64,000 bases of DNA. Source: Bacillota bacterium (GTDB taxonomy: Bacteria; Bacillota; TC1). Made by a program: the position numbers and the translations under genes. The first letter of the stretch is position 1, and each line of letters opens with the position of its first letter. Below are positions 1-64,000 of this stretch, piece after piece. The notes under the pieces are model-generated. The model saw only the letters and a list, made by a program, of their open reading frames with translations, was not told where the DNA came from and did no database searches. The stretch spans positions 62,001 to 126,000 of the forward strand of contig JAGXHY010000033.1 of assembly GCA_024635925.1 (NCBI GenBank). Direction: 5' to 3'.

Positions 1-74
1 TTTTATTTATTCAAGTTAATTTTATTTATTTAATTAAGTAAGTTATATTATTTTTGGATAATTGTAAATTAACC

Positions 75-103
75 TTTAATTTGATGTTTATAAATGGTAT
101 AAT
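75..103 (+). promoter_or_regulatory. Candidate promoter of ridA/serine region
   Basis: A perfect TATAAT (98-103) lies 40 bp before the ridA start, with a weak -35-like TTTAAT at 75-80 and 17 bp spacing. The -10 is convincing; the -35 is poor. Confidence 0.5.
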
Positions 104-142
104 TACACCATGTGATTAAGTTAAGGAGGTATAAGGAATATT

Positions 143-607
143 ATGTCTTTTGAAAAAAAAATTAGTGAATTAGGAATTGTTATCCCAACCCCTGCTAAAC
201 CTGCGGCCGCATACGAGCCAGGAGTACTTGTGGATGGGATTATTTATGTATCAGGCCAATTGCCTATGTATGAAGGAGTCCTTCAATATAAAGGTATTGT
301 TGGTGTTGATGTTAAAGAGGAAGAGGCTTACAAAGCAGCTCGAACATGTGCAATAAATGCTCTTGGAGTAGTTAAAAGTTTAGCTGGTAGTTTAGACAAT
401 GTTGAAAGAATTATTCAAGTCCAAGGATTTGTAAATTCACATAATAACTTTACAGGCCAACCAAAAGTTATAAATGGGGCTTCTGATGTACTAGCAGAGA
501 TATTTGGTGATGCTGGTAAGCATGCTAGATTTGCTATTGGTAATAGCGGACTTCCACTTGGCGCTTCAGTCGAAGTTGGTATGATCGTTAAAATAAAAAA
601 TAAGTAA
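143..607 (+). CDS. RidA/YjgF family protein, long variant (154 aa)
   Basis: Member of the RidA (YjgF/YER057c/UK114) family, whose best-known members hydrolyse reactive enamine/imine intermediates such as 2-aminoacrylate released by PLP enzymes. The N-terminal block with LGIVIPTP and the VSGQLP motif resemble the roughly 150-residue subgroup rather than classical 125-residue RidA. The conserved Arg that binds the substrate carboxylate is present in HARFAIG, followed by the typical LPLGASVEV strand. A strong AGGAGG site at 124-129 supports the ATG. It sits 26 bp before an aminotransferase and is probably cotranscribed with it, which fits protection of PLP-enzyme metabolism. Family assignment is firm; the substrate is unknown for this subgroup. 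Confidence 0.88.
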   Translation: MSFEKKISELGIVIPTPAKPAAAYEPGVLVDGIIYVSGQLPMYEGVLQYKGIVGVDVKEEEAYKAARTCAINALGVVKSLAGSLDNVERIIQVQGFVNSHNNFTGQPKVINGASDVLAEIFGDAGKHARFAIGNSGLPLGASVEVGMIVKIKNK

Positions 608-633
608 GTTACTTTAAAGGAGGAATTTCAATT

Positions 634-1737
634 ATGTCAATGCATACTCGTTTATTCATTCCAGGTCCTGTTGACGTGGCTACAGATGTATTACTTAAAA
701 TGGCTACCCCACAGATAGGACACAGAACCAAAGAAGCTAGTGTACTTCAAAAAAGCATTCATGATAAAATGCAAAAAGTTTTTTACACTGAAAATAGAAT
801 TATGTTATCAACTTCTTCAGGAAGTGGTTTCATGGAAGGATCTATACGTTCTTGTACAAGAAAGAAAGCTGCGGTTTTCTCAATAGGTGCTTTTGGTGAT
901 AGATGGTATAAAATGGCTGTTGCTAATAATGTTCCAGCTGATAAATTCTCTTCAGAACCTGGTCAGCCAACTCTTCCAGCTGATGTTGAAAAAGCTTTGG
1001 CTACTGGTTTATACGATGTTGTTACAGTTACTCATAATGAAACATCAGTAGGCATTCAAAACCCAGTTGAAGAAATTGGTGAAGTAATTAAAACTTATAA
1101 TGCAGATAAAGCAGATGAAGAAAAAGTTCTTTACTTAGTAGATGCTGTAAGTTCTGCTGCAGGAGCCAAAATTGAAGTTGATGCATGTGGAATTGATTGT
1201 CTTATTACTGCTACTCAAAAAGCATTAGGTTTGCCAGCTGGCTTATCAATATGTTCTTTTTCACAAAGAGCATATAATGCTGCAAAACAAGTTCCATTTA
1301 GAGGACTATATTTTGATATGGTAGAAATTTTCGATACAATTGATAAGAAAAATCACCAATATCCATCAACACCTTCATTAGCTCACATGTTTGCATTAGA
1401 CTATCAACTAGATAGAATTATGCTTGAAGGAATTGAAAATCGTTTTGCAAGACATACTGAGATGTCTAAATATGTTAGAAATTGGGCAAAGAAACATTTT
1501 GGTATATTAGTTACTGATGAAAAATATGCTTCGAAAACATTAACAACAATTTTGAAACCAGAAGGTTTTGATCTTAAAGAATTGAATAAGAGACTTGCTA
1601 TGAGAGGCTATACAGTTTCAGATGGATATGGAAAAATGAAAGATAAAACTTTCAGGATAGCACATATGGCTGATAATACTTTAGCTGATGTTAGAGGACT
1701 ATTATTTGAAATTGAAGATATTTTAGGTTTAAAATAA
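634..1737 (+). CDS. Class-V aminotransferase, serine/phosphoserine type
   Basis: A 367-aa PLP-dependent class-V (fold type I) aminotransferase of the alanine/serine-glyoxylate aminotransferase type. The PLP Lys is expected at about residue 196 in TQKALGLPAGL, and the Asp contacting the pyridine nitrogen is at about 170 in LVDAVSS. The N-terminal IPGPVDV matches the family GPt/v start. Next to a phosphoglycerate dehydrogenase, it most likely performs the phosphohydroxypyruvate-to-phosphoserine step (SerC role), as such proteins do in many anaerobes. A serine-pyruvate or serine-glyoxylate role is the alternative. RBS AGGAGG lies 9-14 bp upstream of the ATG. Confidence 0.85.
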   Translation: MSMHTRLFIPGPVDVATDVLLKMATPQIGHRTKEASVLQKSIHDKMQKVFYTENRIMLSTSSGSGFMEGSIRSCTRKKAAVFSIGAFGDRWYKMAVANNVPADKFSSEPGQPTLPADVEKALATGLYDVVTVTHNETSVGIQNPVEEIGEVIKTYNADKADEEKVLYLVDAVSSAAGAKIEVDACGIDCLITATQKALGLPAGLSICSFSQRAYNAAKQVPFRGLYFDMVEIFDTIDKKNHQYPSTPSLAHMFALDYQLDRIMLEGIENRFARHTEMSKYVRNWAKKHFGILVTDEKYASKTLTTILKPEGFDLKELNKRLAMRGYTVSDGYGKMKDKTFRIAHMADNTLADVRGLLFEIEDILGLK

Positions 1738-1760
1738 TTTAAATTAATATTAATTTAAGA

Positions 1761-1796
1761 TTAATAGAACCAGAAATATATTTCTGGTTCTATTAA
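1761..1796 (+). terminator. Perfect 16-bp inverted repeat between aminotransferase and serA
   Basis: Residues 1761-1776 pair perfectly with 1781-1796 around a TATA loop. The hairpin is followed by AT-rich sequence (ATAATTTT) but only a short T-run, so it may be a weak terminator or an mRNA processing/stability element inside the serine operon. Confidence 0.6.
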
Positions 1797-1818
1797 ATAA
1801 TTTTAGGAGGTATTACAA

Positions 1819-2727
1819 ATGATTAAAGTTTTAGCAAATGATGGAATAGCAAAAAGTGCCGAAGAGGCTATGGTAGATGCTGGTTTTGAAGTAGATACAA
1901 CACATTATGATGGTGCAGAGTTAATTGCAAAATTAAAAGACACTGATGCTGTCGTTATTAGATCAGCTACTAAATTAACTTCTGAAGTTTTTGAAGGTAT
2001 AACTGGTGGAAAATTAAAATTAGCAATTAGAGCCGGTGTAGGGATTGATAATATTGATATTCCTGCTGGCGAAAAAGCTGGAGTGAAAGTTACTAATACT
2101 CCTGCAGCTAGTAGTGATTCAGTAGCTGAGTTAGCATTAGGTCATATGTTTGCAATTGCTAGACACATTGGAATTTCTAATGTAACTATGAGAGAAGGCA
2201 AATGGGAAAAGAAAAATTATGGCGGAGTAGAATTAGCAGGAAAAACATTAGGGATAATTGGCTTTGGAAGAATTGCTAGATCATTAGCTAAAAAAGCTCA
2301 AGCTCTTGGAATGTCTATTATTTATACAGATTTCATAGGTGAAGTAGAAGGTTTTAGTGATTTTAAATTCATGTCAGAAAATGATGTTATTAAAAATGCG
2401 GATTTTCTTTCTTTACATATTCCTTTTGATAAAAACAAGGGAGCAACTATTAGTAAAGATCAATTTGCAATAATGAAAGATGGATCATATTTAATCAATT
2501 GTGCTCGTGGTGGTGTTGTTGATGAAGCTGCTCTTCTTGATGCTTTAAATAGTGGAAAAATAGCTGCTGCTGGAATTGATGTATATGAAAAAGAACCAAC
2601 AAGCAATACTGCTTTAATTAACCATCCTAAAGTTTCAGTAACACCTCACATTGGAGCAGCTACAAGTGAAGCTCAAAAGAGAATAGGTGCTGAAGTAGTC
2701 GAATTAATTAAAAACTTTGAGTTTTAG
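1819..2727 (+). CDS. serA: D-3-phosphoglycerate dehydrogenase, short form without ACT domain
   Basis: A 302-aa D-isomer-specific 2-hydroxyacid dehydrogenase that would oxidise 3-phosphoglycerate with NAD+ to start serine synthesis. The Rossmann motif GFGRIA is at 148-153. The catalytic set is visible: Arg in NCARGG (about 230), Glu in YEKEP (about 259) and His in TPHIGA (about 277). The chain ends soon after, with no C-terminal ACT domain, so allosteric serine inhibition through ACT is not expected. Adjacency to the aminotransferase and DUF1015 protein supports SerA over other hydroxyacid dehydrogenases. RBS AGGAGG at 1805-1810. Confidence 0.88.
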   Translation: MIKVLANDGIAKSAEEAMVDAGFEVDTTHYDGAELIAKLKDTDAVVIRSATKLTSEVFEGITGGKLKLAIRAGVGIDNIDIPAGEKAGVKVTNTPAASSDSVAELALGHMFAIARHIGISNVTMREGKWEKKNYGGVELAGKTLGIIGFGRIARSLAKKAQALGMSIIYTDFIGEVEGFSDFKFMSENDVIKNADFLSLHIPFDKNKGATISKDQFAIMKDGSYLINCARGGVVDEAALLDALNSGKIAAAGIDVYEKEPTSNTALINHPKVSVTPHIGAATSEAQKRIGAEVVELIKNFEF

Positions 2728-2741
2728 TAGGGAGGTATTAA

Positions 2742-3989
2742 ATGGCAGTTGTAAGACCTTTTAAAGGACTACGTCCAAAGAATCAAGAAATAGCTGAAAA
2801 TATGATTTCTTTACCTTATGACGTGATGAATAGAAAAGAAGCAAAAGAGATGGCTGGAAATAATCCATATTCTTTCTTAAAAATAGTAAGATCAGAGATC
2901 AATTTAGATGACTCAGTTGATGCTTACTCAAAAGAAGTATATGAAAAGGCCAAATCAGTACTAAATAGTTGGACTGATGAAGGTGTTTTAGTTCAAGATA
3001 AAAAACCAGTATTTTATATTTACAGACAAATAATGGAAGAACGAGTACAAACAGGCATAGTTGGGTGTACATCTATCGATGATTATATGAATGATATAAT
3101 AAAAAAACATGAATTTACTAGAAAAGAAAAAGAGTTAGATAGAATAAATCATTTCGATATTACAGATGCCAATACAGAACCAGTTTTTCTTACTTATAAA
3201 AAAAATATGAGAATCAATGAAATTATTAACGAATGGATTGATGAGAACAAAGCGACTTATGAGGTAGTAACTGATGATGGTATAGCTCACATAGTATGGG
3301 TTTTAGATGAACCGAAATTAGTTGAAGAAATATCATCTATTTTTGCAGATATTAAATATCTATATATAGCAGATGGACATCATAGATCTGCTTCAGCTGT
3401 AGAAACAGGCAAAAAAAGAAGACTAGAAAAGCCTGATTATACAGGAGAAGAAGAATTTAACAGATTCCTTGCTGTTATTTTTCCCGATGAAGATTTATAT
3501 GTAATGGATTATAATAGAGTTATAAAAGACCTTAATGGTTTGACTAAAGTTGATTTTCTTGCAAGAATTGAAGAAAAATTCATAGTTAAAGAAGCAACAA
3601 TTAGCCCTTATAAACCTCTTAAAAAGAAAGAGTATGGTATGTTTTTAGAAGGAGATTGGTATGTTTTAACCCCTAAAGAAGGGAGTTATCCTGCTAAGGA
3701 CCCTGTACTTAGTTTAGATGCAGCCATATTACAAAATAATTTGCTAGCACCTATTCTAGGCATAGAAGACCCAAGGACTGACAAAAGAATTGATTTTATA
3801 GGAGGAATTAGAGGACTAAAAGAACTAGAAAAAAGAGTAAATGAAGATATGAAAGTTGCTTTTGCTCTATATCCTGTAACAATTGATGATTTAATGGGTG
3901 TAGCAGATGCTGGAAAAGTAATGCCTCCTAAATCAACCTGGTTTGAACCTAAATTAAGAAGTGGTTTATTTGTACATAAACTAAATTAA
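2742..3989 (+). CDS. DUF1015 family protein of the serine cluster
   Basis: A 415-aa protein matching DUF1015 (PF06245): N-terminal RPFKGLRP, the SLPYDV block at about 23-28, HEFTRKEKE at about 123, and DGHHR at 211-215 (inside LYIADGHHRSASA). No function is established to my knowledge. The DGHHR motif recalls the ParB/sulfiredoxin-fold serine kinase SerK, which interconverts serine and O-phosphoserine. It lies 14 bp after serA and no serB homologue is visible nearby, so a role in the last serine step is possible but only inferred. The gene ends just before a strong hairpin terminator. Confidence 0.85.
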   Translation: MAVVRPFKGLRPKNQEIAENMISLPYDVMNRKEAKEMAGNNPYSFLKIVRSEINLDDSVDAYSKEVYEKAKSVLNSWTDEGVLVQDKKPVFYIYRQIMEERVQTGIVGCTSIDDYMNDIIKKHEFTRKEKELDRINHFDITDANTEPVFLTYKKNMRINEIINEWIDENKATYEVVTDDGIAHIVWVLDEPKLVEEISSIFADIKYLYIADGHHRSASAVETGKKRRLEKPDYTGEEEFNRFLAVIFPDEDLYVMDYNRVIKDLNGLTKVDFLARIEEKFIVKEATISPYKPLKKKEYGMFLEGDWYVLTPKEGSYPAKDPVLSLDAAILQNNLLAPILGIEDPRTDKRIDFIGGIRGLKELEKRVNEDMKVAFALYPVTIDDLMGVADAGKVMPPKSTWFEPKLRSGLFVHKLN

Positions 3990-3997
3990 ACTTTTAA

Positions 3998-4029
3998 GCC
4001 TCTAAGATTTACTTAGAGGCTATTTTCTT
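3998..4029 (+). terminator. Rho-independent terminator of the serine operon
   Basis: Nine-bp stem GCCTCTAAG (3998-4006) / CTTAGAGGC (4012-4020) with a five-base loop, followed by TATTTTCTT. Confidence 0.85.
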
Positions 4030-4035
4030 AGAATA

Positions 4036-4063
4036 TTGACAAAAGGAGCTAAAAAGGTATAAT
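4036..4063 (+). promoter_or_regulatory. Consensus sigma-A promoter of the Fur-family gene
   Basis: TTGACA (4036-4041), 16-bp spacer, TATAAT (4058-4063). The position 41 bp before the ATG and just after a terminator makes it the clear promoter of the regulator gene. Confidence 0.88.
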
Positions 4064-4104
4064 GAAAATAGAATTATAATAATTCCAATCTGAAAGGAAA
4101 TAAC

Positions 4105-4521
4105 ATGATTGATAATAATATTAACTTAGTTACAAGACTAAAAGAATTCAACATAAAACCATCTATTCAAAGAATTGAAATACTTGAATACCTTATGAAT
4201 AATAGAATCCATCCTAATATAGAAGCTATATATACTACGTTAGCTAAAAAGATGCCTACATTATCAAAAGCTACTGTTTACAATACTTTAGATTTATTTG
4301 CTAAAAAAGGACTTGCTATTCGATTATATATAGAACCAAAAGAAGTTAGATATGATATAAGAACAGATTTGCATGGACATTTTAAATGTGAAAAATGTAA
4401 AAAAATAGAAGATATAAAAATATATAACCTTGAGACTGAACTTAATAAAAAAGAGCATAACAGCATAATTTATGCTGAAGAAATAAATTATAGAGGTATT
4501 TGCGAAGCTTGTGCCAAATAA
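4105..4521 (+). CDS. Fur/PerR family metalloregulator
   Basis: A 138-aa Fur-superfamily transcription regulator. The winged-helix recognition segment TLSKATVYNTLDLF is at about 52-65. A structural zinc site is formed by two CxxC pairs (C95/C98 and C133/C136), and the HGHFKCEKC motif is typical of PerR. It probably senses peroxide or metal (Fe/Mn) and represses oxidative-stress or metal genes. PerR is favoured over Fur or Zur by overall similarity to clostridial PerR, but this cannot be proved here. It is monocistronic, with its own promoter and terminator. Confidence 0.85.
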   Translation: MIDNNINLVTRLKEFNIKPSIQRIEILEYLMNNRIHPNIEAIYTTLAKKMPTLSKATVYNTLDLFAKKGLAIRLYIEPKEVRYDIRTDLHGHFKCEKCKKIEDIKIYNLETELNKKEHNSIIYAEEINYRGICEACAK

Positions 4522-4600
4522 AAAAGGTTATTGCTAGAGAATATTGAAACTTACATTGATTATGGAAAAGGAATAATTAGTAGAAAAATATATAATTTAA

Positions 4601-4632
4601 CAAGAGACTTTAAAAAAGTCTCTTGTTTTTTT
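4601..4632 (+). terminator. Rho-independent terminator after the Fur-family gene
   Basis: Ten-bp stem CAAGAGACTT (4601-4610) / AAGTCTCTTG (4616-4625), followed by a run of seven T. Confidence 0.9.
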
Positions 4633-4744
4633 GTTTTTAAATAAAAAAGGTGTATATATAGCAAAATATATGTATTGTAGGTAGGTTAATAAAGTTATAT
4701 ACTTATATAAGTGAATTGAAATAAATTTATAAAAGGAGAACTTT

Positions 4745-6181
4745 ATGGATCTTTTTAGATTACTATTTATCATAACCCTCATTCTTTATATATTATTTGT
4801 TTTATCATTTGTTTTTTTAGAAAAAAGAAAAACTAATAGTCTAATTTCATGGTTATTGGTATTTATTATGTTTCCATTTGTCGGGTTTTTAATATATTTA
4901 ATTTTTGGAAGAAATATGAGTAAAAAGAAAATAAATGAATTATTCAAAACTCGTGAAAATTTAAAAGAAGAAGTTAAAGAAAAAACTGAAAATATTTATG
5001 ATTTAAATAAAAAAGATCAATATAAAGAACTTTCAAAAAGTATTGATTCACTTGAACTAACAAATAGTTTATCAGAAACAGGAATCCATTTTAATAATGA
5101 AGTAAAAATATTCACTGATGGGGAAGCAAAATTCAATCAACTTTTAAAAGATATTGAAAATGCAAAAGAAGAAATTCATATTCTTTATTTTATATATAAA
5201 AATGATAATCTAGGTAAAAAAGTAAGAGATTTACTTATAGAAAAAGCTAAACAAGGAGTAGAGGTAAGATTACTCCTTGATCATTTTGGCTCATTTGATG
5301 TAGGAGGAAAATTTTTTAAAGAATTGAAAGAAGTGGGAGGAAAGTTTTCTTTCTCTTATCCTATGTCTCTAAAAAATCTTCAGCTAAATAATAGGAATCA
5401 TAGAAAGATTACTATTATAGATAGAGAAATCGCCTACATAGGAGGATTTAATCTAGGAGATGAATATTTAGGAAAAGATCCTAAAAGTGGCTATTGGAGA
5501 GATACTCATATAAAAATAAAAGGGGCCGGAATTATTGATTTACAATTAAGATTTTTATACGATTGGAAAAATGCAGGCAATGATGACATAATTATTAATC
5601 AAGATATGTTTGCTAAAGATAAATTAGGTGGTGATATTCCAATACAAATCTTATCAAGTGGACCAGATTCTCAGTCTGAAGCAATAAAGTTTGCATATAT
5701 TGAAATGATTAATAACGCTAAAGATTATATATATATACAAACACCATATTTTATCCCTGATGAATCTCTTAGTGATGCTATAAAAATTGCTTTAATAAGA
5801 GGAGTTGATGTAAAGATTATGATACCTAATAAGCAGGATCATATTTTTGTATATTGGGCAACTTACTCATATGTGGGAGATCTATTACCTTTAGGTTTAA
5901 AAGCATATATATATGAAAATGGGTTTTTACATGCTAAAACTATAGTAATTGATGATAAAATAGTTAGCATAGGAAGTGCGAATTTCGATAAAAGAAGTTT
6001 TAAGCTTAGCTTTGAAAGTAATGCATTTTTATATGGAGATAAAATTGGAATAGAAATGAGAGAAATCTTTGTAAATGATTTAAAATACAGCAAAAAACTA
6101 ACTTTGGAAAAATATAAAAGGAGGTCAATCCCAATAAGAATAAAAGAACCAATAAGTAGACTAATTTCACCTTTATTATGA
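4745..6181 (+). CDS. cls: Cardiolipin synthase (phospholipase D superfamily)
   Basis: A 478-aa membrane enzyme condensing two phosphatidylglycerol molecules into cardiolipin and glycerol. There are two N-terminal membrane segments (about 5-25 and 33-54). Two HKD catalytic motifs follow: HRKITIID (H219, K221, D226) and HAKTIVIDD (H396, K398, D403), each followed by the GG/GSANFD block. Length and layout match bacterial ClsA-type enzymes. The start has an AAAGGAG site 8 bp upstream. Its stop overlaps the start of the prepilin-peptidase-like gene by 4 bp, implying translational coupling. Confidence 0.93.
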   Translation: MDLFRLLFIITLILYILFVLSFVFLEKRKTNSLISWLLVFIMFPFVGFLIYLIFGRNMSKKKINELFKTRENLKEEVKEKTENIYDLNKKDQYKELSKSIDSLELTNSLSETGIHFNNEVKIFTDGEAKFNQLLKDIENAKEEIHILYFIYKNDNLGKKVRDLLIEKAKQGVEVRLLLDHFGSFDVGGKFFKELKEVGGKFSFSYPMSLKNLQLNNRNHRKITIIDREIAYIGGFNLGDEYLGKDPKSGYWRDTHIKIKGAGIIDLQLRFLYDWKNAGNDDIIINQDMFAKDKLGGDIPIQILSSGPDSQSEAIKFAYIEMINNAKDYIYIQTPYFIPDESLSDAIKIALIRGVDVKIMIPNKQDHIFVYWATYSYVGDLLPLGLKAYIYENGFLHAKTIVIDDKIVSIGSANFDKRSFKLSFESNAFLYGDKIGIEMREIFVNDLKYSKKLTLEKYKRRSIPIRIKEPISRLISPLL

Positions 6182-6585
6182 TATTAGAAATTATTATTAT
6201 TTCATTTCTTATAATAATAACTGACATCTTTTTTTTAAGAATACCAAATATTTTGTGTACTATTCTTTTTTTGTTTACTGTTGTATTCATTTTAAGTTTT
6301 GGTCTGTATGTTAATGTTTTAGGAGCTTTAATAGGATTAATAATATTTTTATTTACGTATATATTTTCTCTAGGAAAAATAGGAGAGGGAGATATAAAAA
6401 TTATACCATCTCTAGGCTTGATTTTAGGATTTCCGGGTATATTATTACTTATATTTATCGCTTCAATAATGAGCATAGGATTTTTTATGTTAAATAAAAA
6501 AAGAAAGGTGCAAGTTTTACCTTTTGCACCTTTCTTATTTATTTCTCTACTTATTATTTTGCTATACGAATGTTGTTCTTTCTAA
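6178..6585 (+). CDS. Small A24 prepilin-peptidase-like membrane protein
   Basis: A 135-aa hydrophobic protein of the A24 (type IV prepilin peptidase/preflagellin peptidase) family. The two catalytic Asp are visible: D16 in the ITDIFFLRIPN block and D72 in GEGD (69-72). The C-terminal PFAPFL motif typical of the family is also present. It lacks the N-terminal methylase domain, as in TadV/CpaA-type peptidases of Flp/Tad pili. It overlaps cls by 4 bp. No pilin genes are visible in the window, but the converging neighbour is a CpaF-like relic. The terminator of that neighbour lies inside this coding sequence. Confidence 0.82.
   Translation: MILEIIIISFLIIITDIFFLRIPNILCTILFLFTVVFILSFGLYVNVLGALIGLIIFLFTYIFSLGKIGEGDIKIIPSLGLILGFPGILLLIFIASIMSIGFFMLNKKRKVQVLPFAPFLFISLLIILLYECCSF
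6495..6536 (-). terminator. Minus-strand terminator embedded in the 3' coding end of the A24 gene
   Basis: Perfect 13-bp stem (6501-6513 with 6524-6536, ten-base loop). Read on the minus strand, the hairpin is followed by seven T (complement of the A-run at 6495-6503), which makes a canonical terminator 26 nt past the stop of the minus-strand gene. On the plus strand it is followed only by ATTTATTTC. Confidence 0.8.
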
Positions 6586-7065
6586 TTTACCTTGGTTATT
6601 TTGAACAACTTTTACAATTTTCGCAATTTTTTTAACATCATTTTCGTCTTTAGTACACTCAATTAATTGATAAGTTTTTGTGGCTTCATTATTTGATGCG
6701 TAAACATCTTTTAGCAACTTCATTACTGAAAAACTATGATCTGCATCTTTGATTGTAATAATACTTACATTTTCTTTAGAAAGTATATTTAACAAAAGTG
6801 ATGGATAATCGACTTCTTTTAAGTCACCAATTAAATAATAATTAGCTGAATCATCATTAAGATCATTTTCTATATTTCTTACAGGTTTCAATTTACCAAC
6901 TCCTTGAGCTACAGTGCCTAAGGTAGCTAATAAAGGTAAAATGCCATGACCGCGATGTCCTGAAATAATAATATTATCTTTGTTAGATATAGCAGTTTCA
7001 AGATATTCTGCTTGTGATTCTGTCATAAATTTTTGATCAATTAATTTTTTTATCATTTGATTCAT
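6562..7065 (-). CDS. Degenerate CpaF/VirB11-like ATPase fragment (pseudo-ATPase)
   Basis: A 167-aa protein that aligns by eye with the C-terminal half of CpaF/VirB11 secretion ATPases. NIIISGHRGHGILPLLATL (31-49) occupies the place of the Walker A segment NILISGGTGSGKTTLLNAL but has lost the GKT. GDLKEVDYPSLLLNIL and SIITIKDADHSFSVMKLL (about 80-117) parallel the GEVRG...TIHANSP...RL region with the catalytic residues altered. It therefore should not hydrolyse ATP. It has an intact reading frame and an AGGAGG site upstream, so it looks maintained rather than decaying. It converges on the A24 peptidase gene and overlaps it by 24 bp. The function is unknown. Confidence 0.65.
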   Translation of the reverse strand: MNQMIKKLIDQKFMTESQAEYLETAISNKDNIIISGHRGHGILPLLATLGTVAQGVGKLKPVRNIENDLNDDSANYYLIGDLKEVDYPSLLLNILSKENVSIITIKDADHSFSVMKLLKDVYASNNEATKTYQLIECTKDENDVKKIAKIVKVVQNNQGKLERTTFV

Positions 7066-7205
7066 AATTTATCCTCCTTTAATTTTATTCCCAAACAATT
7101 ATACCATAAATATAGAATATGTGTAATCAGTTTTAAAGATCAAAATTAAATAGTAAGATGAATGTGAAAATTAACTGAACTTTAAGTGGAATGTTTATTG
7201 GACTG

Positions 7206-7234
7206 TTGATATTATTTAATAAGTAATATATAAT
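7206..7234 (+). promoter_or_regulatory. Sigma-A promoter of the XRE regulator
   Basis: TTGATA (7206-7211), 17-bp spacer, TATAAT (7229-7234), 35 bp before the ATG. Confidence 0.75.
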
Positions 7235-7269
7235 TAAGTCACAACAAATCTATAAAAAGGAGCGAGCAG

Positions 7270-7461
7270 ATGAAGAAGGAGAAAATCAAAGAAAAAAGAT
7301 TAAAAATGGGTTTTTCTCAGGAAAGTCTTGCTAGAAAAATTGGTGTCACTAGACAGACTATTAATTTGATCGAAGCTGGCAAGTATAATCCTAGTTTAAA
7401 GATTTGCAAAGGCATTGCAAGAGAGCTAAATGCTACTTTAGACGAGTTATTTGGAGATTAA
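7270..7461 (+). CDS. Small XRE-family HTH regulator
   Basis: A 63-aa single-domain Cro/CI-type helix-turn-helix protein. The segment SQESLARKIGVTRQTINLIEAGKYNPSL (two helices, about 15-42) is typical of the YgzD/YozG-like group of minimal XRE regulators in Firmicutes. These often sit beside membrane proteins, but here it stands alone between two transcription units. The RBS AAAGGAG precedes the ATG. The target is unknown. Confidence 0.88.
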   Translation: MKKEKIKEKRLKMGFSQESLARKIGVTRQTINLIEAGKYNPSLKICKGIARELNATLDELFGD

Positions 7462-7481
7462 AATTTAACTAATTGAACAGC

Positions 7482-7512
7482 AAAAAGGATGAAGATTATC
7501 TTCATCCTTTTT
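7482..7512. terminator. Bidirectional terminator
   Basis: AAAAAGGATGAAG (7482-7494) pairs with CTTCATCCTTTTT (7500-7512). A and T runs on both flanks let it end the XRE transcript on the plus strand and the ATPase operon on the minus strand. Confidence 0.85.
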
Positions 7513-7536
7513 ACCGTTCATATAAATTATAAGAAT

Positions 7537-8295
7537 TTAAATTGCATAAGCAATCAAAATATCATTAACTTTTTCTTCTAATACTAGGTAGTCAACATTT
7601 GGAAGGTCTATTAATGTTATTTGTATTAATTTATTAAATTCTTCCAATGCTGAAATACAATTAATTCTTACTAATGTATTAGCAAGTAAGGTTATATACT
7701 GAAACGGAGCTTTCTTTAAATTAAGATAGCTTTCAGCTTGAATCCTAATACTCTCCAAGTCTTTTTTTTCATCAATATCATCAGCCAATTCAATTTTTAA
7801 ATTTTGTTTTTCAATAATTTGTTCTAAAGAACTAAGAGATTCTAAATATGATCTAATAAAATAGTAAATTGCACTTCCAAATTCTTTTTTTCTTTCTTGA
7901 AATAAGGCCATTACATTAGTAATTTTAGATTCAATATAAAATAGTTCAGCTAGTGTAATAGTGCCTTCACTTTGAAAACTATAAAAAAATTGCTTTATTT
8001 TTAAAAATTCCATCCAACCTGTGTATTCTTGCCCAGCTAATTGTAAATACATTGGGTATTTCAGTAATAAATCTAGCCGCTTTTCTTTATTTTTATACAT
8101 TTTTTCTTGAGCAATATGGAGAACCTGGGCTGAAGTTGTATATTGTTTATTAATCTTTAATCTTTCAGCCTCTTGAATCAATTCGTTGATACTTAAAGCG
8201 TGATAAAAAGAATTAAGCATCTCATTATTTTGAAAAACGCCCCTATGTTTCTCAGATACTTTTTGGTTGATTAATGGTTTGTTATAAACTGCCAT
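7537..8295 (-). CDS. Unknown helical protein cotranscribed with an ATPase
   Basis: A 252-aa protein I do not recognise. It appears almost wholly alpha-helical, with repeated patterns such as AERLKINKQYTTSAQVLHIA and ERKKEFGSAIYYFIRSYLE that suggest TPR-like helical hairpins. There is no signal peptide, membrane segment or catalytic motif. It starts 20 bp downstream of the stop of the DUF234-type ATPase on the same strand, with an AGGAGA site, so the two form an operon that ends at the shared terminator. A scaffold or adaptor role for the ATPase is inference only. Confidence 0.7.
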   Translation of the reverse strand: MAVYNKPLINQKVSEKHRGVFQNNEMLNSFYHALSINELIQEAERLKINKQYTTSAQVLHIAQEKMYKNKEKRLDLLLKYPMYLQLAGQEYTGWMEFLKIKQFFYSFQSEGTITLAELFYIESKITNVMALFQERKKEFGSAIYYFIRSYLESLSSLEQIIEKQNLKIELADDIDEKKDLESIRIQAESYLNLKKAPFQYITLLANTLVRINCISALEEFNKLIQITLIDLPNVDYLVLEEKVNDILIAYAI

Positions 8296-8315
8296 CAGGT
8301 TCTCCTTTCTTTCTT

Positions 8316-9695
8316 TTAAGTTAATATAGTAAAATATATATTTTTATCAATTTTTTGAAGGTTATCTAAATCATTTGTAATATCGACATTAGTAATAAAA
8401 TAGTAGTTAGTGCTAATTCTCGGATTGTTAGTATATACTGCAGTGAAATGCTTTATTTCATTAATTTCATCTAATGTTGGTACTCTATTGTAAAAACATT
8501 TTCCGCTAAGTATATGTTCATCATTAACAAAACCGAAAATTGGCAACTCGAGTTTATCGTTCCATGTATTTCCTATATGCTTATATTTTTTATCTAAGTT
8601 ATCCTTGTTATTTAAAAAATTTAAATATTCTATACCAATAAACTGAAATTCTTTTTCTATATAGTTTTGTATAGTGGGAGCAATTTTTTTATCATAAAAT
8701 TCATCAGTATTTAGCATTTCTAATGAAGAAAGATTAGGAACCATATAATAGAAATAAAATTTAAAAAATGGTTCTTTAAATAAGTACATGCTTCTATGCA
8801 TATTTGGTTTTTCATTAGGCAGTAATAATGGTACTTTTCTAAAAAGAATATTTAATTGCATTAAACTTTTTAAATATACATTAATTTTTGTTTTATCTAA
8901 ACTTGTTGTTTTTGAAATATCTTTTATTGTATCTGCACCTAGTGCAATAGCACTTAATATAGCAAAATATGTTGATGGTTCACGTAAATCTTCTCTCATT
9001 AATAAATTTATCTCTTGATGAAGAGAAGAGTATTTATTTACTACAAGTTTGTTAAGGTTGTCTTTTAAACTGTATTTAACATCTAAAGCTTTTAAATAAC
9101 GTGGTATACCACCAAATATTGAATAATAAGCTATCTGATCTGATAACGAAAAATCCTTTAATAAACTTTGAGTTTCCATGAATGATAAGGCGTCTAATTT
9201 TATAGTTGAAGTCATTCTTCCATATAATGGACTATCTTCACCGAGAAGTTCATTTTCCATATAGGATAGGGAAGAACCAGTTAAAATAAACATTAATTTA
9301 CCAGTATCATTATTTTGATCCCAAATTTTTTGTAATACAGATAATATTACTTTGTTATTTTGTGCAATATATGGGAATTCATCTATTATTAAAAGTATTT
9401 TTTTACTTTTACTTTCATTGATTAAAAATAGGAATGCTTTCTCCCAATTATCAAAAGAAGTTATGAATTCCTTAACTGGATTACCTTCCAGTATTTCTTC
9501 TGAAAATAATTTGATTTGTTCAGAATCAATCGTTTCTCTGCTAACGTAAAAAAAATGAGTTTTATCCTTTGCAAATTCTTTTAATAGTGCAGTTTTTCCA
9601 AGCCTTCTTTTTCCGTACACAACAACAAGTTGCGGAGTATCTTCAGCATATTTGGATTCCAACTCATTTAGTTCTTTTTCTCTACCTATAAACAT
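8316..9695 (-). CDS. AAA+ ATPase, archaeal-type with DUF234 C-terminus
   Basis: A 459-aa STAND/AAA-like ATPase of the archaeal ATPase_2 family (PF01637) with a DUF234-like C-terminal nuclease-related region. The start MFIGREKEL is the family hallmark. Walker A is VYGKRRLGKTALL (26-38) and Walker B is ILLIIDEFPYI (about 105-116), followed by the sensor segment ILTGSSLS. A winged-helix segment follows around 235-300. Functions are poorly defined; members are suspected of roles in mobile-element or defence biology. It is followed by an unknown helical protein in the same operon. No transposase lies nearby. Confidence 0.85.
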   Translation of the reverse strand: MFIGREKELNELESKYAEDTPQLVVVYGKRRLGKTALLKEFAKDKTHFFYVSRETIDSEQIKLFSEEILEGNPVKEFITSFDNWEKAFLFLINESKSKKILLIIDEFPYIAQNNKVILSVLQKIWDQNNDTGKLMFILTGSSLSYMENELLGEDSPLYGRMTSTIKLDALSFMETQSLLKDFSLSDQIAYYSIFGGIPRYLKALDVKYSLKDNLNKLVVNKYSSLHQEINLLMREDLREPSTYFAILSAIALGADTIKDISKTTSLDKTKINVYLKSLMQLNILFRKVPLLLPNEKPNMHRSMYLFKEPFFKFYFYYMVPNLSSLEMLNTDEFYDKKIAPTIQNYIEKEFQFIGIEYLNFLNNKDNLDKKYKHIGNTWNDKLELPIFGFVNDEHILSGKCFYNRVPTLDEINEIKHFTAVYTNNPRISTNYYFITNVDITNDLDNLQKIDKNIYFTILT

Positions 9696-9818
9696 TTTAG
9701 TATATTCCTAACATATATAATATAAAATAATATAAACGTATAAAGTATAAATTAGATTATATAAATTTATTGTTGTATTGATTATATAATTATTAATTTA
9801 TTAAGTCAATGAATTTGT

Positions 9819-9847
9819 TTGAAAAATCAAAGAAAAAAATATATAAT
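9819..9847 (+). promoter_or_regulatory. Promoter of the zinc-ribbon gene
   Basis: TTGAAA (9819-9824), 17-bp spacer, TATAAT (9842-9847), 46 bp before the start. The remainder of 9696-9892 is very AT-rich, with no gene seen. Confidence 0.75.
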
Positions 9848-9892
9848 GTAAAAGGTAAGTAAACTGTTAGTTTTTAAAGGAGCAAAAATCAG

Positions 9893-10999
9893 ATGTGGCA
9901 ATGCAAGGAATGTGGGAGAAAATTTAATATAGAACCAATTTATTGTGATTTTTGTGGAGCGACAGATAATTTCCTTGAAGCCATTGATAAAAGTGAAAAT
10001 GATAGTTTTTATAAAGGGATTGAACAAAGTTATCAATCTAAAATAGGAAACAAAAATTTTGATGATTTTGATAAATTGATAAAGGATTTTTTGGCTGATG
10101 AATATCAACCTATATCAAGAAAAGTAAAGGAACCTTTTGAAGATGAAATGAAGGAAAAGGCTAAGGCTAAACTAAGAGAGAAAAAGCTTGAAAGTCTTGA
10201 TACTGAATATTATGAGTCAATAAAAACTGTAGTAGGAACTGAGAGTATTGAAAAAGATGATTACTATCAAGAATTAGAAGATTTATTCAAAGCTCCAATA
10301 CAATCTGGAGATCAAACTACATTTAATGGAATATTTAAAAAAAATGATACCATGGAAAATACCTTTTTAAATCCTAAAAATAAAAAAGGCAGAAGTATTC
10401 CACTTAAAAAAGAGTCATTTTCTAAACCTGTTAAAAAGAAACCAATTCCTTTACCTTCATTAAATTTTTGGGAAAAAAATGATAATGGAGATAAAAAAAA
10501 TAATCATAATAATAAAAAACTTGTGAAAGTAATAGCTGCTTTAGGAAGTGTTTTTATTTTGATGATTATACTTATGGTCTTAGTAGTAGGTAATATTGTA
10601 GGATCAGGAGATGAAAGTGGTAAACTTCCAAGTAAAGAATTAATGTCAAACTTTTTTACAAGTATAGAACAATTAGACGAACAATCATTTTTAGAAAATC
10701 CTACAATGATTAGCTTTATGGAATATGAAGGGACTAACGAAGAGAAGCAATTGATGTTAAAAACATTATATGCATTAGTTACCTCAGGTGAGTGGAATAT
10801 AACAAGTGTTGATAAGGTTGAACAAAAAGGTCTCAATAGAGTTATGGTAACTTTTAATGTTTCTGGAAATGAACTACATACGGACATATTTGACCAACTT
10901 TTATTTAGGACAAATGATAACAAGACATATCAATTAGATTTTACGGATTTTGTGACCCAATATACTATTGGGATAGAAAAAAATAAAATTGATAATTGA
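9893..10999 (+). CDS. Zinc-ribbon single-pass membrane protein of unknown function
   Basis: A 368-aa protein with an N-terminal zinc ribbon (C4, C7, C18, C21), a long charged low-complexity cytoplasmic region (about 30-205), one membrane segment (about 210-236) and a C-terminal domain of about 130 residues. That domain would lie outside the membrane and looks like a small NTF2/DUF-type fold. The layout resembles zinc-ribbon-anchored proteins of Firmicutes such as YvbJ/TcaA-like proteins, but I cannot assign a family. It is 37 bp upstream of the DUF4914 gene and probably cotranscribed with it. Confidence 0.75.
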   Translation: MWQCKECGRKFNIEPIYCDFCGATDNFLEAIDKSENDSFYKGIEQSYQSKIGNKNFDDFDKLIKDFLADEYQPISRKVKEPFEDEMKEKAKAKLREKKLESLDTEYYESIKTVVGTESIEKDDYYQELEDLFKAPIQSGDQTTFNGIFKKNDTMENTFLNPKNKKGRSIPLKKESFSKPVKKKPIPLPSLNFWEKNDNGDKKNNHNNKKLVKVIAALGSVFILMIILMVLVVGNIVGSGDESGKLPSKELMSNFFTSIEQLDEQSFLENPTMISFMEYEGTNEEKQLMLKTLYALVTSGEWNITSVDKVEQKGLNRVMVTFNVSGNELHTDIFDQLLFRTNDNKTYQLDFTDFVTQYTIGIEKNKIDN

Positions 11000-11036
11000 T
11001 ATTAGTTAAAATAAAATATGTGAAGGAGGATATAAG

Positions 11037-12926
11037 ATGAAGGACATTGCAGAGAGAATTAAAGTGCCTCAAGAGGTACAAGAGATAATGAAAGCTACTA
11101 ATGTATTGTGGGCGAATAGTAGAGAAGATTTATTTAAATTAGCATTAGGTATAGAAAGCGGAAATAGAGATTTTTATGAAGTTTATTATACAATTCAAGG
11201 AATTGGCAAAGTGGTTGAATGTACAGTTGCTAAGTGTAAAAATGGACTAGCTGTAAATTACACAGATTCATATATGAGGAGAAGAGATCCGAATTGTATG
11301 GTTATTGCTGATGATAGGCCTACTGATAAAGAAACTTTCAAAAATAGATTTAACGAAAGTTTTGATGGCTTAAGAGGTGACACCATTAAATGGTTTAAGG
11401 AATTAAAAACAGTTATTGCTATGCCGTTTATGTCAGGTGGAAAGAAATTTGGTTATCCATCATTAGTTTTAGTTCCTGCAAATGCAGCTTTTTTTGCTGC
11501 AGCATTAGGTGATATTCAAGACTTTATTCCAATTGATGAAGTAGAAGATGGTTTTGAACCAAAGGCGATAATGTATGTTGCGCCACCATTTAGACACACA
11601 TATTTTAAAGGTAAACAAGTTGTAGTTCATAATAGAACGGGAGATTCACACGAAATTTTTTCTTATAATTTATATCCAGGTCCTAGTGCTAAAAAAGGAG
11701 TTTATAGTGTTTTATTAGATTTTGGTGAAAAAGAAGATTGGAACACTTTGCATGCATCAACTGTAAAAGTAACAACTCCTTATGAGAACAGATATAATAT
11801 TATGCATGAAGGCGCTTCTGGTGGTGGTAAAAGTGAAATGCTAGAAAACACTCAAAGAGAAGCTGATGGTAGAATATTACTTGGAGAAAGTATTATAAAT
11901 GGTAATAAAATCCATATTGATTTATTAGCTAACTCAGAGGTTATACCAGTAACAGATGATATGGCTTTAGCTCATCCTAAATTGCAAAATTCTGATAAAT
12001 TAACCGTAACAGATGCGGAGTCTGGTTGGTTTTTAAGAGTTGATCATATTAAAGAATATGGTACTGAACGTGAATTAGAACGAATGACTATACATCCAAC
12101 GGGGCCTATGCTATTTTTCAATATTGATGCCTCACCTAAGTCTACAGCTTTGATTTGGGAACATATTATGGATGCACCTGGTAAACCATGTTCAAATCCA
12201 AGAGTTATAGTGCCAAAAGAACAATTCAATGCAAAAAAAGGTGAAGTAGTAGAAATAGATTTAAGAAGTTTTGGACTAAGGACACCTCCTACTACAAAAG
12301 ATAATGTTAGTTATGGAGTTTTAGGAATGTTCCATGTTTTACCACCTGCCATAGCATGGCTTTGGAGATTGGTTGCGCCTCGTGGATTTGCAAATCCAAG
12401 TATTACAGATTCTGATAAAATGGAAAGTGAAGGCGTGGGATCTTATTGGCCGTTTGCTACTGGTAAAAGAGTAGATCAAGCAAATATACTTTTGAGACAA
12501 ATACAAAAAACTCCAGGAACAAGATATGTTTTAATACCAAATCAATATATAGGTACTTATAAAGTTGGATTTAAGGCTGAACATTTATCAAGAGAGTATT
12601 TATCAAGAAGAGGACAAGCCCCATTTAAAATGGATGAGTTAAATGATTTGGGCTCACCTGTTTTGGGCTATGCTATGAAAAGTGTTAAACTAGATGGTAA
12701 AGAAATACCTTTAAGAATGTTAAATGTAGCAGAACAAAGATATATTGGTGAAGAAGGTTTTAAAAAAGGAGCAGATATTTTGACTAACTTCTTCAATCAA
12801 GAACTAAAACAGTTTTTAACACCAGAATTAGATGATCTTGGTAAAAAAATAATTGAAAGTTTCATTTCTGGAGCGACAATTGAAGAATTAAATTCAATTA
12901 TGCCTTGCAAATATATACAAGATTAA
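11037..12926 (+). CDS. DUF4914 protein with PEPCK-like P-loop
   Basis: A 629-aa soluble protein that I match to DUF4914. The central segment GASGGGKS (259-266) is a Walker A of the type found in phosphoenolpyruvate carboxykinase and HPr-kinase-like enzymes. Later segments, such as TDDMALAHP and FNIDASPKSTALIWEHI, would belong to a PEPCK-like nucleotide/metal fold. It is not a standard PEPCK because the known substrate motifs are not obvious. The activity may be a nucleotide-dependent kinase or carboxykinase acting on an unknown small molecule. The RBS AGGAGG lies 8 bp upstream. It is 9 bp upstream of plsY, so an operon is likely. Confidence 0.72.
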   Translation: MKDIAERIKVPQEVQEIMKATNVLWANSREDLFKLALGIESGNRDFYEVYYTIQGIGKVVECTVAKCKNGLAVNYTDSYMRRRDPNCMVIADDRPTDKETFKNRFNESFDGLRGDTIKWFKELKTVIAMPFMSGGKKFGYPSLVLVPANAAFFAAALGDIQDFIPIDEVEDGFEPKAIMYVAPPFRHTYFKGKQVVVHNRTGDSHEIFSYNLYPGPSAKKGVYSVLLDFGEKEDWNTLHASTVKVTTPYENRYNIMHEGASGGGKSEMLENTQREADGRILLGESIINGNKIHIDLLANSEVIPVTDDMALAHPKLQNSDKLTVTDAESGWFLRVDHIKEYGTERELERMTIHPTGPMLFFNIDASPKSTALIWEHIMDAPGKPCSNPRVIVPKEQFNAKKGEVVEIDLRSFGLRTPPTTKDNVSYGVLGMFHVLPPAIAWLWRLVAPRGFANPSITDSDKMESEGVGSYWPFATGKRVDQANILLRQIQKTPGTRYVLIPNQYIGTYKVGFKAEHLSREYLSRRGQAPFKMDELNDLGSPVLGYAMKSVKLDGKEIPLRMLNVAEQRYIGEEGFKKGADILTNFFNQELKQFLTPELDDLGKKIIESFISGATIEELNSIMPCKYIQD

Positions 12927-12935
12927 GGATATAGC

Positions 12936-13550
12936 ATGAGAATTATTATAAGTATAATGATAGGTTATTTAATTGGATCGATTCCCTTTGCATTAATATT
13001 TGGCAAAATATTTGGGGGAATAGATGTTAGGCAATATGGAAGTGGTAATCTAGGAGGAACTAATGTAATAAGAGTATTAGGTTTTAAGATTGGACTTCCG
13101 GTAATATTGTTTGATATAGGTAAGGGTATTTTAGCAGCTTTTATTGGAACTATTTTGGGAGGTCAATTATTAGGCTTAATTGTTGGTATATGCGCTGTGA
13201 TTGGTCATTTTTATCCAGTGTTTGCTGGATTTAAAGGTGGAAAAGGGGTTGCTACTGGTGCCGGAGTATTCTTGTATTTAGCTCCAATTCCAATATCAAT
13301 AGCAATTGGAGTCTTCATAATAGTTCTTCTTATTTTTGGATATGTTTCACTTGCTTCAATTTTAGGAGCTATAACTGGCGTAATACTATTTATTCTTCCT
13401 GAATTTATAACTGGCATGAATATTTATTTTGGAGTAAGACTTGGTGGTATTATTATAGGGGCCTTCATTATTTATAAACATAAGAGTAATATAAAAAAAC
13501 TAGTTATTGGAGAGGAAAAAAGAACATTATATAAAAATAGAAACAAGTAA
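12936..13550 (+). CDS. plsY: Acyl-phosphate:glycerol-3-phosphate acyltransferase PlsY
   Basis: A 204-aa integral membrane enzyme that acylates glycerol-3-phosphate with acyl phosphate, the first step of phospholipid synthesis. The three PlsY motifs are visible: GSIPFALIFGK near the N-terminus, GSGNLGGTNVIRVLG (about 37-51), and HFYPVFAGFKGGKGVAT (about 92-108). Multiple hydrophobic helices fit the 7-TM topology. The C-terminus HKSNIKKLVIGEE is also typical. It is followed by a strong terminator. RBS AAGGA lies 7 bp upstream. Confidence 0.95.
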   Translation: MRIIISIMIGYLIGSIPFALIFGKIFGGIDVRQYGSGNLGGTNVIRVLGFKIGLPVILFDIGKGILAAFIGTILGGQLLGLIVGICAVIGHFYPVFAGFKGGKGVATGAGVFLYLAPIPISIAIGVFIIVLLIFGYVSLASILGAITGVILFILPEFITGMNIYFGVRLGGIIIGAFIIYKHKSNIKKLVIGEEKRTLYKNRNK

Positions 13551-13561
13551 TAAATTGTTCG

Positions 13562-13594
13562 AAAACAAGGGGGTTTATTTAATTCCCTTGTTTT
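13562..13594 (+). terminator. Terminator after plsY
   Basis: Ten-bp stem AAAACAAGGG (13562-13571) / CCCTTGTTTT (13585-13594), with the terminal T-run included in the stem. Confidence 0.8.
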
Positions 13595-13695
13595 ATGAAA
13601 TGAGTAGCAATACTAATGTGTTTTTATGATGAAAATTCCTGTGAAATCATTTACTTTTTTAAAGCTTTAGTGTAGTATTATAAATGAGGTAATTA

Positions 13696-13765
13696 TGGCA
13701 TACTTTCTTTCAGGCTAGAGAACCGACTGGATTCTAGAGGAAGGGAGTATTTATTTTACCTGGGC
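13696..13765 (+). promoter_or_regulatory. Structured 5' leader of the glycine reductase operon
   Basis: In front of grdX, ATACTTTCTT (13700-13709) can pair with AAGGGAGTAT (13741-13750), including G-U pairs. They enclose CTAGA (13715-13719) / TCTAG (13733-13737) and an inner CC/GG helix. An unpaired CAGG (13711-13714) could pair with CCTG (13759-13762) downstream. No glycine riboswitch consensus is present. The upstream part (13595-13695) is AT-rich with only weak promoter-like hexamers. Confidence 0.4.
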
Positions 13766-13792
13766 TTGTAATAAATTTCACAAGGTGGTTTT

Positions 13793-14200
13793 ATGAGAAA
13801 AGAAATTTTTATTGTTTCTAACAATGAGCTAGTATCAAATGAATACCCTACATTGGAAGTTGATGGCGACTTAGACGCTGTATTCACTAAAGTAAGAGAT
13901 TTGGTTCATGAAGGATTTGTAATCTTAACACATCCATTATCAGGCAGTGTGAAGCCGCATGAAACAGAATTTAAATCAATTGTACTTGCTAGAGGAAATG
14001 GTAATATTGATTATTCATCTCTTCATCTTATTGAAAATGCAATAAATACAAGTGCTAAATTCAGTAGGCCAAATAGAGATTATGGTAAAGACAATGAAAG
14101 AATTAAAAATGATTTCATGTTTATTGATTTAAGTTTGCTTAAAACTGGTATTGAAGGTCTAGGGAAAACATTATACAAGTTAGTTAAAGTTGATATATAA
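13793..14200 (+). CDS. grdX: GrdX, small protein of the glycine reductase operon
   Basis: A 135-aa protein matching GrdX, a conserved short protein encoded at the head of glycine (and some betaine/sarcosine) reductase operons. Its role is unknown. It contains the block LVHEGFVILTHPLSGSVKPHE (about 37-57) and a C-terminal DLSLLKTGIEGLGKTLYKL. There are no catalytic motifs that I can name. RBS AAGGTGG lies 7 bp upstream. It is 45 bp before grdE, consistent with the conserved order grdX-E-A-B-C-D. Identification rests on sequence recognition plus this order. Confidence 0.9.
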   Translation: MRKEIFIVSNNELVSNEYPTLEVDGDLDAVFTKVRDLVHEGFVILTHPLSGSVKPHETEFKSIVLARGNGNIDYSSLHLIENAINTSAKFSRPNRDYGKDNERIKNDFMFIDLSLLKTGIEGLGKTLYKLVKVDI

Positions 14201-14245
14201 CTTAATAAGTTTATATAAATAATATGGTTTAAGGAGGTGAGGGTT

Positions 14246-15532
14246 TTGCAATTAAAAATTGGAAATATTTACATCAAGGATGTTCAATTTTCTTCAAAGA
14301 CTGAAGTTAAAAATGGTATTCTAAATTTAAACAAGGATGAATTTTTAGCTGTGGCTGGAGATGATGAAAGAATTGCCTCTGTAGATGTTTATTTAGCAAA
14401 ACCAGGAGAAGAAACTCGCATTATTCCAGTGAAAGATGTCATTGAGCCTAGAGTTAAAGTAGAAGGCGATGGTGGAATTTTACCAGGATTTATGTGTGGG
14501 GTAGAGCAAGTAGGAAATGGTACTACGCATGTTCTAAAAGGAGCAGCTATTGTTACAACAGGTAGAATCGTTGGCTTCCAGGAGGGCATCATAGATATGA
14601 GTGGTCCAGGAGCAGAGTATACACCTTTTTCAAAAACCTACAATATTGTTCTTAAAGTTGAACCTATTGATGGAATAGGACAACATGAACATGAAGAAAT
14701 TGTCAGATTATCAGGCTTTAGAGCTGGTATCTATGTTGGTGAAGCGGGGAAAAATGTTACTCCAGATGATTATAAATCATTTGAGACTAAACCATTAGCT
14801 GATCAAATTAAAGAATATGACAATCTACCTAAAGTAGTTTATGTATATATGCTACAAACACAAGGATTGTTACACGATACTTATGTATACGGTGTGGATG
14901 CTAAGAAGATTATTCCTACATTCCTATATCCAACAGAAGTATTTGATGGAGCTGTTGTAAGTGGAAACTGTGTATCAGCTTGCGATAAAAATCCGACTTA
15001 TGTGCATATGAATCATCCAGTTATCGAAGAGTTATATGCTAAACATGGTAAAGAATTTAATTTCTTAGGTTGTATTGTTACAAATGAAAATGTTACTTTG
15101 ATGGACAAAGAACGTTCTTCAAATATGACTGCTAAATTAGTTGAGTTTTTAGGTGCAGATGCTGTTATAATTTCTGAGGAAGGATTTGGAAATCCAGATG
15201 CTGACTTAGTAATGAACTGTAATAAAATAACAAAAAAAGGCATTAAAACAGTATTAATTACTGATGAATATGCTGGACAAGATGGAGCATCCCAGTCGTT
15301 AGCAGATTCAACACCTGTTGGAGATGCCGTTATTACAGCTGGAAATGCAAACGAAACAATTACATTACCAGTAATGAAAAATGTTATTGGTTATCCTGAA
15401 GTTGCTGAAGTTATTGCAGGTGGATTCCAAGGAAGCTTAGCTTCTGATGGGAGTATAACTGTAGAAATACAAGCTATAACAGGAGCTACTAGTGAAGTTG
15501 GGTATGGCAAATTGTCAGCAAGAACTTATTAG
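14246..15532 (+). CDS. grdE: Glycine reductase component B subunits alpha/beta proprotein
   Basis: GrdE, the proprotein of the substrate-specific protein B, is cleaved autocatalytically at a Cys to give two subunits and a pyruvoyl cofactor that binds glycine as a Schiff base. The processing site VVSGNCVSACDKNP is present. I chose TTG at 14246 as the start, because the in-frame GTG at 14237 lies inside the AAGGAGG site (14231-14237). With this start the protein begins MQLKIGN, has 428 residues and places the reactive Cys at position 242, the number I recall for the Clostridium sticklandii protein. It acts with selenoprotein GrdB. Confidence 0.95.
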   Translation: MQLKIGNIYIKDVQFSSKTEVKNGILNLNKDEFLAVAGDDERIASVDVYLAKPGEETRIIPVKDVIEPRVKVEGDGGILPGFMCGVEQVGNGTTHVLKGAAIVTTGRIVGFQEGIIDMSGPGAEYTPFSKTYNIVLKVEPIDGIGQHEHEEIVRLSGFRAGIYVGEAGKNVTPDDYKSFETKPLADQIKEYDNLPKVVYVYMLQTQGLLHDTYVYGVDAKKIIPTFLYPTEVFDGAVVSGNCVSACDKNPTYVHMNHPVIEELYAKHGKEFNFLGCIVTNENVTLMDKERSSNMTAKLVEFLGADAVIISEEGFGNPDADLVMNCNKITKKGIKTVLITDEYAGQDGASQSLADSTPVGDAVITAGNANETITLPVMKNVIGYPEVAEVIAGGFQGSLASDGSITVEIQAITGATSEVGYGKLSARTY

Positions 15533-15568
15533 TAAAAAAATAAAAATTATATATAAGGAGGAATAACT

Positions 15569-16012
15569 ATGTTAGAAGGAAAAAAAATTGTAATCCTTGG
15601 CGACAGAGATGGCGTACCTGGACAAGCAATTGAAGAAATGATAAATACAATAGCTGACACTGAAGTAGTATATTCTACAACAGAATGCTTTGTTTGAACA
15701 AGCGCTGGAGCTATGGACTTAGAAAATCAAGCAAGAATTAAAGGTTTTGCTGATAAATATGGTAAGGATTTAGTTATAGTATTAGGAGCGGGCGAAGCAC
15801 AAGCTGCGGAACTAGCTGCTGAAACAGTAACAAAAGGAGATCCTACATATGCAGGTCCATTAGCAGGAGTTCAGTTAGAACTTCCAGTTTATCATGCATT
15901 TGAATTAAAAGAATCTGTTGAACCTGGTGTTTATGAAGATCAAGCAGGTATGATGGAAATGGTATTAGATGTTGATGCCTTAAATGAGGCTGTTAAAAAA
16001 TTTAGAGCTTAA
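15569..16012 (+). CDS. grdA: Glycine reductase selenoprotein A (in-frame UGA)
   Basis: GrdA, the small selenocysteine carrier, accepts the carboxymethyl group from protein B and transfers it to protein C. The frame runs from ATG at 15569 (RBS AAGGAGG 15555-15561) through an in-frame TGA at 15695-15697 to TAA at 16010-16012, giving 147 residues with Sec at 43. The signature [15 protein letters not shown] surrounds the TGA exactly as in known GrdA. This is therefore recoding and not a nonsense mutation or pseudogene. A conventional caller would split or truncate it. The thioredoxin system needed to reduce it is not in the window. Confidence 0.96.
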
Positions 16013-16044
16013 TATTAACTTAGACCATAAAGGAGGTCGTAACC

Positions 16045-17346
16045 TTGGGAATTAAAATAGTACACTATATAAACCAGTTTTATGGTGGAATTGGTGGAGA
16101 AGATAAGGCTGATTATGCTCCTGAGAAAATCAGTGGTGTTAAAGGTCCAGGTATGGGTTTACAAGCCGCATTTGGTGACAAAGCTACTATTAGTTCTACT
16201 ATAATTTGTGGTGATTCATACTTCAATGAAAATATTGATGTAGCAACTGGTCTTATTCTTGAAATGATCAAAGAAGATAAGCCAGATGTATTCGTTGCTG
16301 GTCCAGCATTTAATGCAGGACGTTATGGTGTAGCTTGTGGCGCTGTTTGCAAAGCTGTATCTGAAAATTTAAATATTCCAGTTGTAACTGGTATGTATAT
16401 TGAAAACCCTGGTGCTGATATGTATAAGAAAGATGCTTATATGATTGAAACTGCTAATTCAGCGGCAGGAATGAAAGACGCATTGGCAAAAATTGCTGCT
16501 TTAGCATTGAAATTTGGTGAAGGTCAAGCTATTGGTACACCTGAATCAGAAGGATATATGCCTAGAGGCGTTAGAAGAAATATATTCTGTGAAGATAGAG
16601 GAGCTAAAAGAGCTGTTGATATGCTTATACAGAAATTAAAAGGTGAAGAAATTATTACTGAATATCCTATGCCAGTATTTGATAGGGTTGAACCTGCTAA
16701 ACCAGTTGTTGATGTTAGAAAAGCAAAAATTGCTATAGTTTCATCTGGTGGGCCAGTTCCAAAAGGGAATCCTGACCATATTGAAGCATCTAGTGCATCA
16801 AAATTTGGTAAATACTCAATAGCAGGGATAGATGATTTGAACCCTGAAAATGGTCAGACTGCACATGGTGGATATGATCCTGTGTATGCTAATCAAGATT
16901 TAGATAGAGTTATTCCAGTCGATATTTTAAGAGAAATGGAAAAAAATGGAGAAATTGGAAGTTTACATGATTTCTATTATTCTACAGTAGGTAATGGAAC
17001 TTCAGTTAATAACTCAAAAAAATTCGCAGCAGAAATAGCTAAGGACTTAATTGATTCAAATGTTGATGCTGTAATCTTAACCTCTACTTGAGGAACCTGT
17101 ACTCGTTGCGGTGCAACGATGGTAAAAGAAATTGAGCGCGCTGGTTTTCCAGTAGTACACATGTGTACTGTTGTGCCTATTTCATTAACTGTAGGAGCAA
17201 ATAGAATTATTCCTACAGTTGCTATTCCTTATCCTCTTGGAAATCCAGCTATGAATTTAACTGATGAAAAAGAACTAAGGAGAAAATTGGTGAAAAAAGC
17301 TTTAAAAGCTTTAGAAACACCAATTACAGAACAAACAGTATTTTAA
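16045..17346 (+). CDS. grdB: Glycine reductase component B gamma, selenoprotein (in-frame UGA)
   Basis: GrdB, the selenocysteine-containing 47-kDa-type subunit of protein B, attacks the pyruvoyl-bound glycine. The frame starts at TTG 16045 (RBS AGGAGG 16031-16036), reads through TGA at 17089-17091 (Sec349) and ends at 17346, giving 433 residues. The Sec lies in LTSTUGTCTRCGATMV, the UxxCxxC motif of glycine/betaine/sarcosine reductase B proteins. Glycine specificity is inferred from the adjoining grdE and from the N-terminus IKIVHYINQFYGGIGGE. It will be reported as two open frames if UGA is taken as stop. Confidence 0.96.
17104..17118 (+). other. Candidate SECIS hairpin of grdB
   Basis: CGTTGC (17104-17109) pairs with GCAACG (17113-17118) around a GGT loop, 13 nt after the UGA. 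The position and G-containing apical loop fit bacterial SECIS elements bound by SelB, although the bases also encode conserved residues. Confidence 0.6.
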
Positions 17347-17400
17347 TAAAAATGGGGATAGTCTTTTGGCTATCCCTAATTCTAAAGGAGGGTATTAAAT

Positions 17401-18939
17401 ATGAGTTTTCCGGTTATAAAAGGTGCTAGTTATAGCTTATTTCATACACCAGAAATGACAGTTCATCAAGGAAGTAATCAAACAACAGAAAGATATATGA
17501 ATCCCAATTCAGAGCATTTTAAAAACTTGCAAAAATCTTTGAGGAGTTTTGATGACTTTGTAAAATATCCACCAAACCAAGTATATATTGGTAATATTAA
17601 ACCAGATATGTTAAAGTGTCACAAAAGACCATGGTATGAACATCCTATGGAAGTAGCTTCAACTGATGGAAATTTTGGTGCTATTTATACTGAAGAAGAA
17701 TTGATTGCTTTGGTTAAGATTGTGGATGTGTTTGATTTAGTGGTTTTGGAAGAAAGTTTTCAAGCCGCAACAAAAGTTAAGTTGGAAAAAAGGCAAGAAT
17801 TGCAAATTATAGATAAATATCTTTCAAAACTAGATAACAAAGGTGTTGATTTTGCTGAGTTAGAGAGTATGGTAAATGAACAAGGTGCTGAAGGTATGTA
17901 TTATAGTGGTAGATTAGTTGGATGTGTAAAAAAAGCTCATGCTTTTGATGCGGTCCTAACAGCTCATGTGATGTTTGAAAATCTCGTGAGTAAGGCTACA
18001 GCAGTAGTTAATTTACTTCAAATGTTTACAAAGACTAAATTAAGACCTAGAGATATAGACTATATTATTGAAACCTCTGAGGAAGCATGTGGAGATATGA
18101 ATCAACGTGGTGGAGGTAATATGGCTAAAGCTATTGGAGAAATTTGTGGTTGTGTTAATGCGACTGGTAGTGATACTAGAAGCTTTTGTGCTGGACCTGT
18201 TCATGGTTTAGTACAAGCTGCGGCTTTAGTACAATCAGGGATATACAAGAATGTAGTTGTAGTTGCAGGTGGAAGTACAGCTAAGCTTGGTATGAATTCA
18301 AAGTCTCATATTGAAAAAAACATGCCAGCATTAGAAGATTGTTTAGGTACTTTTGCAATACATGTTTCTGAAAATGATGGTATTAGTCCTATTATAAGAA
18401 CGGATGTAGTTGGGAGACATACTATAGGCGCTGGTTCAGCACCTCAAGCTGTAATTACAGCAATAGTTACGGATCCTTTAGATAAAGCAAATATCAAATT
18501 AGATGATATTGATAAATTTTCGCCTGAATTACAAAACCCAGAAATAACTGTTCCTTCTGGCGCTGGAGATGTAACTCTTTCAAACTTGAAAATGATTGCA
18601 GCTTTAGGTGTTAAAAGAGGTGACTTCTTAAAAGAAGATATGGAAAGAATAGTAAATGAAAAAGGTATGACAGGTTATGCTCCAACACAAGGACATATTC
18701 CATCAGGAGTACCATATATTGGATTTGCTATACAAGAAATTATGAATAAGAAATTAAAGAAAGTAATGATAATAGGTAAAGGTAGTTTATTCTTAGGTCG
18801 TTTGACAAACTTATTCGATGGTGTTTCTTTTGTAATGGAAGAAAATACTGTTTCTGAAGAAGAAACTACGACCGTAAGCAAAGACGAAGTGAGAAGCATT
18901 GTAGCTGAAGCCTTAAAGAATTTAGCGAAAAGCTTATAA
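17401..18939 (+). CDS. grdC: Glycine reductase component C beta subunit
   Basis: GrdC, the larger subunit of protein C, which with GrdD converts the carboxymethyl selenoether on GrdA to acetyl phosphate. It has 512 residues and shows a ketoacyl-synthase/thiolase-like fold: EACGDMNQRGGGNMAKAIGE, GPVHGLVQAAALVQSG, and VVVVAGGSTAKLG. The C-terminal about 30 residues are a short acidic/helical tail. RBS AGGAGG lies 9-14 bp upstream of the ATG. It is 54 bp after grdB and 15 bp before grdD. The length agrees with known GrdC (about 510 aa). Confidence 0.94.
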   Translation: MSFPVIKGASYSLFHTPEMTVHQGSNQTTERYMNPNSEHFKNLQKSLRSFDDFVKYPPNQVYIGNIKPDMLKCHKRPWYEHPMEVASTDGNFGAIYTEEELIALVKIVDVFDLVVLEESFQAATKVKLEKRQELQIIDKYLSKLDNKGVDFAELESMVNEQGAEGMYYSGRLVGCVKKAHAFDAVLTAHVMFENLVSKATAVVNLLQMFTKTKLRPRDIDYIIETSEEACGDMNQRGGGNMAKAIGEICGCVNATGSDTRSFCAGPVHGLVQAAALVQSGIYKNVVVVAGGSTAKLGMNSKSHIEKNMPALEDCLGTFAIHVSENDGISPIIRTDVVGRHTIGAGSAPQAVITAIVTDPLDKANIKLDDIDKFSPELQNPEITVPSGAGDVTLSNLKMIAALGVKRGDFLKEDMERIVNEKGMTGYAPTQGHIPSGVPYIGFAIQEIMNKKLKKVMIIGKGSLFLGRLTNLFDGVSFVMEENTVSEEETTTVSKDEVRSIVAEALKNLAKSL

Positions 18940-18954
18940 TAGGGGGGTCTTGAG

Positions 18955-20118
18955 TTGGAAGATAAAATAAAATTCTATATAAAAGAAACTCTTGAGGAAG
19001 TGGCTCAAGCCATAGAAACTGGAACGTTTGGGAAGAAAACAAGAGTTGGGATTACAACACTAGGTAGTGAGCATGGAGAAATGGAAATTATTCGAGGTGC
19101 TGAACTTGCTAGTTATAGAAATAGTCATATTGAAGTTGTAGTGATTGGACATAATGTAACTACAGAACTTGAGTTAATTAAAGTTAACTCTGAAGAAGAA
19201 GCTCATGAGGTTATGAATAGATTGCTTGCAGAAGAAAAATTAGATGCTGCAGTTACTATGCACTATAATTTTCCTATTGGAGTTTCAACGGTAGGTAGAG
19301 TTATCACACCAGGTAGAGGAACAAAAATGTTCATAGCAAATACAACAGGTACTAGTCATACGAACAGAGCAATTTCAATGATTAAAAATACCATATCTGG
19401 GATAGCAGTAGCTAAAGCTTGTGGTATAAAAAGACCGACTGTTGGTATTTTAAATATCGATGGTGCTAGACAAGTTGAAAAGTCATTAAGAAAACTAGCT
19501 GAAAATGGATATGATATAGAATTTGTTGAGTCAGCAAGGAGCGATGGTGGAGTAGTGATGCGTGGTAACGACTTATTAATTGGAGTGCCAAACGTTATGA
19601 CCATGGATAGCTTAACAGGTAACGTAATGATGAAAATATTTGGTGCTTACGGTAGCGGTGGAGACTATGAATCAATTGGTTATGGTTATGGACCAGGTGT
19701 AGGTGAAGGTTATGATAAAATTGTTTGTATAATATCAAGAGCTAGTGGTTCAAACGTAATTGCTGGTGCTATTGGTTATGCTGCAGTTTGCGCATACGGT
19801 AATTTAACTGAAAAAGTTGATGATGAGTACTACAAAGCAAACTTAGCTGGACTAAAGCATACAGTTGAAGAAATCCTCGCTAAAGATACTAAAGGGTCTT
19901 CTAAGGATGATGATGGTGTTAAGATTCCTCCTGCAAAACCAACTTCAGCGGATATCAGCGGAATAGAAATTCTTGAACTTGATGATGCTGTGGAAAGTCT
20001 TTGGAAAGAGGATATTTATGCTACAAGCGGTATGGGCTGTACAGGACCTATTGTTATGCTAGCTGAAGAAGATAAAGAAAAAGCCATGGAAATACTTAAA
20101 GAAAAAGGTTTTCTCTAA
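18955..20118 (+). CDS. grdD: Glycine reductase component C alpha subunit
   Basis: GrdD, the catalytic subunit of protein C, holds the acetyl thioester and releases acetyl phosphate, which acetate kinase uses to make ATP. It has 387 residues from a TTG start (RBS GGGGGG about 18943-18948). The active Cys is in ATSGMGCTGPIVML near the C-terminus (about residue 362), as in known GrdD. The N-terminal two-thirds resembles the PlsX/phosphotransacetylase-like fold, with GSEHGEMEIIRGAELA and TPGRGTKMFIANTTGTSHTN. It is the last gene of the operon and is followed by a terminator. Confidence 0.94.
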   Translation: MEDKIKFYIKETLEEVAQAIETGTFGKKTRVGITTLGSEHGEMEIIRGAELASYRNSHIEVVVIGHNVTTELELIKVNSEEEAHEVMNRLLAEEKLDAAVTMHYNFPIGVSTVGRVITPGRGTKMFIANTTGTSHTNRAISMIKNTISGIAVAKACGIKRPTVGILNIDGARQVEKSLRKLAENGYDIEFVESARSDGGVVMRGNDLLIGVPNVMTMDSLTGNVMMKIFGAYGSGGDYESIGYGYGPGVGEGYDKIVCIISRASGSNVIAGAIGYAAVCAYGNLTEKVDDEYYKANLAGLKHTVEEILAKDTKGSSKDDDGVKIPPAKPTSADISGIEILELDDAVESLWKEDIYATSGMGCTGPIVMLAEEDKEKAMEILKEKGFL

Positions 20119-20133
20119 AAAATATATTAAACT

Positions 20134-20176
20134 AAAAAGAAGGTTATTACCAGTTATTGGTAAAACCTTCTTTTTT
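20134..20176 (+). terminator. Terminator of the glycine reductase operon
   Basis: AAAAAGAAGGTT pairs with AACCTTCTTTTTT around a partly paired TTACC/GGTAA inner stem, ending in a T-run. The following sequence to about 20406 is AT-rich with no gene seen. Confidence 0.88.
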
Positions 20177-20406
20177 CATGATAAAATTCGTTTGAAATTT
20201 TCCTTCATTAACATAGAAAATACAAAAATATATTCTTTTTATTCATTATAATTGTGTATTAAACACATTATATCTAAGCTGAATATAAAATAAGTATAAA
20301 GAACTTTAACTTAATATTAAAAAACATTCATTTTTAACATCTTTCCTAAACAAAACTTAAAATATAAGTATGTAATCTATTTCAAAAGATATTTAACAAT
20401 TTTTCA

Positions 20407-20435
20407 TTGAAAAAAGCTATGGTAAAAGATATAAT
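20407..20435 (+). promoter_or_regulatory. Sigma-A promoter of glyA
   Basis: TTGAAA (20407-20412), 17-bp spacer, TATAAT (20430-20435), 44 bp before the start. Confidence 0.8.
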
Positions 20436-20478
20436 TAAAGAGTCATGGACAAATATTACAAGGTGGTGTATATAAATT

Positions 20479-21822
20479 ATGAGAAGATTAGTAAATTATG
20501 ACCCTGATATAGCTCAGGTGTTAGAAGATGAAAGAAGCAGACAAACTGATAAGATTGAATTAATTGCTTCAGAAAACTTTGTTAGTCCTTGCGTATTGCA
20601 AGCACAAGGATCAGTTCTTACAAACAAATATGCAGAAGGTTACCCAGGTAAAAGATACTATGGTGGCTGTGAATATGTTGACGTAGCAGAAAATATTGCA
20701 AGAGATAGAGCTTGTAAATTGTTTAGTGCGGATCATGCAAATGTGCAACCTCACTCTGGGGCAAGTGCCAATGAAGGTGTATATCTAGCTGTTTTAAAGC
20801 CAGGAGATACAGTTTTAGGAATGAGCTTAGCTCATGGTGGACACTTAACTCATGGTAGTCCAGTAAACATTTCAGGATTATATTTCAACTTCGTACATTA
20901 TGGTGTTGATAAAGAAACTGAACAAATTGATTATGATGAAGTAGAAAGATTAGCGATTGAATCAAAACCTAAATTGATTGTAGCTGGTGCTAGCGCATAT
21001 TCAAGAATTTTTGATTTCAAACGTTTTAGAGAAATAGCTGATAAAGTTGGAGCATTATTGATGGTTGATATGGCTCATATAGCAGGACTAGTTGCTGCTG
21101 GAGTTCATCCATCACCAATTCCTTATGCAGATTTTGTAACTACAACTACACATAAGACATTAAGAGGACCTCGTGGTGGTATGATTCTTTGTAAAGAAGA
21201 ATATGCAAAAGCAATTGATAAAGCAGTTTTCCCTGGATTACAAGGTGGACCTTTAATGCATGTTATAGCTGCAAAAGCTGTTGCTTTTAAAGAAGCTTTA
21301 GAACCATCATTTGTAGAGTACCAAAAACGTGTAGTTAAAAATGCTAATGCATTAGCAGAAGGCTTACAAAAGCATAATATCCGTGTAGTTTCCGGTGGAA
21401 CATCAAACCACGTAATGTTGGTTGATATGACTAGCCTAAACTTAACTGGTAAAGTTGCAGAACAAAGACTTGATGAAATTGGTATTACATGTAATAAAAA
21501 TGGTATTCCATTTGATACAAAAAGCCCATTTATTACAAGTGGTATCCGTTTAGGAGCACCTGCAGCAACTACAAGAGGATTTAATGAAGCTCAAATGGGT
21601 AGAATTGCTGAAATTATTAGCAGAACTTTAAGTGCTGAAGATTTTGATGCAGTTAAAGACAGTATTGCTAAAGATGTTCAAGCTTTATGTAAAGAAGTTC
21701 CTTTATATTCAGATTATAAAGCATACACTGATTTAGTAGAGGAAGTTATGTCTGGAAAAGAAGTTAATAAAGAATTATTTGCTAAAACACAAGACTCTAG
21801 TCAAGAGAAATGGGTTAAATAG
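20479..21822 (+). CDS. glyA: Serine hydroxymethyltransferase
   Basis: A PLP enzyme that interconverts serine plus tetrahydrofolate with glycine plus methylene-THF. The PLP Lys is K226 in [14 protein letters not shown]. Other hallmarks are [10 protein letters not shown] near the N-terminus, [18 protein letters not shown] and [12 protein letters not shown]. The 447 residues include a C-terminal extension of about 20 residues ([15 protein letters not shown] end) longer than the usual 410-420. Placed between the glycine reductase operon and the purine cluster, it would balance serine, glycine and C1 units. It has its own promoter and terminator. Confidence 0.96.
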
Positions 21823-21833
21823 TTTTGATTTTG

Positions 21834-21866
21834 AAAGAGCAGTCAATTTGGCTGCTCTTTTTTTTT
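21834..21866 (+). terminator. Terminator of glyA
   Basis: Nine-bp stem AAAGAGCAG (21834-21842) / CTGCTCTTT (21852-21860), followed by more T. Confidence 0.92.
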
Positions 21867-21879
21867 AAGGAGTATAGAA

Positions 21880-22179
21880 ATGATCAGGAATAATAGATAC
21901 TATATATTAGGAATACTAGGTACATTGCTTACTTTGTATCATTCTGTTTTAGTGCTTGGGTTGGAAACTCAAGGGGGATTGTTGATGTTTACGGCTGGAA
22001 TAACTTCTTTTTTAGCATTATTTATTTTAATTGGTTTTAAGCGAGCTAAGAACTTGGCAGCAGCATTATTCTTGTTAGTTTCTATTAGCAATTTGGTAAT
22101 AAATAACAATATATTAACAGCAATACTACCAGGCATATTAGGAATAAGTTTAATTATAGATAGAGAAAAAAATGTTTAA
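21880..22179 (+). CDS. Small hypothetical membrane protein
   Basis: A 99-aa protein of almost only hydrophobic residues with about four membrane segments (near 8-25, 33-52, 57-72 and 77-93). No recognisable family or catalytic motif. RBS AAGGAG lies 11 bp upstream of the ATG. It overlaps the next membrane protein gene by 8 bp, so the two are cotranscribed and may form one membrane complex. It starts only 13 bp after the glyA terminator, so expression may depend on readthrough. Confidence 0.65.
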   Translation: MIRNNRYYILGILGTLLTLYHSVLVLGLETQGGLLMFTAGITSFLALFILIGFKRAKNLAAALFLLVSISNLVINNNILTAILPGILGISLIIDREKNV

Positions 22180-22594
22180 GGAAGAAAGGCTATTACTAAA
22201 ATTAAGTATATTTTTAATATTAATATTAAGTACAACTTTATATTTTGGTCAAGTAGAAACAATTTTTAAAACATTAACTTTTTTTGGATTAACAAGTGAA
22301 CCTGCAATAAAGTTTGTAGAAAACTTGTTGCTTATAGAAAATGCTTTTTTACCAGAAAAAATTAATATAATCATAGGAATAAACGGATATATTATTGCTT
22401 TTATAATATTTATAATTAATAGACTGTTAGTTAAACCAAAAAGGAAAAAAGTTATATTTTCAGGAATAACTTTATTAATTTTAGGATTTTTAGAAATGAT
22501 TTTGTTAGATATTAGTGTTGTTGGATGGTTAGCTGGTCCAATCATTATGATTTCAGGATTCTTAATATATAAAAAAAGTTTTTATTTTATGTGA
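22172..22594 (+). CDS. Hypothetical membrane protein
   Basis: A 140-aa protein with about four hydrophobic segments (near 10-25, 65-83, 92-112 and 115-133), with a loop at 27-62 of mixed polarity. Not recognised. It overlaps the upstream 99-aa membrane protein gene, suggesting translational coupling. It ends 17 bp before the promoter of the RNA-switch leader, so it is unlikely to belong to the purine operon. Confidence 0.62.
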   Translation: MFKEERLLLKLSIFLILILSTTLYFGQVETIFKTLTFFGLTSEPAIKFVENLLLIENAFLPEKINIIIGINGYIIAFIIFIINRLLVKPKRKKVIFSGITLLILGFLEMILLDISVVGWLAGPIIMISGFLIYKKSFYFM

Positions 22595-22611
22595 AAATTT
22601 GAATTAAGCTA

Positions 22612-22639
22612 TTGCAAAATACTTGAGATTAATTATAAT
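22612..22639 (+). promoter_or_regulatory. Promoter of the purine-catabolic operon leader
   Basis: TTGCAA (22612-22617), 16-bp spacer, TATAAT (22634-22639). The predicted start near 22646 places both RNA switch units in the 5' leader. Confidence 0.8.
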
Positions 22640-22660
22640 AAGAGTAACTAGATAAGTATT

Positions 22661-22737
22661 TGACTTAGGTGCTGGGAACTGAAGTCACTAGTAGATAGGA
22701 ACATAGCCAGTATATAACTTGGTATATGTTCTTTTTT
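22661..22737 (+). promoter_or_regulatory. RNA switch unit 1: pseudoknot plus terminator
   Basis: Hairpin TGACTT (22661-22666) / AAGTCA (22682-22687) exposes CTGGGAACT in its loop. CTGG (22672-22675) can pair with CCAG (22707-22710). That CCAG lies inside the 5' arm of a terminator, GAACATA (22699-22705) / TATGTTC (22725-22731), with upper pairs CCA/TGG and a six-T tail. Pseudoknot and full terminator are mutually exclusive, as in a transcriptional ON riboswitch. The class is not certain; guanidine-IV (mepA) is one candidate by architecture. Confidence 0.72.
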
Positions 22738-22759
22738 AATATAAAAATCAGATAATCTT

Positions 22760-22835
22760 GGCTTTGGAACTGGGAACTAGAGCCGCTATAGATGGAACAA
22801 AGCCAGGGAATTTTTTCGGCTTATGTTCTTTTTTT
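22760..22835 (+). promoter_or_regulatory. RNA switch unit 2: pseudoknot plus terminator
   Basis: Second copy, 98 nt after the first. GGCTTT (22760-22765) pairs with AGAGCC (22779-22784), and the loop carries the identical CTGGGAACT. CTGG (22770-22773) pairs with CCAG (22803-22806). The terminator uses GAACA (22795-22799) and AAGCC (22800-22804) against GGCTT (22818-22822) and TGTTC (22824-22828), with a T-run after. Stems covary between copies while loop and TAGAT/GGAACA/GCCAG blocks are conserved. Confidence 0.72.
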
Positions 22836-22917
22836 ATACAAAAAAATAGTATTGAGTGCTTTTTGGTGATTAATTGTACATAAATAAAAGGGATATTATA
22901 TATAAGGAGTTATTGAA

Positions 22918-24222
22918 ATGTTAGTTGTAAAAGGTAAATATGTATTGACAAGTGATGGCTTAAAAAAGAATTATGCTTTAGTTATTGAAAGTGGGACTAT
23001 TACTGAATTAGTGCCAATTGACCAACTAAAAAAATATGAAGGAGTGGAAGTGATTGATGCTGTAAATGGTATTGTCACACCAGGATTCATCAATGCACAT
23101 ACACATATGTATGGTACAGTTGCTCATGGAATACATACTGAAAAAAAAATTAAAGATTTCACAGACTTCTTAGAAATTTTTTGGTGGCCAATGGTTGAAG
23201 ATCAAATTGATCATGAATTAATAAAAGCTACTACAGCATGGGCCTGTGTAGAATCAATAGACTCTGGAGTTACAACTATTGTTGACACTCTAGAAGCACC
23301 AAATTCTTTGATGGGTTGTTTAAATATTGAAAAAAACATTATTGATAAATTTGGCTTGCGAGCTTATTTGTCATTTGAGGCTAGCCAAAGAAAAGATGAA
23401 GAAAATTCTATCAATGGATTGAAAGAAAACTATAATTTTGCACTAGAAAATAAGGGTAATGATTTAGTGAAAGGTTTTATGTCTATACACACACTGTTTA
23501 CTTGTGATAAGGAATATATTTTAAAGGCTAAAAAAATGGCAGATGAAATTGGTTCTTTTTTCCATATGCATCTTTCAGAAAGTGTTTACGAACCAACTTG
23601 GTCTTTAAAAAAATATGGCAAAAGACCAGTGGAAGTATATGATGAACTAGGAATTCTTGATAATAAGATTTTAGCTTCACAAGTTGTCCAAATGTCTGAG
23701 GTTGAAAAAGAAATTTTGTTAAATAAAAAAGTTAATATGATACATATGCCATTATCTAATTGTGAAGTTGGTGGAGGTATAGCCCCTTACCCTGATTTTA
23801 TTGAAAAAAAAGGTAATGTTGGACTAGGATCTGATGGATATATTAATAACTTCTTTGAGATTATGAGAGGAGCTTTCTTAATACATAAAGCATACAGGCA
23901 AGATCCACAAGTAATGAATGGCAAAGAAGTCTTTGAAATGGCAACTAAAAGTGGTGCAATATCAATAGGCAGAAATGACTTAGGAGTAATTGAAGTTGGT
24001 GCAAAGGCTGACATAATAACTATAGAACTAGATACACCAACACCAATAAATGAACATAATGTTTATGATCAACTTATATTGTTTAGGAATCCTCAGAATG
24101 TGAGTAATGTATTGGTTAATGGTAATGTTTTAAAAAGAGATGGAAAATTAATAAATATAGATGTTAAAAAGATAAAAAAAGATTTAAGATTTGTTACTCA
24201 AAAACTTTGGGATAAACAATAG
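22918..24222 (+). CDS. SsnA-like amidohydrolase (ATZ/TRZ-type deaminase family)
   Basis: A 434-aa metal-dependent hydrolase of the amidohydrolase superfamily. Metal ligands are visible: HTH in NAHTHMYG, His in SIHTLF, His in HMHLSES and Asp in GLGSDG. The WWPMVEDQ segment and FFEIMRGAFLIHK parallel E. coli SsnA (WWRLD..., MFEEMKFAFFKH), a gene of the selenium/purine cluster. It probably deaminates or hydrolyses a purine-derived ring. Guanine or 8-oxopurine deaminase activity are alternatives. It is the first gene behind the tandem RNA switch, and the Mo-hydroxylase genes follow at 22 bp. Confidence 0.8.
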   Translation: MLVVKGKYVLTSDGLKKNYALVIESGTITELVPIDQLKKYEGVEVIDAVNGIVTPGFINAHTHMYGTVAHGIHTEKKIKDFTDFLEIFWWPMVEDQIDHELIKATTAWACVESIDSGVTTIVDTLEAPNSLMGCLNIEKNIIDKFGLRAYLSFEASQRKDEENSINGLKENYNFALENKGNDLVKGFMSIHTLFTCDKEYILKAKKMADEIGSFFHMHLSESVYEPTWSLKKYGKRPVEVYDELGILDNKILASQVVQMSEVEKEILLNKKVNMIHMPLSNCEVGGGIAPYPDFIEKKGNVGLGSDGYINNFFEIMRGAFLIHKAYRQDPQVMNGKEVFEMATKSGAISIGRNDLGVIEVGAKADIITIELDTPTPINEHNVYDQLILFRNPQNVSNVLVNGNVLKRDGKLINIDVKKIKKDLRFVTQKLWDKQ

Positions 24223-24244
24223 CTAAATAGAAAGGATTGATAAA

Positions 24245-26599
24245 ATGTCATTATTTGAATATACCAGTAGTAAATATAATTTAATTGGTAAAGATATAAA
24301 GAGAGTTGATGGACTAGAAAAGGTAACTGGTAAAGCAATTTATGCAGCTGATTTATACAAGAAAAATATGTTGTATGGTGGTAATGTAAGAATAAAAGAA
24401 TATCCTGCGAAAATTAATAAAGTTAATATTGATGAGGCTATTAAAATACCTGGAGTAGTTGAAATTATTACATGTTTTGATAAAAAAGCTAAAAAACATA
24501 GTTGGGCAGACTATTGTTACTTAACTGATGAGGTTAAATTCTGCGGTGACGTAGTAGCAATTGTTGCTGCAGAGTCAAAGAAAACATTGGATAAAGCTAT
24601 AAAAAGCATTAAAGTAGAATATGAACTTCAAGAAGGTGTTTATACCATTGAAGATGCATTAAAAGAAGATGCACCAATTATAAGAGAAAAAGGTGTTGGC
24701 TTAGTAGATGGTATACCAAGTAAAGATAAAAAAGGTAACATCTTTAGAGACTCCTATTACCCAATTAGAAAAGGTGATGTAGAAGAAGGTTTTAAAAAGT
24801 GTGATGTAATAATAGAAAGAGAATTTACAGTTCCTTTTATTGATCAAGCATATATTGAACCTGAAGCTTGTATAGTTTATCATGATCCAAAAGATGGATC
24901 TATTACAGGTGAAGCCTCAGCCCAAAACCCATTTTTTACAAGAAGATACTTGGCAGATGCTAGTGATTGTAATATGAGTGAAGCAAGACTGATTCAAAGA
25001 ACGCTTGGTGGATCATTTGGCGGTAAAGAAGAAGGTGTTGGAGTTCAAATAGGTAGAGCTGCAATGCTTCATAAAGCAACAGGAAGACCGGTAAAGATGG
25101 TTAATACTCGTGAAGAATCATTAATAGACTCTTCAAAAAGACATGCTATTAACTTTAAATATAAAATAGGTGCTACCAAAGAAGGTAAGATATTAGCAAT
25201 TGAAGGAACTTTAGTTGCTAATTGTGGAGCATATAACAATCAAACACAATTTATGAACTGGAGAGCGTCTGTCCATTCAGCAGGTGTTTACGAAATACCT
25301 AATGTCAAAACTGATACATATGGTGTTTTCACAAATAATGTTCATGGTGGTGCAATGAGAGGTTATAGTTCACCTCAAGTAATTTTTGCTCAAGAACAAC
25401 TTATGAATGAATTGGCTAGAGCATTAGATATGGATAGTGTTGAATTAAGAAGAAAAAATATTATAAGACAAAATTCACGTACGGCAACAAATCAATTAAT
25501 TACAGAAGAAGTTATATTAGAAGAAATGATGGATGAGTTATTAAAAAGAACTGATTATTATAACAAAAAGAAAGAGTATGAAGCATTTAACAAAAATAGT
25601 GCAAAAATTAAAAAAGGTATAAATTTAGTTAGTAGTTTTAGAGGAGCAGGACTTGGAGCGGAAGGTGTTGATGCCAATGGTGCATTTATCCAAGCTACTG
25701 AAGATGGCTCAGTCATAATAAATACTGGCTTGGCAGAAAATGGACAAGGATTACAAACTGCATATGCCCAAATAGCTGCTGAACCACTTGGAATAACAAT
25801 AGATAAGATTCATTTTCATAGTGTAGATACTCATGCTATAGCTGATAGTGGAATGACTGTTGCTAGTAGAGGTACTACTATGGGAGCTCAATCAATGAAA
25901 TTAGCTGCTGAAAAGTTAGCAATGCTTTTTAAAGAGCATGCTGCTGAAAAATTAAATATTTCAATTGATAGAATTGCTTGTAAAGACAACTATTTTTACG
26001 ATATTGATGATTTTCCAGCTAATTATAGGAGTGAAAAAAGAGCGTCTTTTAAAGATATATGTAATGAAAGGTTATGGGATGGTAAGCAAATGGCTGTTTA
26101 CGAATGGTTCAGACCTGCTTTGAATGAATATGACCATCACACAGGACAAGGAAAGGCTTTTCCTACTTACACATATAATGCATGCATTGCTGAAGTTGAA
26201 ATTGATACAGAAATTGGAGAAATAAAAGTTAAAAAAGTAACATCTGGACTAGATTGTGGTAGAGTGATAAATCCTAATATGATTAAAGGTCAAATGTTTG
26301 GCGGAATTGTTATGGGTATTGGTTATGCTATTACAGAAGAAATAGAATTAAATAAAGGGAAAATATTAAACGACAATTTTGATAGTTATATTTTACCAAC
26401 TTCAATGGATGTTCCTGAAATGGATTTAGTACTATTTGAAAGTGAAACTAAAGAAGGAACTTTTGGTGCGAAATCTATTGGGGAACCATCTACCGAAGCG
26501 GTAGCCGCAGCAATTGCAGGTTCAGTCGGTCATGCTTTAAACAAGAATGTGAATCATCTGCCTTGCAGCCTTGAAAGCATACTTAAATATATTGATTAG
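24245..26599 (+). CDS. Molybdenum hydroxylase, Mo-cofactor subunit 1 (xanthine dehydrogenase type)
   Basis: A 784-aa molybdopterin-binding subunit of the xanthine dehydrogenase/aldehyde oxidase family. Family blocks: DGLEKVTGKAIYAADL at the N-terminus, GGSFGGKEEG (Moco loop), GGAMRGYSSPQ, and FGAKSIGEPSTEA near the C-terminus with the catalytic Glu. No fused Fe-S domain is present; FAD and 2Fe-2S subunits follow, giving an XdhA-B-C heterotrimer. It would hydroxylate a purine at C2, C6 or C8. Like other purine hydroxylases of purinolytic clostridia it might carry labile selenium, which the sequence cannot show. Confidence 0.9.
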   Translation: MSLFEYTSSKYNLIGKDIKRVDGLEKVTGKAIYAADLYKKNMLYGGNVRIKEYPAKINKVNIDEAIKIPGVVEIITCFDKKAKKHSWADYCYLTDEVKFCGDVVAIVAAESKKTLDKAIKSIKVEYELQEGVYTIEDALKEDAPIIREKGVGLVDGIPSKDKKGNIFRDSYYPIRKGDVEEGFKKCDVIIEREFTVPFIDQAYIEPEACIVYHDPKDGSITGEASAQNPFFTRRYLADASDCNMSEARLIQRTLGGSFGGKEEGVGVQIGRAAMLHKATGRPVKMVNTREESLIDSSKRHAINFKYKIGATKEGKILAIEGTLVANCGAYNNQTQFMNWRASVHSAGVYEIPNVKTDTYGVFTNNVHGGAMRGYSSPQVIFAQEQLMNELARALDMDSVELRRKNIIRQNSRTATNQLITEEVILEEMMDELLKRTDYYNKKKEYEAFNKNSAKIKKGINLVSSFRGAGLGAEGVDANGAFIQATEDGSVIINTGLAENGQGLQTAYAQIAAEPLGITIDKIHFHSVDTHAIADSGMTVASRGTTMGAQSMKLAAEKLAMLFKEHAAEKLNISIDRIACKDNYFYDIDDFPANYRSEKRASFKDICNERLWDGKQMAVYEWFRPALNEYDHHTGQGKAFPTYTYNACIAEVEIDTEIGEIKVKKVTSGLDCGRVINPNMIKGQMFGGIVMGIGYAITEEIELNKGKILNDNFDSYILPTSMDVPEMDLVLFESETKEGTFGAKSIGEPSTEAVAAAIAGSVGHALNKNVNHLPCSLESILKYID

Positions 26600-26613
26600 G
26601 TGAGGGGATTAAA

Positions 26614-27456
26614 ATGTTAAATTACTTTAGACCAAAAACAATTAAAGAATGCCTTGAATGTATAACTGATGATAGGGTATATATTGCAGGTGGTACAGAT
26701 TTATTAGTTGAAATGAGAAATGGACATGATCTTTCAAAAAAGACACTAATAGATTTGAGTCATATACCTGAATTAAAGGGTGTGAAAAAAATTGATGGAG
26801 GACTTGAAATAATGGCTTGTACTTCCCATGATGATCTTGTATTGAACAAGGATGTTAACAAAAGCCTGAAAGTTTTAAGTGATGCTTGTAGAACAGTAGG
26901 ATCTCCTCAAATAAGGAATATGGGCACAATAGGTGGTAGTATTGGAACTGCATCACCAGCTAGTGACCCAATGCCAGCTTTGATGTTAGCTGATGGTAGT
27001 GCTGTAATTATTAATAAAAAAGGTGAAATCAGAGAAGAAAAATTGGAAAAATTTGTAGTTAAACCTGGAATTACTACACTTAAAAATGATGAGTTAATAC
27101 TTTCTGTTAAAGTGAAATCATTGGAAGACTACAAACAAAGTTTCTTTAAAATTGGTAGAAGAAAAGCACTAGCCATTGCTAGGTTGAATTTTGCCATGGC
27201 TATATTAAAAAATAAAGATAACACTATTAAAGATATAAAAATTGTTGTTGGTGCAGCATTACCAGTAACAAAAAGATTTTATGACATAGAAAAACAATTA
27301 ATTGGAAAAAAGTTAACTGAAAAAATAATTGAAAAGATAAGTAAAGATATATCTGATCAAGTATTAGAAATTGCAGGACCAAGGAAATCAAGTGAATATA
27401 AAATACCTGTCATAAAAAATATTATTAGCAGAATGTTAAAAGATATGGAGGTATAA
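26614..27456 (+). CDS. Molybdenum hydroxylase FAD-binding subunit
   Basis: A 280-aa FAD subunit of the xanthine dehydrogenase family (CO-dehydrogenase medium-chain type). FAD-binding motifs are YIAGGTDLLVEMRNG (about 25-39) and IRNMGTIGGSIGTASPASDP (about 99-118). The C-terminal CO_deh_flav_C region follows. It carries electrons from the Fe-S subunit to NAD+ or another acceptor. It lies 14 bp after the Mo subunit and 2 bp before the 2Fe-2S subunit. Only one FAD subunit is present for three Mo subunits, so it may be shared. Confidence 0.9.
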   Translation: MLNYFRPKTIKECLECITDDRVYIAGGTDLLVEMRNGHDLSKKTLIDLSHIPELKGVKKIDGGLEIMACTSHDDLVLNKDVNKSLKVLSDACRTVGSPQIRNMGTIGGSIGTASPASDPMPALMLADGSAVIINKKGEIREEKLEKFVVKPGITTLKNDELILSVKVKSLEDYKQSFFKIGRRKALAIARLNFAMAILKNKDNTIKDIKIVVGAALPVTKRFYDIEKQLIGKKLTEKIIEKISKDISDQVLEIAGPRKSSEYKIPVIKNIISRMLKDMEV

Positions 27457-27458
27457 TT

Positions 27459-27950
27459 ATGAAACTTATGCTTAATATGACTATAAATAATGAAAAAATT
27501 AGTGTTGAAATAGAACCAGATAGTAGATTGCTTGATGTTTTGAGAGATGATTTAGGATTACTCGGAACTAAAGAAGGTTGTGGTGTTGGTGAATGTGGTG
27601 CTTGTACAGTTATTATTGATGGGAAAACAGCTAATAGCTGTGTTACGTTAGCAGCATCTATGGAAGGCTGCGATATTAAAACTATTGAATATTTATCAAA
27701 AAATGGGAAACTCCATCCAATGCAGAAATCATTTATTGATAATTCTGCTCTACAATGTGGTTTTTGCACACCTGGTTTTGTTTTAAGTGGTGTGAATTTA
27801 CTTGAAAGAAATCCTAATCCTACGGAAGAAGAAATAAAAGAAGGGATTTCAGGTAACATATGTAGATGTACTGGATATGAACAAATTGTCAAAGCAGTAG
27901 AAGATGTCAGAGATGAAAAATATATTAAGGACGGTGCCTGTGATGAGTAA
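27459..27950 (+). CDS. Molybdenum hydroxylase 2Fe-2S subunit 1
   Basis: A 163-aa subunit with the two canonical clusters. The plant-type 2Fe-2S motif is GCGVGECGACTVIIDG followed by SCV. The alpha-helical 2Fe-2S motif is QCGFCTPGF and ICRCTGY. Electrons pass from Mo through both clusters to FAD. It has AGGAGG-like GGAGG upstream and overlaps the start of the PreA-like gene, so the Mo/FAD/FeS/PreA genes are translationally linked. Confidence 0.92.
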   Translation: MKLMLNMTINNEKISVEIEPDSRLLDVLRDDLGLLGTKEGCGVGECGACTVIIDGKTANSCVTLAASMEGCDIKTIEYLSKNGKLHPMQKSFIDNSALQCGFCTPGFVLSGVNLLERNPNPTEEEIKEGISGNICRCTGYEQIVKAVEDVRDEKYIKDGACDE

Positions 27951-29166
27951 AAATTTTGAAAACGTTGATGTTTCAGTTGAATTTGGTGGGGTGAAACTAC
28001 AAAGCCCATTTATATTGTCATCAGGACCATTAACCTATGCTGCAGAAGGAATGATTAAAGCACATAAGAATGGTGTTGGTGCTGTAGTAACAAAAACTAT
28101 TAGAATTAATAGGGCGATAAACCCAGTTACTCATATTGGAACAATGAATGCAGATTCATTAGTAAATTGCGAAAAATGGGCTGATTCTGATCCTGAGGTT
28201 TGGTTTAATAGAGAAATACCTATGGCCAAAAAAGCAGGTTGTGTTGTAATTGCTAGTGTTGGTCATACTTTAGAAGAAGCTGAAGCTATTGTAGCACCTG
28301 CTGAAGCTGCTGGAGCAGATTTTATAGAGTTAGTTTCATATACAGAGATAGATATGTTACCTATGTTAGAAGCTACAATTGCAAGGGTAAAAATTCCAAT
28401 TATCTGTAAATTATCAAGCAACTATCCAGCTTGGAAAGATCCAGTTGAATGTGCTAGGAAATGTATAGAAATTGGTAAGGCAAATAATCATAAAGTAATG
28501 ATTGCTGCTATTGATTCAGTGGGACCAGTATTAGCGATTGATGTATATACACAAGGACCTAAAGTTAGTTCGGAAAATGGTTACGCATGGTTATCAGGTG
28601 GTGCAATAAGACCAATATCTATGAAAATCAACTATGAAATCATGAAAATGGATAGAAATATTATTTCTTATGGTATCGGTGGAGTGACAAAAGCTGAAGA
28701 TGCATTAGAATATTTAATGGTAGGTACTACTGGAGTGGGTATCTGCTCTATCGCAATAATTAAAGGTATTGAATATATCAGTAAGCTTATTGTAGATTTA
28801 AAGAAAAAAATGTCTGAATTAGGATATAGTAATATTGCTGAACTTAGAGGCTCAGCTATAGACAATCTTAGTAAAGAAACTTCAAATGAACCAACTGTTG
28901 GGGAACAAGAAAAAGATGTAGAGTCAGATGCAAAATTACAGTTTACTTTTAAAGAAGAAATTTGTATAAAATGTAACAAATGTGTGAAGATATGTTCATA
29001 TGATGCAAGAACATTAAAATTCCCTGAGATGAGAGTTGACAGAGACTTATGTAGAAATTGTGGAGCTTGCTCCTCTGTATGCCCGACTAGGGCACTAACA
29101 AGTGTGGCTGTTAAAAAGTTTACAAGAACGGATGATTTGCAAAATTACGTAGCTTATTTTAGCTAA
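27943..29166 (+). CDS. PreA-like dihydropyrimidine/dihydroorotate dehydrogenase with ferredoxin tail
   Basis: A 407-aa protein with an N-terminal FMN-binding TIM barrel of the dihydroorotate/dihydropyrimidine dehydrogenase type (VEFGGVKLQSPFILSSGP at start; GIGGVTKAEDALEYLMVGTTGV for the phosphate site). A C-terminal 2x4Fe-4S ferredoxin domain carries CIKCNKCVKIC and CRNCGACSSVC. The layout matches PreA, which reduces uracil or thymine. I use ATG 27943 (AAGGA upstream), because the longer frame to 27904 would overlap the preceding gene by 47 bp. In this cluster it may reduce a purine-derived ring. Confidence 0.85.
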   Translation: MSKNFENVDVSVEFGGVKLQSPFILSSGPLTYAAEGMIKAHKNGVGAVVTKTIRINRAINPVTHIGTMNADSLVNCEKWADSDPEVWFNREIPMAKKAGCVVIASVGHTLEEAEAIVAPAEAAGADFIELVSYTEIDMLPMLEATIARVKIPIICKLSSNYPAWKDPVECARKCIEIGKANNHKVMIAAIDSVGPVLAIDVYTQGPKVSSENGYAWLSGGAIRPISMKINYEIMKMDRNIISYGIGGVTKAEDALEYLMVGTTGVGICSIAIIKGIEYISKLIVDLKKKMSELGYSNIAELRGSAIDNLSKETSNEPTVGEQEKDVESDAKLQFTFKEEICIKCNKCVKICSYDARTLKFPEMRVDRDLCRNCGACSSVCPTRALTSVAVKKFTRTDDLQNYVAYFS

Positions 29167-29184
29167 GTTAAGAAGGAGAAAGCA

Positions 29185-31905
29185 ATGACAGTAAATTTTA
29201 AAGTCAATAACAAAAAAGTAGAAATTAAAGATTTGGACAATTTGAGCCTTTTAAAAATACTTAGAGAACATCTAAGTTTGAAAGGTGCTAAATGTGGGTG
29301 TAAAACAGGTGATTGTGGCACATGTAGCGTAATTATTGATGGCGAATTAGTTAGAAGCTGTCTTGTGTTAGGTAAGAATCTCGAAGGAAAATCTATCAAG
29401 ACAATAGAATATTATAAAGATGAAAAAATCAGAGAACTTCAAGAAACCTTCACTAGAAGTGGAGCTATCCAATGTGGTTTCTGTACTCCTGGTATGATTA
29501 TGGCAGCATATAGTATTTTAGAAAAAAATCCTAAACCTACTAAAAAAGAAATTAGAGAAGGTTTAAAGTATAATTTATGTCGTTGTACTGGATATGAGAA
29601 GATTGTTGATGCTATTTATGATGCTAGTGGGCAAGTAAATACAAAAAAACATATTATTGCCAGTGTCTTTAAAGGGAATATTGGAACAAGCAAACCAGTA
29701 CAAGCAGCTTTAGAAAAAGCAGAAGGTAAATTTGAGTATACAGATGATTTAGTTTTTAATAATTTATATCATGGGAAAATATTATTTGCACCTTCGGCGC
29801 ATGGCTATATAACTAAAATGAATATAGAAGAAGCTAAAAAGATAGAAGGCGTTTTAGATATAGTGACTTGTATGGATCAAGAATATTGGAGCAAAGATTT
29901 TAATTGTCACATAACTTCCCCTTTTGAAAAATTAGTAAGAAATGAAAAGATGTTTAATCGTCATTTCAGATATGATGGGGATAAAATTGCTGCTGTAGTT
30001 GCAATTTCTGAAGAAATTGCTCAAAAAGCCGTAAAAGCTATAGAATATGAATTTAAAACATATCCAGTAATTTTAGATGTTAAAAAAGCGATGAAAGATG
30101 ACAGTTATCCTATACAAAAAGACAATAACATTGCAGCACGTAATATAGGATATGAAATAGGTAATGTTGAAGACGCATATAAAGATTGTGATATATTGTT
30201 TGAAAAAGAATATCATACTCAAAAACAATCTCATGGTATGATGGAACCTCATATTGCTGTTGCAAATTATGATGGAGAAATACTAACTCTTTATGCACCA
30301 ACACAAAATGTTTTTGGTTTTAGATCATTGATGACAGAAATTTTTGATTTACCATACAATAAAGTGCGTGTTATAAAAACTAATATTGGTGGAGCATTTG
30401 GAGCAAAATCAGAAGTAGTTGTTGAACATATTGCATCATTATTGGCAATAAGAGTTAAAGGTACTGTAAAAGTTAATTTATCTAGAAAAGAAGAATTCTT
30501 ATGTGGTAAAACTAGGACGGCAATTGATTTTAATGTCAAATTTGGTGTAAAAAATGGCAAATTTAAGAGTATGGGCATAGATGCTGTTTTAGATAGAGGT
30601 GGATATTATGGAAGTACAATTGATTTGTGCTATGCATGGATGGATAAAGTATATAAATTATATGAATGCGAAAATATTAAGACAAATACAATTGCTATTT
30701 ATACCAATACACAAAACTCTGGAGCTGTAAGAGGTTATGGCGCACCTCAAGTTAACTTTGCTAGAGAAACTGCAATTAATGATTATTGTAGGGATCAAGG
30801 ATTGGATAAAATACAGTTTAGATTAGATAATCTTTTTGAACAAGGATCTAAGGATATTGCAACTAAAGAAACGATGACCTCAGTATATGTAAAAGATTGT
30901 TTAACAAGAGCATATGAAATGATAGAAGAAAAAAGAAATAAATGGGAAGATGAAAATTACTATTATGGGTTAGGTGTTGCAGTAGGAGTTCATGGGAATG
31001 GTATAGGTTTGCCAGTTGCTGATTTTGCATCTTCATCTATTAAATATTGTGCTGATGGCTCAGTTATTGTAAATACTACAGTCCATGATATGGGACAAGG
31101 TTCAACAATTATGATTAAAAAAATTGTAGCTGAAGTTCTTGGAATAGATGATGATCTTGTTACTGTTTTAAATCCAGATACTAATTCAAACTATTATAGT
31201 AATGGAGCTTATGCTACAAGAGAAACGTGGGTTAATGGTAATAGTGTAAAGGCTGCTGCTGACGAATTAATTAAAGTTATAATAAATGAAACAGCAGAAA
31301 TACATGAAAAGAATATTGAAGATTTAATTTACTTAGATGGCAAAATCGCTACAAAAGCAGGTGACTTAGTTGCTACAGCAGCAGAAGTTGTTTTACATAG
31401 AATGCATAAACCACCATTTAAAGAAATAGAAGCGACTGTACACTTTACTAATCCCCAAGTACCTGGATCATATATGGCTAATATTGTAATAAGTAAAGTT
31501 GATAAAAAAACAGGTGAAGTTAAAGTGGAAAAACTAATTGCAGTTCATGATGTTGGTAGAGCAATTAACCCTATGATGCTTGAAGGTCAAATTGAAGGCG
31601 GAATACACATGGGACTTGGATTTGCTATTAGCGAAGAAGTAAAATATGACAAGAAGACTGGCAAATTGGAGACTATTAATTTTAAAAAATACAAGATGTT
31701 TAGAGCTAATGATATGCCAGAGATACATATAGAGATTGTTAATAAACCTGATAGTGTTGGGCCATTAGGAGCTAAGGGTGTTGGTGAGGCAGCTTTAACA
31801 GCAGTAGCTCCAGCAGTAATAGATAGTATTAATGAAGCGATAGGTAGTAATTTTAATAAAATACCTGTTTTACAAAAGGATATCCAAGAATTCCTTGGGT
31901 TATAG
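29185..31905 (+). CDS. Fused 2Fe-2S/Mo-cofactor hydroxylase (XdhD-like)
   Basis: A 906-aa fusion: an N-terminal 2Fe-2S domain (about 1-155; GCKTGDCGTCSV, QCGFCTPGM, LCRCTGY) is joined to a complete Mo-binding domain (GGAFGAKSEV, GAVRGYGAPQ, LGAKGVGEAALTAV with the catalytic Glu). No FAD domain is present. The arrangement is that of aldehyde oxidoreductases and E. coli XdhD, a member of the selenium-linked purine cluster. The substrate is likely a purine or hydroxypurine. RBS AAGGAGA is 8 bp upstream. Electron exit must be through the separate FAD subunit or ferredoxin-type partners. Confidence 0.9.
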   Translation: MTVNFKVNNKKVEIKDLDNLSLLKILREHLSLKGAKCGCKTGDCGTCSVIIDGELVRSCLVLGKNLEGKSIKTIEYYKDEKIRELQETFTRSGAIQCGFCTPGMIMAAYSILEKNPKPTKKEIREGLKYNLCRCTGYEKIVDAIYDASGQVNTKKHIIASVFKGNIGTSKPVQAALEKAEGKFEYTDDLVFNNLYHGKILFAPSAHGYITKMNIEEAKKIEGVLDIVTCMDQEYWSKDFNCHITSPFEKLVRNEKMFNRHFRYDGDKIAAVVAISEEIAQKAVKAIEYEFKTYPVILDVKKAMKDDSYPIQKDNNIAARNIGYEIGNVEDAYKDCDILFEKEYHTQKQSHGMMEPHIAVANYDGEILTLYAPTQNVFGFRSLMTEIFDLPYNKVRVIKTNIGGAFGAKSEVVVEHIASLLAIRVKGTVKVNLSRKEEFLCGKTRTAIDFNVKFGVKNGKFKSMGIDAVLDRGGYYGSTIDLCYAWMDKVYKLYECENIKTNTIAIYTNTQNSGAVRGYGAPQVNFARETAINDYCRDQGLDKIQFRLDNLFEQGSKDIATKETMTSVYVKDCLTRAYEMIEEKRNKWEDENYYYGLGVAVGVHGNGIGLPVADFASSSIKYCADGSVIVNTTVHDMGQGSTIMIKKIVAEVLGIDDDLVTVLNPDTNSNYYSNGAYATRETWVNGNSVKAAADELIKVIINETAEIHEKNIEDLIYLDGKIATKAGDLVATAAEVVLHRMHKPPFKEIEATVHFTNPQVPGSYMANIVISKVDKKTGEVKVEKLIAVHDVGRAINPMMLEGQIEGGIHMGLGFAISEEVKYDKKTGKLETINFKKYKMFRANDMPEIHIEIVNKPDSVGPLGAKGVGEAALTAVAPAVIDSINEAIGSNFNKIPVLQKDIQEFLGL

Positions 31906-31918
31906 GGAAGGTGAACTG

Positions 31919-32392
31919 ATGAAAGATTGTAAATTATCAATTAATGGCAGAAACTATAATGTTCAAGTTGAAGATAAATGGACTTTGCTTTATGTATTAA
32001 GAGAAGTTCTAGGCTTGATGGGTACAAAAGAAGGTTGTGGAACCTCAGATTGTGGAGCATGTAAAGTTTTAGTTGATGGCAAGGCAATGAATTCTTGCAC
32101 TTTACTTGCACTTAAAATGGAAGATAAAGAAATTACAACAATTGAAGGGTTAGGAAATAGTGATAAACCACATCCTATTCAAGAGGCATTCGTTGAAGCC
32201 GGTGCAGTTCAATGTGGCTTTTGCACACCGGGTATGGTTATTTCAACAAAAGCTCTTCTTGATCAAAAAAGTGACCCTACAGAAGAAGAAATTCGTGAAG
32301 GACTTTCTAAGAATCTTTGTAGATGTACAGGATATGTCAAAATTATTGATGCGGTTCAATTAGCTGCTAAAAAAGTTAAGGAGTTGAAATAA
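31919..32392 (+). CDS. Molybdenum hydroxylase 2Fe-2S subunit 2
   Basis: A 157-aa paralogue of the first 2Fe-2S subunit: GCGTSDCGACKVLVDG, QCGFCTPGM, LCRCTGY. ATG at 31919 is chosen because GGGAAGG precedes it by 7-8 bp. An upstream in-frame ATG at 31895 lies inside the preceding gene. It abuts the third Mo subunit directly (stop and start adjacent), so the pair forms a second two-subunit hydroxylase without its own FAD gene. Confidence 0.9.
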   Translation: MKDCKLSINGRNYNVQVEDKWTLLYVLREVLGLMGTKEGCGTSDCGACKVLVDGKAMNSCTLLALKMEDKEITTIEGLGNSDKPHPIQEAFVEAGAVQCGFCTPGMVISTKALLDQKSDPTEEEIREGLSKNLCRCTGYVKIIDAVQLAAKKVKELK

Positions 32393-34630
32393 ATGAATAG
32401 AATAATTGGTTCAAGAACTCCAATAGATGATGCATTAGCTAAAGCAACAGGTGAAACTACTTATACAGCTGATATTAAACTAGCTAATATGTGTTTTGGT
32501 AAATTAATTTTATCTACTATAGCTTTTGGTAAAGTTAAATCAATTAATTATAGTGAAGCTCTTAAAATTAAGGGTGTTATTGATGTATTAACTTATAAGG
32601 ACTTTCCTAGCACAAAATATAACAGTGCATTAAGGTTTAAAGGCCATGGGATATTGAAAACTGAAACTGTTTTATCTGAAGATGTACGTTTTGTTGGAGA
32701 TAGAATAGGAATAGTAATTGCTGAAAGTTTAGAGATTGCTGAAAAAGCATTGAAACTTATAGAAGTAGAATATGAAGAATTTAAACCTATTATTGATGAA
32801 GAAGCGGCAGCCTCTTCTAATGTTCAACTACATGAAGGTCTTGATAATAAAGTTGGAACAATTTCAACTGGTTCTGATGCTGATAAAGTTACAGAATTAA
32901 TTAATAAAGCTGATTTTGTATTTGAAGATAAAATAAAAATACCAATGGTAAATCATGTTTCAATTGAAACATTTAGCGTTATTGGTGATTATAAAAGTAA
33001 AAAAGTTACCGTTTATGCATCTACACAGAACACTTTTGCAGTTAGGGTTTTAATTTCAGATGTGTATAATTTGCCACTTAATAAAATTAAAGTAATTCAA
33101 CCTACTTTAGGAGGTTCTTTTGGTGGGAAGTTAGAAGTAGTCACAGAGTTAGTCGCAGTTGGTGCAGCAATGAAAGTTAATAGACCAGTTAAAATAGTAT
33201 TATCAAGAAAAGAAAGCATGATTGCTTCAAGAACAAGAAATGGGGCTACAATAAAAGTAAAATCAGGCGTAAATAAAGATGGTACAATATTAGCTACAGA
33301 TTTCAGAATTTTAACTAATACTGGTGGATATGTTGGCTCTGGAATGAATGTTATTGGAGCAATGAGCCACAAATTATTAAAAGCTTATAAATATCCTTTA
33401 AGATATACAGGAAGTCCTGTAGTAACTAATACTCCAATTGCAGGAGCAATGAGAGGTTATGGTTCACCACAAGCTTTTCTTGGTATGAATATACATGTTA
33501 ATAAAATTGCAATGGCCTTGGGTATTGATCCTATAGAATTAAATATGAAAAACATAGTTGATAAAAATGAAGTTGATATTCTTTCTTTTGGTAATCCAGA
33601 ATTAAAAGAATGTGTTATTAAAGGTAAAGAGATGTTTGATTGGGATCAAAAGAAAAAAGATACCACAGAATATAACAAACAAAATAATGGATACATAAGA
33701 GGAATAGGATTTGGTATAGGAGCACATGGTGCTGGAGTATATCCTGCACATCAAGATTGCATTAATCTATTATTAAGACTAAATGAAGATGGTACATTCA
33801 ATTATTGGTCAGCAAGTCACGATATGGGAAATGGTTCATTAACAGCTCAAAAAATAATCATATCAGAAGTTTTGACTACTGATGTAATTGACATAGAATC
33901 AACAGAAGTTAATACTGAAACTTGCCCTTGGAATTTAGGAGATTATGCAAGTAGAGGTGTTTTTGTTGAAGGTGAAGGAGCATATAAATTAGCGGAAGCT
34001 ATGAAAAGCCTTATTTTAGAAACTGCTGTACTAAAATTTAAAGTTAATAAGGAAGCATTATCTATAAAAGATAAAAAAGTTTGGTTAGATGATACAGAAT
34101 TAGGTAGTTTTGGAGATATAGCAATGTATGCTCAAACTACTTTGCAGAAAGAATTATCTGTATTAATAGATCATCATTCAATAGCTGGAAGAACTTCCTA
34201 TGGTGCACATTTTGCTGAAGTTGAAGTTGATAAATCAACGGGAGATGTTAAAGTCATTGATTATGTAGCAGTACATGATGCAGGAACAGTTATTAATAGA
34301 CATGGTATTGAAGGTCAACTTGAAGGTGGTATACAAATGGGAATTGGATATGCTTTAAGTGAAAAAATGACTTTTGATGAAAAAGGTAATTTGTTGGAAA
34401 ACAACCTTAAAAAGTACCGGATTTATAAAGCTAATGAAATGCCAAGAGTGAGAGTTGATTTCATTGAAAATGGAGATAATGGTGGACCTTTTGGAGCAAA
34501 AAGTATTTCTGAATGTGCCACTGTACCATCAGCTCAAACAATTATAAATGCTGTTGCAAATGCAATTGGAGAGCAAACAACTATCATACCAATAAACAAA
34601 GAAGAGGTATTAAATATCATAAACAAATAG
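32393..34630 (+). CDS. Molybdenum hydroxylase, Mo-cofactor subunit 3
   Basis: A 745-aa Mo-cofactor subunit, the third of the cluster: DDALAKATGETTYTADI, GGSFGGKLEV, GAMRGYGSPQ, and FGAKSISECATVP. In the last block the usual G before the catalytic Glu is Ser (SISE instead of G-V/I-GE), while Glu is kept. This is a visible difference from the other two copies and may alter substrate choice. It begins one base after the 2Fe-2S subunit stop. No FAD subunit follows; a flavodoxin-fold protein is next. Confidence 0.88.
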   Translation: MNRIIGSRTPIDDALAKATGETTYTADIKLANMCFGKLILSTIAFGKVKSINYSEALKIKGVIDVLTYKDFPSTKYNSALRFKGHGILKTETVLSEDVRFVGDRIGIVIAESLEIAEKALKLIEVEYEEFKPIIDEEAAASSNVQLHEGLDNKVGTISTGSDADKVTELINKADFVFEDKIKIPMVNHVSIETFSVIGDYKSKKVTVYASTQNTFAVRVLISDVYNLPLNKIKVIQPTLGGSFGGKLEVVTELVAVGAAMKVNRPVKIVLSRKESMIASRTRNGATIKVKSGVNKDGTILATDFRILTNTGGYVGSGMNVIGAMSHKLLKAYKYPLRYTGSPVVTNTPIAGAMRGYGSPQAFLGMNIHVNKIAMALGIDPIELNMKNIVDKNEVDILSFGNPELKECVIKGKEMFDWDQKKKDTTEYNKQNNGYIRGIGFGIGAHGAGVYPAHQDCINLLLRLNEDGTFNYWSASHDMGNGSLTAQKIIISEVLTTDVIDIESTEVNTETCPWNLGDYASRGVFVEGEGAYKLAEAMKSLILETAVLKFKVNKEALSIKDKKVWLDDTELGSFGDIAMYAQTTLQKELSVLIDHHSIAGRTSYGAHFAEVEVDKSTGDVKVIDYVAVHDAGTVINRHGIEGQLEGGIQMGIGYALSEKMTFDEKGNLLENNLKKYRIYKANEMPRVRVDFIENGDNGGPFGAKSISECATVPSAQTIINAVANAIGEQTTIIPINKEEVLNIINK

Positions 34631-34682
34631 TTAGGATGGTATTGAAATAAAGAAGTTGAAATATTATTGACAAGGAGGGTTA

Positions 34683-35360
34683 ATGATGCTGAAAATTTTA
34701 GGTATATCCGGGAGTCCAAGAAAAGGAGCCACACTATTTGCCTTAGAACAAGCTTTGGAAGAAGCAAAAAGAATTCCAGGTGTTGAAACTGAAATCTGGA
34801 GTGTACGAGGCAAAAAAATTAATTTTTGTGTTCACTGTGATGCATGTGTAAGAAACAATGTTATGTGTATCATTAAAGATGACCTTCAAGAATTAGAATC
34901 AAAGATTCTAGAAGCTGATGCAATTCTTATTGGGTCACCTGTATATGACATGAATGTTAGTGCACAATTACAAGCGGTATTTAATAGGCTAAGACCTATA
35001 TACTTAGTTCATGCTGGGAAATTGCAGAATAAAGTTGGAGCTGCACTTTCAACAGGTGGAACAAGACATGGTGGGCAAGAAATTGTTAATATGAATATTT
35101 TAAATTTCTACCTAATGCATGAAATGTTAGTTACTGGTGGACTTGGTGGATGCTATAACGGAGGTACAGTTTGGTCAAGAGATAATAAAGCTCAAGGAGT
35201 TATTGATGATGAAGTAGGATTAGACGGTGTGAAAAGACTTGGTCTTGGACTAGCAGAAGCAGCTTTATCAGCTAAATATGGGAGAGACAAATGGTTAGAA
35301 ATGAAAAAAGATTATGAGAAAACCTTCACGATAGAGAAGTCACCTTTGAGAGATCACTAA
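34683..35360 (+). CDS. Flavodoxin-fold NADPH-dependent FMN reductase-like protein
   Basis: A 225-aa flavoprotein of the FMN_red/iron-sulfur flavoprotein type. The FMN phosphate loop is GISGSPRKGATLFAL near the N-terminus. Cys residues in CVHCDACVRNNVMC (about 47-60) form a likely Fe-S or redox site, and GSPVYDMNVSAQLQAVFNR follows. It probably shuttles electrons for the reductive or oxidative steps of the cluster. ATG at 34683 or the next Met (34686) are both possible behind AAGGAGGG. It ends the dense run of overlapping or closely spaced genes that began at 22918. Confidence 0.85.
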   Translation: MMLKILGISGSPRKGATLFALEQALEEAKRIPGVETEIWSVRGKKINFCVHCDACVRNNVMCIIKDDLQELESKILEADAILIGSPVYDMNVSAQLQAVFNRLRPIYLVHAGKLQNKVGAALSTGGTRHGGQEIVNMNILNFYLMHEMLVTGGLGGCYNGGTVWSRDNKAQGVIDDEVGLDGVKRLGLGLAEAALSAKYGRDKWLEMKKDYEKTFTIEKSPLRDH

Positions 35361-35445
35361 ACACTTATGGTTACTAATGCGGTTATTAGTAAAAATTGAA
35401 GTTAAAAATGTGTAAATTTGGACAAAAAAATGAAATGGGGAAAAT

Positions 35446-36435
35446 ATGATGAAAAAAATTAAATATCTTATAATTACTTTAATATTAAGTTTCTTTTTAG
35501 TTGCATGCTCAAATGCTTCTGAAGAAACTACAAAAGATTTAAAAGTGGGTTTATTACTTACTGGACCTACAACTGATGGAGGATGGAATCAATCAGCTTA
35601 TGAGGGATTAGTTCAAATAGAGAATGAACTAGGAGCAGAAGTAAGCTTTGCGGAAAGCGTTCAAGCTACAGACTATGAAAAAACAATGAGAGATTATGCC
35701 AAAGATGGCTATGATGTTATTATTGGACATGGTTTCCAGTTTGTTTCTGCAGGAGAAGTTGTTGCTGAAGAGTATCCTGATACATTTTTTATTATTACAA
35801 GCGCAACAGTAACAAATAATAAAAACTTAGGATCAATAAATAATGCCTATACAGAAACAGGATTTTTGCAAGGAGCTTTTGCAGCCTTGATGACAAAAAC
35901 AAATGTTGTAGCTGGCATTGGTGGAATGGAAATACCACCAATTGTAAATGATCTAGCTGGCTTTGTGGCTGGTGCTAAGTATATCAATCCAAATGTAAAA
36001 GCATTAACAGCTGTAACAGGAAGTTTTGATGATGCCAACAAAGCACAAGAACAAGCTAAAGCTTTTATAGCTCAAGGTGCAGATGTCTTAATGGCAGATG
36101 CTAACCAAGCAGGTAGAGGAGTATTCGTAGCAGCTGAAGACAAAGGTCTATGGGCTATTGCTTCAATCTCAGCTGAGTATGATGTATATGATAAAGGATT
36201 AATTGCTTGTGGAACTGCTGACATGGCTAAATCAATATTTTTAGCAGCTAAAGAAGTTCAAGATGGAACTTATCAAGCAGCATACAAACAAAATGGTATT
36301 GCTGAAGGCATAGTTGATTTAACATTTAGCCCTACTTTAAAATCAGAAATACCCGCTGATGTTATTGAAAAGATTGACCAAATAAAAAAAGATATAGTTG
36401 ATGGAACAATCGAAGTAGACAAACTTATTAATTAA
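35446..36435 (+). CDS. BMP/PnrA-family substrate-binding lipoprotein 1
   Basis: A 329-aa lipoprotein of the Bmp family (TmpC/PnrA purine-nucleoside-binding type). The signal peptide ends at lipobox LVAC with Cys21. The mature domain shows TDGGWNQSAYEGL, DVIIGHGFQF, and AGRGVFVAAEDKGLWAI typical of the family. It would bind a purine nucleoside or base at the outer membrane face for an ABC importer. It is the first of three tandem paralogues. No ATPase or permease gene lies in the window. Purine ligand is inferred from family and location. Confidence 0.88.
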   Translation: MMKKIKYLIITLILSFFLVACSNASEETTKDLKVGLLLTGPTTDGGWNQSAYEGLVQIENELGAEVSFAESVQATDYEKTMRDYAKDGYDVIIGHGFQFVSAGEVVAEEYPDTFFIITSATVTNNKNLGSINNAYTETGFLQGAFAALMTKTNVVAGIGGMEIPPIVNDLAGFVAGAKYINPNVKALTAVTGSFDDANKAQEQAKAFIAQGADVLMADANQAGRGVFVAAEDKGLWAIASISAEYDVYDKGLIACGTADMAKSIFLAAKEVQDGTYQAAYKQNGIAEGIVDLTFSPTLKSEIPADVIEKIDQIKKDIVDGTIEVDKLIN

Positions 36436-36528
36436 ATTTTATGTTACTCTTTACTTTAATTAAGGGTAGATAACCACAAATAGCATGTGATCTCAATATA
36501 ATTAAGTGACTTTAAAATGCAGTTTAAA

Positions 36529-36555
36529 CTTAGGAGTTGCTTGGCAGCTCCTAAG
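36529..36555 (+). repeat. Hairpin between BMP genes 1 and 2
   Basis: CTTAGGAGTTGC pairs with GCAGCTCCTAAG (one G-U) around TTG. There is no T-run after it (TAAATAAAAAGG), so it is more likely an RNA stability or processing hairpin than a terminator. Confidence 0.5.
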
Positions 36556-36610
36556 TAAATAAAAAGGATTATCTTCTTTTTTCTTAAATGAAAAAAGTTT
36601 ATATTAAATC

Positions 36611-36658
36611 CTATAGAAATATAGGTAAAAGATATTAATTAAAATTTTTTTAGGAGGA
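36611..36658 (+). repeat. BMP leader repeat, copy 1
   Basis: A CCTATA/TATAGG hairpin (36611-36626) followed by ATTAATTAAA and AGGAGG. The same arrangement recurs before BMP gene 3 (37734 on), indicating that the leader was duplicated with the gene. Confidence 0.6.
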
Positions 36659-36663
36659 GGATT

Positions 36664-37656
36664 ATGATGAAAAAAGGATTATTATTAGTTATAGTTATTT
36701 TTGCAGCTTTTGTATCATTTGGTTGTGAAGATGCTGCTGAAAAAAAAGAAAATATAAAAGTAGCTTTAGCAATAACTGGTTCTAAAACTGATGGTGGTTG
36801 GAACCAAACAGCATATGAAGGTTTAGTGCAAATGGAAGAAAAATTAAATGCTAAAGTGACCTATAGTGAAAATGTTAACGCTAGTAACTATGAAAGAGTT
36901 CTAAGGGACTATGCTAAAGCTGGCAATGATGTTGTTATTGGACACGGCTATGAATTCTCTGATGCAGCTATGGCTGTAGGAGTAGAATATCCAGATACTT
37001 ACTTTATTGTTACTAGTACAACTGTAACTAATGAGAAAAATGTAGGTTCATTAAACAACAACTATTTACAAGCTGGATTTTTACAAGGAGCATTTGCTGC
37101 TTTAATGACAAAAACTAATGTTGTAGCTGGTGTTGGCGGAATGGAAATTCCACCTATCGTTAATGACATTAAAGGTTTTATTGCAGGAGCTAAATATATC
37201 AATCCAAACATAAAAGTATTAACAGCTTCTACAGGAAGTTTTGATGATGCCAATAAAGCTAAAGAACAAGCTATTGCATTTATTAATCAAGGTGCTGACA
37301 TAGTTATGGTTGACGCTGACCACGCAGGTAGAGGTGTTTATGTTGCTGCTGAGGAAAAAGGTGTTTGGGCTATTGGTTCAATTGCTGCTGAGTATGAGGC
37401 TTATTCTAAAAGCTTAATTGCTTGTGCAACTGCTGATATGGCTACTGCTTTATTCCAAACTATTGAACAAATTAACAATGGAACATATACTGCTGAGTTT
37501 AAATTAATGGGAGTTAAACAAGGAATTGTTGACTTTACATTTAGTCCAGTATTAGATTCACAAATTCCAAGTGATGTTAAAGATAAAATTGCTGAATTAA
37601 AAGAAATGTTAGCATCAAATGAAATTGATATGACAAAATTAGTTCTAGAACAATAA
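36664..37656 (+). CDS. BMP/PnrA-family substrate-binding lipoprotein 2
   Basis: A 330-aa paralogue of the preceding protein. The signal peptide starts MMKKGLLLVI and ends at lipobox SFGC (Cys21). TDGGWNQTAYEGL, DVVIGHGYEF and GAFAALMTKTNVVAGVGG are retained. The signal peptide and C-terminus (ELKEML...TKLVLEQ) are closer to copy 3 than to copy 1. Ligand-pocket regions differ at many positions (for example VDADHAGRG against ADANQAGRG), suggesting different ligand preference. RBS AGGAGGAGG precedes the ATG. Confidence 0.88.
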   Translation: MMKKGLLLVIVIFAAFVSFGCEDAAEKKENIKVALAITGSKTDGGWNQTAYEGLVQMEEKLNAKVTYSENVNASNYERVLRDYAKAGNDVVIGHGYEFSDAAMAVGVEYPDTYFIVTSTTVTNEKNVGSLNNNYLQAGFLQGAFAALMTKTNVVAGVGGMEIPPIVNDIKGFIAGAKYINPNIKVLTASTGSFDDANKAKEQAIAFINQGADIVMVDADHAGRGVYVAAEEKGVWAIGSIAAEYEAYSKSLIACATADMATALFQTIEQINNGTYTAEFKLMGVKQGIVDFTFSPVLDSQIPSDVKDKIAELKEMLASNEIDMTKLVLEQ

Positions 37657-37733
37657 TTTGCCACAAGATTTTACTTAAAAACTATGTATATTTACTCACT
37701 TGTTAAAAGATATAACAAGTAGTTTATAGAAAA

Positions 37734-37797
37734 CCTATATTAATATAGGTGATGACATTAATTAAATCAACCAAACCAATTAATAATTAGGAGGATA
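37734..37797 (+). repeat. BMP leader repeat, copy 2
   Basis: CCTATATTAATATAGG palindrome, then ATTAATTAAA and AGGAGG, matching the leader of the upstream paralogue. No clear terminator separates copies 2 and 3. Confidence 0.6.
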
Positions 37798-37800
37798 ATT

Positions 37801-38793
37801 ATGATGAAAAAAGGATTATTATTAGTCTTGACAATTTTTGCAGCCATTGCTTTAGTTGGATGTGGGGAAACTGCTGAAAACAAAGACACTTTTAAAGTTG
37901 CCTTAGCTCTTCCAGGTTCAAAAACTGATGGCGGTTGGAGCCAAACAGCTTATAATGGAATACTACAAATAGAAGAAAAACTTGATGCTGAAATTTCTGT
38001 AAATGAGAATACATTGCCAGCTGATTATGAAAAAATTCTAAGAAGTTATGCGAAGAATGGTAATGATGTTGTAATCGGACATGGTTTTGAATTTGGAGAT
38101 CCTGCATTAGCTGTAGCCGAAGAGTTTCCAGATGTTATTTTCATAGTTACTAGTACAAATGTAACAAATGAAACAAACGTTGGTTCAATCAATAACAACT
38201 ATTTACAAGCTGGATTCCTACAAGGAGCATTTGCAGCATTAATGACAGAATCAAATATTGTTGCTAACGTAGGCGGATTAAATATTCCACCAATCGTTAA
38301 TAATGCCCAAGGATTTGAAGCAGGTGCTAAATACATCAACCCTAACATTCAAGTTCTTTCAACTATTACTGGAAGCGGAGATGATGTAAATAAAGCTAAA
38401 GAGCAAGCTTTGACATTTATCAGCCAAGGAGCAGATATAGTTATGGCTAATGCTAATGCTGCAGGTAGAGGAGTTTACGTAGCAGCAGCTGAAAAAGGAG
38501 TATGGGCAATTGCATCAATCGCAGCAGAATTTGATACTTATGATAAATCATTAATAGCTGTTTCTAAAGCGGATATGTCTACAGCCATTTTCCAAACTGT
38601 AGAAAAAATTGAAAATGGTAATTACAAAGCAGGTTATGAGCTTATGGGAGTAAAACAAGGAATTGTTGGCTTTAATTATAGCCCGAATTTAGAATCAAAT
38701 ATTCCAGCTGATGTAAAAAGCAAAATGACCGAGCTTGAAGATAAACTTGGTTCTGGTAATATTGATGTAACTAAATTAATACCAGCACAATAA
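37801..38793 (+). CDS. BMP/PnrA-family substrate-binding lipoprotein 3
   Basis: A 330-aa third paralogue. The signal peptide MMKKGLLLVL ends at lipobox LVGC (Cys21). TDGGWSQTAYNGI has Ser for the Asn of copies 1-2, and the pocket region reads MANANAAGRG. Overall fold blocks (DVVIGHGFEF, GAFAALMTESN, IPPIVNNAQGF, AGAKYINPN) are kept. It probably arose by duplication of copy 2 including its leader. The role is as for copies 1 and 2; the ligand is unverified. Confidence 0.88.
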   Translation: MMKKGLLLVLTIFAAIALVGCGETAENKDTFKVALALPGSKTDGGWSQTAYNGILQIEEKLDAEISVNENTLPADYEKILRSYAKNGNDVVIGHGFEFGDPALAVAEEFPDVIFIVTSTNVTNETNVGSINNNYLQAGFLQGAFAALMTESNIVANVGGLNIPPIVNNAQGFEAGAKYINPNIQVLSTITGSGDDVNKAKEQALTFISQGADIVMANANAAGRGVYVAAAEKGVWAIASIAAEFDTYDKSLIAVSKADMSTAIFQTVEKIENGNYKAGYELMGVKQGIVGFNYSPNLESNIPADVKSKMTELEDKLGSGNIDVTKLIPAQ

Positions 38794-38865
38794 AAAGAGT
38801 TTAAAGGTTATTTAATTAATGTCAAAAGAATTCAAAGCTAGATAAGTAACAAAAAAAATATAATG

Positions 38866-38888
38866 GGTGCGGGTTATAAATCCGCACC
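38866..38888 (+). promoter_or_regulatory. GC-rich leader hairpin before ygeY
   Basis: GGTGCGG (38866-38872) pairs with CCGCACC (38882-38888), with an extra G-U. It has no T-tail. A TATAAT sits just upstream (38859-38864) without a good -35. It may be a 5' leader structure or stability hairpin. Confidence 0.45.
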
Positions 38889-38909
38889 ACATTAAAGAAG
38901 AGGGATGAT

Positions 38910-40118
38910 ATGGGAAATTACGATCAAAATATTAAGAAAATGGACAAGTATTTAGAAGATAATAAAGATGAAATGATATCATTTTTACAAGAATTCATCA
39001 GAATTAAAAGTATTACGTATGAAGAAAAAGAAGCTGTAGAATTTTTAGTTAAAAAAATGAAAGAATATGGATATGATGAAGTTAGAATTGACAAAGTAGG
39101 AAATGTTTTAGGGAGAGTTGGCAGTGGTCCTATAACTGTTATGTATGATGCTCATATTGATACAGTAGAATTAGGAGATGTTACTAAATGGGAACATCAT
39201 CCATTATCAGCAGAACTAGTTGATGGCTATATTTGGGGAAGAGGAACCGTAGATGATAAAGGACCTCTTGCCGCAATAGTATGGGCAGGAAAATTATTAA
39301 AAGACTTAAATCTTCAAGAAAAAATTACTATGTGGGTATCTGGATCTTTATCCGAAGAGGATGTTGAAGGTTCTTGTGTAGACGAAATGATGAAAGTTAA
39401 TCCTGACATTAAACCAGATTATTTAGTAGTAGCTGAAGCAAGTGAAATGCAAGTGATGAAAGGCAATAAAGGAAGAGCTATGATGAAAATAACTGTTCCT
39501 GGTGTTGCAGCTCATGCATGTGCTGGTCATACTGGCGACAATGCATTAATTAAGGCTTTACCAATTATAGCTGGTATAGATAAATTAACTGATCTAGGTG
39601 ATGATCCATTCCTAGGTAAAGGTACAATTGAAGTGACAAATGTTATTTGTCATACACCATCAAATAACACTATTCCAGGAGAAGTAACTATATATTGTGA
39701 TAGAAGGATTTCTTGTGGAGAATCCAAAGAAGCTCTTCTAGCAGAAATACAACCTTTCTTAGATTTAGCACCTGGAAGTACAGCATCAATTGATATGGAA
39801 TATTTTAATACTTGGAATGGCTATCCAGTTGCTGCTGAAGACTTTTTTCCTTCATGGTTAATGGAAGAAGATTCTAAAGTTATTACAGCTGGTGTTGAAG
39901 CATTTGAAATGTGTTTCAAACAAAAATGTAATGTAGGGGTCTGGCCTTTTAGCACTAATGCAACTACATTATGTGGAAAACATGGGATACCAACAGTTGG
40001 CTTTGGTCCATCTGTTGAAGACCTTTGTCATTCAGATAAAGAAAAAATAAGTGTGGTAGAATATGTTGATGCGGCTAAGTTTTATGCTTTGCTAGCATTA
40101 ACCATTTCAAATAAATAA
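38910..40118 (+). CDS. ygeY: YgeY family selenium-metabolism-linked M20 hydrolase
   Basis: A 402-aa zinc peptidase-like hydrolase of the M20 family, YgeY subgroup. Metal-binding landmarks: MYDAHIDTVELG, WGRGTVDDKGPLAA, SGSLSEEDVEG, VVAEASEMQ, and the C-terminal LCHSDKEKIS. YgeY homologues belong to the anaerobic urate/purine cluster, where the enzyme is thought to remove a carbamoyl or ureido-type group from a 2,3-diaminopropionate derivative. RBS AAGAAGAGGG lies just upstream. ygeW follows after 23 bp, as in other bacteria. Confidence 0.93.
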   Translation: MGNYDQNIKKMDKYLEDNKDEMISFLQEFIRIKSITYEEKEAVEFLVKKMKEYGYDEVRIDKVGNVLGRVGSGPITVMYDAHIDTVELGDVTKWEHHPLSAELVDGYIWGRGTVDDKGPLAAIVWAGKLLKDLNLQEKITMWVSGSLSEEDVEGSCVDEMMKVNPDIKPDYLVVAEASEMQVMKGNKGRAMMKITVPGVAAHACAGHTGDNALIKALPIIAGIDKLTDLGDDPFLGKGTIEVTNVICHTPSNNTIPGEVTIYCDRRISCGESKEALLAEIQPFLDLAPGSTASIDMEYFNTWNGYPVAAEDFFPSWLMEEDSKVITAGVEAFEMCFKQKCNVGVWPFSTNATTLCGKHGIPTVGFGPSVEDLCHSDKEKISVVEYVDAAKFYALLALTISNK

Positions 40119-40141
40119 TAATATACTCAGGAGGTAAAAAA

Positions 40142-41143
40142 ATGAAATCACAATTAAGAGGAAAACATCTGCTTTCAACAGCAGACTGGTCAAATGAAGA
40201 AATTGAAACTTTATTATTGACTGCAGAAAGATTAAAATTAGACAATACCCTAGGTACATATCATGATCATATTTGTAGAGCTCAATCATTATTCATGCTT
40301 TTCTTTGAAGAGTCAACTCGTACAAGAAACGCTTTCGAATGTGGTATTTCACAATTAGGAGGTCATGGTAATTATCTAACTCCTAAATCAACACAAGTAG
40401 ACCATGGTGAAACACCAAAAGATACAATTGAAGTACTAGCAAGAATGGGTCATGGTATTGGAATTAGAAATACCCTAGTTGATGGTAACAAATGGATGCA
40501 ATCTCTTGCTAAATATAGCAAAATTCCTGTTTACAATATGCAATGTGATATTTGGCATCCAACACAAGCTCTTGCTGACTTAATGACAATAAGAGAAAAA
40601 TTCGGAAGAGACTTAAGAGGGAAAAAATTCGTTATTTCTTGGACTTCAGCTGGTAACTACATGCGTCCACTTTCAATGGCAAATAATCTAGTAGAATTAA
40701 TGACTAGAACTGGTATGGATGTTACTTTAGCCCACCCACCAAAATTTGATCTTCTACCAGTTGCTCTTGAAGCTGCTAAGAAAAATGCAGAAATGAGTGG
40801 TTCTAAATTTGAAATTGTAAATAACATGGATGAAGCTTGTAAAGATGCTGATGTAATTTATGCTAAAGGCTGGGGTCCAATCATGACAGTTGGTGACGAC
40901 GAAGTTGCTGGTGTTAAAATGATTGAAGAAAATCCAGGTTGGTTAGTAGATAGCAGAAGAATGGCCCTTGGTAAACCAGGTGCAATTTACATGCATTGTA
41001 TGCCTGCTGACAGAGACATAGAAGTAACAAGTGAAGTTATGGATGGACCACAGTCTGCACTTTTTGATGAAGCTGAAAACAGAATGCACACTATTAAAGC
41101 TTTAATGGCCTTAACAATGGGTAATATAAGCGGTAAAAATTAG
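40142..41143 (+). CDS. ygeW: Knotted carbamoyltransferase YgeW-like
   Basis: A 333-aa aspartate/ornithine carbamoyltransferase superfamily protein. The carbamoyl-phosphate site is FFEESTRTRNAFE, with HPTQALADL and the family segment MHCMPADRD (HCLP equivalent). It follows ygeY directly, as in YgeW-type loci. In reverse it would phosphorolyse a ureido compound to give carbamoyl phosphate. The length is shorter than the roughly 396 aa of E. coli YgeW. An ordinary ornithine carbamoyltransferase is the alternative, but the context favours YgeW. RBS AGGAGG is 6-11 bp upstream. Confidence 0.88.
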   Translation: MKSQLRGKHLLSTADWSNEEIETLLLTAERLKLDNTLGTYHDHICRAQSLFMLFFEESTRTRNAFECGISQLGGHGNYLTPKSTQVDHGETPKDTIEVLARMGHGIGIRNTLVDGNKWMQSLAKYSKIPVYNMQCDIWHPTQALADLMTIREKFGRDLRGKKFVISWTSAGNYMRPLSMANNLVELMTRTGMDVTLAHPPKFDLLPVALEAAKKNAEMSGSKFEIVNNMDEACKDADVIYAKGWGPIMTVGDDEVAGVKMIEENPGWLVDSRRMALGKPGAIYMHCMPADRDIEVTSEVMDGPQSALFDEAENRMHTIKALMALTMGNISGKN

Positions 41144-41158
41144 TTCTAGGAGATAAAA

Positions 41159-42559
41159 ATGAATACCCTAATTAAAAATACATGTATAGTAACGATGAAT
41201 GAAGAAAGAGACATTTTTTATAATTACGCTTTGTATATAGAAGATGAAAAGATTTATGCCATCGGACCTACAAAAGAAATAGAAGAGAAGTATGTTGATA
41301 AAGCTAGGGTAATTGATGGAACTGGTAAAATCGTTTTTCCAGGTTTAATTAATACACATAATCATCTTTTCCAAGTCCTTTTAAAGGGCTTGGGGGATGA
41401 TATGGTCTTAAAAGACTGGCTAGAGTTTATGACATTCCCTAGTACTCCATTTCTAACTGAAGAAAACTGCTATTTTGCAGCTTTAAACGGCTTAATGGAA
41501 GGAATACATAGTGGAGTTACAACTACATTCGATTATATGTATCCTCATGCAACTGGATATAAAAATACTGATGAAGGTATTATCAAAGCCATGCAAAAGC
41601 TTGGTGTTAGAGGCTTTTTAGGTAGAGGATGGGTTGATGCTGGTGTAGAAGTTGGTGTTTTTCCTGCTATGATAGAGAAAATTGATGATATTGAAAAAGC
41701 TATAAGAGATTTACATGGTAAATATCATAATATTGAAAATGGCAGAATAAAAATAGCGCTTGCTCCTGCTGCAGTATGGTCAAATTCAGGTGAAAGTTTA
41801 AAACTATTAAAGAAATTAAGTGATGAATTAGGTCTATTAGTTTCTTTACACGTTTCAGAAACACCATTTGATAGGGAAGAAGTTTATAATCTGCATAAGA
41901 AAGATGAAATCGATTTACTTATTGATCTTGGACTTCTAAATGAAAAGTTAATTATGGTTCACTGTGTTTATTTAACTGACGATGATATTAGTAAAATTAA
42001 GAAATACGGAGCTACAGTTTCACATAATCCTGTAAGTAATATGTATCTATCTTCAGGAGTAGCACCTATTCCTAAACTTAACAAAGAAGGAATAAGTGTT
42101 GGTTTGGGGCTTGATGGAGCGGCTAGTAATAATAGCAATGATATGATTGAATTGCTTAAAATGACAGCATTGTTACAAAAAGTTCACCATAAAAACCCAA
42201 CAATTATGACGGCAGACAAAGTTTTAGAAATGGCAACTATCGAAGGTGCTAAAGCCTTAATGCTTGATAAAGAAATAGGATCTTTAGAGAACGGTAAAAA
42301 AGCTGATTTATTTATATTCAATCCTAAAAAAGATTTAAAGGCTATTCCAATGCATAATCCTGTATCAACTTTAATTTATAGCAGTGGCAACAAAAATGTT
42401 GAAACTGTTATAGTCGATGGAGATATAATAATGGAAGATGGTGTTATAACTAAAATTGCTGAAGATTTTGTAGCAGATAATTGTCAAAGATTAGCTGATG
42501 AACTATCAATTAAAGCTGGAACAGATAAACTTAAAAAACGACCTTGGAAAAGAGTATAA
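41159..42559 (+). CDS. Amidohydrolase/deaminase of the ATZ/TRZ family (second copy)
   Basis: A 466-aa metal hydrolase. Ligands: HNH in NTHNHLFQ, His in SLHVSETPFD, His in MVHCVYLTDDD, and Asp in GLGLDGAASNN. The motif LFQVLLKGLGDDM..LKDWL resembles 8-oxoguanine deaminase and hydroxydechloroatrazine-type enzymes more than SsnA. It likely deaminates an aminopurine such as guanine or 8-oxoguanine. It is only 16 bp after ygeW and ends at a strong terminator, so ygeY-ygeW-deaminase form one unit. Confidence 0.84.
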   Translation: MNTLIKNTCIVTMNEERDIFYNYALYIEDEKIYAIGPTKEIEEKYVDKARVIDGTGKIVFPGLINTHNHLFQVLLKGLGDDMVLKDWLEFMTFPSTPFLTEENCYFAALNGLMEGIHSGVTTTFDYMYPHATGYKNTDEGIIKAMQKLGVRGFLGRGWVDAGVEVGVFPAMIEKIDDIEKAIRDLHGKYHNIENGRIKIALAPAAVWSNSGESLKLLKKLSDELGLLVSLHVSETPFDREEVYNLHKKDEIDLLIDLGLLNEKLIMVHCVYLTDDDISKIKKYGATVSHNPVSNMYLSSGVAPIPKLNKEGISVGLGLDGAASNNSNDMIELLKMTALLQKVHHKNPTIMTADKVLEMATIEGAKALMLDKEIGSLENGKKADLFIFNPKKDLKAIPMHNPVSTLIYSSGNKNVETVIVDGDIIMEDGVITKIAEDFVADNCQRLADELSIKAGTDKLKKRPWKRV

Positions 42560-42576
42560 GTTTCTAAGTATTTTTA

Positions 42577-42610
42577 GAAAGAAGTGCAATTGTACTTCTT
42601 TCTTTTTTTT
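42577..42610 (+). terminator. Terminator after the second amidohydrolase
   Basis: Nine-bp stem GAAAGAAGT (42577-42585) / ACTTCTTTC (42594-42602), then eight T. Confidence 0.92.
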
Positions 42611-42613
42611 GTC

Positions 42614-42642
42614 TTAATTAGTAAGCTGACTTATGGTATAAT
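42614..42642 (+). promoter_or_regulatory. Promoter of the PLP lyase/hydA unit
   Basis: Perfect TATAAT (42637-42642) with a weaker TTAATT -35 (42614-42619) and 17-bp spacing, 34 bp before the start codon. Confidence 0.65.
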
Positions 42643-42675
42643 TATCAAGTACAATAATTTAAAGGAGTGAACTAA

Positions 42676-43920
42676 ATGAAAAACGTAAAATATTTAGAAT
42701 GTGTTAATTGCGGAGCTCAATATAAACCGGAAAAGGGTAGATATACTTGTGATAAGTGTGGACCTTCACTAGGTATACTTGATGTTATCTATGATTATGA
42801 TTATATTAAATCTAAAATATCAAAAGAATCACTTGCTAATAACAAAGATTGTAGCATGTGGAGATATGAACCATTTATGGCTGTTGAAGAAAATGGACCA
42901 AGAGCCAAGTTAAGAGCAGGTTGGTCACCACTATATAAAGCAGATGCACTTGCAAAAGAAATTGGGTTAGATACTCTATATGTAAAAGATGATGGTATAA
43001 ATCCTACATCTTCACTAAAAGATAGAGCATCATCAATAGCAGTTGCTAAAGCACTAGAAGAAAAAGCAGAAGTTATTTGTTGTTCATCAACAGGTAATGC
43101 GGCATCATCCACGGCTGGTGCTGCTGCAAGCGTTGGTATGAAATCTGTGATATTTGTACCAGGTAGAGCACCTCAAGGTAAAATTGCTCAATTAAAAATA
43201 TTTGGAGCTAATGTTATGAGTGTACAAGGTTCTTATGAAGAAACATTTAAATTATCAGCTGAAGCTATTGAAAAGTATGGCTGGTATAATAGAAATGCAG
43301 CTATAAATCCATATTGTGTTGAAGGTAAAAAAACTGTGACAATTGAAACTTGTGAACAAATGAATTGGGAAGTGCCTGATTGGATTGTATTTTCAGTTGG
43401 AGATGGTTGTACAATAGCTGGTGCATATAAAGGTTATACAGATTTATATAAAGCCGGATTTATTGATAAACTTCCTAGAGTTGCTGGTATACAAGCAGAA
43501 GGTTGTGCACCTTTAGCACATGCATGGGAAGAAAATAGAGCTTGGAAACCTGAAGAAGAAAATACAATTGCAGATAGTATTGCTGTTGGTGTACCTAGAA
43601 ACGCTATTAAAGCGATTAGAGCTGTTGAAGCATCTAATGGAGTTTGGGAAACTGTAACTGATGAAGAAATATTAGATGCAATGAGATTTATGGGTAAATA
43701 TTCAGGAGTATTTGGTGAACCCGCTGGGGCTGCAGGAATGGCTGGACTAAGAAAATTAGTAACAAATGGTGTGATAAAAAAAGATGAATCAGTAGTTTGT
43801 GCTGTAACTGGAAACGGATTAAAAGATGTTGTCAATGCAATTAAAGCTGCTGGGGAACCAATTATGGTAGAACCAACTTCAGAAGGATTAGCCAAAGCAT
43901 TAAAACAAATAGGTTATTAG
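42676..43920 (+). CDS. Threonine-synthase-like PLP enzyme (fold type II)
   Basis: A 414-aa PLP enzyme with an N-terminal zinc ribbon (CVNCGAQY and CDKCGP, about 10-30) and a threonine-synthase-type core. The PLP Lys is in PTSSLKDRASSIAVAKAL, the asparagine loop in SSTGNAASSTAG, and the phosphate cup in VGDGCTIAG. By sequence it is ThrC-like, yet it lies directly before a dihydropyrimidinase in the purine region, where YgeX (2,3-diaminopropionate ammonia-lyase) is found elsewhere. It may perform that elimination reaction. No threonine genes (hom, thrB) are nearby. Confidence 0.85.
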   Translation: MKNVKYLECVNCGAQYKPEKGRYTCDKCGPSLGILDVIYDYDYIKSKISKESLANNKDCSMWRYEPFMAVEENGPRAKLRAGWSPLYKADALAKEIGLDTLYVKDDGINPTSSLKDRASSIAVAKALEEKAEVICCSSTGNAASSTAGAAASVGMKSVIFVPGRAPQGKIAQLKIFGANVMSVQGSYEETFKLSAEAIEKYGWYNRNAAINPYCVEGKKTVTIETCEQMNWEVPDWIVFSVGDGCTIAGAYKGYTDLYKAGFIDKLPRVAGIQAEGCAPLAHAWEENRAWKPEEENTIADSIAVGVPRNAIKAIRAVEASNGVWETVTDEEILDAMRFMGKYSGVFGEPAGAAGMAGLRKLVTNGVIKKDESVVCAVTGNGLKDVVNAIKAAGEPIMVEPTSEGLAKALKQIGY

Positions 43921-43930
43921 GAGGTATAAC

Positions 43931-45280
43931 ATGGGTTTACTTTTAACAGGAGGTACTATAGTTCTTGAAGATGAAGTTATCATTGGAGATATAAAAATTG
44001 AAAATGAATTAATAACAGAAATAGGAGAAAAACTAGTTCCTCTAAATAATGATACAGTAATTGATGTTACAGGAAAGCAAGTATTACCAGGAGTTATTGA
44101 TGCTCATGTTCATTATAAAATGGCTCTAGGCAAAGTATATACTGTAGATAATTTTGAAACTGGCTCAAGAGCTGCAATATGTGGAGGGGTAACTACTGTT
44201 ATTGATTATGCTGAACCAATTGAAGGATTAAGTCTTTTAGAGTCTCTTGATTATAGAGTGAAAGAAGCTAAGGGTCATAATTTTACTGATTTTAGCGTTC
44301 ATATGACAATTTCAGGTAATACACCTTACAATTTAGATGATATTAAAAAGTTTAGAGCGTATGGAATTAATAGTATTAAATTATATACAACTTATGATTT
44401 TATTATGAATTATGATATGATTTTTGATGTTTTGAGAAAAGCAAAAGAAGTTAATATGGTTGTTACTATTCATTCAGAAGATAATAAAATAGTAACTGAT
44501 AAAATTAAAGAACTATTAGAGCATAATAAAACGGGTGTAGAATTTCATGGTGTAAGTAGACCTAGCAAAGCTGAGTATTATGCAGTTGAAAGAATAATAG
44601 ATATGTGTGAGCAAGAGGATTTGAGTGCTCATATCGTACATGTTTCTTCTGGATTGACCGGTGAATTGATTAGTAAAGCAAAAGCTAGGGGTGTTAAAAT
44701 TTCTGCTGAAACATGTCCTCATTATTTGATGTTAAATGATGAGGTTTATAAAAGAACTGATGCTCAACTATTTGTTATGCAACCTCCACTAAGAAATGAA
44801 TATGAAAGACTTAAATTGATAGATGAGTTTTTAAAAGGAACTTTTGATTTTGTAACAACAGATCATTGTGCCTATAGTCCACATCAAAAATTTATATCAA
44901 ATACTTTTTATGAAACAAATGGTGGTATACCAGGTACAGAAACTTTATTACCTATTATTTATAATCAAACAGTATCAGCGGGGAAGATGGATTTATTGAA
45001 TATGAGTAAATTATTATCTACCAATCCTGCGAAAAAATTTGGTTTATATCCTAAAAAAGGTGTTCTAAAAGTAGGTAGTTATGGTGATGTTGTGGTTGTA
45101 GACCCTGATTTAGAAGTTGTATTAAGTAATGATAAGGTTCATACTGCTGCTGATTATACAACTTTTGATGGAATAAAACTAAAAGGTTATCCAATTATGA
45201 CAATCTTAAGAGGTATGATAGCTTATAGAGATGGTAAATTTTTAATGGGTGATCCAAAGGGTAATTTCATTACTTGTTAA
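43931..45280 (+). CDS. hydA: Dihydropyrimidinase/hydantoinase (HydA type)
   Basis: A 449-aa cyclic amidohydrolase. All metal-centre residues are visible: HVH in VIDAHVHYK, the carboxylated Lys in GINSIKLYTTY, His in VTIHSEDN, His in AHIVHVSS and Asp in TTDHCAYSPH. It opens six-membered dihydropyrimidine rings or hydantoins. In the purine cluster it should cleave the reduced pyrimidine half of a urate- or xanthine-derived compound, which requires a reductase upstream such as the PreA-like protein. It lies 10 bp after the PLP enzyme with GGAGG before the ATG. Confidence 0.9.
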   Translation: MGLLLTGGTIVLEDEVIIGDIKIENELITEIGEKLVPLNNDTVIDVTGKQVLPGVIDAHVHYKMALGKVYTVDNFETGSRAAICGGVTTVIDYAEPIEGLSLLESLDYRVKEAKGHNFTDFSVHMTISGNTPYNLDDIKKFRAYGINSIKLYTTYDFIMNYDMIFDVLRKAKEVNMVVTIHSEDNKIVTDKIKELLEHNKTGVEFHGVSRPSKAEYYAVERIIDMCEQEDLSAHIVHVSSGLTGELISKAKARGVKISAETCPHYLMLNDEVYKRTDAQLFVMQPPLRNEYERLKLIDEFLKGTFDFVTTDHCAYSPHQKFISNTFYETNGGIPGTETLLPIIYNQTVSAGKMDLLNMSKLLSTNPAKKFGLYPKKGVLKVGSYGDVVVVDPDLEVVLSNDKVHTAADYTTFDGIKLKGYPIMTILRGMIAYRDGKFLMGDPKGNFITC

Positions 45281-45296
45281 TTTTATATATATATAG

Positions 45297-45324
45297 TTGC
45301 AAATTAAAAAAATATAAGTATAAT
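45297..45324 (+). promoter_or_regulatory. Promoter of the carbamate kinase gene
   Basis: TTGCAA (45297-45302), 16-bp spacer, TATAAT (45319-45324). Confidence 0.8.
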
Positions 45325-45340
45325 TAATGTATATATAAAT

Positions 45341-45375
45341 AAAGGCATACTTCCATACAGTAGTGTGCCTTTTGA
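45341..45375 (+). promoter_or_regulatory. Leader hairpin/attenuator before carbamate kinase
   Basis: AAAGGCATAC (45341-45350) pairs over 10 bp (one G-U) with GTGTGCCTTT (45363-45372), followed by TTGAATTTT. It lies between the promoter and the start codon, so it could attenuate transcription; alternatively it is a weak terminator of the hydA unit. Confidence 0.55.
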
Positions 45376-45400
45376 ATTTTATAAAAGAGGAGATAGATTT

Positions 45401-46333
45401 ATGAGTAAAAAAGTTGTTGTAGCATTAGGTGGAAATGCAATTTTAAAACCTAAGCAAGCTGGTACGATTGAAGAACAAATGGAAAACGTTTTAAATGCCA
45501 GCCAAAATATTGTTAAATTAGTCAAAGAAGGATATGAAGTAGTTGTAGTTCATGGTAATGGTCCTCAAGTAGGAAACATTTTATTGCAAAATGCAGCTGC
45601 AAGAGATCAAGTTCCTGCTATGCCTTTATATGTTTGTGGAGCTATGAGCCAAGGTTTAATTGGCTATATGATTCAACAAAATCTTAGAAATGAACTTAAA
45701 AAACAAGGAATAAAAAAGAATGTTGTTACTTTATTAACTCAAGTAGTTGTAGATAAAAATGACAGTGCTTTTAAAAATCCAACTAAACCTGTTGGAGCAT
45801 TTTATACTGAAGCTGAAGCTCAAACTGGGACTGCTAAGGGCGAGAATTGGGTAGAAGATTCTGGAAGAGGTTGGAGAAAAGTAGTAGCTTCACCAAAGCC
45901 AATTGATGTAGTTGAGTTAAATGAAGTAAAGGACTTAATCGAAACAGGTTGTATAGTTATAACTTGTGGTGGTGGCGGAATTCCTGTCATTGAAGATGAT
46001 GGAGTTTTAAAAGGTGTTGAAGCTGTTATTGATAAGGACTTAGCAAGTAGTTTACTTGCTGATGAGTTAGAAGCTGATTATTTAGTTATTGCTACTGATG
46101 TAGCTCATGTAGCTATTAATTTTGGTAAAGAAAATCAAGAAGACTTAAAAACTATTGATTTAGAAACTGCTCAAAAACATCTAGATGATGGTCAATTTGG
46201 TAAAGGTAGCATGGGACCAAAAGTTGAAGCTGTTATGAAGTTTGTTAGTAAAGGTGGTAAAGGGATCATAACATCTCTTGATTCATTACGAGATGCTGTT
46301 GTTGCTGAAGGTGGAACAAAAATTATAAAATAG
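45401..46333 (+). CDS. arcC: Carbamate kinase
   Basis: A 310-aa amino-acid-kinase-family enzyme that transfers phosphate from carbamoyl phosphate to ADP, giving ATP, CO2 and ammonia. Hallmarks: VVALGGNAILKP, VVVHGNGPQVGNILLQN, ITCGGGGIPVI and the C-terminal GKGSMGPKVEA. I use ATG 45401 (AGAGGAGA upstream). An in-frame ATG at 45365 lies inside the leader hairpin. It completes the energy-yielding end of the purine pathway (the YqeA equivalent of E. coli) and is transcribed separately. Confidence 0.95.
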   Translation: MSKKVVVALGGNAILKPKQAGTIEEQMENVLNASQNIVKLVKEGYEVVVVHGNGPQVGNILLQNAAARDQVPAMPLYVCGAMSQGLIGYMIQQNLRNELKKQGIKKNVVTLLTQVVVDKNDSAFKNPTKPVGAFYTEAEAQTGTAKGENWVEDSGRGWRKVVASPKPIDVVELNEVKDLIETGCIVITCGGGGIPVIEDDGVLKGVEAVIDKDLASSLLADELEADYLVIATDVAHVAINFGKENQEDLKTIDLETAQKHLDDGQFGKGSMGPKVEAVMKFVSKGGKGIITSLDSLRDAVVAEGGTKIIK

Positions 46334-46357
46334 TAACTTATACTTTCTTTATAAATG

Positions 46358-46391
46358 AAAAGACATATGATAATTTATCATATGTCTTTTA
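46358..46391. terminator. Bidirectional terminator
   Basis: AAAAGACATATGATA pairs with TATCATATGTCTTTT around a short loop. A and T tails on both sides serve carbamate kinase (plus) and the hemolysin III gene (minus). Confidence 0.88.
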
Positions 46392-46425
46392 TTTTACTAA
46401 ATTTTATCTATTTAAATAATGGAAA

Positions 46426-47058
46426 TTAGAGAACATATATTAACACTGATAATATATGACAAATACTTGCAAATAATACAAATAAATGCCAAATAGAGTG
46501 GAAATATTTTATACTTCTAATAATATAAAAAATTAGTCCTAAAGTATAGAGAAGTCCACCAACTATTAAGAGTGTTAAACCTACTGGATCTAAATTATTT
46601 ACTAGTAAAGGAATATAAAAGGCGATTGTCCAACCCATAACTATATATAATCCATTAGAAATTTTTCTAAATTTATTTAAATTTACAGAATTAAGTATAA
46701 GTAAAACACCGAAAATTGCACTAATCCATATAATTATAAAAATTAACCATCCAGGTTTACCTCCTATTGTTAAAAGGGCATAGGGAGTATAGGTTCCTGC
46801 TATTAACAGATAAATAGTACAATGATCTGATATTTGAAATATTTGTTTAGCCTTTTTATTTGTTAATGAATGGTAAAGTGTAGAAGATATGTATACCGAG
46901 ATTAGAGTAGTTCCAAAAACGATTGAAGAAGCAACTTCTAACCTAGTTGATGAGTATAATATCATTAGAATAAGGGCTATAATACTTATAATAACGCCTA
47001 TTCCATGAGTAGTAGAATTAAATATCTCTTCACCTAATGTATATTTACGTTTATTCAT
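46426..47058 (-). CDS. Hemolysin III/PAQR-family membrane protein
   Basis: A 210-aa, seven-helix membrane protein of the HlyIII/YqfA (PAQR, PF03006) family. Conserved family residues: EEIFNSTTHGIG near the N-terminus, STLYHSL (Ser and His), SDHCTIYLLIAGTYTP (Asp/His motif) and IWHLFVLFAS (His) near the C-terminus, which together build a metal site. The physiological role in bacteria is unclear (membrane lipid homeostasis or hydrolase activity proposed); it is not a proven toxin. RBS AAGGAGA precedes the ATG. Confidence 0.92.
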   Translation of the reverse strand: MNKRKYTLGEEIFNSTTHGIGVIISIIALILMILYSSTRLEVASSIVFGTTLISVYISSTLYHSLTNKKAKQIFQISDHCTIYLLIAGTYTPYALLTIGGKPGWLIFIIIWISAIFGVLLILNSVNLNKFRKISNGLYIVMGWTIAFYIPLLVNNLDPVGLTLLIVGGLLYTLGLIFYIIRSIKYFHSIWHLFVLFASICHILSVLIYVL

Positions 47059-47168
47059 AATATCTCCTTTACTATATATTTAGAATATCAGTTATATTTT
47101 AGATTGACAAGATATATAATAAAAAAAGACTATTTTACTTGTGTAAAAATAGTCTTAAATATTCATAG

Positions 47169-47245
47169 TGGTGTGCCAGAAGGGATTCGAACCCCCGACC
47201 TACGGATTAGAAATCCGTTGCTCTATCCAGCTGAGCTACTAGCAC
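47169..47245 (-). tRNA. tRNA-Arg (anticodon TCT), CCA encoded
   Basis: On the minus strand a full cloverleaf begins GTGCTAG and ends CTGGCAC-A-CCA. The anticodon loop TTTCTAA is in stem ACGGA/TCCGT, with T-loop GGTTCGAATCC. Confidence 0.95.
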
Positions 47246-47252
47246 GAAATAA

Positions 47253-47326
<74 letters not shown>

Positions 47327-47484
47327 AAATTTATCAACGCACTATGTATTATATCTCAAAAAAGCCTATCTGTAAATAGAAAAAGAAAAAATAATCATTA
47401 TTTTAGTTAATGTACTACTTAAATTGATTGAATATTGATTGAATATATTATAATTGAAGACCTTAATATATTATATAAAAACAA

Positions 47485-47513
47485 TTGAAAAAATTCAACT
47501 TATATGTTAAGAT
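47485..47513 (+). promoter_or_regulatory. Promoter of the Mn riboswitch/ATPase transcript
   Basis: TTGAAA (47485-47490), 17-bp spacer, TAAGAT (47508-47513), immediately before the riboswitch. The stretch 47327-47484 is AT-rich with no gene seen. Confidence 0.6.
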
Positions 47514-47520
47514 TGGGATG

Positions 47521-47636
47521 TTAAAAGGGAGTAGTTAAAACAGTAAAGACAACATACCCGATACAATTGTATCTGGATTTACGACCATTAATGGTAACAA
47601 GACTTTTAGCGTTTTTACGCTATGGGTCTTTTTTTA
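47521..47636 (+). promoter_or_regulatory. yybP-ykoY (Mn2+) riboswitch with terminator
   Basis: The leader has the yybP-ykoY pattern: AAAAGGGAGTAG, CAACATACCCG and GGTAACAAGACTTTTA. P1 pairs AAAAG (47523-47527) with CTTTT (47603-47607). The same CTTTT is part of a terminator: AAGAC/GTCTT plus TAGCG (47607-47611)/CGCTA (47618-47622) and a T-run. Bound Mn2+ would hold P1 and allow readthrough. The element directly precedes a P-type ATPase, a known target type. Confidence 0.82.
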
Positions 47637-47653
47637 TAATTAAGGAGGTATGC

Positions 47654-50332
47654 ATGAACAGTTATTTAGATAGTCAAGAAAAAATAGTTAGAGAATTAGG
47701 TAGTAATATTGAGAAAGGGTTGAAAGATCATGAGGTTATAGAATCTAGAAATATTTATGGTGAGAATGCTTTTAGTAAAGAAAAACCTATAAGTTTATTA
47801 AAAAGAATCATTGAAGCATTACGCGAACCTATGATTTTCATCCTTGTTATTGCTGCAATTGTAACGATAAGTGTTAATATATTTAAATTATTTAATGGTC
47901 AGCATGCTGAATTTGTTGAATCAATTGGTATATTAATTGCAATAGCACTCTCTACTACTATAACTATTGGTATGGAAGGTAAATCAAAAAAAGCTTTTGA
48001 GGCCTTAAATAAAATAAAAGAAAATATAGCTATAAAGACTTATAGAAATGGAGTCATTACTTTAGTAGCTCAAAAAGATTTAGTTGTAGGAGATATAATA
48101 CTCGTAGAAACTGGAGATAAAATACCAGTTGATGCTAGATTATTAGAAAGTACTAATTTACAAGTAGATGAGTCATCTTTAACAGGTGAAAGTAATTCAG
48201 TAAATAAGAACTCAAAATTAAAAATAAAAAATATGCATACTCCTTTAGCAGAACGATATAATATGTTATATGGTGGAACGTTTATAACTGCAGGTATAGG
48301 TAAAGCAATAGTTACACAAGTCGGTGATGATACAGAATTTGGTAAAATAGCCGATGAGCTTAAAAGACAAGATAAAACAACAACACCTTTACAGGAAAAA
48401 CTAGCAAAACTTGGTAAAGCTATAAGTATTCTAGGTATTGGACTTGCAACTTTTATTTTTATAATTCAACTATTAAAGTTATATTTAAGTAGTAACATTA
48501 ATTTTGATACTGTTTCCGAAACGTTTATTACTAGTATTGTATTAATTGTTGCAGCTGTTCCAGAAGGACTTCCAACTATTGTTGCTGCATCACTAGCGAT
48601 TAATATTATGAAGATGGCTAAAGAAAATGCTTTAGTAAAAAATCTTATAGCAAGTGAAACTGTAGGGGCAGTTAATATAATTTGTTCTGATAAAACAGGA
48701 ACTTTAACTGAAAATAAGATGACAGTAGTTAAAGTTTTTGAAGATAGTAGTTTTCTTAATCCTGAGGATATGAAATCTGAAAAACTTCTGAAAAACTTTT
48801 CGTTAAATACCTCAGCTCACCTTCAAACAGATGAAAAAGGTATTAATAATTTCATAGGTAGTCCAACTGAAGGAGCACTATTAGTTGTGCATGATAAAGT
48901 TGTCGATCAAAGTTATAAAGAAATTAGAAAAGCTTCTAATATAGTTCATACTTACCCATTTTCTTCAGAAAATAAAAAAATGACTACTATAGTAAATGAA
49001 AATGATAAGATATTGGCCTATACAAAAGGAAGTACAGAAAAGATTTTGAGTTTTTGTAATAAAGTGATGACTAAAGATGGTATATCAGACATAAAAGAAA
49101 AAATCGAATATATAGAAGAACAGGTTCATTACTTTGAAAGCCAAGCAATGAGACTTATTGGTTTTTCTCATAAAGAATTAGTAAACTCACATAATTATGA
49201 AAATGATGAGAAAAATATTGAATCAGATATGATATTTGATGGATTTGTGGTAATAAAGGATCCTATTAGAAATGAGGTATATGGTGCTATAAATCACTGT
49301 AGAGATGCTGGAGTTGGCGTTAAAATGTTAACCGGTGACAATCTGATTACAGCTAAGGCCATAGCTTCTGAACTAGGTATTATTGATAAAAACAGCTTAG
49401 TCTTAAAAGCTGTTACTGTGGAAGCAATGTCAGACAAAGAACTTGAAGATAAGATTGATAATATAAAAGTTATTGCTAGAAGTACACCTTTAATAAAACT
49501 TAGAATTGTAAATATGTTAAAGAAAAGAGGCAATGTAGTTGCAGTAACAGGAGATGGTATTAATGATGCTCCAGCCTTGAAAAGTTCAGATGTTGGTATT
49601 GCAATGGGAATTACTGGAACTGAAGTTTCTAAAGAAGCTAGTGATATTGTCTTGCTAGATGATTCATTTGCTACAATAGTAAAAGCTATTCATTGGGGCA
49701 GGGGAATTTATGAAAACTTTCAAAGATTTCTCCAGTTTCAACTTGCAGTTAATTTATCATCTGTAATTGTAATTGTAACAACAATACTAATTGGATTTAA
49801 AGCACCATTTACTGCCTTAGAAATATTATGGATAAATCTAATAATGGACGGTCCCCCTGCTCTAACACTTGGGTTAGAACCAATTAGAGGAGACTTGATG
49901 AAAAATAAACCAACATCAAGGAATGCTAGTATTGTCACAGGTACAATGTTATCGAATATTGTTATTTCAGGTATATTTATATCTGTAGTTATTATATTGC
50001 AGGAAGTATATAATTTTCTTGGTGCTCCTGAAGCAAGTAAAAGCACTGTGGTTTTCACCTTATTTGTACTTTTCCAACTAATAAATGCTTTTAACTCTAG
50101 AGAATTAGGAAATGTTAGTATTCTAAAACATATGGTTAATAATAAAACTATGTTAATTGTATTTGCGGGAACATTTATGTTGCAATTTATTATTACTCAG
50201 TTTGGTGCATCTACCTTTGGTACAGTACCTCTAGATTTGACTATGTGGCTTAAAATAATTGCTACTTCATTATCTGTATTTGTTGTGGGAGAATTAGTGA
50301 AAATTATTAGAAAAAGAATTAATAATAATTAA
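47654..50332 (+). CDS. P2-type cation ATPase (Ca2+/Mn2+ export)
   Basis: An 892-aa P-type ATPase. The phosphorylation site is D346 in CSDKTGTLTEN. The A-domain TGES is in SLTGESN, and the hinge is GDGINDAPALKSSDVGIAMG. The N-terminus carries the cation-ATPase N domain, and the M4 segment VAAVPEGLPTIVA has the PEGL motif of Ca2+ pumps. ATG 47654 (AAGGAGG at 47642-47648) is chosen; an upstream in-frame start at 47567 lies in the riboswitch. The Mn2+ riboswitch upstream suggests Mn2+ efflux, although SERCA/PMCA-type sequence alone would be annotated as calcium. Confidence 0.93.
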   Translation: MNSYLDSQEKIVRELGSNIEKGLKDHEVIESRNIYGENAFSKEKPISLLKRIIEALREPMIFILVIAAIVTISVNIFKLFNGQHAEFVESIGILIAIALSTTITIGMEGKSKKAFEALNKIKENIAIKTYRNGVITLVAQKDLVVGDIILVETGDKIPVDARLLESTNLQVDESSLTGESNSVNKNSKLKIKNMHTPLAERYNMLYGGTFITAGIGKAIVTQVGDDTEFGKIADELKRQDKTTTPLQEKLAKLGKAISILGIGLATFIFIIQLLKLYLSSNINFDTVSETFITSIVLIVAAVPEGLPTIVAASLAINIMKMAKENALVKNLIASETVGAVNIICSDKTGTLTENKMTVVKVFEDSSFLNPEDMKSEKLLKNFSLNTSAHLQTDEKGINNFIGSPTEGALLVVHDKVVDQSYKEIRKASNIVHTYPFSSENKKMTTIVNENDKILAYTKGSTEKILSFCNKVMTKDGISDIKEKIEYIEEQVHYFESQAMRLIGFSHKELVNSHNYENDEKNIESDMIFDGFVVIKDPIRNEVYGAINHCRDAGVGVKMLTGDNLITAKAIASELGIIDKNSLVLKAVTVEAMSDKELEDKIDNIKVIARSTPLIKLRIVNMLKKRGNVVAVTGDGINDAPALKSSDVGIAMGITGTEVSKEASDIVLLDDSFATIVKAIHWGRGIYENFQRFLQFQLAVNLSSVIVIVTTILIGFKAPFTALEILWINLIMDGPPALTLGLEPIRGDLMKNKPTSRNASIVTGTMLSNIVISGIFISVVIILQEVYNFLGAPEASKSTVVFTLFVLFQLINAFNSRELGNVSILKHMVNNKTMLIVFAGTFMLQFIITQFGASTFGTVPLDLTMWLKIIATSLSVFVVGELVKIIRKRINNN

Positions 50333-50388
50333 AGAATAGTATCAAATGTTAAAAAAATAAAGAGAATCTTTTGGAGGAGTAACTATAA

Positions 50389-51702
50389 TTGAAGTATTTT
50401 ATTGAAGTTTGGGGTTGTGCAATGAATGAACACGATGCAGAAACTCTAGGAGGATTAATAGAAAAAAAAGGTTTTATCAAAGCTGATAATTATTCTGATG
50501 CACAATTAATTGTATTACACACATGTTGTATAAGAGCTAAAGCAGAAGACAAAGTAATTGGTAGAATTGGTGCTTTATCAAAAATAAAGAAAAAAAGACC
50601 AGAAATGATCATTGCTGTTGGTGGCTGTATGACTCAACAAGAAGAAGTAGCTCAATATATTCAGACACGCTTTAAAGATGTTGATATCATATATGGTACA
50701 CATAATTTAAATGAATTTGATAAAATGTTAACAACGGTATTAGAAGAAAAGAAGCAAGTAAAAAATATATCATGTACAGATGGAATGGAAATTAAAGAAG
50801 ATATACCAATAAAAAGAAATGATAATTTAAAAGCTTATGTTAACATAATATATGGATGTAACAACTTTTGTTCTTATTGTATAGTCCCCTATGTTAGGGG
50901 AAGAGAAAAAAGCAGAGAGATTAAATTCATTATTGAAGAGGTTAAAGCGTTATTAGAAAATGGATTTAAAGAGATAACTTTACTTGGACAAAATGTTAAT
51001 TCTTATGGGCATGATTTTAATGACGGTACAAATTTTTCCGTTTTATTAAAGGTATTGGATAAATTAGGAGATTATAGACTAAGGTTTATGTCTTCACATC
51101 CAAGAGATTTTGATTATGAATTAATAGATACTATTAATAAGACTAAAAATGTTTGTCATCAAATTCATTTACCTCTACAATCAGGTAGTGATAGAATTAT
51201 AAAAGAAATGAATAGAGGATATACAAAAGAACATTACTTAGCCTTGACAGATTATATATTTAAGGTTATGCCTGATGCTACAATATCTACAGATATCATA
51301 GTTGGATTTCCAGGAGAAACTGAAGAAGATTTCCAGGATACTATGGATGTTGTTGATAAGGTAGGTTATGATCAGGCTTATATGTTTATGTATTCTATAA
51401 GAGAGGGTACTAGAGCAGCAAAAATGGAAAATCAAATCCCTGAAAAAATAAAAAAAGAAAGATTTCATCGTTTATTAACATTGCAAAATAAGAAAAGCCT
51501 AGAAAAAAACAAAGCAATGCTAGGTAAAGTATATGAAGTTTTAGTTGAAGGTCTAGGTGAAAAAGGTAGGTTAACTGCAAGAAATCGTGGAAATAAAGTA
51601 ATAAACTTTACAGGTGATCCTAGTCTTACAGGAGATTTTGTTAAGGTTAAAGTAATAGATTATAATACTTGGTCACTGTATGGAGAGTTAATAGGAGATT
51701 AA
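50389..51702 (+). CDS. miaB: tRNA-2-methylthio-N6-dimethylallyladenosine synthase MiaB
   Basis: A 437-aa radical-SAM methylthiotransferase that adds ms2 to i6A37 in tRNA. Auxiliary 4Fe-4S ligands are C10 (VWGCAMNEHD), C46 (HTCC) and C80 (VGGC). The radical-SAM triad C157/C161/C164 is in YGCNNFCSYCIVPYVRGRE. A C-terminal TRAM domain follows. The start is TTG at 50389 with GGAGG upstream. It shares a run with mutS, mutL and miaA, so both enzymes making ms2i6A are in one operon. Confidence 0.96.
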   Translation: MKYFIEVWGCAMNEHDAETLGGLIEKKGFIKADNYSDAQLIVLHTCCIRAKAEDKVIGRIGALSKIKKKRPEMIIAVGGCMTQQEEVAQYIQTRFKDVDIIYGTHNLNEFDKMLTTVLEEKKQVKNISCTDGMEIKEDIPIKRNDNLKAYVNIIYGCNNFCSYCIVPYVRGREKSREIKFIIEEVKALLENGFKEITLLGQNVNSYGHDFNDGTNFSVLLKVLDKLGDYRLRFMSSHPRDFDYELIDTINKTKNVCHQIHLPLQSGSDRIIKEMNRGYTKEHYLALTDYIFKVMPDATISTDIIVGFPGETEEDFQDTMDVVDKVGYDQAYMFMYSIREGTRAAKMENQIPEKIKKERFHRLLTLQNKKSLEKNKAMLGKVYEVLVEGLGEKGRLTARNRGNKVINFTGDPSLTGDFVKVKVIDYNTWSLYGELIGD

Positions 51703-51703
51703 A

Positions 51704-54226
51704 ATGGGATTAACACCTATGATGCGACAATATTTAGAAATTAAAGAACAGTATAGAGATGCTATACTATTTTTCAGATTAGGTGATTTTTATGAAATGT
51801 TTATGGAAGATGCTAAAAAAGCTTCAACAATTTTAGAAATTGCTTTGACAGGTAGAGATGCTGGTCTAGAGGAGAAAATACCTATGTGTGGTATTCCTCA
51901 TCATGCTGCTAACTCATATATTAAGAAACTTATTGATAAAGGCTTAAAGGTAGCAATTTGCGAACAGACTGAGGATCCTAAACTAACTAAAGGTATAGTT
52001 AAAAGAGAAGTAATAAGGATTATAACACCTGGTACAATAATGGAAGAGATTAGTCTAAATGAGAAGAAAAACAACTTTATTGGGGCAATTGTTCTTGTGA
52101 ATGGTTATTACGGCATATCCTATGCAGATATAACAACAGGCGAATTTATGACTACTTCCTTAACAGAATATGAGGGCATGGAGTCTGTAATAAATGAAGT
52201 AGAGCGTCTTGAAATAAAAGAGATTGTGCTAAATGATAAAGTAATAAAAGATTCTGTAGACAGACAATCTATATATAACTCTTTTTTTGAAGATGTATCA
52301 GCTGACTTGGAATTAAAATTAGACTTTAATGATGATGTATTTGGCTTTGAAGCATGTAAAGCATCTGCTCATCTTTTGTATTCCTACCTAAGATTTACTC
52401 AAAAAACTAATTCTCAAATAATTGAGAAAGCCATGTACTACTCTTTAAATCATTATATGACAATTGATTCATGGAGCCGGCAAAATTTAGAAATATCTAG
52501 AAATATTCGTACTGGTGATAATAAAAATACCTTATTATCAGTTTTAGATAAGACAAAGACAGCTTTTGGTGGGAGATTATTAAAAAAATGGATTGAAAAA
52601 CCTTTATTGGATATTGATCAAATAAAGCTAAGACAAGAAGTTGTAGAACTTCAATATCAGGATGTATATTTCAATCACTCTATTAGAGAGGCATTAAAAG
52701 GAGTATATGACATAGAAAGAATCTTAGGCAGATTGAGCTTTGGTAATGGAAATGCTAAAGATTTATTAGCTCTAAAAAACTCTTTGATAAATATTGAGAA
52801 AATTGTAAGTTTACTATATGAAAAAGGTCAGGGATGTTTTGAAAAATATATTGATAATATTAAAGATGATTCGAATTTAATAGATTTCTTAGAAAGATCA
52901 ATTAATGAAACTTCACCATTCACTTTAAAAGAGGGTGACATTATAAAAAGTGAGTTTAATAATGAAGTTGATCATTTGAGGAAATTGAGTAATGAAAGTA
53001 AATTTTTGATTAAAGAACTGGAAACAAAAGAAAGAAATAGATTAGGTATTAAATCATTAAAAGTAGGCTTTAACAAAGTTTTTGGTTATTATTTAGAAAT
53101 ATCAAAAACTAACTCTCATTTGGCACCTCCGGACTATATAAGAAAACAAACAATATCAGGTGGTGAAAGATTTATTAATGAAGAACTAAAAAAATTAGAA
53201 TATGATTTAATTCATAGTAAAGATAAATTAATTGCCTTGGAATATGAATTATTTATAGAAATTAGGAATAAAGTTTTAAATAAAACTAATGAATTAAGAA
53301 GGATGGCAGCTTATGTAGGCGAAATTGATGTATTATCTTCATTTGCATATGTAGCTCAAGTTAATGATTATATAAAACCAAAAATCAATAGTAGTCAAGA
53401 ATTTAAACTGGTTGACGGACGACATCCTATGGTAGAGAAATTAATTGATATCGAAAGTTATGTAGCTAATGATTTTGATATAAAAAATAATAATCTAGCT
53501 ATAATTACTGGACCTAATATGGCAGGGAAATCAACTTTTATAAGAATGCTAGCTATATTAACAATAATGGCACAATGTGGAAGTTTTATACCAGCAAAAT
53601 ACTTTGAGTTTGGAATAGTAGACAAAGTTTTTGCTAGAGTTGGAGCAAGTGATGATTTAGGCAGAGGCCAAAGTACTTTTATGGTAGAGATGAACGAAGT
53701 GGCTTCAATATTGAAAAATGCAACAAATAGAAGCTTGATAATATTAGATGAGGTAGGGCGAGGAACTAGTACAATTGATGGATTGTCTATAGCTTGGGCA
53801 GTAAGTGAATATTTATTAACAAAGATTAATAGTAGAACTGTTTTTGCTACTCATTATCATGAATTGATTGATTTAGATAAATATTTCAAAAATGTATTTA
53901 ATTTATCTATGGCTGTACAGGAATATAAAGATCAGATTGTTTTCCTTAGAAAAGTTGTTCCTGGCGGAGCAGATAAAAGTTATGGTTTACATGTAGCTAA
54001 AATGGCTGGATTGCCAGATGATTTACTTAGAAGAGCAGAAGAAAAAATGAATCAATTTGAATTTCCTGAAAATATTGAAGAAAAACAATTAACATTAGAG
54101 ATTATTGAAAAGGATAATCCAATTAAAGATATTCTTGAAATGATTAATCCTAATGAATTAACACCACTTGAAGCATTAGCATTAATATATAAATTAAAGG
54201 ATCAGGTAAGTATTGATGGGAAATAA
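51704..54226 (+). CDS. mutS: DNA mismatch repair protein MutS
   Basis: An 840-aa mismatch-recognition ATPase. The N-terminal mismatch-binding domain shows LFFRLGDFYEMFMEDA, with the Phe-X-Glu motif in FYEMF. Walker A is GPNMAGKSTFI from residue 603, and Walker B is LIILDEVGRGTSTIDG. The HTH dimerisation region and C-terminal tail are complete. It starts 1 bp after the miaB stop and overlaps mutL by 11 bp, so translation is coupled. Confidence 0.97.
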   Translation: MGLTPMMRQYLEIKEQYRDAILFFRLGDFYEMFMEDAKKASTILEIALTGRDAGLEEKIPMCGIPHHAANSYIKKLIDKGLKVAICEQTEDPKLTKGIVKREVIRIITPGTIMEEISLNEKKNNFIGAIVLVNGYYGISYADITTGEFMTTSLTEYEGMESVINEVERLEIKEIVLNDKVIKDSVDRQSIYNSFFEDVSADLELKLDFNDDVFGFEACKASAHLLYSYLRFTQKTNSQIIEKAMYYSLNHYMTIDSWSRQNLEISRNIRTGDNKNTLLSVLDKTKTAFGGRLLKKWIEKPLLDIDQIKLRQEVVELQYQDVYFNHSIREALKGVYDIERILGRLSFGNGNAKDLLALKNSLINIEKIVSLLYEKGQGCFEKYIDNIKDDSNLIDFLERSINETSPFTLKEGDIIKSEFNNEVDHLRKLSNESKFLIKELETKERNRLGIKSLKVGFNKVFGYYLEISKTNSHLAPPDYIRKQTISGGERFINEELKKLEYDLIHSKDKLIALEYELFIEIRNKVLNKTNELRRMAAYVGEIDVLSSFAYVAQVNDYIKPKINSSQEFKLVDGRHPMVEKLIDIESYVANDFDIKNNNLAIITGPNMAGKSTFIRMLAILTIMAQCGSFIPAKYFEFGIVDKVFARVGASDDLGRGQSTFMVEMNEVASILKNATNRSLIILDEVGRGTSTIDGLSIAWAVSEYLLTKINSRTVFATHYHELIDLDKYFKNVFNLSMAVQEYKDQIVFLRKVVPGGADKSYGLHVAKMAGLPDDLLRRAEEKMNQFEFPENIEEKQLTLEIIEKDNPIKDILEMINPNELTPLEALALIYKLKDQVSIDGK

Positions 54227-55922
54227 AATAATAATTTTAGATGAAAATACAATAAATCAAATAGCAGCTGGGGAGGTTATAGAACAGCCTTCATCAGTTG
54301 TTAAAGAACTTATTGAAAACAGTATTGATGCTGGAGCAAGTCAAATTAACATAAGTATTTTAGATGCAGGCCTTAGTGAAATAAAAGTAGTTGATAATGG
54401 TGCTGGTATAGATGAAGTGAATCTAGAAAAAGCTTTTTTGCGCTATGGAACTAGTAAGCTACAAACTATAGATGATCTTTATTCTTTAGTAACTATGGGT
54501 TTTAGAGGAGAGGCATTAGCAAGTATTAGTGCTGTAAGCAAAATTAAGATTTCTTCAAGGACCATTGATAGTGAACTTGGACTTTCTTTAGAAATTGTAG
54601 GTGGAGAGATAAAGTCTAAAAAGCCTGAATCTGTAAATATAGGAACAAGTATAAGAGTAGGAAATCTTTTTTATAACACACCTGTGCGACAAAAATTTTT
54701 AAGAAGTTCCTTAAGAGAAACTAGAGATATTATAGAAATAGTAGAGAAAATGGCTATTTCTAGAACAGATATAGCATTTAGTTTACAAATAGATGAAAAA
54801 TTAATATTTAAAACTCGTGGTAATGGAAATCTAAAGGAAATTGCAGCTCAAATATTTTCATTCGATGTAGGAAAGAATATGTTTCCTTTTAATGTTGAAA
54901 AAGAAGGGATTAGAGTAAGCGGTATTGTTGGCAATTATAATTCATATAGAGGGACAAAAGATTATATAATTATATTTATTAATTCTAGATATGTAATTAA
55001 TAAGGAATTATCAAAAGCTTTTGAAGCTGCTTATAAAAATAGATTGCCTATTAATAAATACCCAGTAGGTATATTATACCTTGAAATACCTCAATATTTA
55101 GTAGAAGTTAATATACATCCAAGAAAAATGGAAGTCAAAATAGATAAAATACAAAAAATACAAGAGTTAATTGAGGATACAGTTGAAAATCTATTATTAT
55201 CATCAAATAAAAATAATGTTCAAAATGAGAAGAAAATACCTAGAACTTATGAATCAATTAGTGGTAATAAAGAAAATGTAAATATAGATTGCGATTTAGT
55301 AAAAGAGGAGCAACTAAGTTTATATGAAAACATAAAAAAAGATAGTATTTTTAGTGAAATGGAAGTTCTAGGTACTATTAAAAATACATATATTATTGTT
55401 AGAGGAAATGATATGTTATATATTGTTGATCAGCACGCAGCTCATGAAAGAGTTAATTATGAATTAGCTGTTAAGCAGTTTGAAGAAACTGGGTTTAAAA
55501 CCCAAATATTAATGGAGCCATATTTATTAACACTAAATAAAGGCGACTATAGTAAAGTTATTGAGAATATAGAGGATATTTTGTCTTATGGTGTTTTATT
55601 AGAAAGTTTTGGTGATGATTCTTTTTTAATAAGAGGATTACCTTTAAATATTATTGGTGAAGAGGCTTCAAATGAATTTATTATTGGTTTGATTGATTCT
55701 TTTAATAATAATGACTTAGAAAAAATAAAAGATTTGATGTTAGAAAAGGCTGCTTGTTCACGTTCAGTAAAAGCAGGTAATTTTTTAAATAAGAATGAAT
55801 TAGAGGGCTTGCTTGAAAGTTTAGGGGAATGTGAATTTCCTTTTACTTGTCCACATGGAAGGCCAACTTTTATCAAATTTAACAATTCTGATTTAGAAAA
55901 ATTATTTTTAAGGAGTAAATAA
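54216..55922 (+). CDS. mutL: DNA mismatch repair protein MutL with endonuclease motif
   Basis: A 568-aa GHKL ATPase of mismatch repair. N-terminal motifs: NQIAAGEVIEQPSSVVKEL, ENSIDAGA, VDNGAGI and GFRGEALASISA. The C-terminal domain contains the metal-binding nicking motif DQHAAHERVNYE, the ACSRSVKAG block and CPHGRPTF, so it should be a nicking MutL as in bacteria without MutH. ATG 54216 is preferred to the TTG one codon earlier. It overlaps mutS by 11 bp and miaA by 1 bp. Confidence 0.96.
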   Translation: MGNKIIILDENTINQIAAGEVIEQPSSVVKELIENSIDAGASQINISILDAGLSEIKVVDNGAGIDEVNLEKAFLRYGTSKLQTIDDLYSLVTMGFRGEALASISAVSKIKISSRTIDSELGLSLEIVGGEIKSKKPESVNIGTSIRVGNLFYNTPVRQKFLRSSLRETRDIIEIVEKMAISRTDIAFSLQIDEKLIFKTRGNGNLKEIAAQIFSFDVGKNMFPFNVEKEGIRVSGIVGNYNSYRGTKDYIIIFINSRYVINKELSKAFEAAYKNRLPINKYPVGILYLEIPQYLVEVNIHPRKMEVKIDKIQKIQELIEDTVENLLLSSNKNNVQNEKKIPRTYESISGNKENVNIDCDLVKEEQLSLYENIKKDSIFSEMEVLGTIKNTYIIVRGNDMLYIVDQHAAHERVNYELAVKQFEETGFKTQILMEPYLLTLNKGDYSKVIENIEDILSYGVLLESFGDDSFLIRGLPLNIIGEEASNEFIIGLIDSFNNNDLEKIKDLMLEKAACSRSVKAGNFLNKNELEGLLESLGECEFPFTCPHGRPTFIKFNNSDLEKLFLRSK

Positions 55923-56842
55923 TGATTTTTTCTATAGTAGGACCAACCGGATCAGGGAAAAGTGCTTTAGCTATAGAAATAGCTAAACTTTGTTCAGGAT
56001 CAATAATATCATGTGATTCAGTTCAAGTATATAGGGGGTTTGATATTGGTTCAGGTAAGGTTACACCTGAAGAAATGGATGGTATTCCTCATTATTTAAT
56101 TAATATAAAAAATGGTAATGAAGAATTTACAGTTGGTGAATTTGTAGATAAGGCTCAAGTCGCAATAGATGAAATAATCAAACTAAATAGAGTGCCAATA
56201 ATTGTAGGAGGTACAGGTCTTTATTATAGAGCTTTTGCATATCAATATAGCTTTAATGAAAAGGCTAAGGATGAAGAAAAGGTACTAAGAGAAAAATTTA
56301 GTAGAATATTAGAAGAAAAAGGCGTAGCTTACTTATATCAGCAATTAGTTGATGTTGACTTAAAAAGTGCAAGTATTATTGATCAAAATCATTCATCTAG
56401 AATTATTAGAGCCTTGGTATATTATTACACTCATGAAATAGGAATAACAATTCAAAAGGATAAAACTAAAGGATTAAGATCTGATCTTTTTGGTATATAC
56501 TTAGATGTAGATCGTAAAATTTTATATGATAGAATTAATGATAGGGTTGATAAAATGATTAAGTCAGGTTTGCTTTATGAAGTAAAGAATTTATTAGATT
56601 GTGGAATAAAGACAGATTCTCCACCAATGAGGACTATAGGGTATAAGGAAGTCGTTAGTTACTTAGAAGGGGATTCTAGTTTAGAACAGGCAATAGAATT
56701 AATCAAACAATCGAGCAGGCGCTATGCAAAGCGTCAAATAACTTGGTTTAAAAGACATGAAGAGCTTATAAGAATGTCATATAATACAGAAATTGACAAG
56801 GAAAAAATAATTTATTATTTCTTGAACTATTTAAAGAAATAA
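55922..56842 (+). CDS. miaA: tRNA dimethylallyltransferase MiaA
   Basis: A 306-aa enzyme adding the dimethylallyl group to A37 of tRNAs that read UNN codons, the substrate for MiaB. The P-loop is GPTGSGKSAL (7-16). The DSVQVYRGFDIGSGK and GGTGLYYRAF blocks are present, and the C-terminal RRYAKRQITWFKR is complete. It overlaps mutL by one base (TAATG-type junction). It is the last gene of the miaB-mutS-mutL-miaA operon; a separate tRNA promoter follows 2 bp later. Confidence 0.97.
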   Translation: MIFSIVGPTGSGKSALAIEIAKLCSGSIISCDSVQVYRGFDIGSGKVTPEEMDGIPHYLINIKNGNEEFTVGEFVDKAQVAIDEIIKLNRVPIIVGGTGLYYRAFAYQYSFNEKAKDEEKVLREKFSRILEEKGVAYLYQQLVDVDLKSASIIDQNHSSRIIRALVYYYTHEIGITIQKDKTKGLRSDLFGIYLDVDRKILYDRINDRVDKMIKSGLLYEVKNLLDCGIKTDSPPMRTIGYKEVVSYLEGDSSLEQAIELIKQSSRRYAKRQITWFKRHEELIRMSYNTEIDKEKIIYYFLNYLKK

Positions 56843-56844
56843 CA

Positions 56845-56872
56845 TTGACAATATGTCCTGTTATGATATAAT
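56845..56872 (+). promoter_or_regulatory. Consensus promoter of the six-tRNA operon
   Basis: TTGACA (56845-56850), 16-bp spacer, TATAAT (56867-56872), 19 bp before tRNA-Pro. Confidence 0.9.
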
Positions 56873-56891
56873 TATTCTTGCGTTCAAGGTT

Positions 56892-56968
56892 CGGGGCGTA
56901 GCGCAGCTTGGTAGCGCATCTGGTTTGGGACCAGAGGGCCGGGGGTTCAAATCCCTCCGCCCCGACCA
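56892..56968 (+). tRNA. tRNA-Pro (anticodon TGG)
   Basis: Cloverleaf with acceptor CGGGGCG/CGCCCCG, anticodon loop TTTGGGA in stem TCTGG/CCAGA, and encoded CCA. Confidence 0.96.
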
Positions 56969-56992
56969 ATTTTAGAACTATTCGATTTTTGT

Positions 56993-57067
56993 GGCCCGTT
57001 GGTCAAGCGGTTAAGACACCGCCCTTTCACGGCGGTATCAGGGGTTCAATTCCCCTACGGGTCACCA
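56993..57067 (+). tRNA. tRNA-Glu (anticodon TTC)
   Basis: Acceptor GGCCCGT/ACGGGTC (one G-U), anticodon loop CTTTCAC in stem CCGCC/GGCGG, encoded CCA. Confidence 0.96.
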
Positions 57068-57089
57068 CTTTTATCGAAAAAATTTATAT

Positions 57090-57165
57090 GGCCCCGTGGT
57101 GTAGTGGTTATCACGCCTGCCTGTCACGCAGGAGATCGTCGGTTCAAGTCCGATCGGGGTCGCCA
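57090..57165 (+). tRNA. tRNA-Asp (anticodon GTC)
   Basis: Acceptor GGCCCCG/CGGGGTC, anticodon loop CTGTCAC in stem CCTGC/GCAGG, discriminator G and CCA. Confidence 0.96.
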
Positions 57166-57171
57166 AATTTT

Positions 57172-57247
57172 GCTGGTGTAGCTCAATTGGCAGAGCAGCT
57201 GATTTGTAATCAGCAGGTTGCGGGTTCAAGTCCCATCACCAGCTCCA
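57172..57247 (+). tRNA. tRNA-Thr (anticodon TGT)
   Basis: Acceptor GCTGGTG/CACCAGC, anticodon loop TTTGTAA in stem GCTGA/TCAGC, encoded CCA. Confidence 0.96.
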
Positions 57248-57252
57248 TTTAA

Positions 57253-57337
57253 GGGGAGATTCCCGAGAGGCTAAAGGGGGCAGACTGTAAATCTGTTGTC
57301 TACGACTTCGCAGGTTCGAATCCTGCTCTCCCCACCA
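57253..57337 (+). tRNA. tRNA-Tyr (anticodon GTA), class II
   Basis: Acceptor GGGGAGA/TCTCCCC, anticodon loop CTGTAAA in stem CAGA/TCTG, and a long variable arm (TGTCTACGACTTCGCA region). It is 85 nt with CCA. Confidence 0.95.
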
Positions 57338-57343
57338 AATTAT

Positions 57344-57418
57344 TGGGGTGTCGCCAAGTGGTAAGGCACCGGTTTTTGGTACCGGCACTCGTTGGTTCGA
57401 ATCCAGCCACCCCAGCCA
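57344..57418 (+). tRNA. tRNA-Gln (anticodon TTG)
   Basis: Acceptor TGGGGTG/CACCCCA, anticodon loop TTTTGGT in stem CCGGT/ACCGG, discriminator G and CCA. Confidence 0.96.
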
Positions 57419-57493
57419 ATTTTGTTTTGTAATTCTCCTGTATGAGTTGGTTACTCTTGAGCCATCATATCAAATGAGATATTAAGTTTATAA

Positions 57494-57517
57494 TGAGCCT
57501 TTGGCTCTTTTTTTTTA
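57494..57517 (+). terminator. Terminator of the tRNA operon
   Basis: GAGCC (57495-57499) / GGCTC (57503-57507) with a TTT loop and about ten T after it. The stem is short but the T-tract is long. Confidence 0.75.
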
Positions 57518-57526
57518 TACATTTCA

Positions 57527-57555
57527 TTGTATAGAAAATGATTTTTTGATAAAAT
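57527..57555 (+). promoter_or_regulatory. Candidate promoter of leuS
   Basis: TTGTAT (57527-57532), 17-bp spacer, TAAAAT (57550-57555), 25 bp before the start. Moderate match. Confidence 0.5.
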
Positions 57556-57579
57556 TAAATAATTAAGGAGGTTTTTATC

Positions 57580-59991
57580 TTGAAAGAATATAATCCTGGA
57601 TTAATAGAGCCTAAATGGCAGAAAATATGGGATGACAATGGTACATTCCATGCTGATAATATGTCTTTAAAACAAAAATATTATTTATTGATTGAGTTCC
57701 CTTATCCTTCCGGAAAGGGGTTACATGTTGGTCATCCAAGACCATATACTGCTTTAGATATTGTGGCCAGAAAAAGGAGATTAGAAGGTTATAACGTTTT
57801 ATTTCCAATTGGCTGGGATGCTTTTGGTTTACCTACTGAAAATTATGCTATAAAAAACAAAGTTCATCCAAGACAAGTTACTAGAGAAAATATTGCAAGG
57901 TTCAAAGAACAACTTAAGTCACTTGGATTTTCTTTTGACTGGTCTAGAGAAATTAATACTACTGATAAAAATTACTATAAATGGACTCAATGGATTTTTA
58001 TACAATTATTTAAGATGGGCTTGGCCTATAAAAAGGAATTCCCAATTAACTGGTGTCCGAGTTGTAAGGTAGGACTTGCAAATGAAGAAGTCGTTAATGG
58101 AAATTGTGAAAGATGTGGTGGTGGTGTTCATAAGAAGGTCAAAAATCAATGGATGTTAAAGATCACTGAATACGCAGATAGATTAATTGATGATTTAGAT
58201 GGTTTAGATTATATTGAACGTGTGAAAACTCAACAAAAGAATTGGATCGGACGATCTTATGGATTAGAAGTAGATTTTAAAATCGATGGAACAGAAGAAA
58301 CTTTAAAAGTTTACACTACTAGACCTGATACTTTATATGGAGCTACTTATATGGTTATTGCTCCAGAGCATGAATTAATTGAACAATTTAAGGACAAAAT
58401 ATCTAATTATGAAGAACTTGTTACTTATAGAGAAGAATCCTCTAATAAAACAGATATTGAGCGTACGGAAGTTGTGAAAGATAAAACTGGTGTAAGCATA
58501 AAAGGATTAGAAGCGATTAATCCTATAACAGGTGAAAAAATCCCTATATTTGTTTCAGATTATGTATTGATCACCTATGGAACAGGGGCCATAATGGCTG
58601 TACCTGCTCATGATTCAAGAGACTATGACTTTGCTAAAAAATTTGAACTACCAATAATTGAAGTTGTTTCAGGTGGAAATATAGCTGAAGAAGCTTTTAC
58701 AGATAATGAGCAGGGTAAAATGATTAATTCAGAGCTTATTAATGGATTAGAGGTTAATGCTGCTATAGAAAAGATAAGTGATTATCTAGAAAATAAAGGC
58801 ATCGGCAAAAGAACTAAGAATTTTAAGCTAAGAGATTGGGTTTTTTCTAGACAAAGATATTGGGGGGAGCCTATTCCTTTAGTAAATTGTGATAATTGTG
58901 GTTGGGTTTCATTAGATGAAAAAGAGCTTCCATTAGAATTACCAGATGTAGAAAGTTATGAACCTACAGATAATGGAGAATCACCTTTAGCTATTATAGA
59001 AGACTGGGTAAATACAACCTGTCCTAAATGCGGAGGCAAGGCTGTTAGAGAAACAGATACTATGCCACAATGGGCTGGTTCATCATGGTACTTCTTAAGA
59101 TATCTAGATCCCCGTAATGACAAAGCGCTTGCTAGCGAAGAAAGTATAGATTATTTTATGCCAGTTGATTGGTATAATGGTGGAATGGAACATACTACTT
59201 TACATTTGCTTTATTCAAGATTTTGGCATAAAGTTTTATATGATATTGGTGTAGTGAAAACTAAAGAGCCATATAAAAAAAGAACATCTCATGGTATGAT
59301 TCTTGGTGAAAATGGAGAGAAGATGTCTAAATCAAGAGGCAATGTTGTCAATCCTGATGAAATTGTTGAAGAGTACGGTAGTGACACTCTTAGAATGTAT
59401 GAAATGTTTATAGGTGATTTTGAAAAGAGTGTTCCATGGTCAATGAATGGTGTTAAAGGTTGTAGAAGATTTTTAGATAAATTTTATAAACTTCAAGATA
59501 TTCTAGTTGATAGTGATAGATATTCAAGTGATATGGAAGTAATAATGCATAAAACCATAAAAAAAGTTTCACATGATTTTGAAACACTAAAATATAATAC
59601 TGGAATATCAACTATGATGGAACTAGTTAATACATTCAACAAGAAAGGTGAAATAAATATTAAAGAATTTGAGACTTTCTTAATATTGTTGAACCCTGTA
59701 TCACCACATATAACTGAAGAATTATGGGTTGATGTAGGCTTGCCAGGTATGTTGAATCAATCAAAATGGCCTGAATATGAAGAAGGTAAAACTATAGATG
59801 ATACAATAGATATGCCTGTACAAATAAATGGTAAACTAAGAGGCACAATTAAGATAAAAAGAGATGCGGATTTAAAAACTGTAAAAGCTATTGTTTTTGC
59901 AAATCCAGAATTATTATCAAATATTGAGGGAAAAACTATTATAAAAGAAATATTTGTTCCAGGCAAAATTTTCAATATAGTAATTAAATAG
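57580..59991 (+). CDS. leuS: Leucyl-tRNA synthetase
   Basis: An 803-aa class-I synthetase. The HIGH-type motif is HVGH (49-52, in [13 protein letters not shown]), and KMSKS is at 581-585. The zinc-ribbon pair CPSCKVG and CERCGG follows the first insertion. The CP1 editing domain is present, with [19 protein letters not shown] (T-rich editing motif) and the [11 protein letters not shown] block. It starts at TTG 57580 with AAGGAGG 5 bp upstream. No full T-box leader is seen between the tRNA terminator and the gene, which is unusual for a clostridial leuS. Confidence 0.97.
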
Positions 59992-60007
59992 TTTAAAAGG
60001 AGTTAAC

Positions 60008-61177
60008 ATGGATTATAAAAAAGTGATTTCAAAGGTAGTAAGAGATATGAAACCTTCCGCAATAAGGAAGTATTTTGATTTTTCCGAGAGGAAAGAAAAA
60101 GTAATAACTTTGGGAGTAGGAGAACCAGATTTCCCTACACCAAAAGCTTATTGTGAAGCGGCAATTGAATCAATAAATAATAAGGAAACTTTTTATACAA
60201 GCAATTGGGGGTCTTTAGAGTTTAGAGAGGCAATTAGTGATTATATGAGAGATAGATTTTCTCTTAAATATAGTCCTATAGATGAGGTTTTAATAACTGT
60301 AGGAACAAGTGAAGCTATGGATTTAGCTTTAAGATCTTTAGTCAATCCAGGAGATGAAGTTATTATACCTGAACCTTGTTATGTGTCATATGAACCCAAT
60401 GTAAATCTTGTAGGTGGTATACCTATTTATGTAGAAACAAAAAGCGAAAATAAATTTAAATTAATGGCTGAAGATCTAGAAAAAGCTATAACAGATAAAA
60501 CTAAAGTTTTGATTTTACCATATCCAAGTAATCCAACTGGTGGAATAATGACAAGATCTGAGTTAGAGCCAATAGCAGAATTAATAAAAAAATATGATAT
60601 ATTTGTAGTAGCAGATGAATTATATAGTGAATTAAGTTATGGTGTTAAACATACAAGTATAGCAAGTCTTCCAGGTATGTGGGAAAGAACATATGTGATT
60701 AACGGCTTTTCAAAGTCTTTTGCCATGACTGGCTGGAGAGTGGGTTTTTTATGTGGTCCAAGACAATTACTAACACAAACAGTTAAAATTCATCAATACA
60801 CTATGCTTTGTGCTCCTATTATGGCTCAAAGAGCAGCAGAAAAAGCACTTAGAGATGGAATTTCAGAAATGGAAGAGATGGTATCAATCTATAATGGAAG
60901 AAGAAAATATTTGGTAAAAAGGCTAAATGAAATTGGACTTGATTGTTTTGAACCAGAAGGAGCTTTTTATGCCTTCCCTAGCATAAAAAAAACAGGGTTG
61001 AAGTCTGAAGAATTTGCTGATGCTTTATTAGACGCAAAAAATGTAGCAGTAGTACCAGGGACAGGTTTTGGTCCAAGTGGAGAAGGATTTGTCAGAATAT
61101 GTTATGCTTACTCTATTGAGGAAATAACAGAAGCCTTAGATAGAATAGAAGAATTTGTTAAAGATTTGATTAAATAA
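60008..61177 (+). CDS. Class I/II PLP aminotransferase
   Basis: A 389-aa fold-type-I aminotransferase of the AspC/PatA-like group. The PLP Lys is K236 in NGFSKSFAMTGWRVG; LGVGEPDFPTP, PYPSNPTGG and DELYSELSYG are typical. The C-terminal Arg for the substrate carboxylate is in GEGFVRICYAYS. Likely substrates are aspartate, or N-acetyl/LL-diaminopimelate-pathway intermediates, since dapB and asd lie 2 kb downstream; the specificity cannot be read from sequence. RBS AAGGAG is 7 bp upstream. Confidence 0.88.
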   Translation: MDYKKVISKVVRDMKPSAIRKYFDFSERKEKVITLGVGEPDFPTPKAYCEAAIESINNKETFYTSNWGSLEFREAISDYMRDRFSLKYSPIDEVLITVGTSEAMDLALRSLVNPGDEVIIPEPCYVSYEPNVNLVGGIPIYVETKSENKFKLMAEDLEKAITDKTKVLILPYPSNPTGGIMTRSELEPIAELIKKYDIFVVADELYSELSYGVKHTSIASLPGMWERTYVINGFSKSFAMTGWRVGFLCGPRQLLTQTVKIHQYTMLCAPIMAQRAAEKALRDGISEMEEMVSIYNGRRKYLVKRLNEIGLDCFEPEGAFYAFPSIKKTGLKSEEFADALLDAKNVAVVPGTGFGPSGEGFVRICYAYSIEEITEALDRIEEFVKDLIK

Positions 61178-61193
61178 AAAATGGGAGAAGAAA

Positions 61194-61853
61194 ATGAATA
61201 TTGCAAACAGAATTTTGCTTAGTGAATTTGTAAACTTCCCAAAAGTACTATTTACGAGTATGAATGACTTAGATTTATCAATTTCAGAAAGTTATGTTCT
61301 TCTACAGCTATGGTATTTAATTTATCATGAAAAAAAAACTATTAGTGATGAAGATTTAGTCATAATTTTATCAACAGATGAAAATGAAATTTTAGGAATA
61401 CTAGCTGGCTTAATAAGTAAAAATTGTATTAGTTATAGTGAGAAAAATGGTAAAATGACATATAATTTAGAACCTCTAATTGAATCATTTTTTATTGAAG
61501 AAGATAATAATTTAAAGATACAAGAAGGTAAAAGCAAAATATTTATAAGTTTTGAAGCTGAATTTAAAAGACCTTTGTCTCCAATTGAAATAGATTTACT
61601 TGATGAATGGACTGAAGAGAAAGCTTATCCTGAGAATATGATATTAGAAGTTTTAAAAGTAGCGGTATCAAATGGTAAATTAAGTTTTAAGTATATTGAT
61701 CATATCTTGATAGACTGGGCTCAAAAAGGTGTAGCATCTAATAAAGAAAACCAGGAACTACAAGTTAACAAGAAAACATCTAAAAAAATCAAGACTGTTA
61801 AAGAAGTTAAAACTAATAAGAAAAGCAAATATGATGATGTTTATAGAAATTAA
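61194..61853 (+). CDS. DnaD-domain replication-initiation protein
   Basis: A 219-aa protein. An N-terminal winged-helix-like region (about 1-90; SESYVLLQLWYLI, DEDLVIILSTDENEI) is followed by a DnaD_2 domain (about 118-180): FEAEFKRPLSPIEIDLLDEW, LKVAVSNGKLSFKYIDHIL, and DWAQKGV. The C-terminus is basic. DnaD helps DnaB/DnaI-type loaders at origins in Firmicutes. It precedes the DnaC-like ATPase gene by 8 bp, the usual pairing of loader components. RBS GGGAG. Confidence 0.85.
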   Translation: MNIANRILLSEFVNFPKVLFTSMNDLDLSISESYVLLQLWYLIYHEKKTISDEDLVIILSTDENEILGILAGLISKNCISYSEKNGKMTYNLEPLIESFFIEEDNNLKIQEGKSKIFISFEAEFKRPLSPIEIDLLDEWTEEKAYPENMILEVLKVAVSNGKLSFKYIDHILIDWAQKGVASNKENQELQVNKKTSKKIKTVKEVKTNKKSKYDDVYRN

Positions 61854-61867
61854 TTAAGGATATGAAT

Positions 61868-62620
61868 ATGAAAGAAACTATTAATGTATTTTTAAAAAAT
61901 TTAAAAATTGAAGAAAAAGATAATTATAATTGTCCAGATTGTAAAGACACTGGTTATATAGTTATAGAACAAATTGCTTATTTGTGTAAATGTACTAAAT
62001 TATATAATAGATTGCCTGAAAAACTAAATAATATTTTTCTTGAAAATTTTCTTTTAGATTTTTATCCTAAAAGAGCAATAAATCCTGAGAAAAGTAAAGA
62101 TACATATTATGATAAGGCTGATAGATTACTAAGTGATGTAAAGATTTTTGTTAAAGACATAGCCTATAGTAATAAATATGTTAAAGGACTCTTTATAACT
62201 GGACCTATTGGTTCGGGTAAAACTCATTTAGTCTCTGCTATATATAATCAACTCAAAAATGATAATGTTGATATAGAGTTTTTTGTTGTTCCAGATCTCT
62301 TGGAGCAAGGAAAAGCTGATATGTTTAATGAAAATGGTAGTAGAGATGTATTTGCAAAAGCAAAAAAGGCTAAAGTATTGATTTTAGATGATTTAGGAGC
62401 ACATAATTATACCCCATGGATAATCAACCAATTATACTCATTAATTAACTATAGATTAAACAATATGTTGACAACTATTTTTACTACTAATCTGAATCTT
62501 GAAGACATTGATGTTCGTTTAGATGAAAGAATTGCTTCTAGGATATTAGAGTTATGCAATATATACAATTTAAATGTAGATATAGATATTAGATATAAGA
62601 AAAATGCTGGTGTTAAATAG
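61868..62620 (+). CDS. DnaC/DnaI-like helicase-loader ATPase
   Basis: A 250-aa AAA+ ATPase. An N-terminal zinc-like CPDCKDTGY...CKC segment (about 20-42) is followed by Walker A ITGPIGSGKTHLV (about 110-121) and Walker B KVLILDDLGAH. Sensor/Arg-finger segments are RLDERIASRI and STAND-free TTNLN. It would load the replicative helicase. ATG 61868 (AAGGA 7 bp upstream) is preferred to the ATG at 61862, which is too near the RBS. It is in an operon with the DnaD-like gene. Confidence 0.88.
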   Translation: MKETINVFLKNLKIEEKDNYNCPDCKDTGYIVIEQIAYLCKCTKLYNRLPEKLNNIFLENFLLDFYPKRAINPEKSKDTYYDKADRLLSDVKIFVKDIAYSNKYVKGLFITGPIGSGKTHLVSAIYNQLKNDNVDIEFFVVPDLLEQGKADMFNENGSRDVFAKAKKAKVLILDDLGAHNYTPWIINQLYSLINYRLNNMLTTIFTTNLNLEDIDVRLDERIASRILELCNIYNLNVDIDIRYKKNAGVK

Positions 62621-62629
62621 TTTTTAAAG

Positions 62630-62658
62630 TTGACTTAAATATTCAAAATTGGTACAAT
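62630..62658 (+). promoter_or_regulatory. Promoter of the lysine-riboswitch transcript
   Basis: TTGACT (62630-62635), 17-bp spacer, TACAAT (62653-62658), just upstream of the riboswitch. Confidence 0.8.
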
Positions 62659-62679
62659 TGTATGGAAAAGTTAATATTG

Positions 62680-62835
62680 AGCTTCATCAAAGTTAGAGGC
62701 GCAGATGTCAATAGTAATGTTTTGAGCCGGAAGCTATGAAGAACATGAAAGGGGAATCTGCCGAAGTTAAAAATATGCCAAATGTTTTTAACTGGGTATT
62801 GGTTTAATAAATCAATAACTGTCACAAAAATGTGG
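62680..62835 (+). promoter_or_regulatory. Lysine riboswitch (L box)
   Basis: The conserved L-box core is visible in order: AGAGGCGCAGATGTCAATAG, AGCCGGAAG, GAAAGGGGAATCTGCCGAAG, AACTGGGTATTGG, and ATCAATAACTGTCAC. Lysine binding should favour the downstream terminator and shut off dapB and asd. Confidence 0.95.
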
Positions 62836-62869
62836 GGTGCTAAAGGATGAGCATTTTAATTAGGATTTA

Positions 62870-62905
62870 TAGTCATAAGCAAAATGCTTATGACTATTTT
62901 TATTT
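62870..62905 (+). terminator. Terminator of the lysine riboswitch
   Basis: AGTCATAAGCA (62871-62881) pairs with TGCTTATGACT (62885-62895) around a three-base loop, followed by ATTTTTATTT. It lies between the aptamer and dapB, the regulated expression platform. Confidence 0.88.
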
Positions 62906-62923
62906 ATTTAAGGAGATAGAAAT

Positions 62924-63718
62924 ATGAGTGATTTAAGAATTTGTGTAAATGGTGCATGCGGAAAAATGGGAAGCGAAGTTGTCAGAGCTATCGCTAAAAA
63001 TGAAGGAGTAGTTTTGAAAGCTGCAGTTGATTTTATGAATGTTGGTAAAAATATTGGTGAAATTGCTGGAACAAAAGATGATATATTAATACAAGATGAT
63101 TTAAAACAAGCCTTATCCAAAGATGAAATTGATGTTGTTGTGGATTTTACAAACCATAAAGTAATCTATGGTAATAGTAAGACTGTACTAGAGATGGGAA
63201 TACCTATGGTAATAGGAACTACAGGGCTTACAAATGAACAAGTTGATGAATTAAAGTCTATTTGCGAACAAAAACAAGTAGGAGTGTTGTGGGCAACAAA
63301 CTTTGCTATCGGTGCAATTTTGATGATGGAATTTGCGGGTAAAGCTGCTAAATATTTTGGTAATGTTGAAATTATTGAATATCATCATGATAATAAGTTA
63401 GATGCTCCAAGTGGAACATCATTAACCACAGCCGGAATAATTAAAGAAATAAGAAAAAGTAAAAAACAAGGTCATCCTGATGAAAAAGAATTATTAGCAG
63501 GTGCTAGAGGAGCAGACTATGATGGCTTTAAAATACATAGTGTAAGATTACCAGGATTTATTGCACATCAAGAAGTGATTTTTGGTGATGTAGGACAAAT
63601 ATTAACTATTAGACATGACTCTATGAATAGAGAATCATTTATGCCTGGAGTAATTCTTGGTTGCAAAGAAATTGTTAAAAGAAATGCTTTCATCGAAGGC
63701 TTAAATAAACTATTATAG
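62924..63718 (+). CDS. dapB: 4-hydroxy-tetrahydrodipicolinate reductase
   Basis: A 264-aa NAD(P)H-dependent enzyme of lysine/DAP synthesis. The Rossmann motif VNGACGKMGSEVVRA starts at residue 8. The active-site block EYHHDNKLDAPSGTSLT is present, with the catalytic His pair and Lys. GTTGLTNEQ and TNFAIGA also match. It is regulated by the lysine riboswitch upstream. RBS AAGGAG is 8 bp before the ATG. asd follows after 11 bp. Confidence 0.97.
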   Translation: MSDLRICVNGACGKMGSEVVRAIAKNEGVVLKAAVDFMNVGKNIGEIAGTKDDILIQDDLKQALSKDEIDVVVDFTNHKVIYGNSKTVLEMGIPMVIGTTGLTNEQVDELKSICEQKQVGVLWATNFAIGAILMMEFAGKAAKYFGNVEIIEYHHDNKLDAPSGTSLTTAGIIKEIRKSKKQGHPDEKELLAGARGADYDGFKIHSVRLPGFIAHQEVIFGDVGQILTIRHDSMNRESFMPGVILGCKEIVKRNAFIEGLNKLL

Positions 63719-63729
63719 GAGGAATAAAA

Positions 63730-64000
63730 ATGAAGTTATATAATATTGCTGTTGTAGGAACAGGAGCAGTAGGTTCTACTATTTTACAGGTTTTAGAAGA
63801 AAGAAATTTTCCAATAGGTTCTCTAAAACTATTGGCTACTAAAAATAGTGCAGGAAAAATATTAAACTTTAAGGGAAAAGAGTATACTATAGAAGAAACA
63901 AAAAAAGAATCCTTTATTGGTGTTGATATTGCTCTATTTGCTGGTGGAAAAGCTAGTGAAATATATGCAGCAGCTGCTGCTGATATGGGAGTTATAGTAA
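63730..64000 (+). CDS. asd: Aspartate-semialdehyde dehydrogenase, 5' part (cut by window end)
   Basis: An open frame from ATG 63730 to the end of the window (90 codons, no stop). The N-terminus NIAVVGTGAVGSTILQVLEE is the NADP-binding GxGxxG motif of ASADH. FPIGSLKLLAT and GVDIALFAGGKAS follow as in the bacterial family. It would supply aspartate semialdehyde to the lysine branch, so it sits naturally behind dapB under the lysine riboswitch. RBS AGGAGG at 63718-63723. Confidence 0.9.
   Translation, partial: MKLYNIAVVGTGAVGSTILQVLEERNFPIGSLKLLATKNSAGKILNFKGKEYTIEETKKESFIGVDIALFAGGKASEIYAAAAADMGVIV

Follow-up and report, generated by a model that had tools for sequence, protein, structure and literature searches.

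A tandem riboswitch candidate with a guanidine-IV-like layout upstream of a putative reductive urate operon

The guanidine-IV riboswitch (GGAM-1, mepA motif) is a described RNA whose architecture resembles that of the element reported here, and it has been established experimentally as an ON switch that acts by antitermination (PMC7736828, PMC11611296). The orphan Gd4v shows that guanidine-IV variants with other ligands exist (PMC9788692). Among RNAs that control purine-oxidation genes, the xanthine-I riboswitch (NMT1 motif) binds xanthine and urate (PMC7373994). A published survey contains neither tandem guanidine-IV nor tandem xanthine-I riboswitches, and it describes two complete units in series as giving a steeper response (PMC9481103). 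An anaerobic reductive urate pathway was characterised recently (PMC12507026). Gut bacteria that degrade urate anaerobically influence the uric acid of their host, and little is known about how this degradation is regulated; an RNA that switches a urate operon could serve as a genetic sensor for metabolites of the pathway.

Anatomy of the tandem element

The window, that is, the whole 64,000-nucleotide stretch of Bacillota DNA that was analysed, contains a 31-nt direct repeat with a spacing of 98 nt (22660-22690 and 22758-22788, 74% identical). Each repeat is followed by an intrinsic terminator, which bears out a sequence-only reading of this DNA that had placed two consecutive units here, 98 nt apart. 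In both units a hairpin (P1), whose loop carries GGNNCUGGGAACU, is joined by a linker of 18-20 nt to GCCAG in the 5' arm of the terminator, which ends in 6-7 T. The features are as follows.

22612-22639, + strand: sigma-70-like promoter, TTGCAA-16-TATAAT, 10/12 match
22662-22686, + strand: hairpin P1 of unit 1, with GACTT/AAGTC, an A-G mismatch, GGT/ACT and heptaloop GCTGGGA; P1 pairs kept in 11/11 copies
22672-22675, + strand: CUGG, loop half of the unit 1 pseudoknot, partner 22707-22710; paired in 11/11 copies, U-A to C-G in genomes G083 and G119
22698-22737, + strand: intrinsic terminator of unit 1, 5' arm holding CCAG 22707-22710; covarying stem
22760-22784, + strand: hairpin P1 of unit 2, with GGCTT/GAGCC, U-A at the mismatch site, GG/CT and a loop holding ACTGGGA
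22770-22773, + strand: CUGG, loop half of the unit 2 pseudoknot, partner 22803-22806
22794-22835, + strand: intrinsic terminator of unit 2, 5' arm holding CCAG 22803-22806

In each unit, CTGG in the P1 loop is complementary to its partner CCAG, which lies within the 5' arm of the terminator stem or at the top of that stem. Because CCAG is shared by the loop pairing and the terminator stem, the two folds are mutually exclusive; the use of terminator-arm bases by the CTGG-CCAG pairing had been noted in the earlier reading and is seen in both units. Above a 1x1 mismatch, GG...AC(U/C) adds 2-3 pairs and closes an apical heptaloop, N-C-Y-G-G-G-A, so that the contact takes the form of a kissing interaction between the heptaloop and the terminator 5' half. 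The terminators had folding energies of -11.8 kcal/mol (22698-22740, z -3.6) and -12.9 kcal/mol (22794-22838, z -3.8) in units 1 and 2, respectively. A pairing of loop GGAAC with GUUCU in the terminator 3' arm was also considered and dropped, since the terminators of G003, G083 and G119 do not contain that sequence.

The two units have diverged. Unit 1 has A12/G26, U15, G16 and U62 where unit 2 has U12/A26, A15, A16 and G62, and these differences at positions 12, 15, 16, 26 and 62 are identical in three species, indicating that the duplication predates the species split and that the difference has been maintained.

Relatives, covariation and the upstream side

Using a covariance model built from four copies, we found the element in three congeners, with two copies in G005, two in G002 and three in G003, all before the same operon; matches at this locus in the sister genomes had E values of 1e-15 to 1e-18. 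A nine-copy model searched against 399 genomes of the phylum returned one further real member, a single copy between glyA and ygeY in G083, which belongs to another class and whose ygeY start is 52% identical over 33 aa to that of the window. One more copy between glyA and ygeY came to light in G119 (L173:14912-14995, 212 nt 5' of the listed ygeY start) when the surroundings of the ygeY genes most similar to that of the window were scanned with filters off; in G119, ygeY is followed by genes for a carbamoyltransferase, a flavodoxin and an ABC permease. This copy scores weakly (23 bits, E 0.0048 over 100 kb without filters), and its assignment rests on context and a descriptor match. In total, we count 11 copies in six genomes from two classes. 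The sequence-only reading had staked its case on homologues with covarying stems in related genomes, and both the homologues and the covariation were found.

We also searched 84,980 species genomes with a fixed strict pattern, which matched 28 stretches. Four of these had the second block and a terminator (G005, G002, G003 and G083), and the rest were rejected for want of GCCRG plus a terminator. The G119 copy carries GGGAACC rather than GGGAACT and so escaped the pattern, which makes the known range a lower bound. A structural descriptor run on the full 1.2 Mb of retrieved sequence matched nothing but copies of the element and a single chance site (L154). Other matches from the phylum search (L032, L033 and L035-L039) proved to be terminators or coding regions that lack the P1 core and loop contact and were discarded, as were two weak matches, one inside a LacI-type gene (G003:C11) and one inside ygeY (L176). 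Plasmid and phage collections contained no similar DNA. The purine-cluster regions of 19 other genomes yielded no copy by covariance model with default filters, implying that the pathway does not need the element.

The stems vary in sequence and remain paired, between the two units as the earlier reading had observed and also across genomes. For P1 plus terminator in ten copies, 94% of cells were paired, against less than 50% in slid registers, and 7 pairs had changed on both sides, compared with 2.9 in shuffles (0/500 shuffles as high). These counts come from an alignment fitted to the model, and the 11 known copies represent about three independent lineages. P1 plus pseudoknot reached 96% paired in ten copies, including the U-A to C-G change in the pseudoknot. 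The 4-bp loop-terminator helix is paired in every copy (11/11), with CUGG/CCAG replaced by CCGG/CCGG in the other class (G083 and G119); this double-sided change, occurring in two related genomes, is probably a single event. With G119 added by hand, P1 was paired in all 11 copies, including a new U-A to C-G change, and an inner G-U became G-C. Terminator stems vary between genomes (GAACAUA, GCAUAUG or AAGCGC), the complement always changing along with them, and the terminator loop is a plain 3-8 nt throughout. CCRG falls within the terminator 5' half in 11/11 copies, and the two pairings are exclusive in each. Alignments A5 and A7, which put the terminator arm or GCCAG in the wrong place for G003 and G083, were left out of these counts; A8 misplaces the G119 terminator, and G119 was therefore counted from a hand segmentation. 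Only part of the TAGAT/GGAACA/GCCAG block proposed by the sequence-only reading is general: GCCAG recurs as a conserved 3' block, GCC(A/G)G, whereas TAGAT is not conserved beyond close relatives and GGAACA is simply terminator arm, with GCATATG in its place in G003 and AAGCGC in G083 and G119.

The promoter lies directly 5' of unit 1. Its 10/12 score is unremarkable in itself, as 5 such sites were found where 4.9 were expected, and what supports the "good promoter" of the earlier reading is that both hexamers (-35 and -10) are kept in G005 and G002 while the adjacent bases diverge. Wherever the upstream gene was seen, the element lies downstream of glyA, with two small open reading frames (ORFs) between them in the congeners. 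The position after glyA, together with the 41-codon and 25-codon ORFs that overlap unit 2, would fit ordinary tandem terminators of glyA or leader-peptide attenuation, both operating without ligand sensing. Such an explanation is very improbable: a genus-conserved promoter stands directly before unit 1, no ORF of at least 20 codons covers unit 1, and plain terminators would not be expected to preserve a P1 loop together with a covarying contact of 4 bp. Farther upstream, the window contains a glycine reductase operon (grd genes, 16045-20118) with a SECIS element (RF01990, 17092-17129), just before glyA and the tandem element; a lysine riboswitch (RF00168, 112 bits) lies at 62686-62850.

The downstream operon and a putative ON switch

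The genes that follow the tandem element are listed below.

22918-24222, + strand: ssnA-like amidohydrolase, opening the operon; highest-scoring NCBIfam model PRK07203 SsnA, 279 bits, below the cut-off of 444
24245-27950, + strand: xanthine-dehydrogenase-type molybdenum, FAD and iron-sulfur subunits, all below equivalog cut-offs
27904-29166, + strand: dihydropyrimidine-dehydrogenase-like reductase with a ferredoxin domain (UacX-like); PreA 138.6 bits
29185-34630, + strand: two more molybdenum hydroxylases (xdh family) and an iron-sulfur subunit
35446-38793, + strand: three BMP-type ABC substrate-binding lipoproteins; the first ABC_BMP_B6, 103 bits, the others resembling it
38910-40118, + strand: YgeY hydrolase, 393.9 bits, above the NCBIfam cut-off of 321
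40142-46333, + strand: carbamoyltransferase, SsnA/deaminase-like amidohydrolase, YgeX-like PLP lyase, hydantoinase (HyuA) and carbamate kinase

A flavodoxin is also among the operon genes, listed between the molybdenum hydroxylases and the lipoproteins. The three consecutive lipoprotein paralogues, the second of which has no NCBIfam match, are possibly the binding proteins of purine or nucleoside importers. As judged from the predicted proteins, the gene set matches the reductive urate pathway, including UacX, described in PMC12507026; as many assignments fall below equivalog cut-offs, the substrates are deduced from the gene set as a whole. In G003, ssnA looks truncated or decayed (L024:8211-8540) behind the three units, which also precede transporter, ygeX, hyuA and carbamate kinase genes. 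The element thus tracks the pathway rather than one gene, which supports a role in pathway control.

A transcriptional riboswitch is generally expected to show a structured, conserved leader before a coherent set of genes, an aptamer fold and a terminator that exclude each other, and selective binding of a ligand that alters expression; the first two are present here, and the third is part of the proposal. We consider it fairly probable that each of the two units acts in cis as a transcriptional ON riboswitch whose ligand is a metabolite of purine degradation. The tandem ON switch before a purine operon suggested by the sequence-only reading is supported by conservation, covariation and operon content, and it keeps the standing of a candidate. 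We infer that switching would be co-transcriptional. P1 would form as the RNA emerges from the polymerase; with ligand present, its 7-nt loop would kiss the freshly transcribed CC(A/G)G of the terminator 5' arm and trap it, so that the terminator could not close and the polymerase would read on, whereas with ligand absent the terminator would close. With two units in series, the polymerase would have to get past both terminators, which would tighten the OFF state and steepen the response, and the urate operon would probably be transcribed only when a small molecule is present, likely one that arises in purine breakdown. Because the operon appears to encode the reductive urate pathway, the ligand would most likely be urate or a neighbouring purine-degradation product (2,8-dioxopurine, xanthine or guanine).

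Given that units 1 and 2 have diverged and are kept distinct in three species, they might instead each recognise a ligand of its own from the urate pathway and together work as an AND gate with two inputs, built on a guanidine-IV-like kissing-loop terminator scaffold recruited to sense purine breakdown, an idea that we regard as speculative and unlikely. The targets of ANTAR proteins are dual hexaloops. A conserved hairpin loop repeated beside a terminator would also suit an RNA-binding protein that recognises this P1 loop and keeps the terminator from acting, in the manner of PyrR or ANTAR regulators. We doubt this strongly: the P1 loop is unlike the dual hexaloop, a protein switch has no need of covarying complementarity between loop and terminator, no protein-binding leader in Rfam matched, and a non-systematic look at the linked genes showed no RNA-binding regulator.

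Comparison with known RNAs

The riboswitch candidate and guanidine-IV share a layout of two hairpins, the second an intrinsic terminator, the loop of the first contacting a conserved ...G-U of the terminator's 5' half through a loop-loop pseudoknot; ON control by antitermination is proven for guanidine-IV and proposed here. With the register taken from published residue numbers (PMC11611296, PMC7736828) rather than from a profile alignment, contacts C30-G71 and A29-U72 of the Clostridium botulinum RNA (PMC11611296) correspond to C17-G61 and N16-U62 of the element. The C-G contact is present in 11/11 copies. The A-U contact, in contrast, is A-U in just 2/11, G-U in 5/11 and unpaired in 4/11 (A-G in three), and it is absent from unit 2, where the U is missing. 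The G that is essential in guanidine-IV (G72 of L. lactis) likewise has no conserved counterpart at the distance mapped by residue numbers, five bases 3' of the U. The element is further distinguished by an invariant 4-bp CYGG/CCRG helix, by tandem and triple copies, an arrangement absent for guanidine-IV from the published survey (PMC9481103), and by its position between glyA and a urate operon, without the sugE, mepA, GNAT or PRK07324 genes of the known class and its variant.

These features bear on whether the element is a diverged member of the guanidine-IV class, or else represents a third branch within a guanidine-IV/Gd4v superfamily, and senses guanidine or a guanidine-like compound made or used in the pathway. 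We hold this to be possible and rather unlikely. Of the guanidine-IV membership advanced by the sequence-only reading, the architecture and the place where the loop meets the terminator stand, while the A-U contact, missing from most copies, the gene context and the survey speak against it; for the same reasons, the link between guanidine and purine breakdown that it had raised is not established. Should the element descend from the guanidine-IV scaffold, it would be a further case of this scaffold changing its ligand, and the small, clean set of sequences makes the ligand range of guanidine-IV-like RNAs testable. Gd4v similarly combines a guanidine-IV-like layout with changed specificity, but it has an extra hairpin that is missing here and is associated with other genes (PRK07324 or GNAT). 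Loci fetched for comparison with guanidine-IV and Gd4v (SMR loci with PF00893 genes, PRK07324 genes and plasmid sugE) contained guanidine-I switches only. Two of the fetched regions (L115 and L118), whose SMR transporter genes belong to different families, share a terminator-like element about 100 nt 5' of the SMR gene, CCGCCGGGTACGT...TTCCANTAGGCC...GGAA...TGGACGTRCCC followed by a T-run, with no Rfam match at E 0.01.

The Rfam covariance-model search that had been proposed along with the sequence-only reading was run on the window and its relatives, and no family matched the element; a scan of the region up to E 5 gave chance matches only, from a set of families that may not include guanidine-IV. 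The ssnA RNA (RF03031) resembles the element in being conserved and in lying next to a purine cluster of this type, as found in L140, yet it is a 48-nt hairpin with other conserved bases and a model that contains no terminator. Its model had no match in the window even at E 5, whereas the positive control, L140, was matched. In L140, this Rfam orphan lies beside a ygeW gene (14459-14506), and what looks to be a second, partial copy just upstream (14420-14455) suggests that this different RNA, too, occurs in tandem at a purine cluster. Xanthine-I regulates purine-oxidation genes, as the element probably does, but no Rfam model of any kind matched here. Taken together, the comparisons point to an undescribed riboswitch candidate that would work like guanidine-IV.
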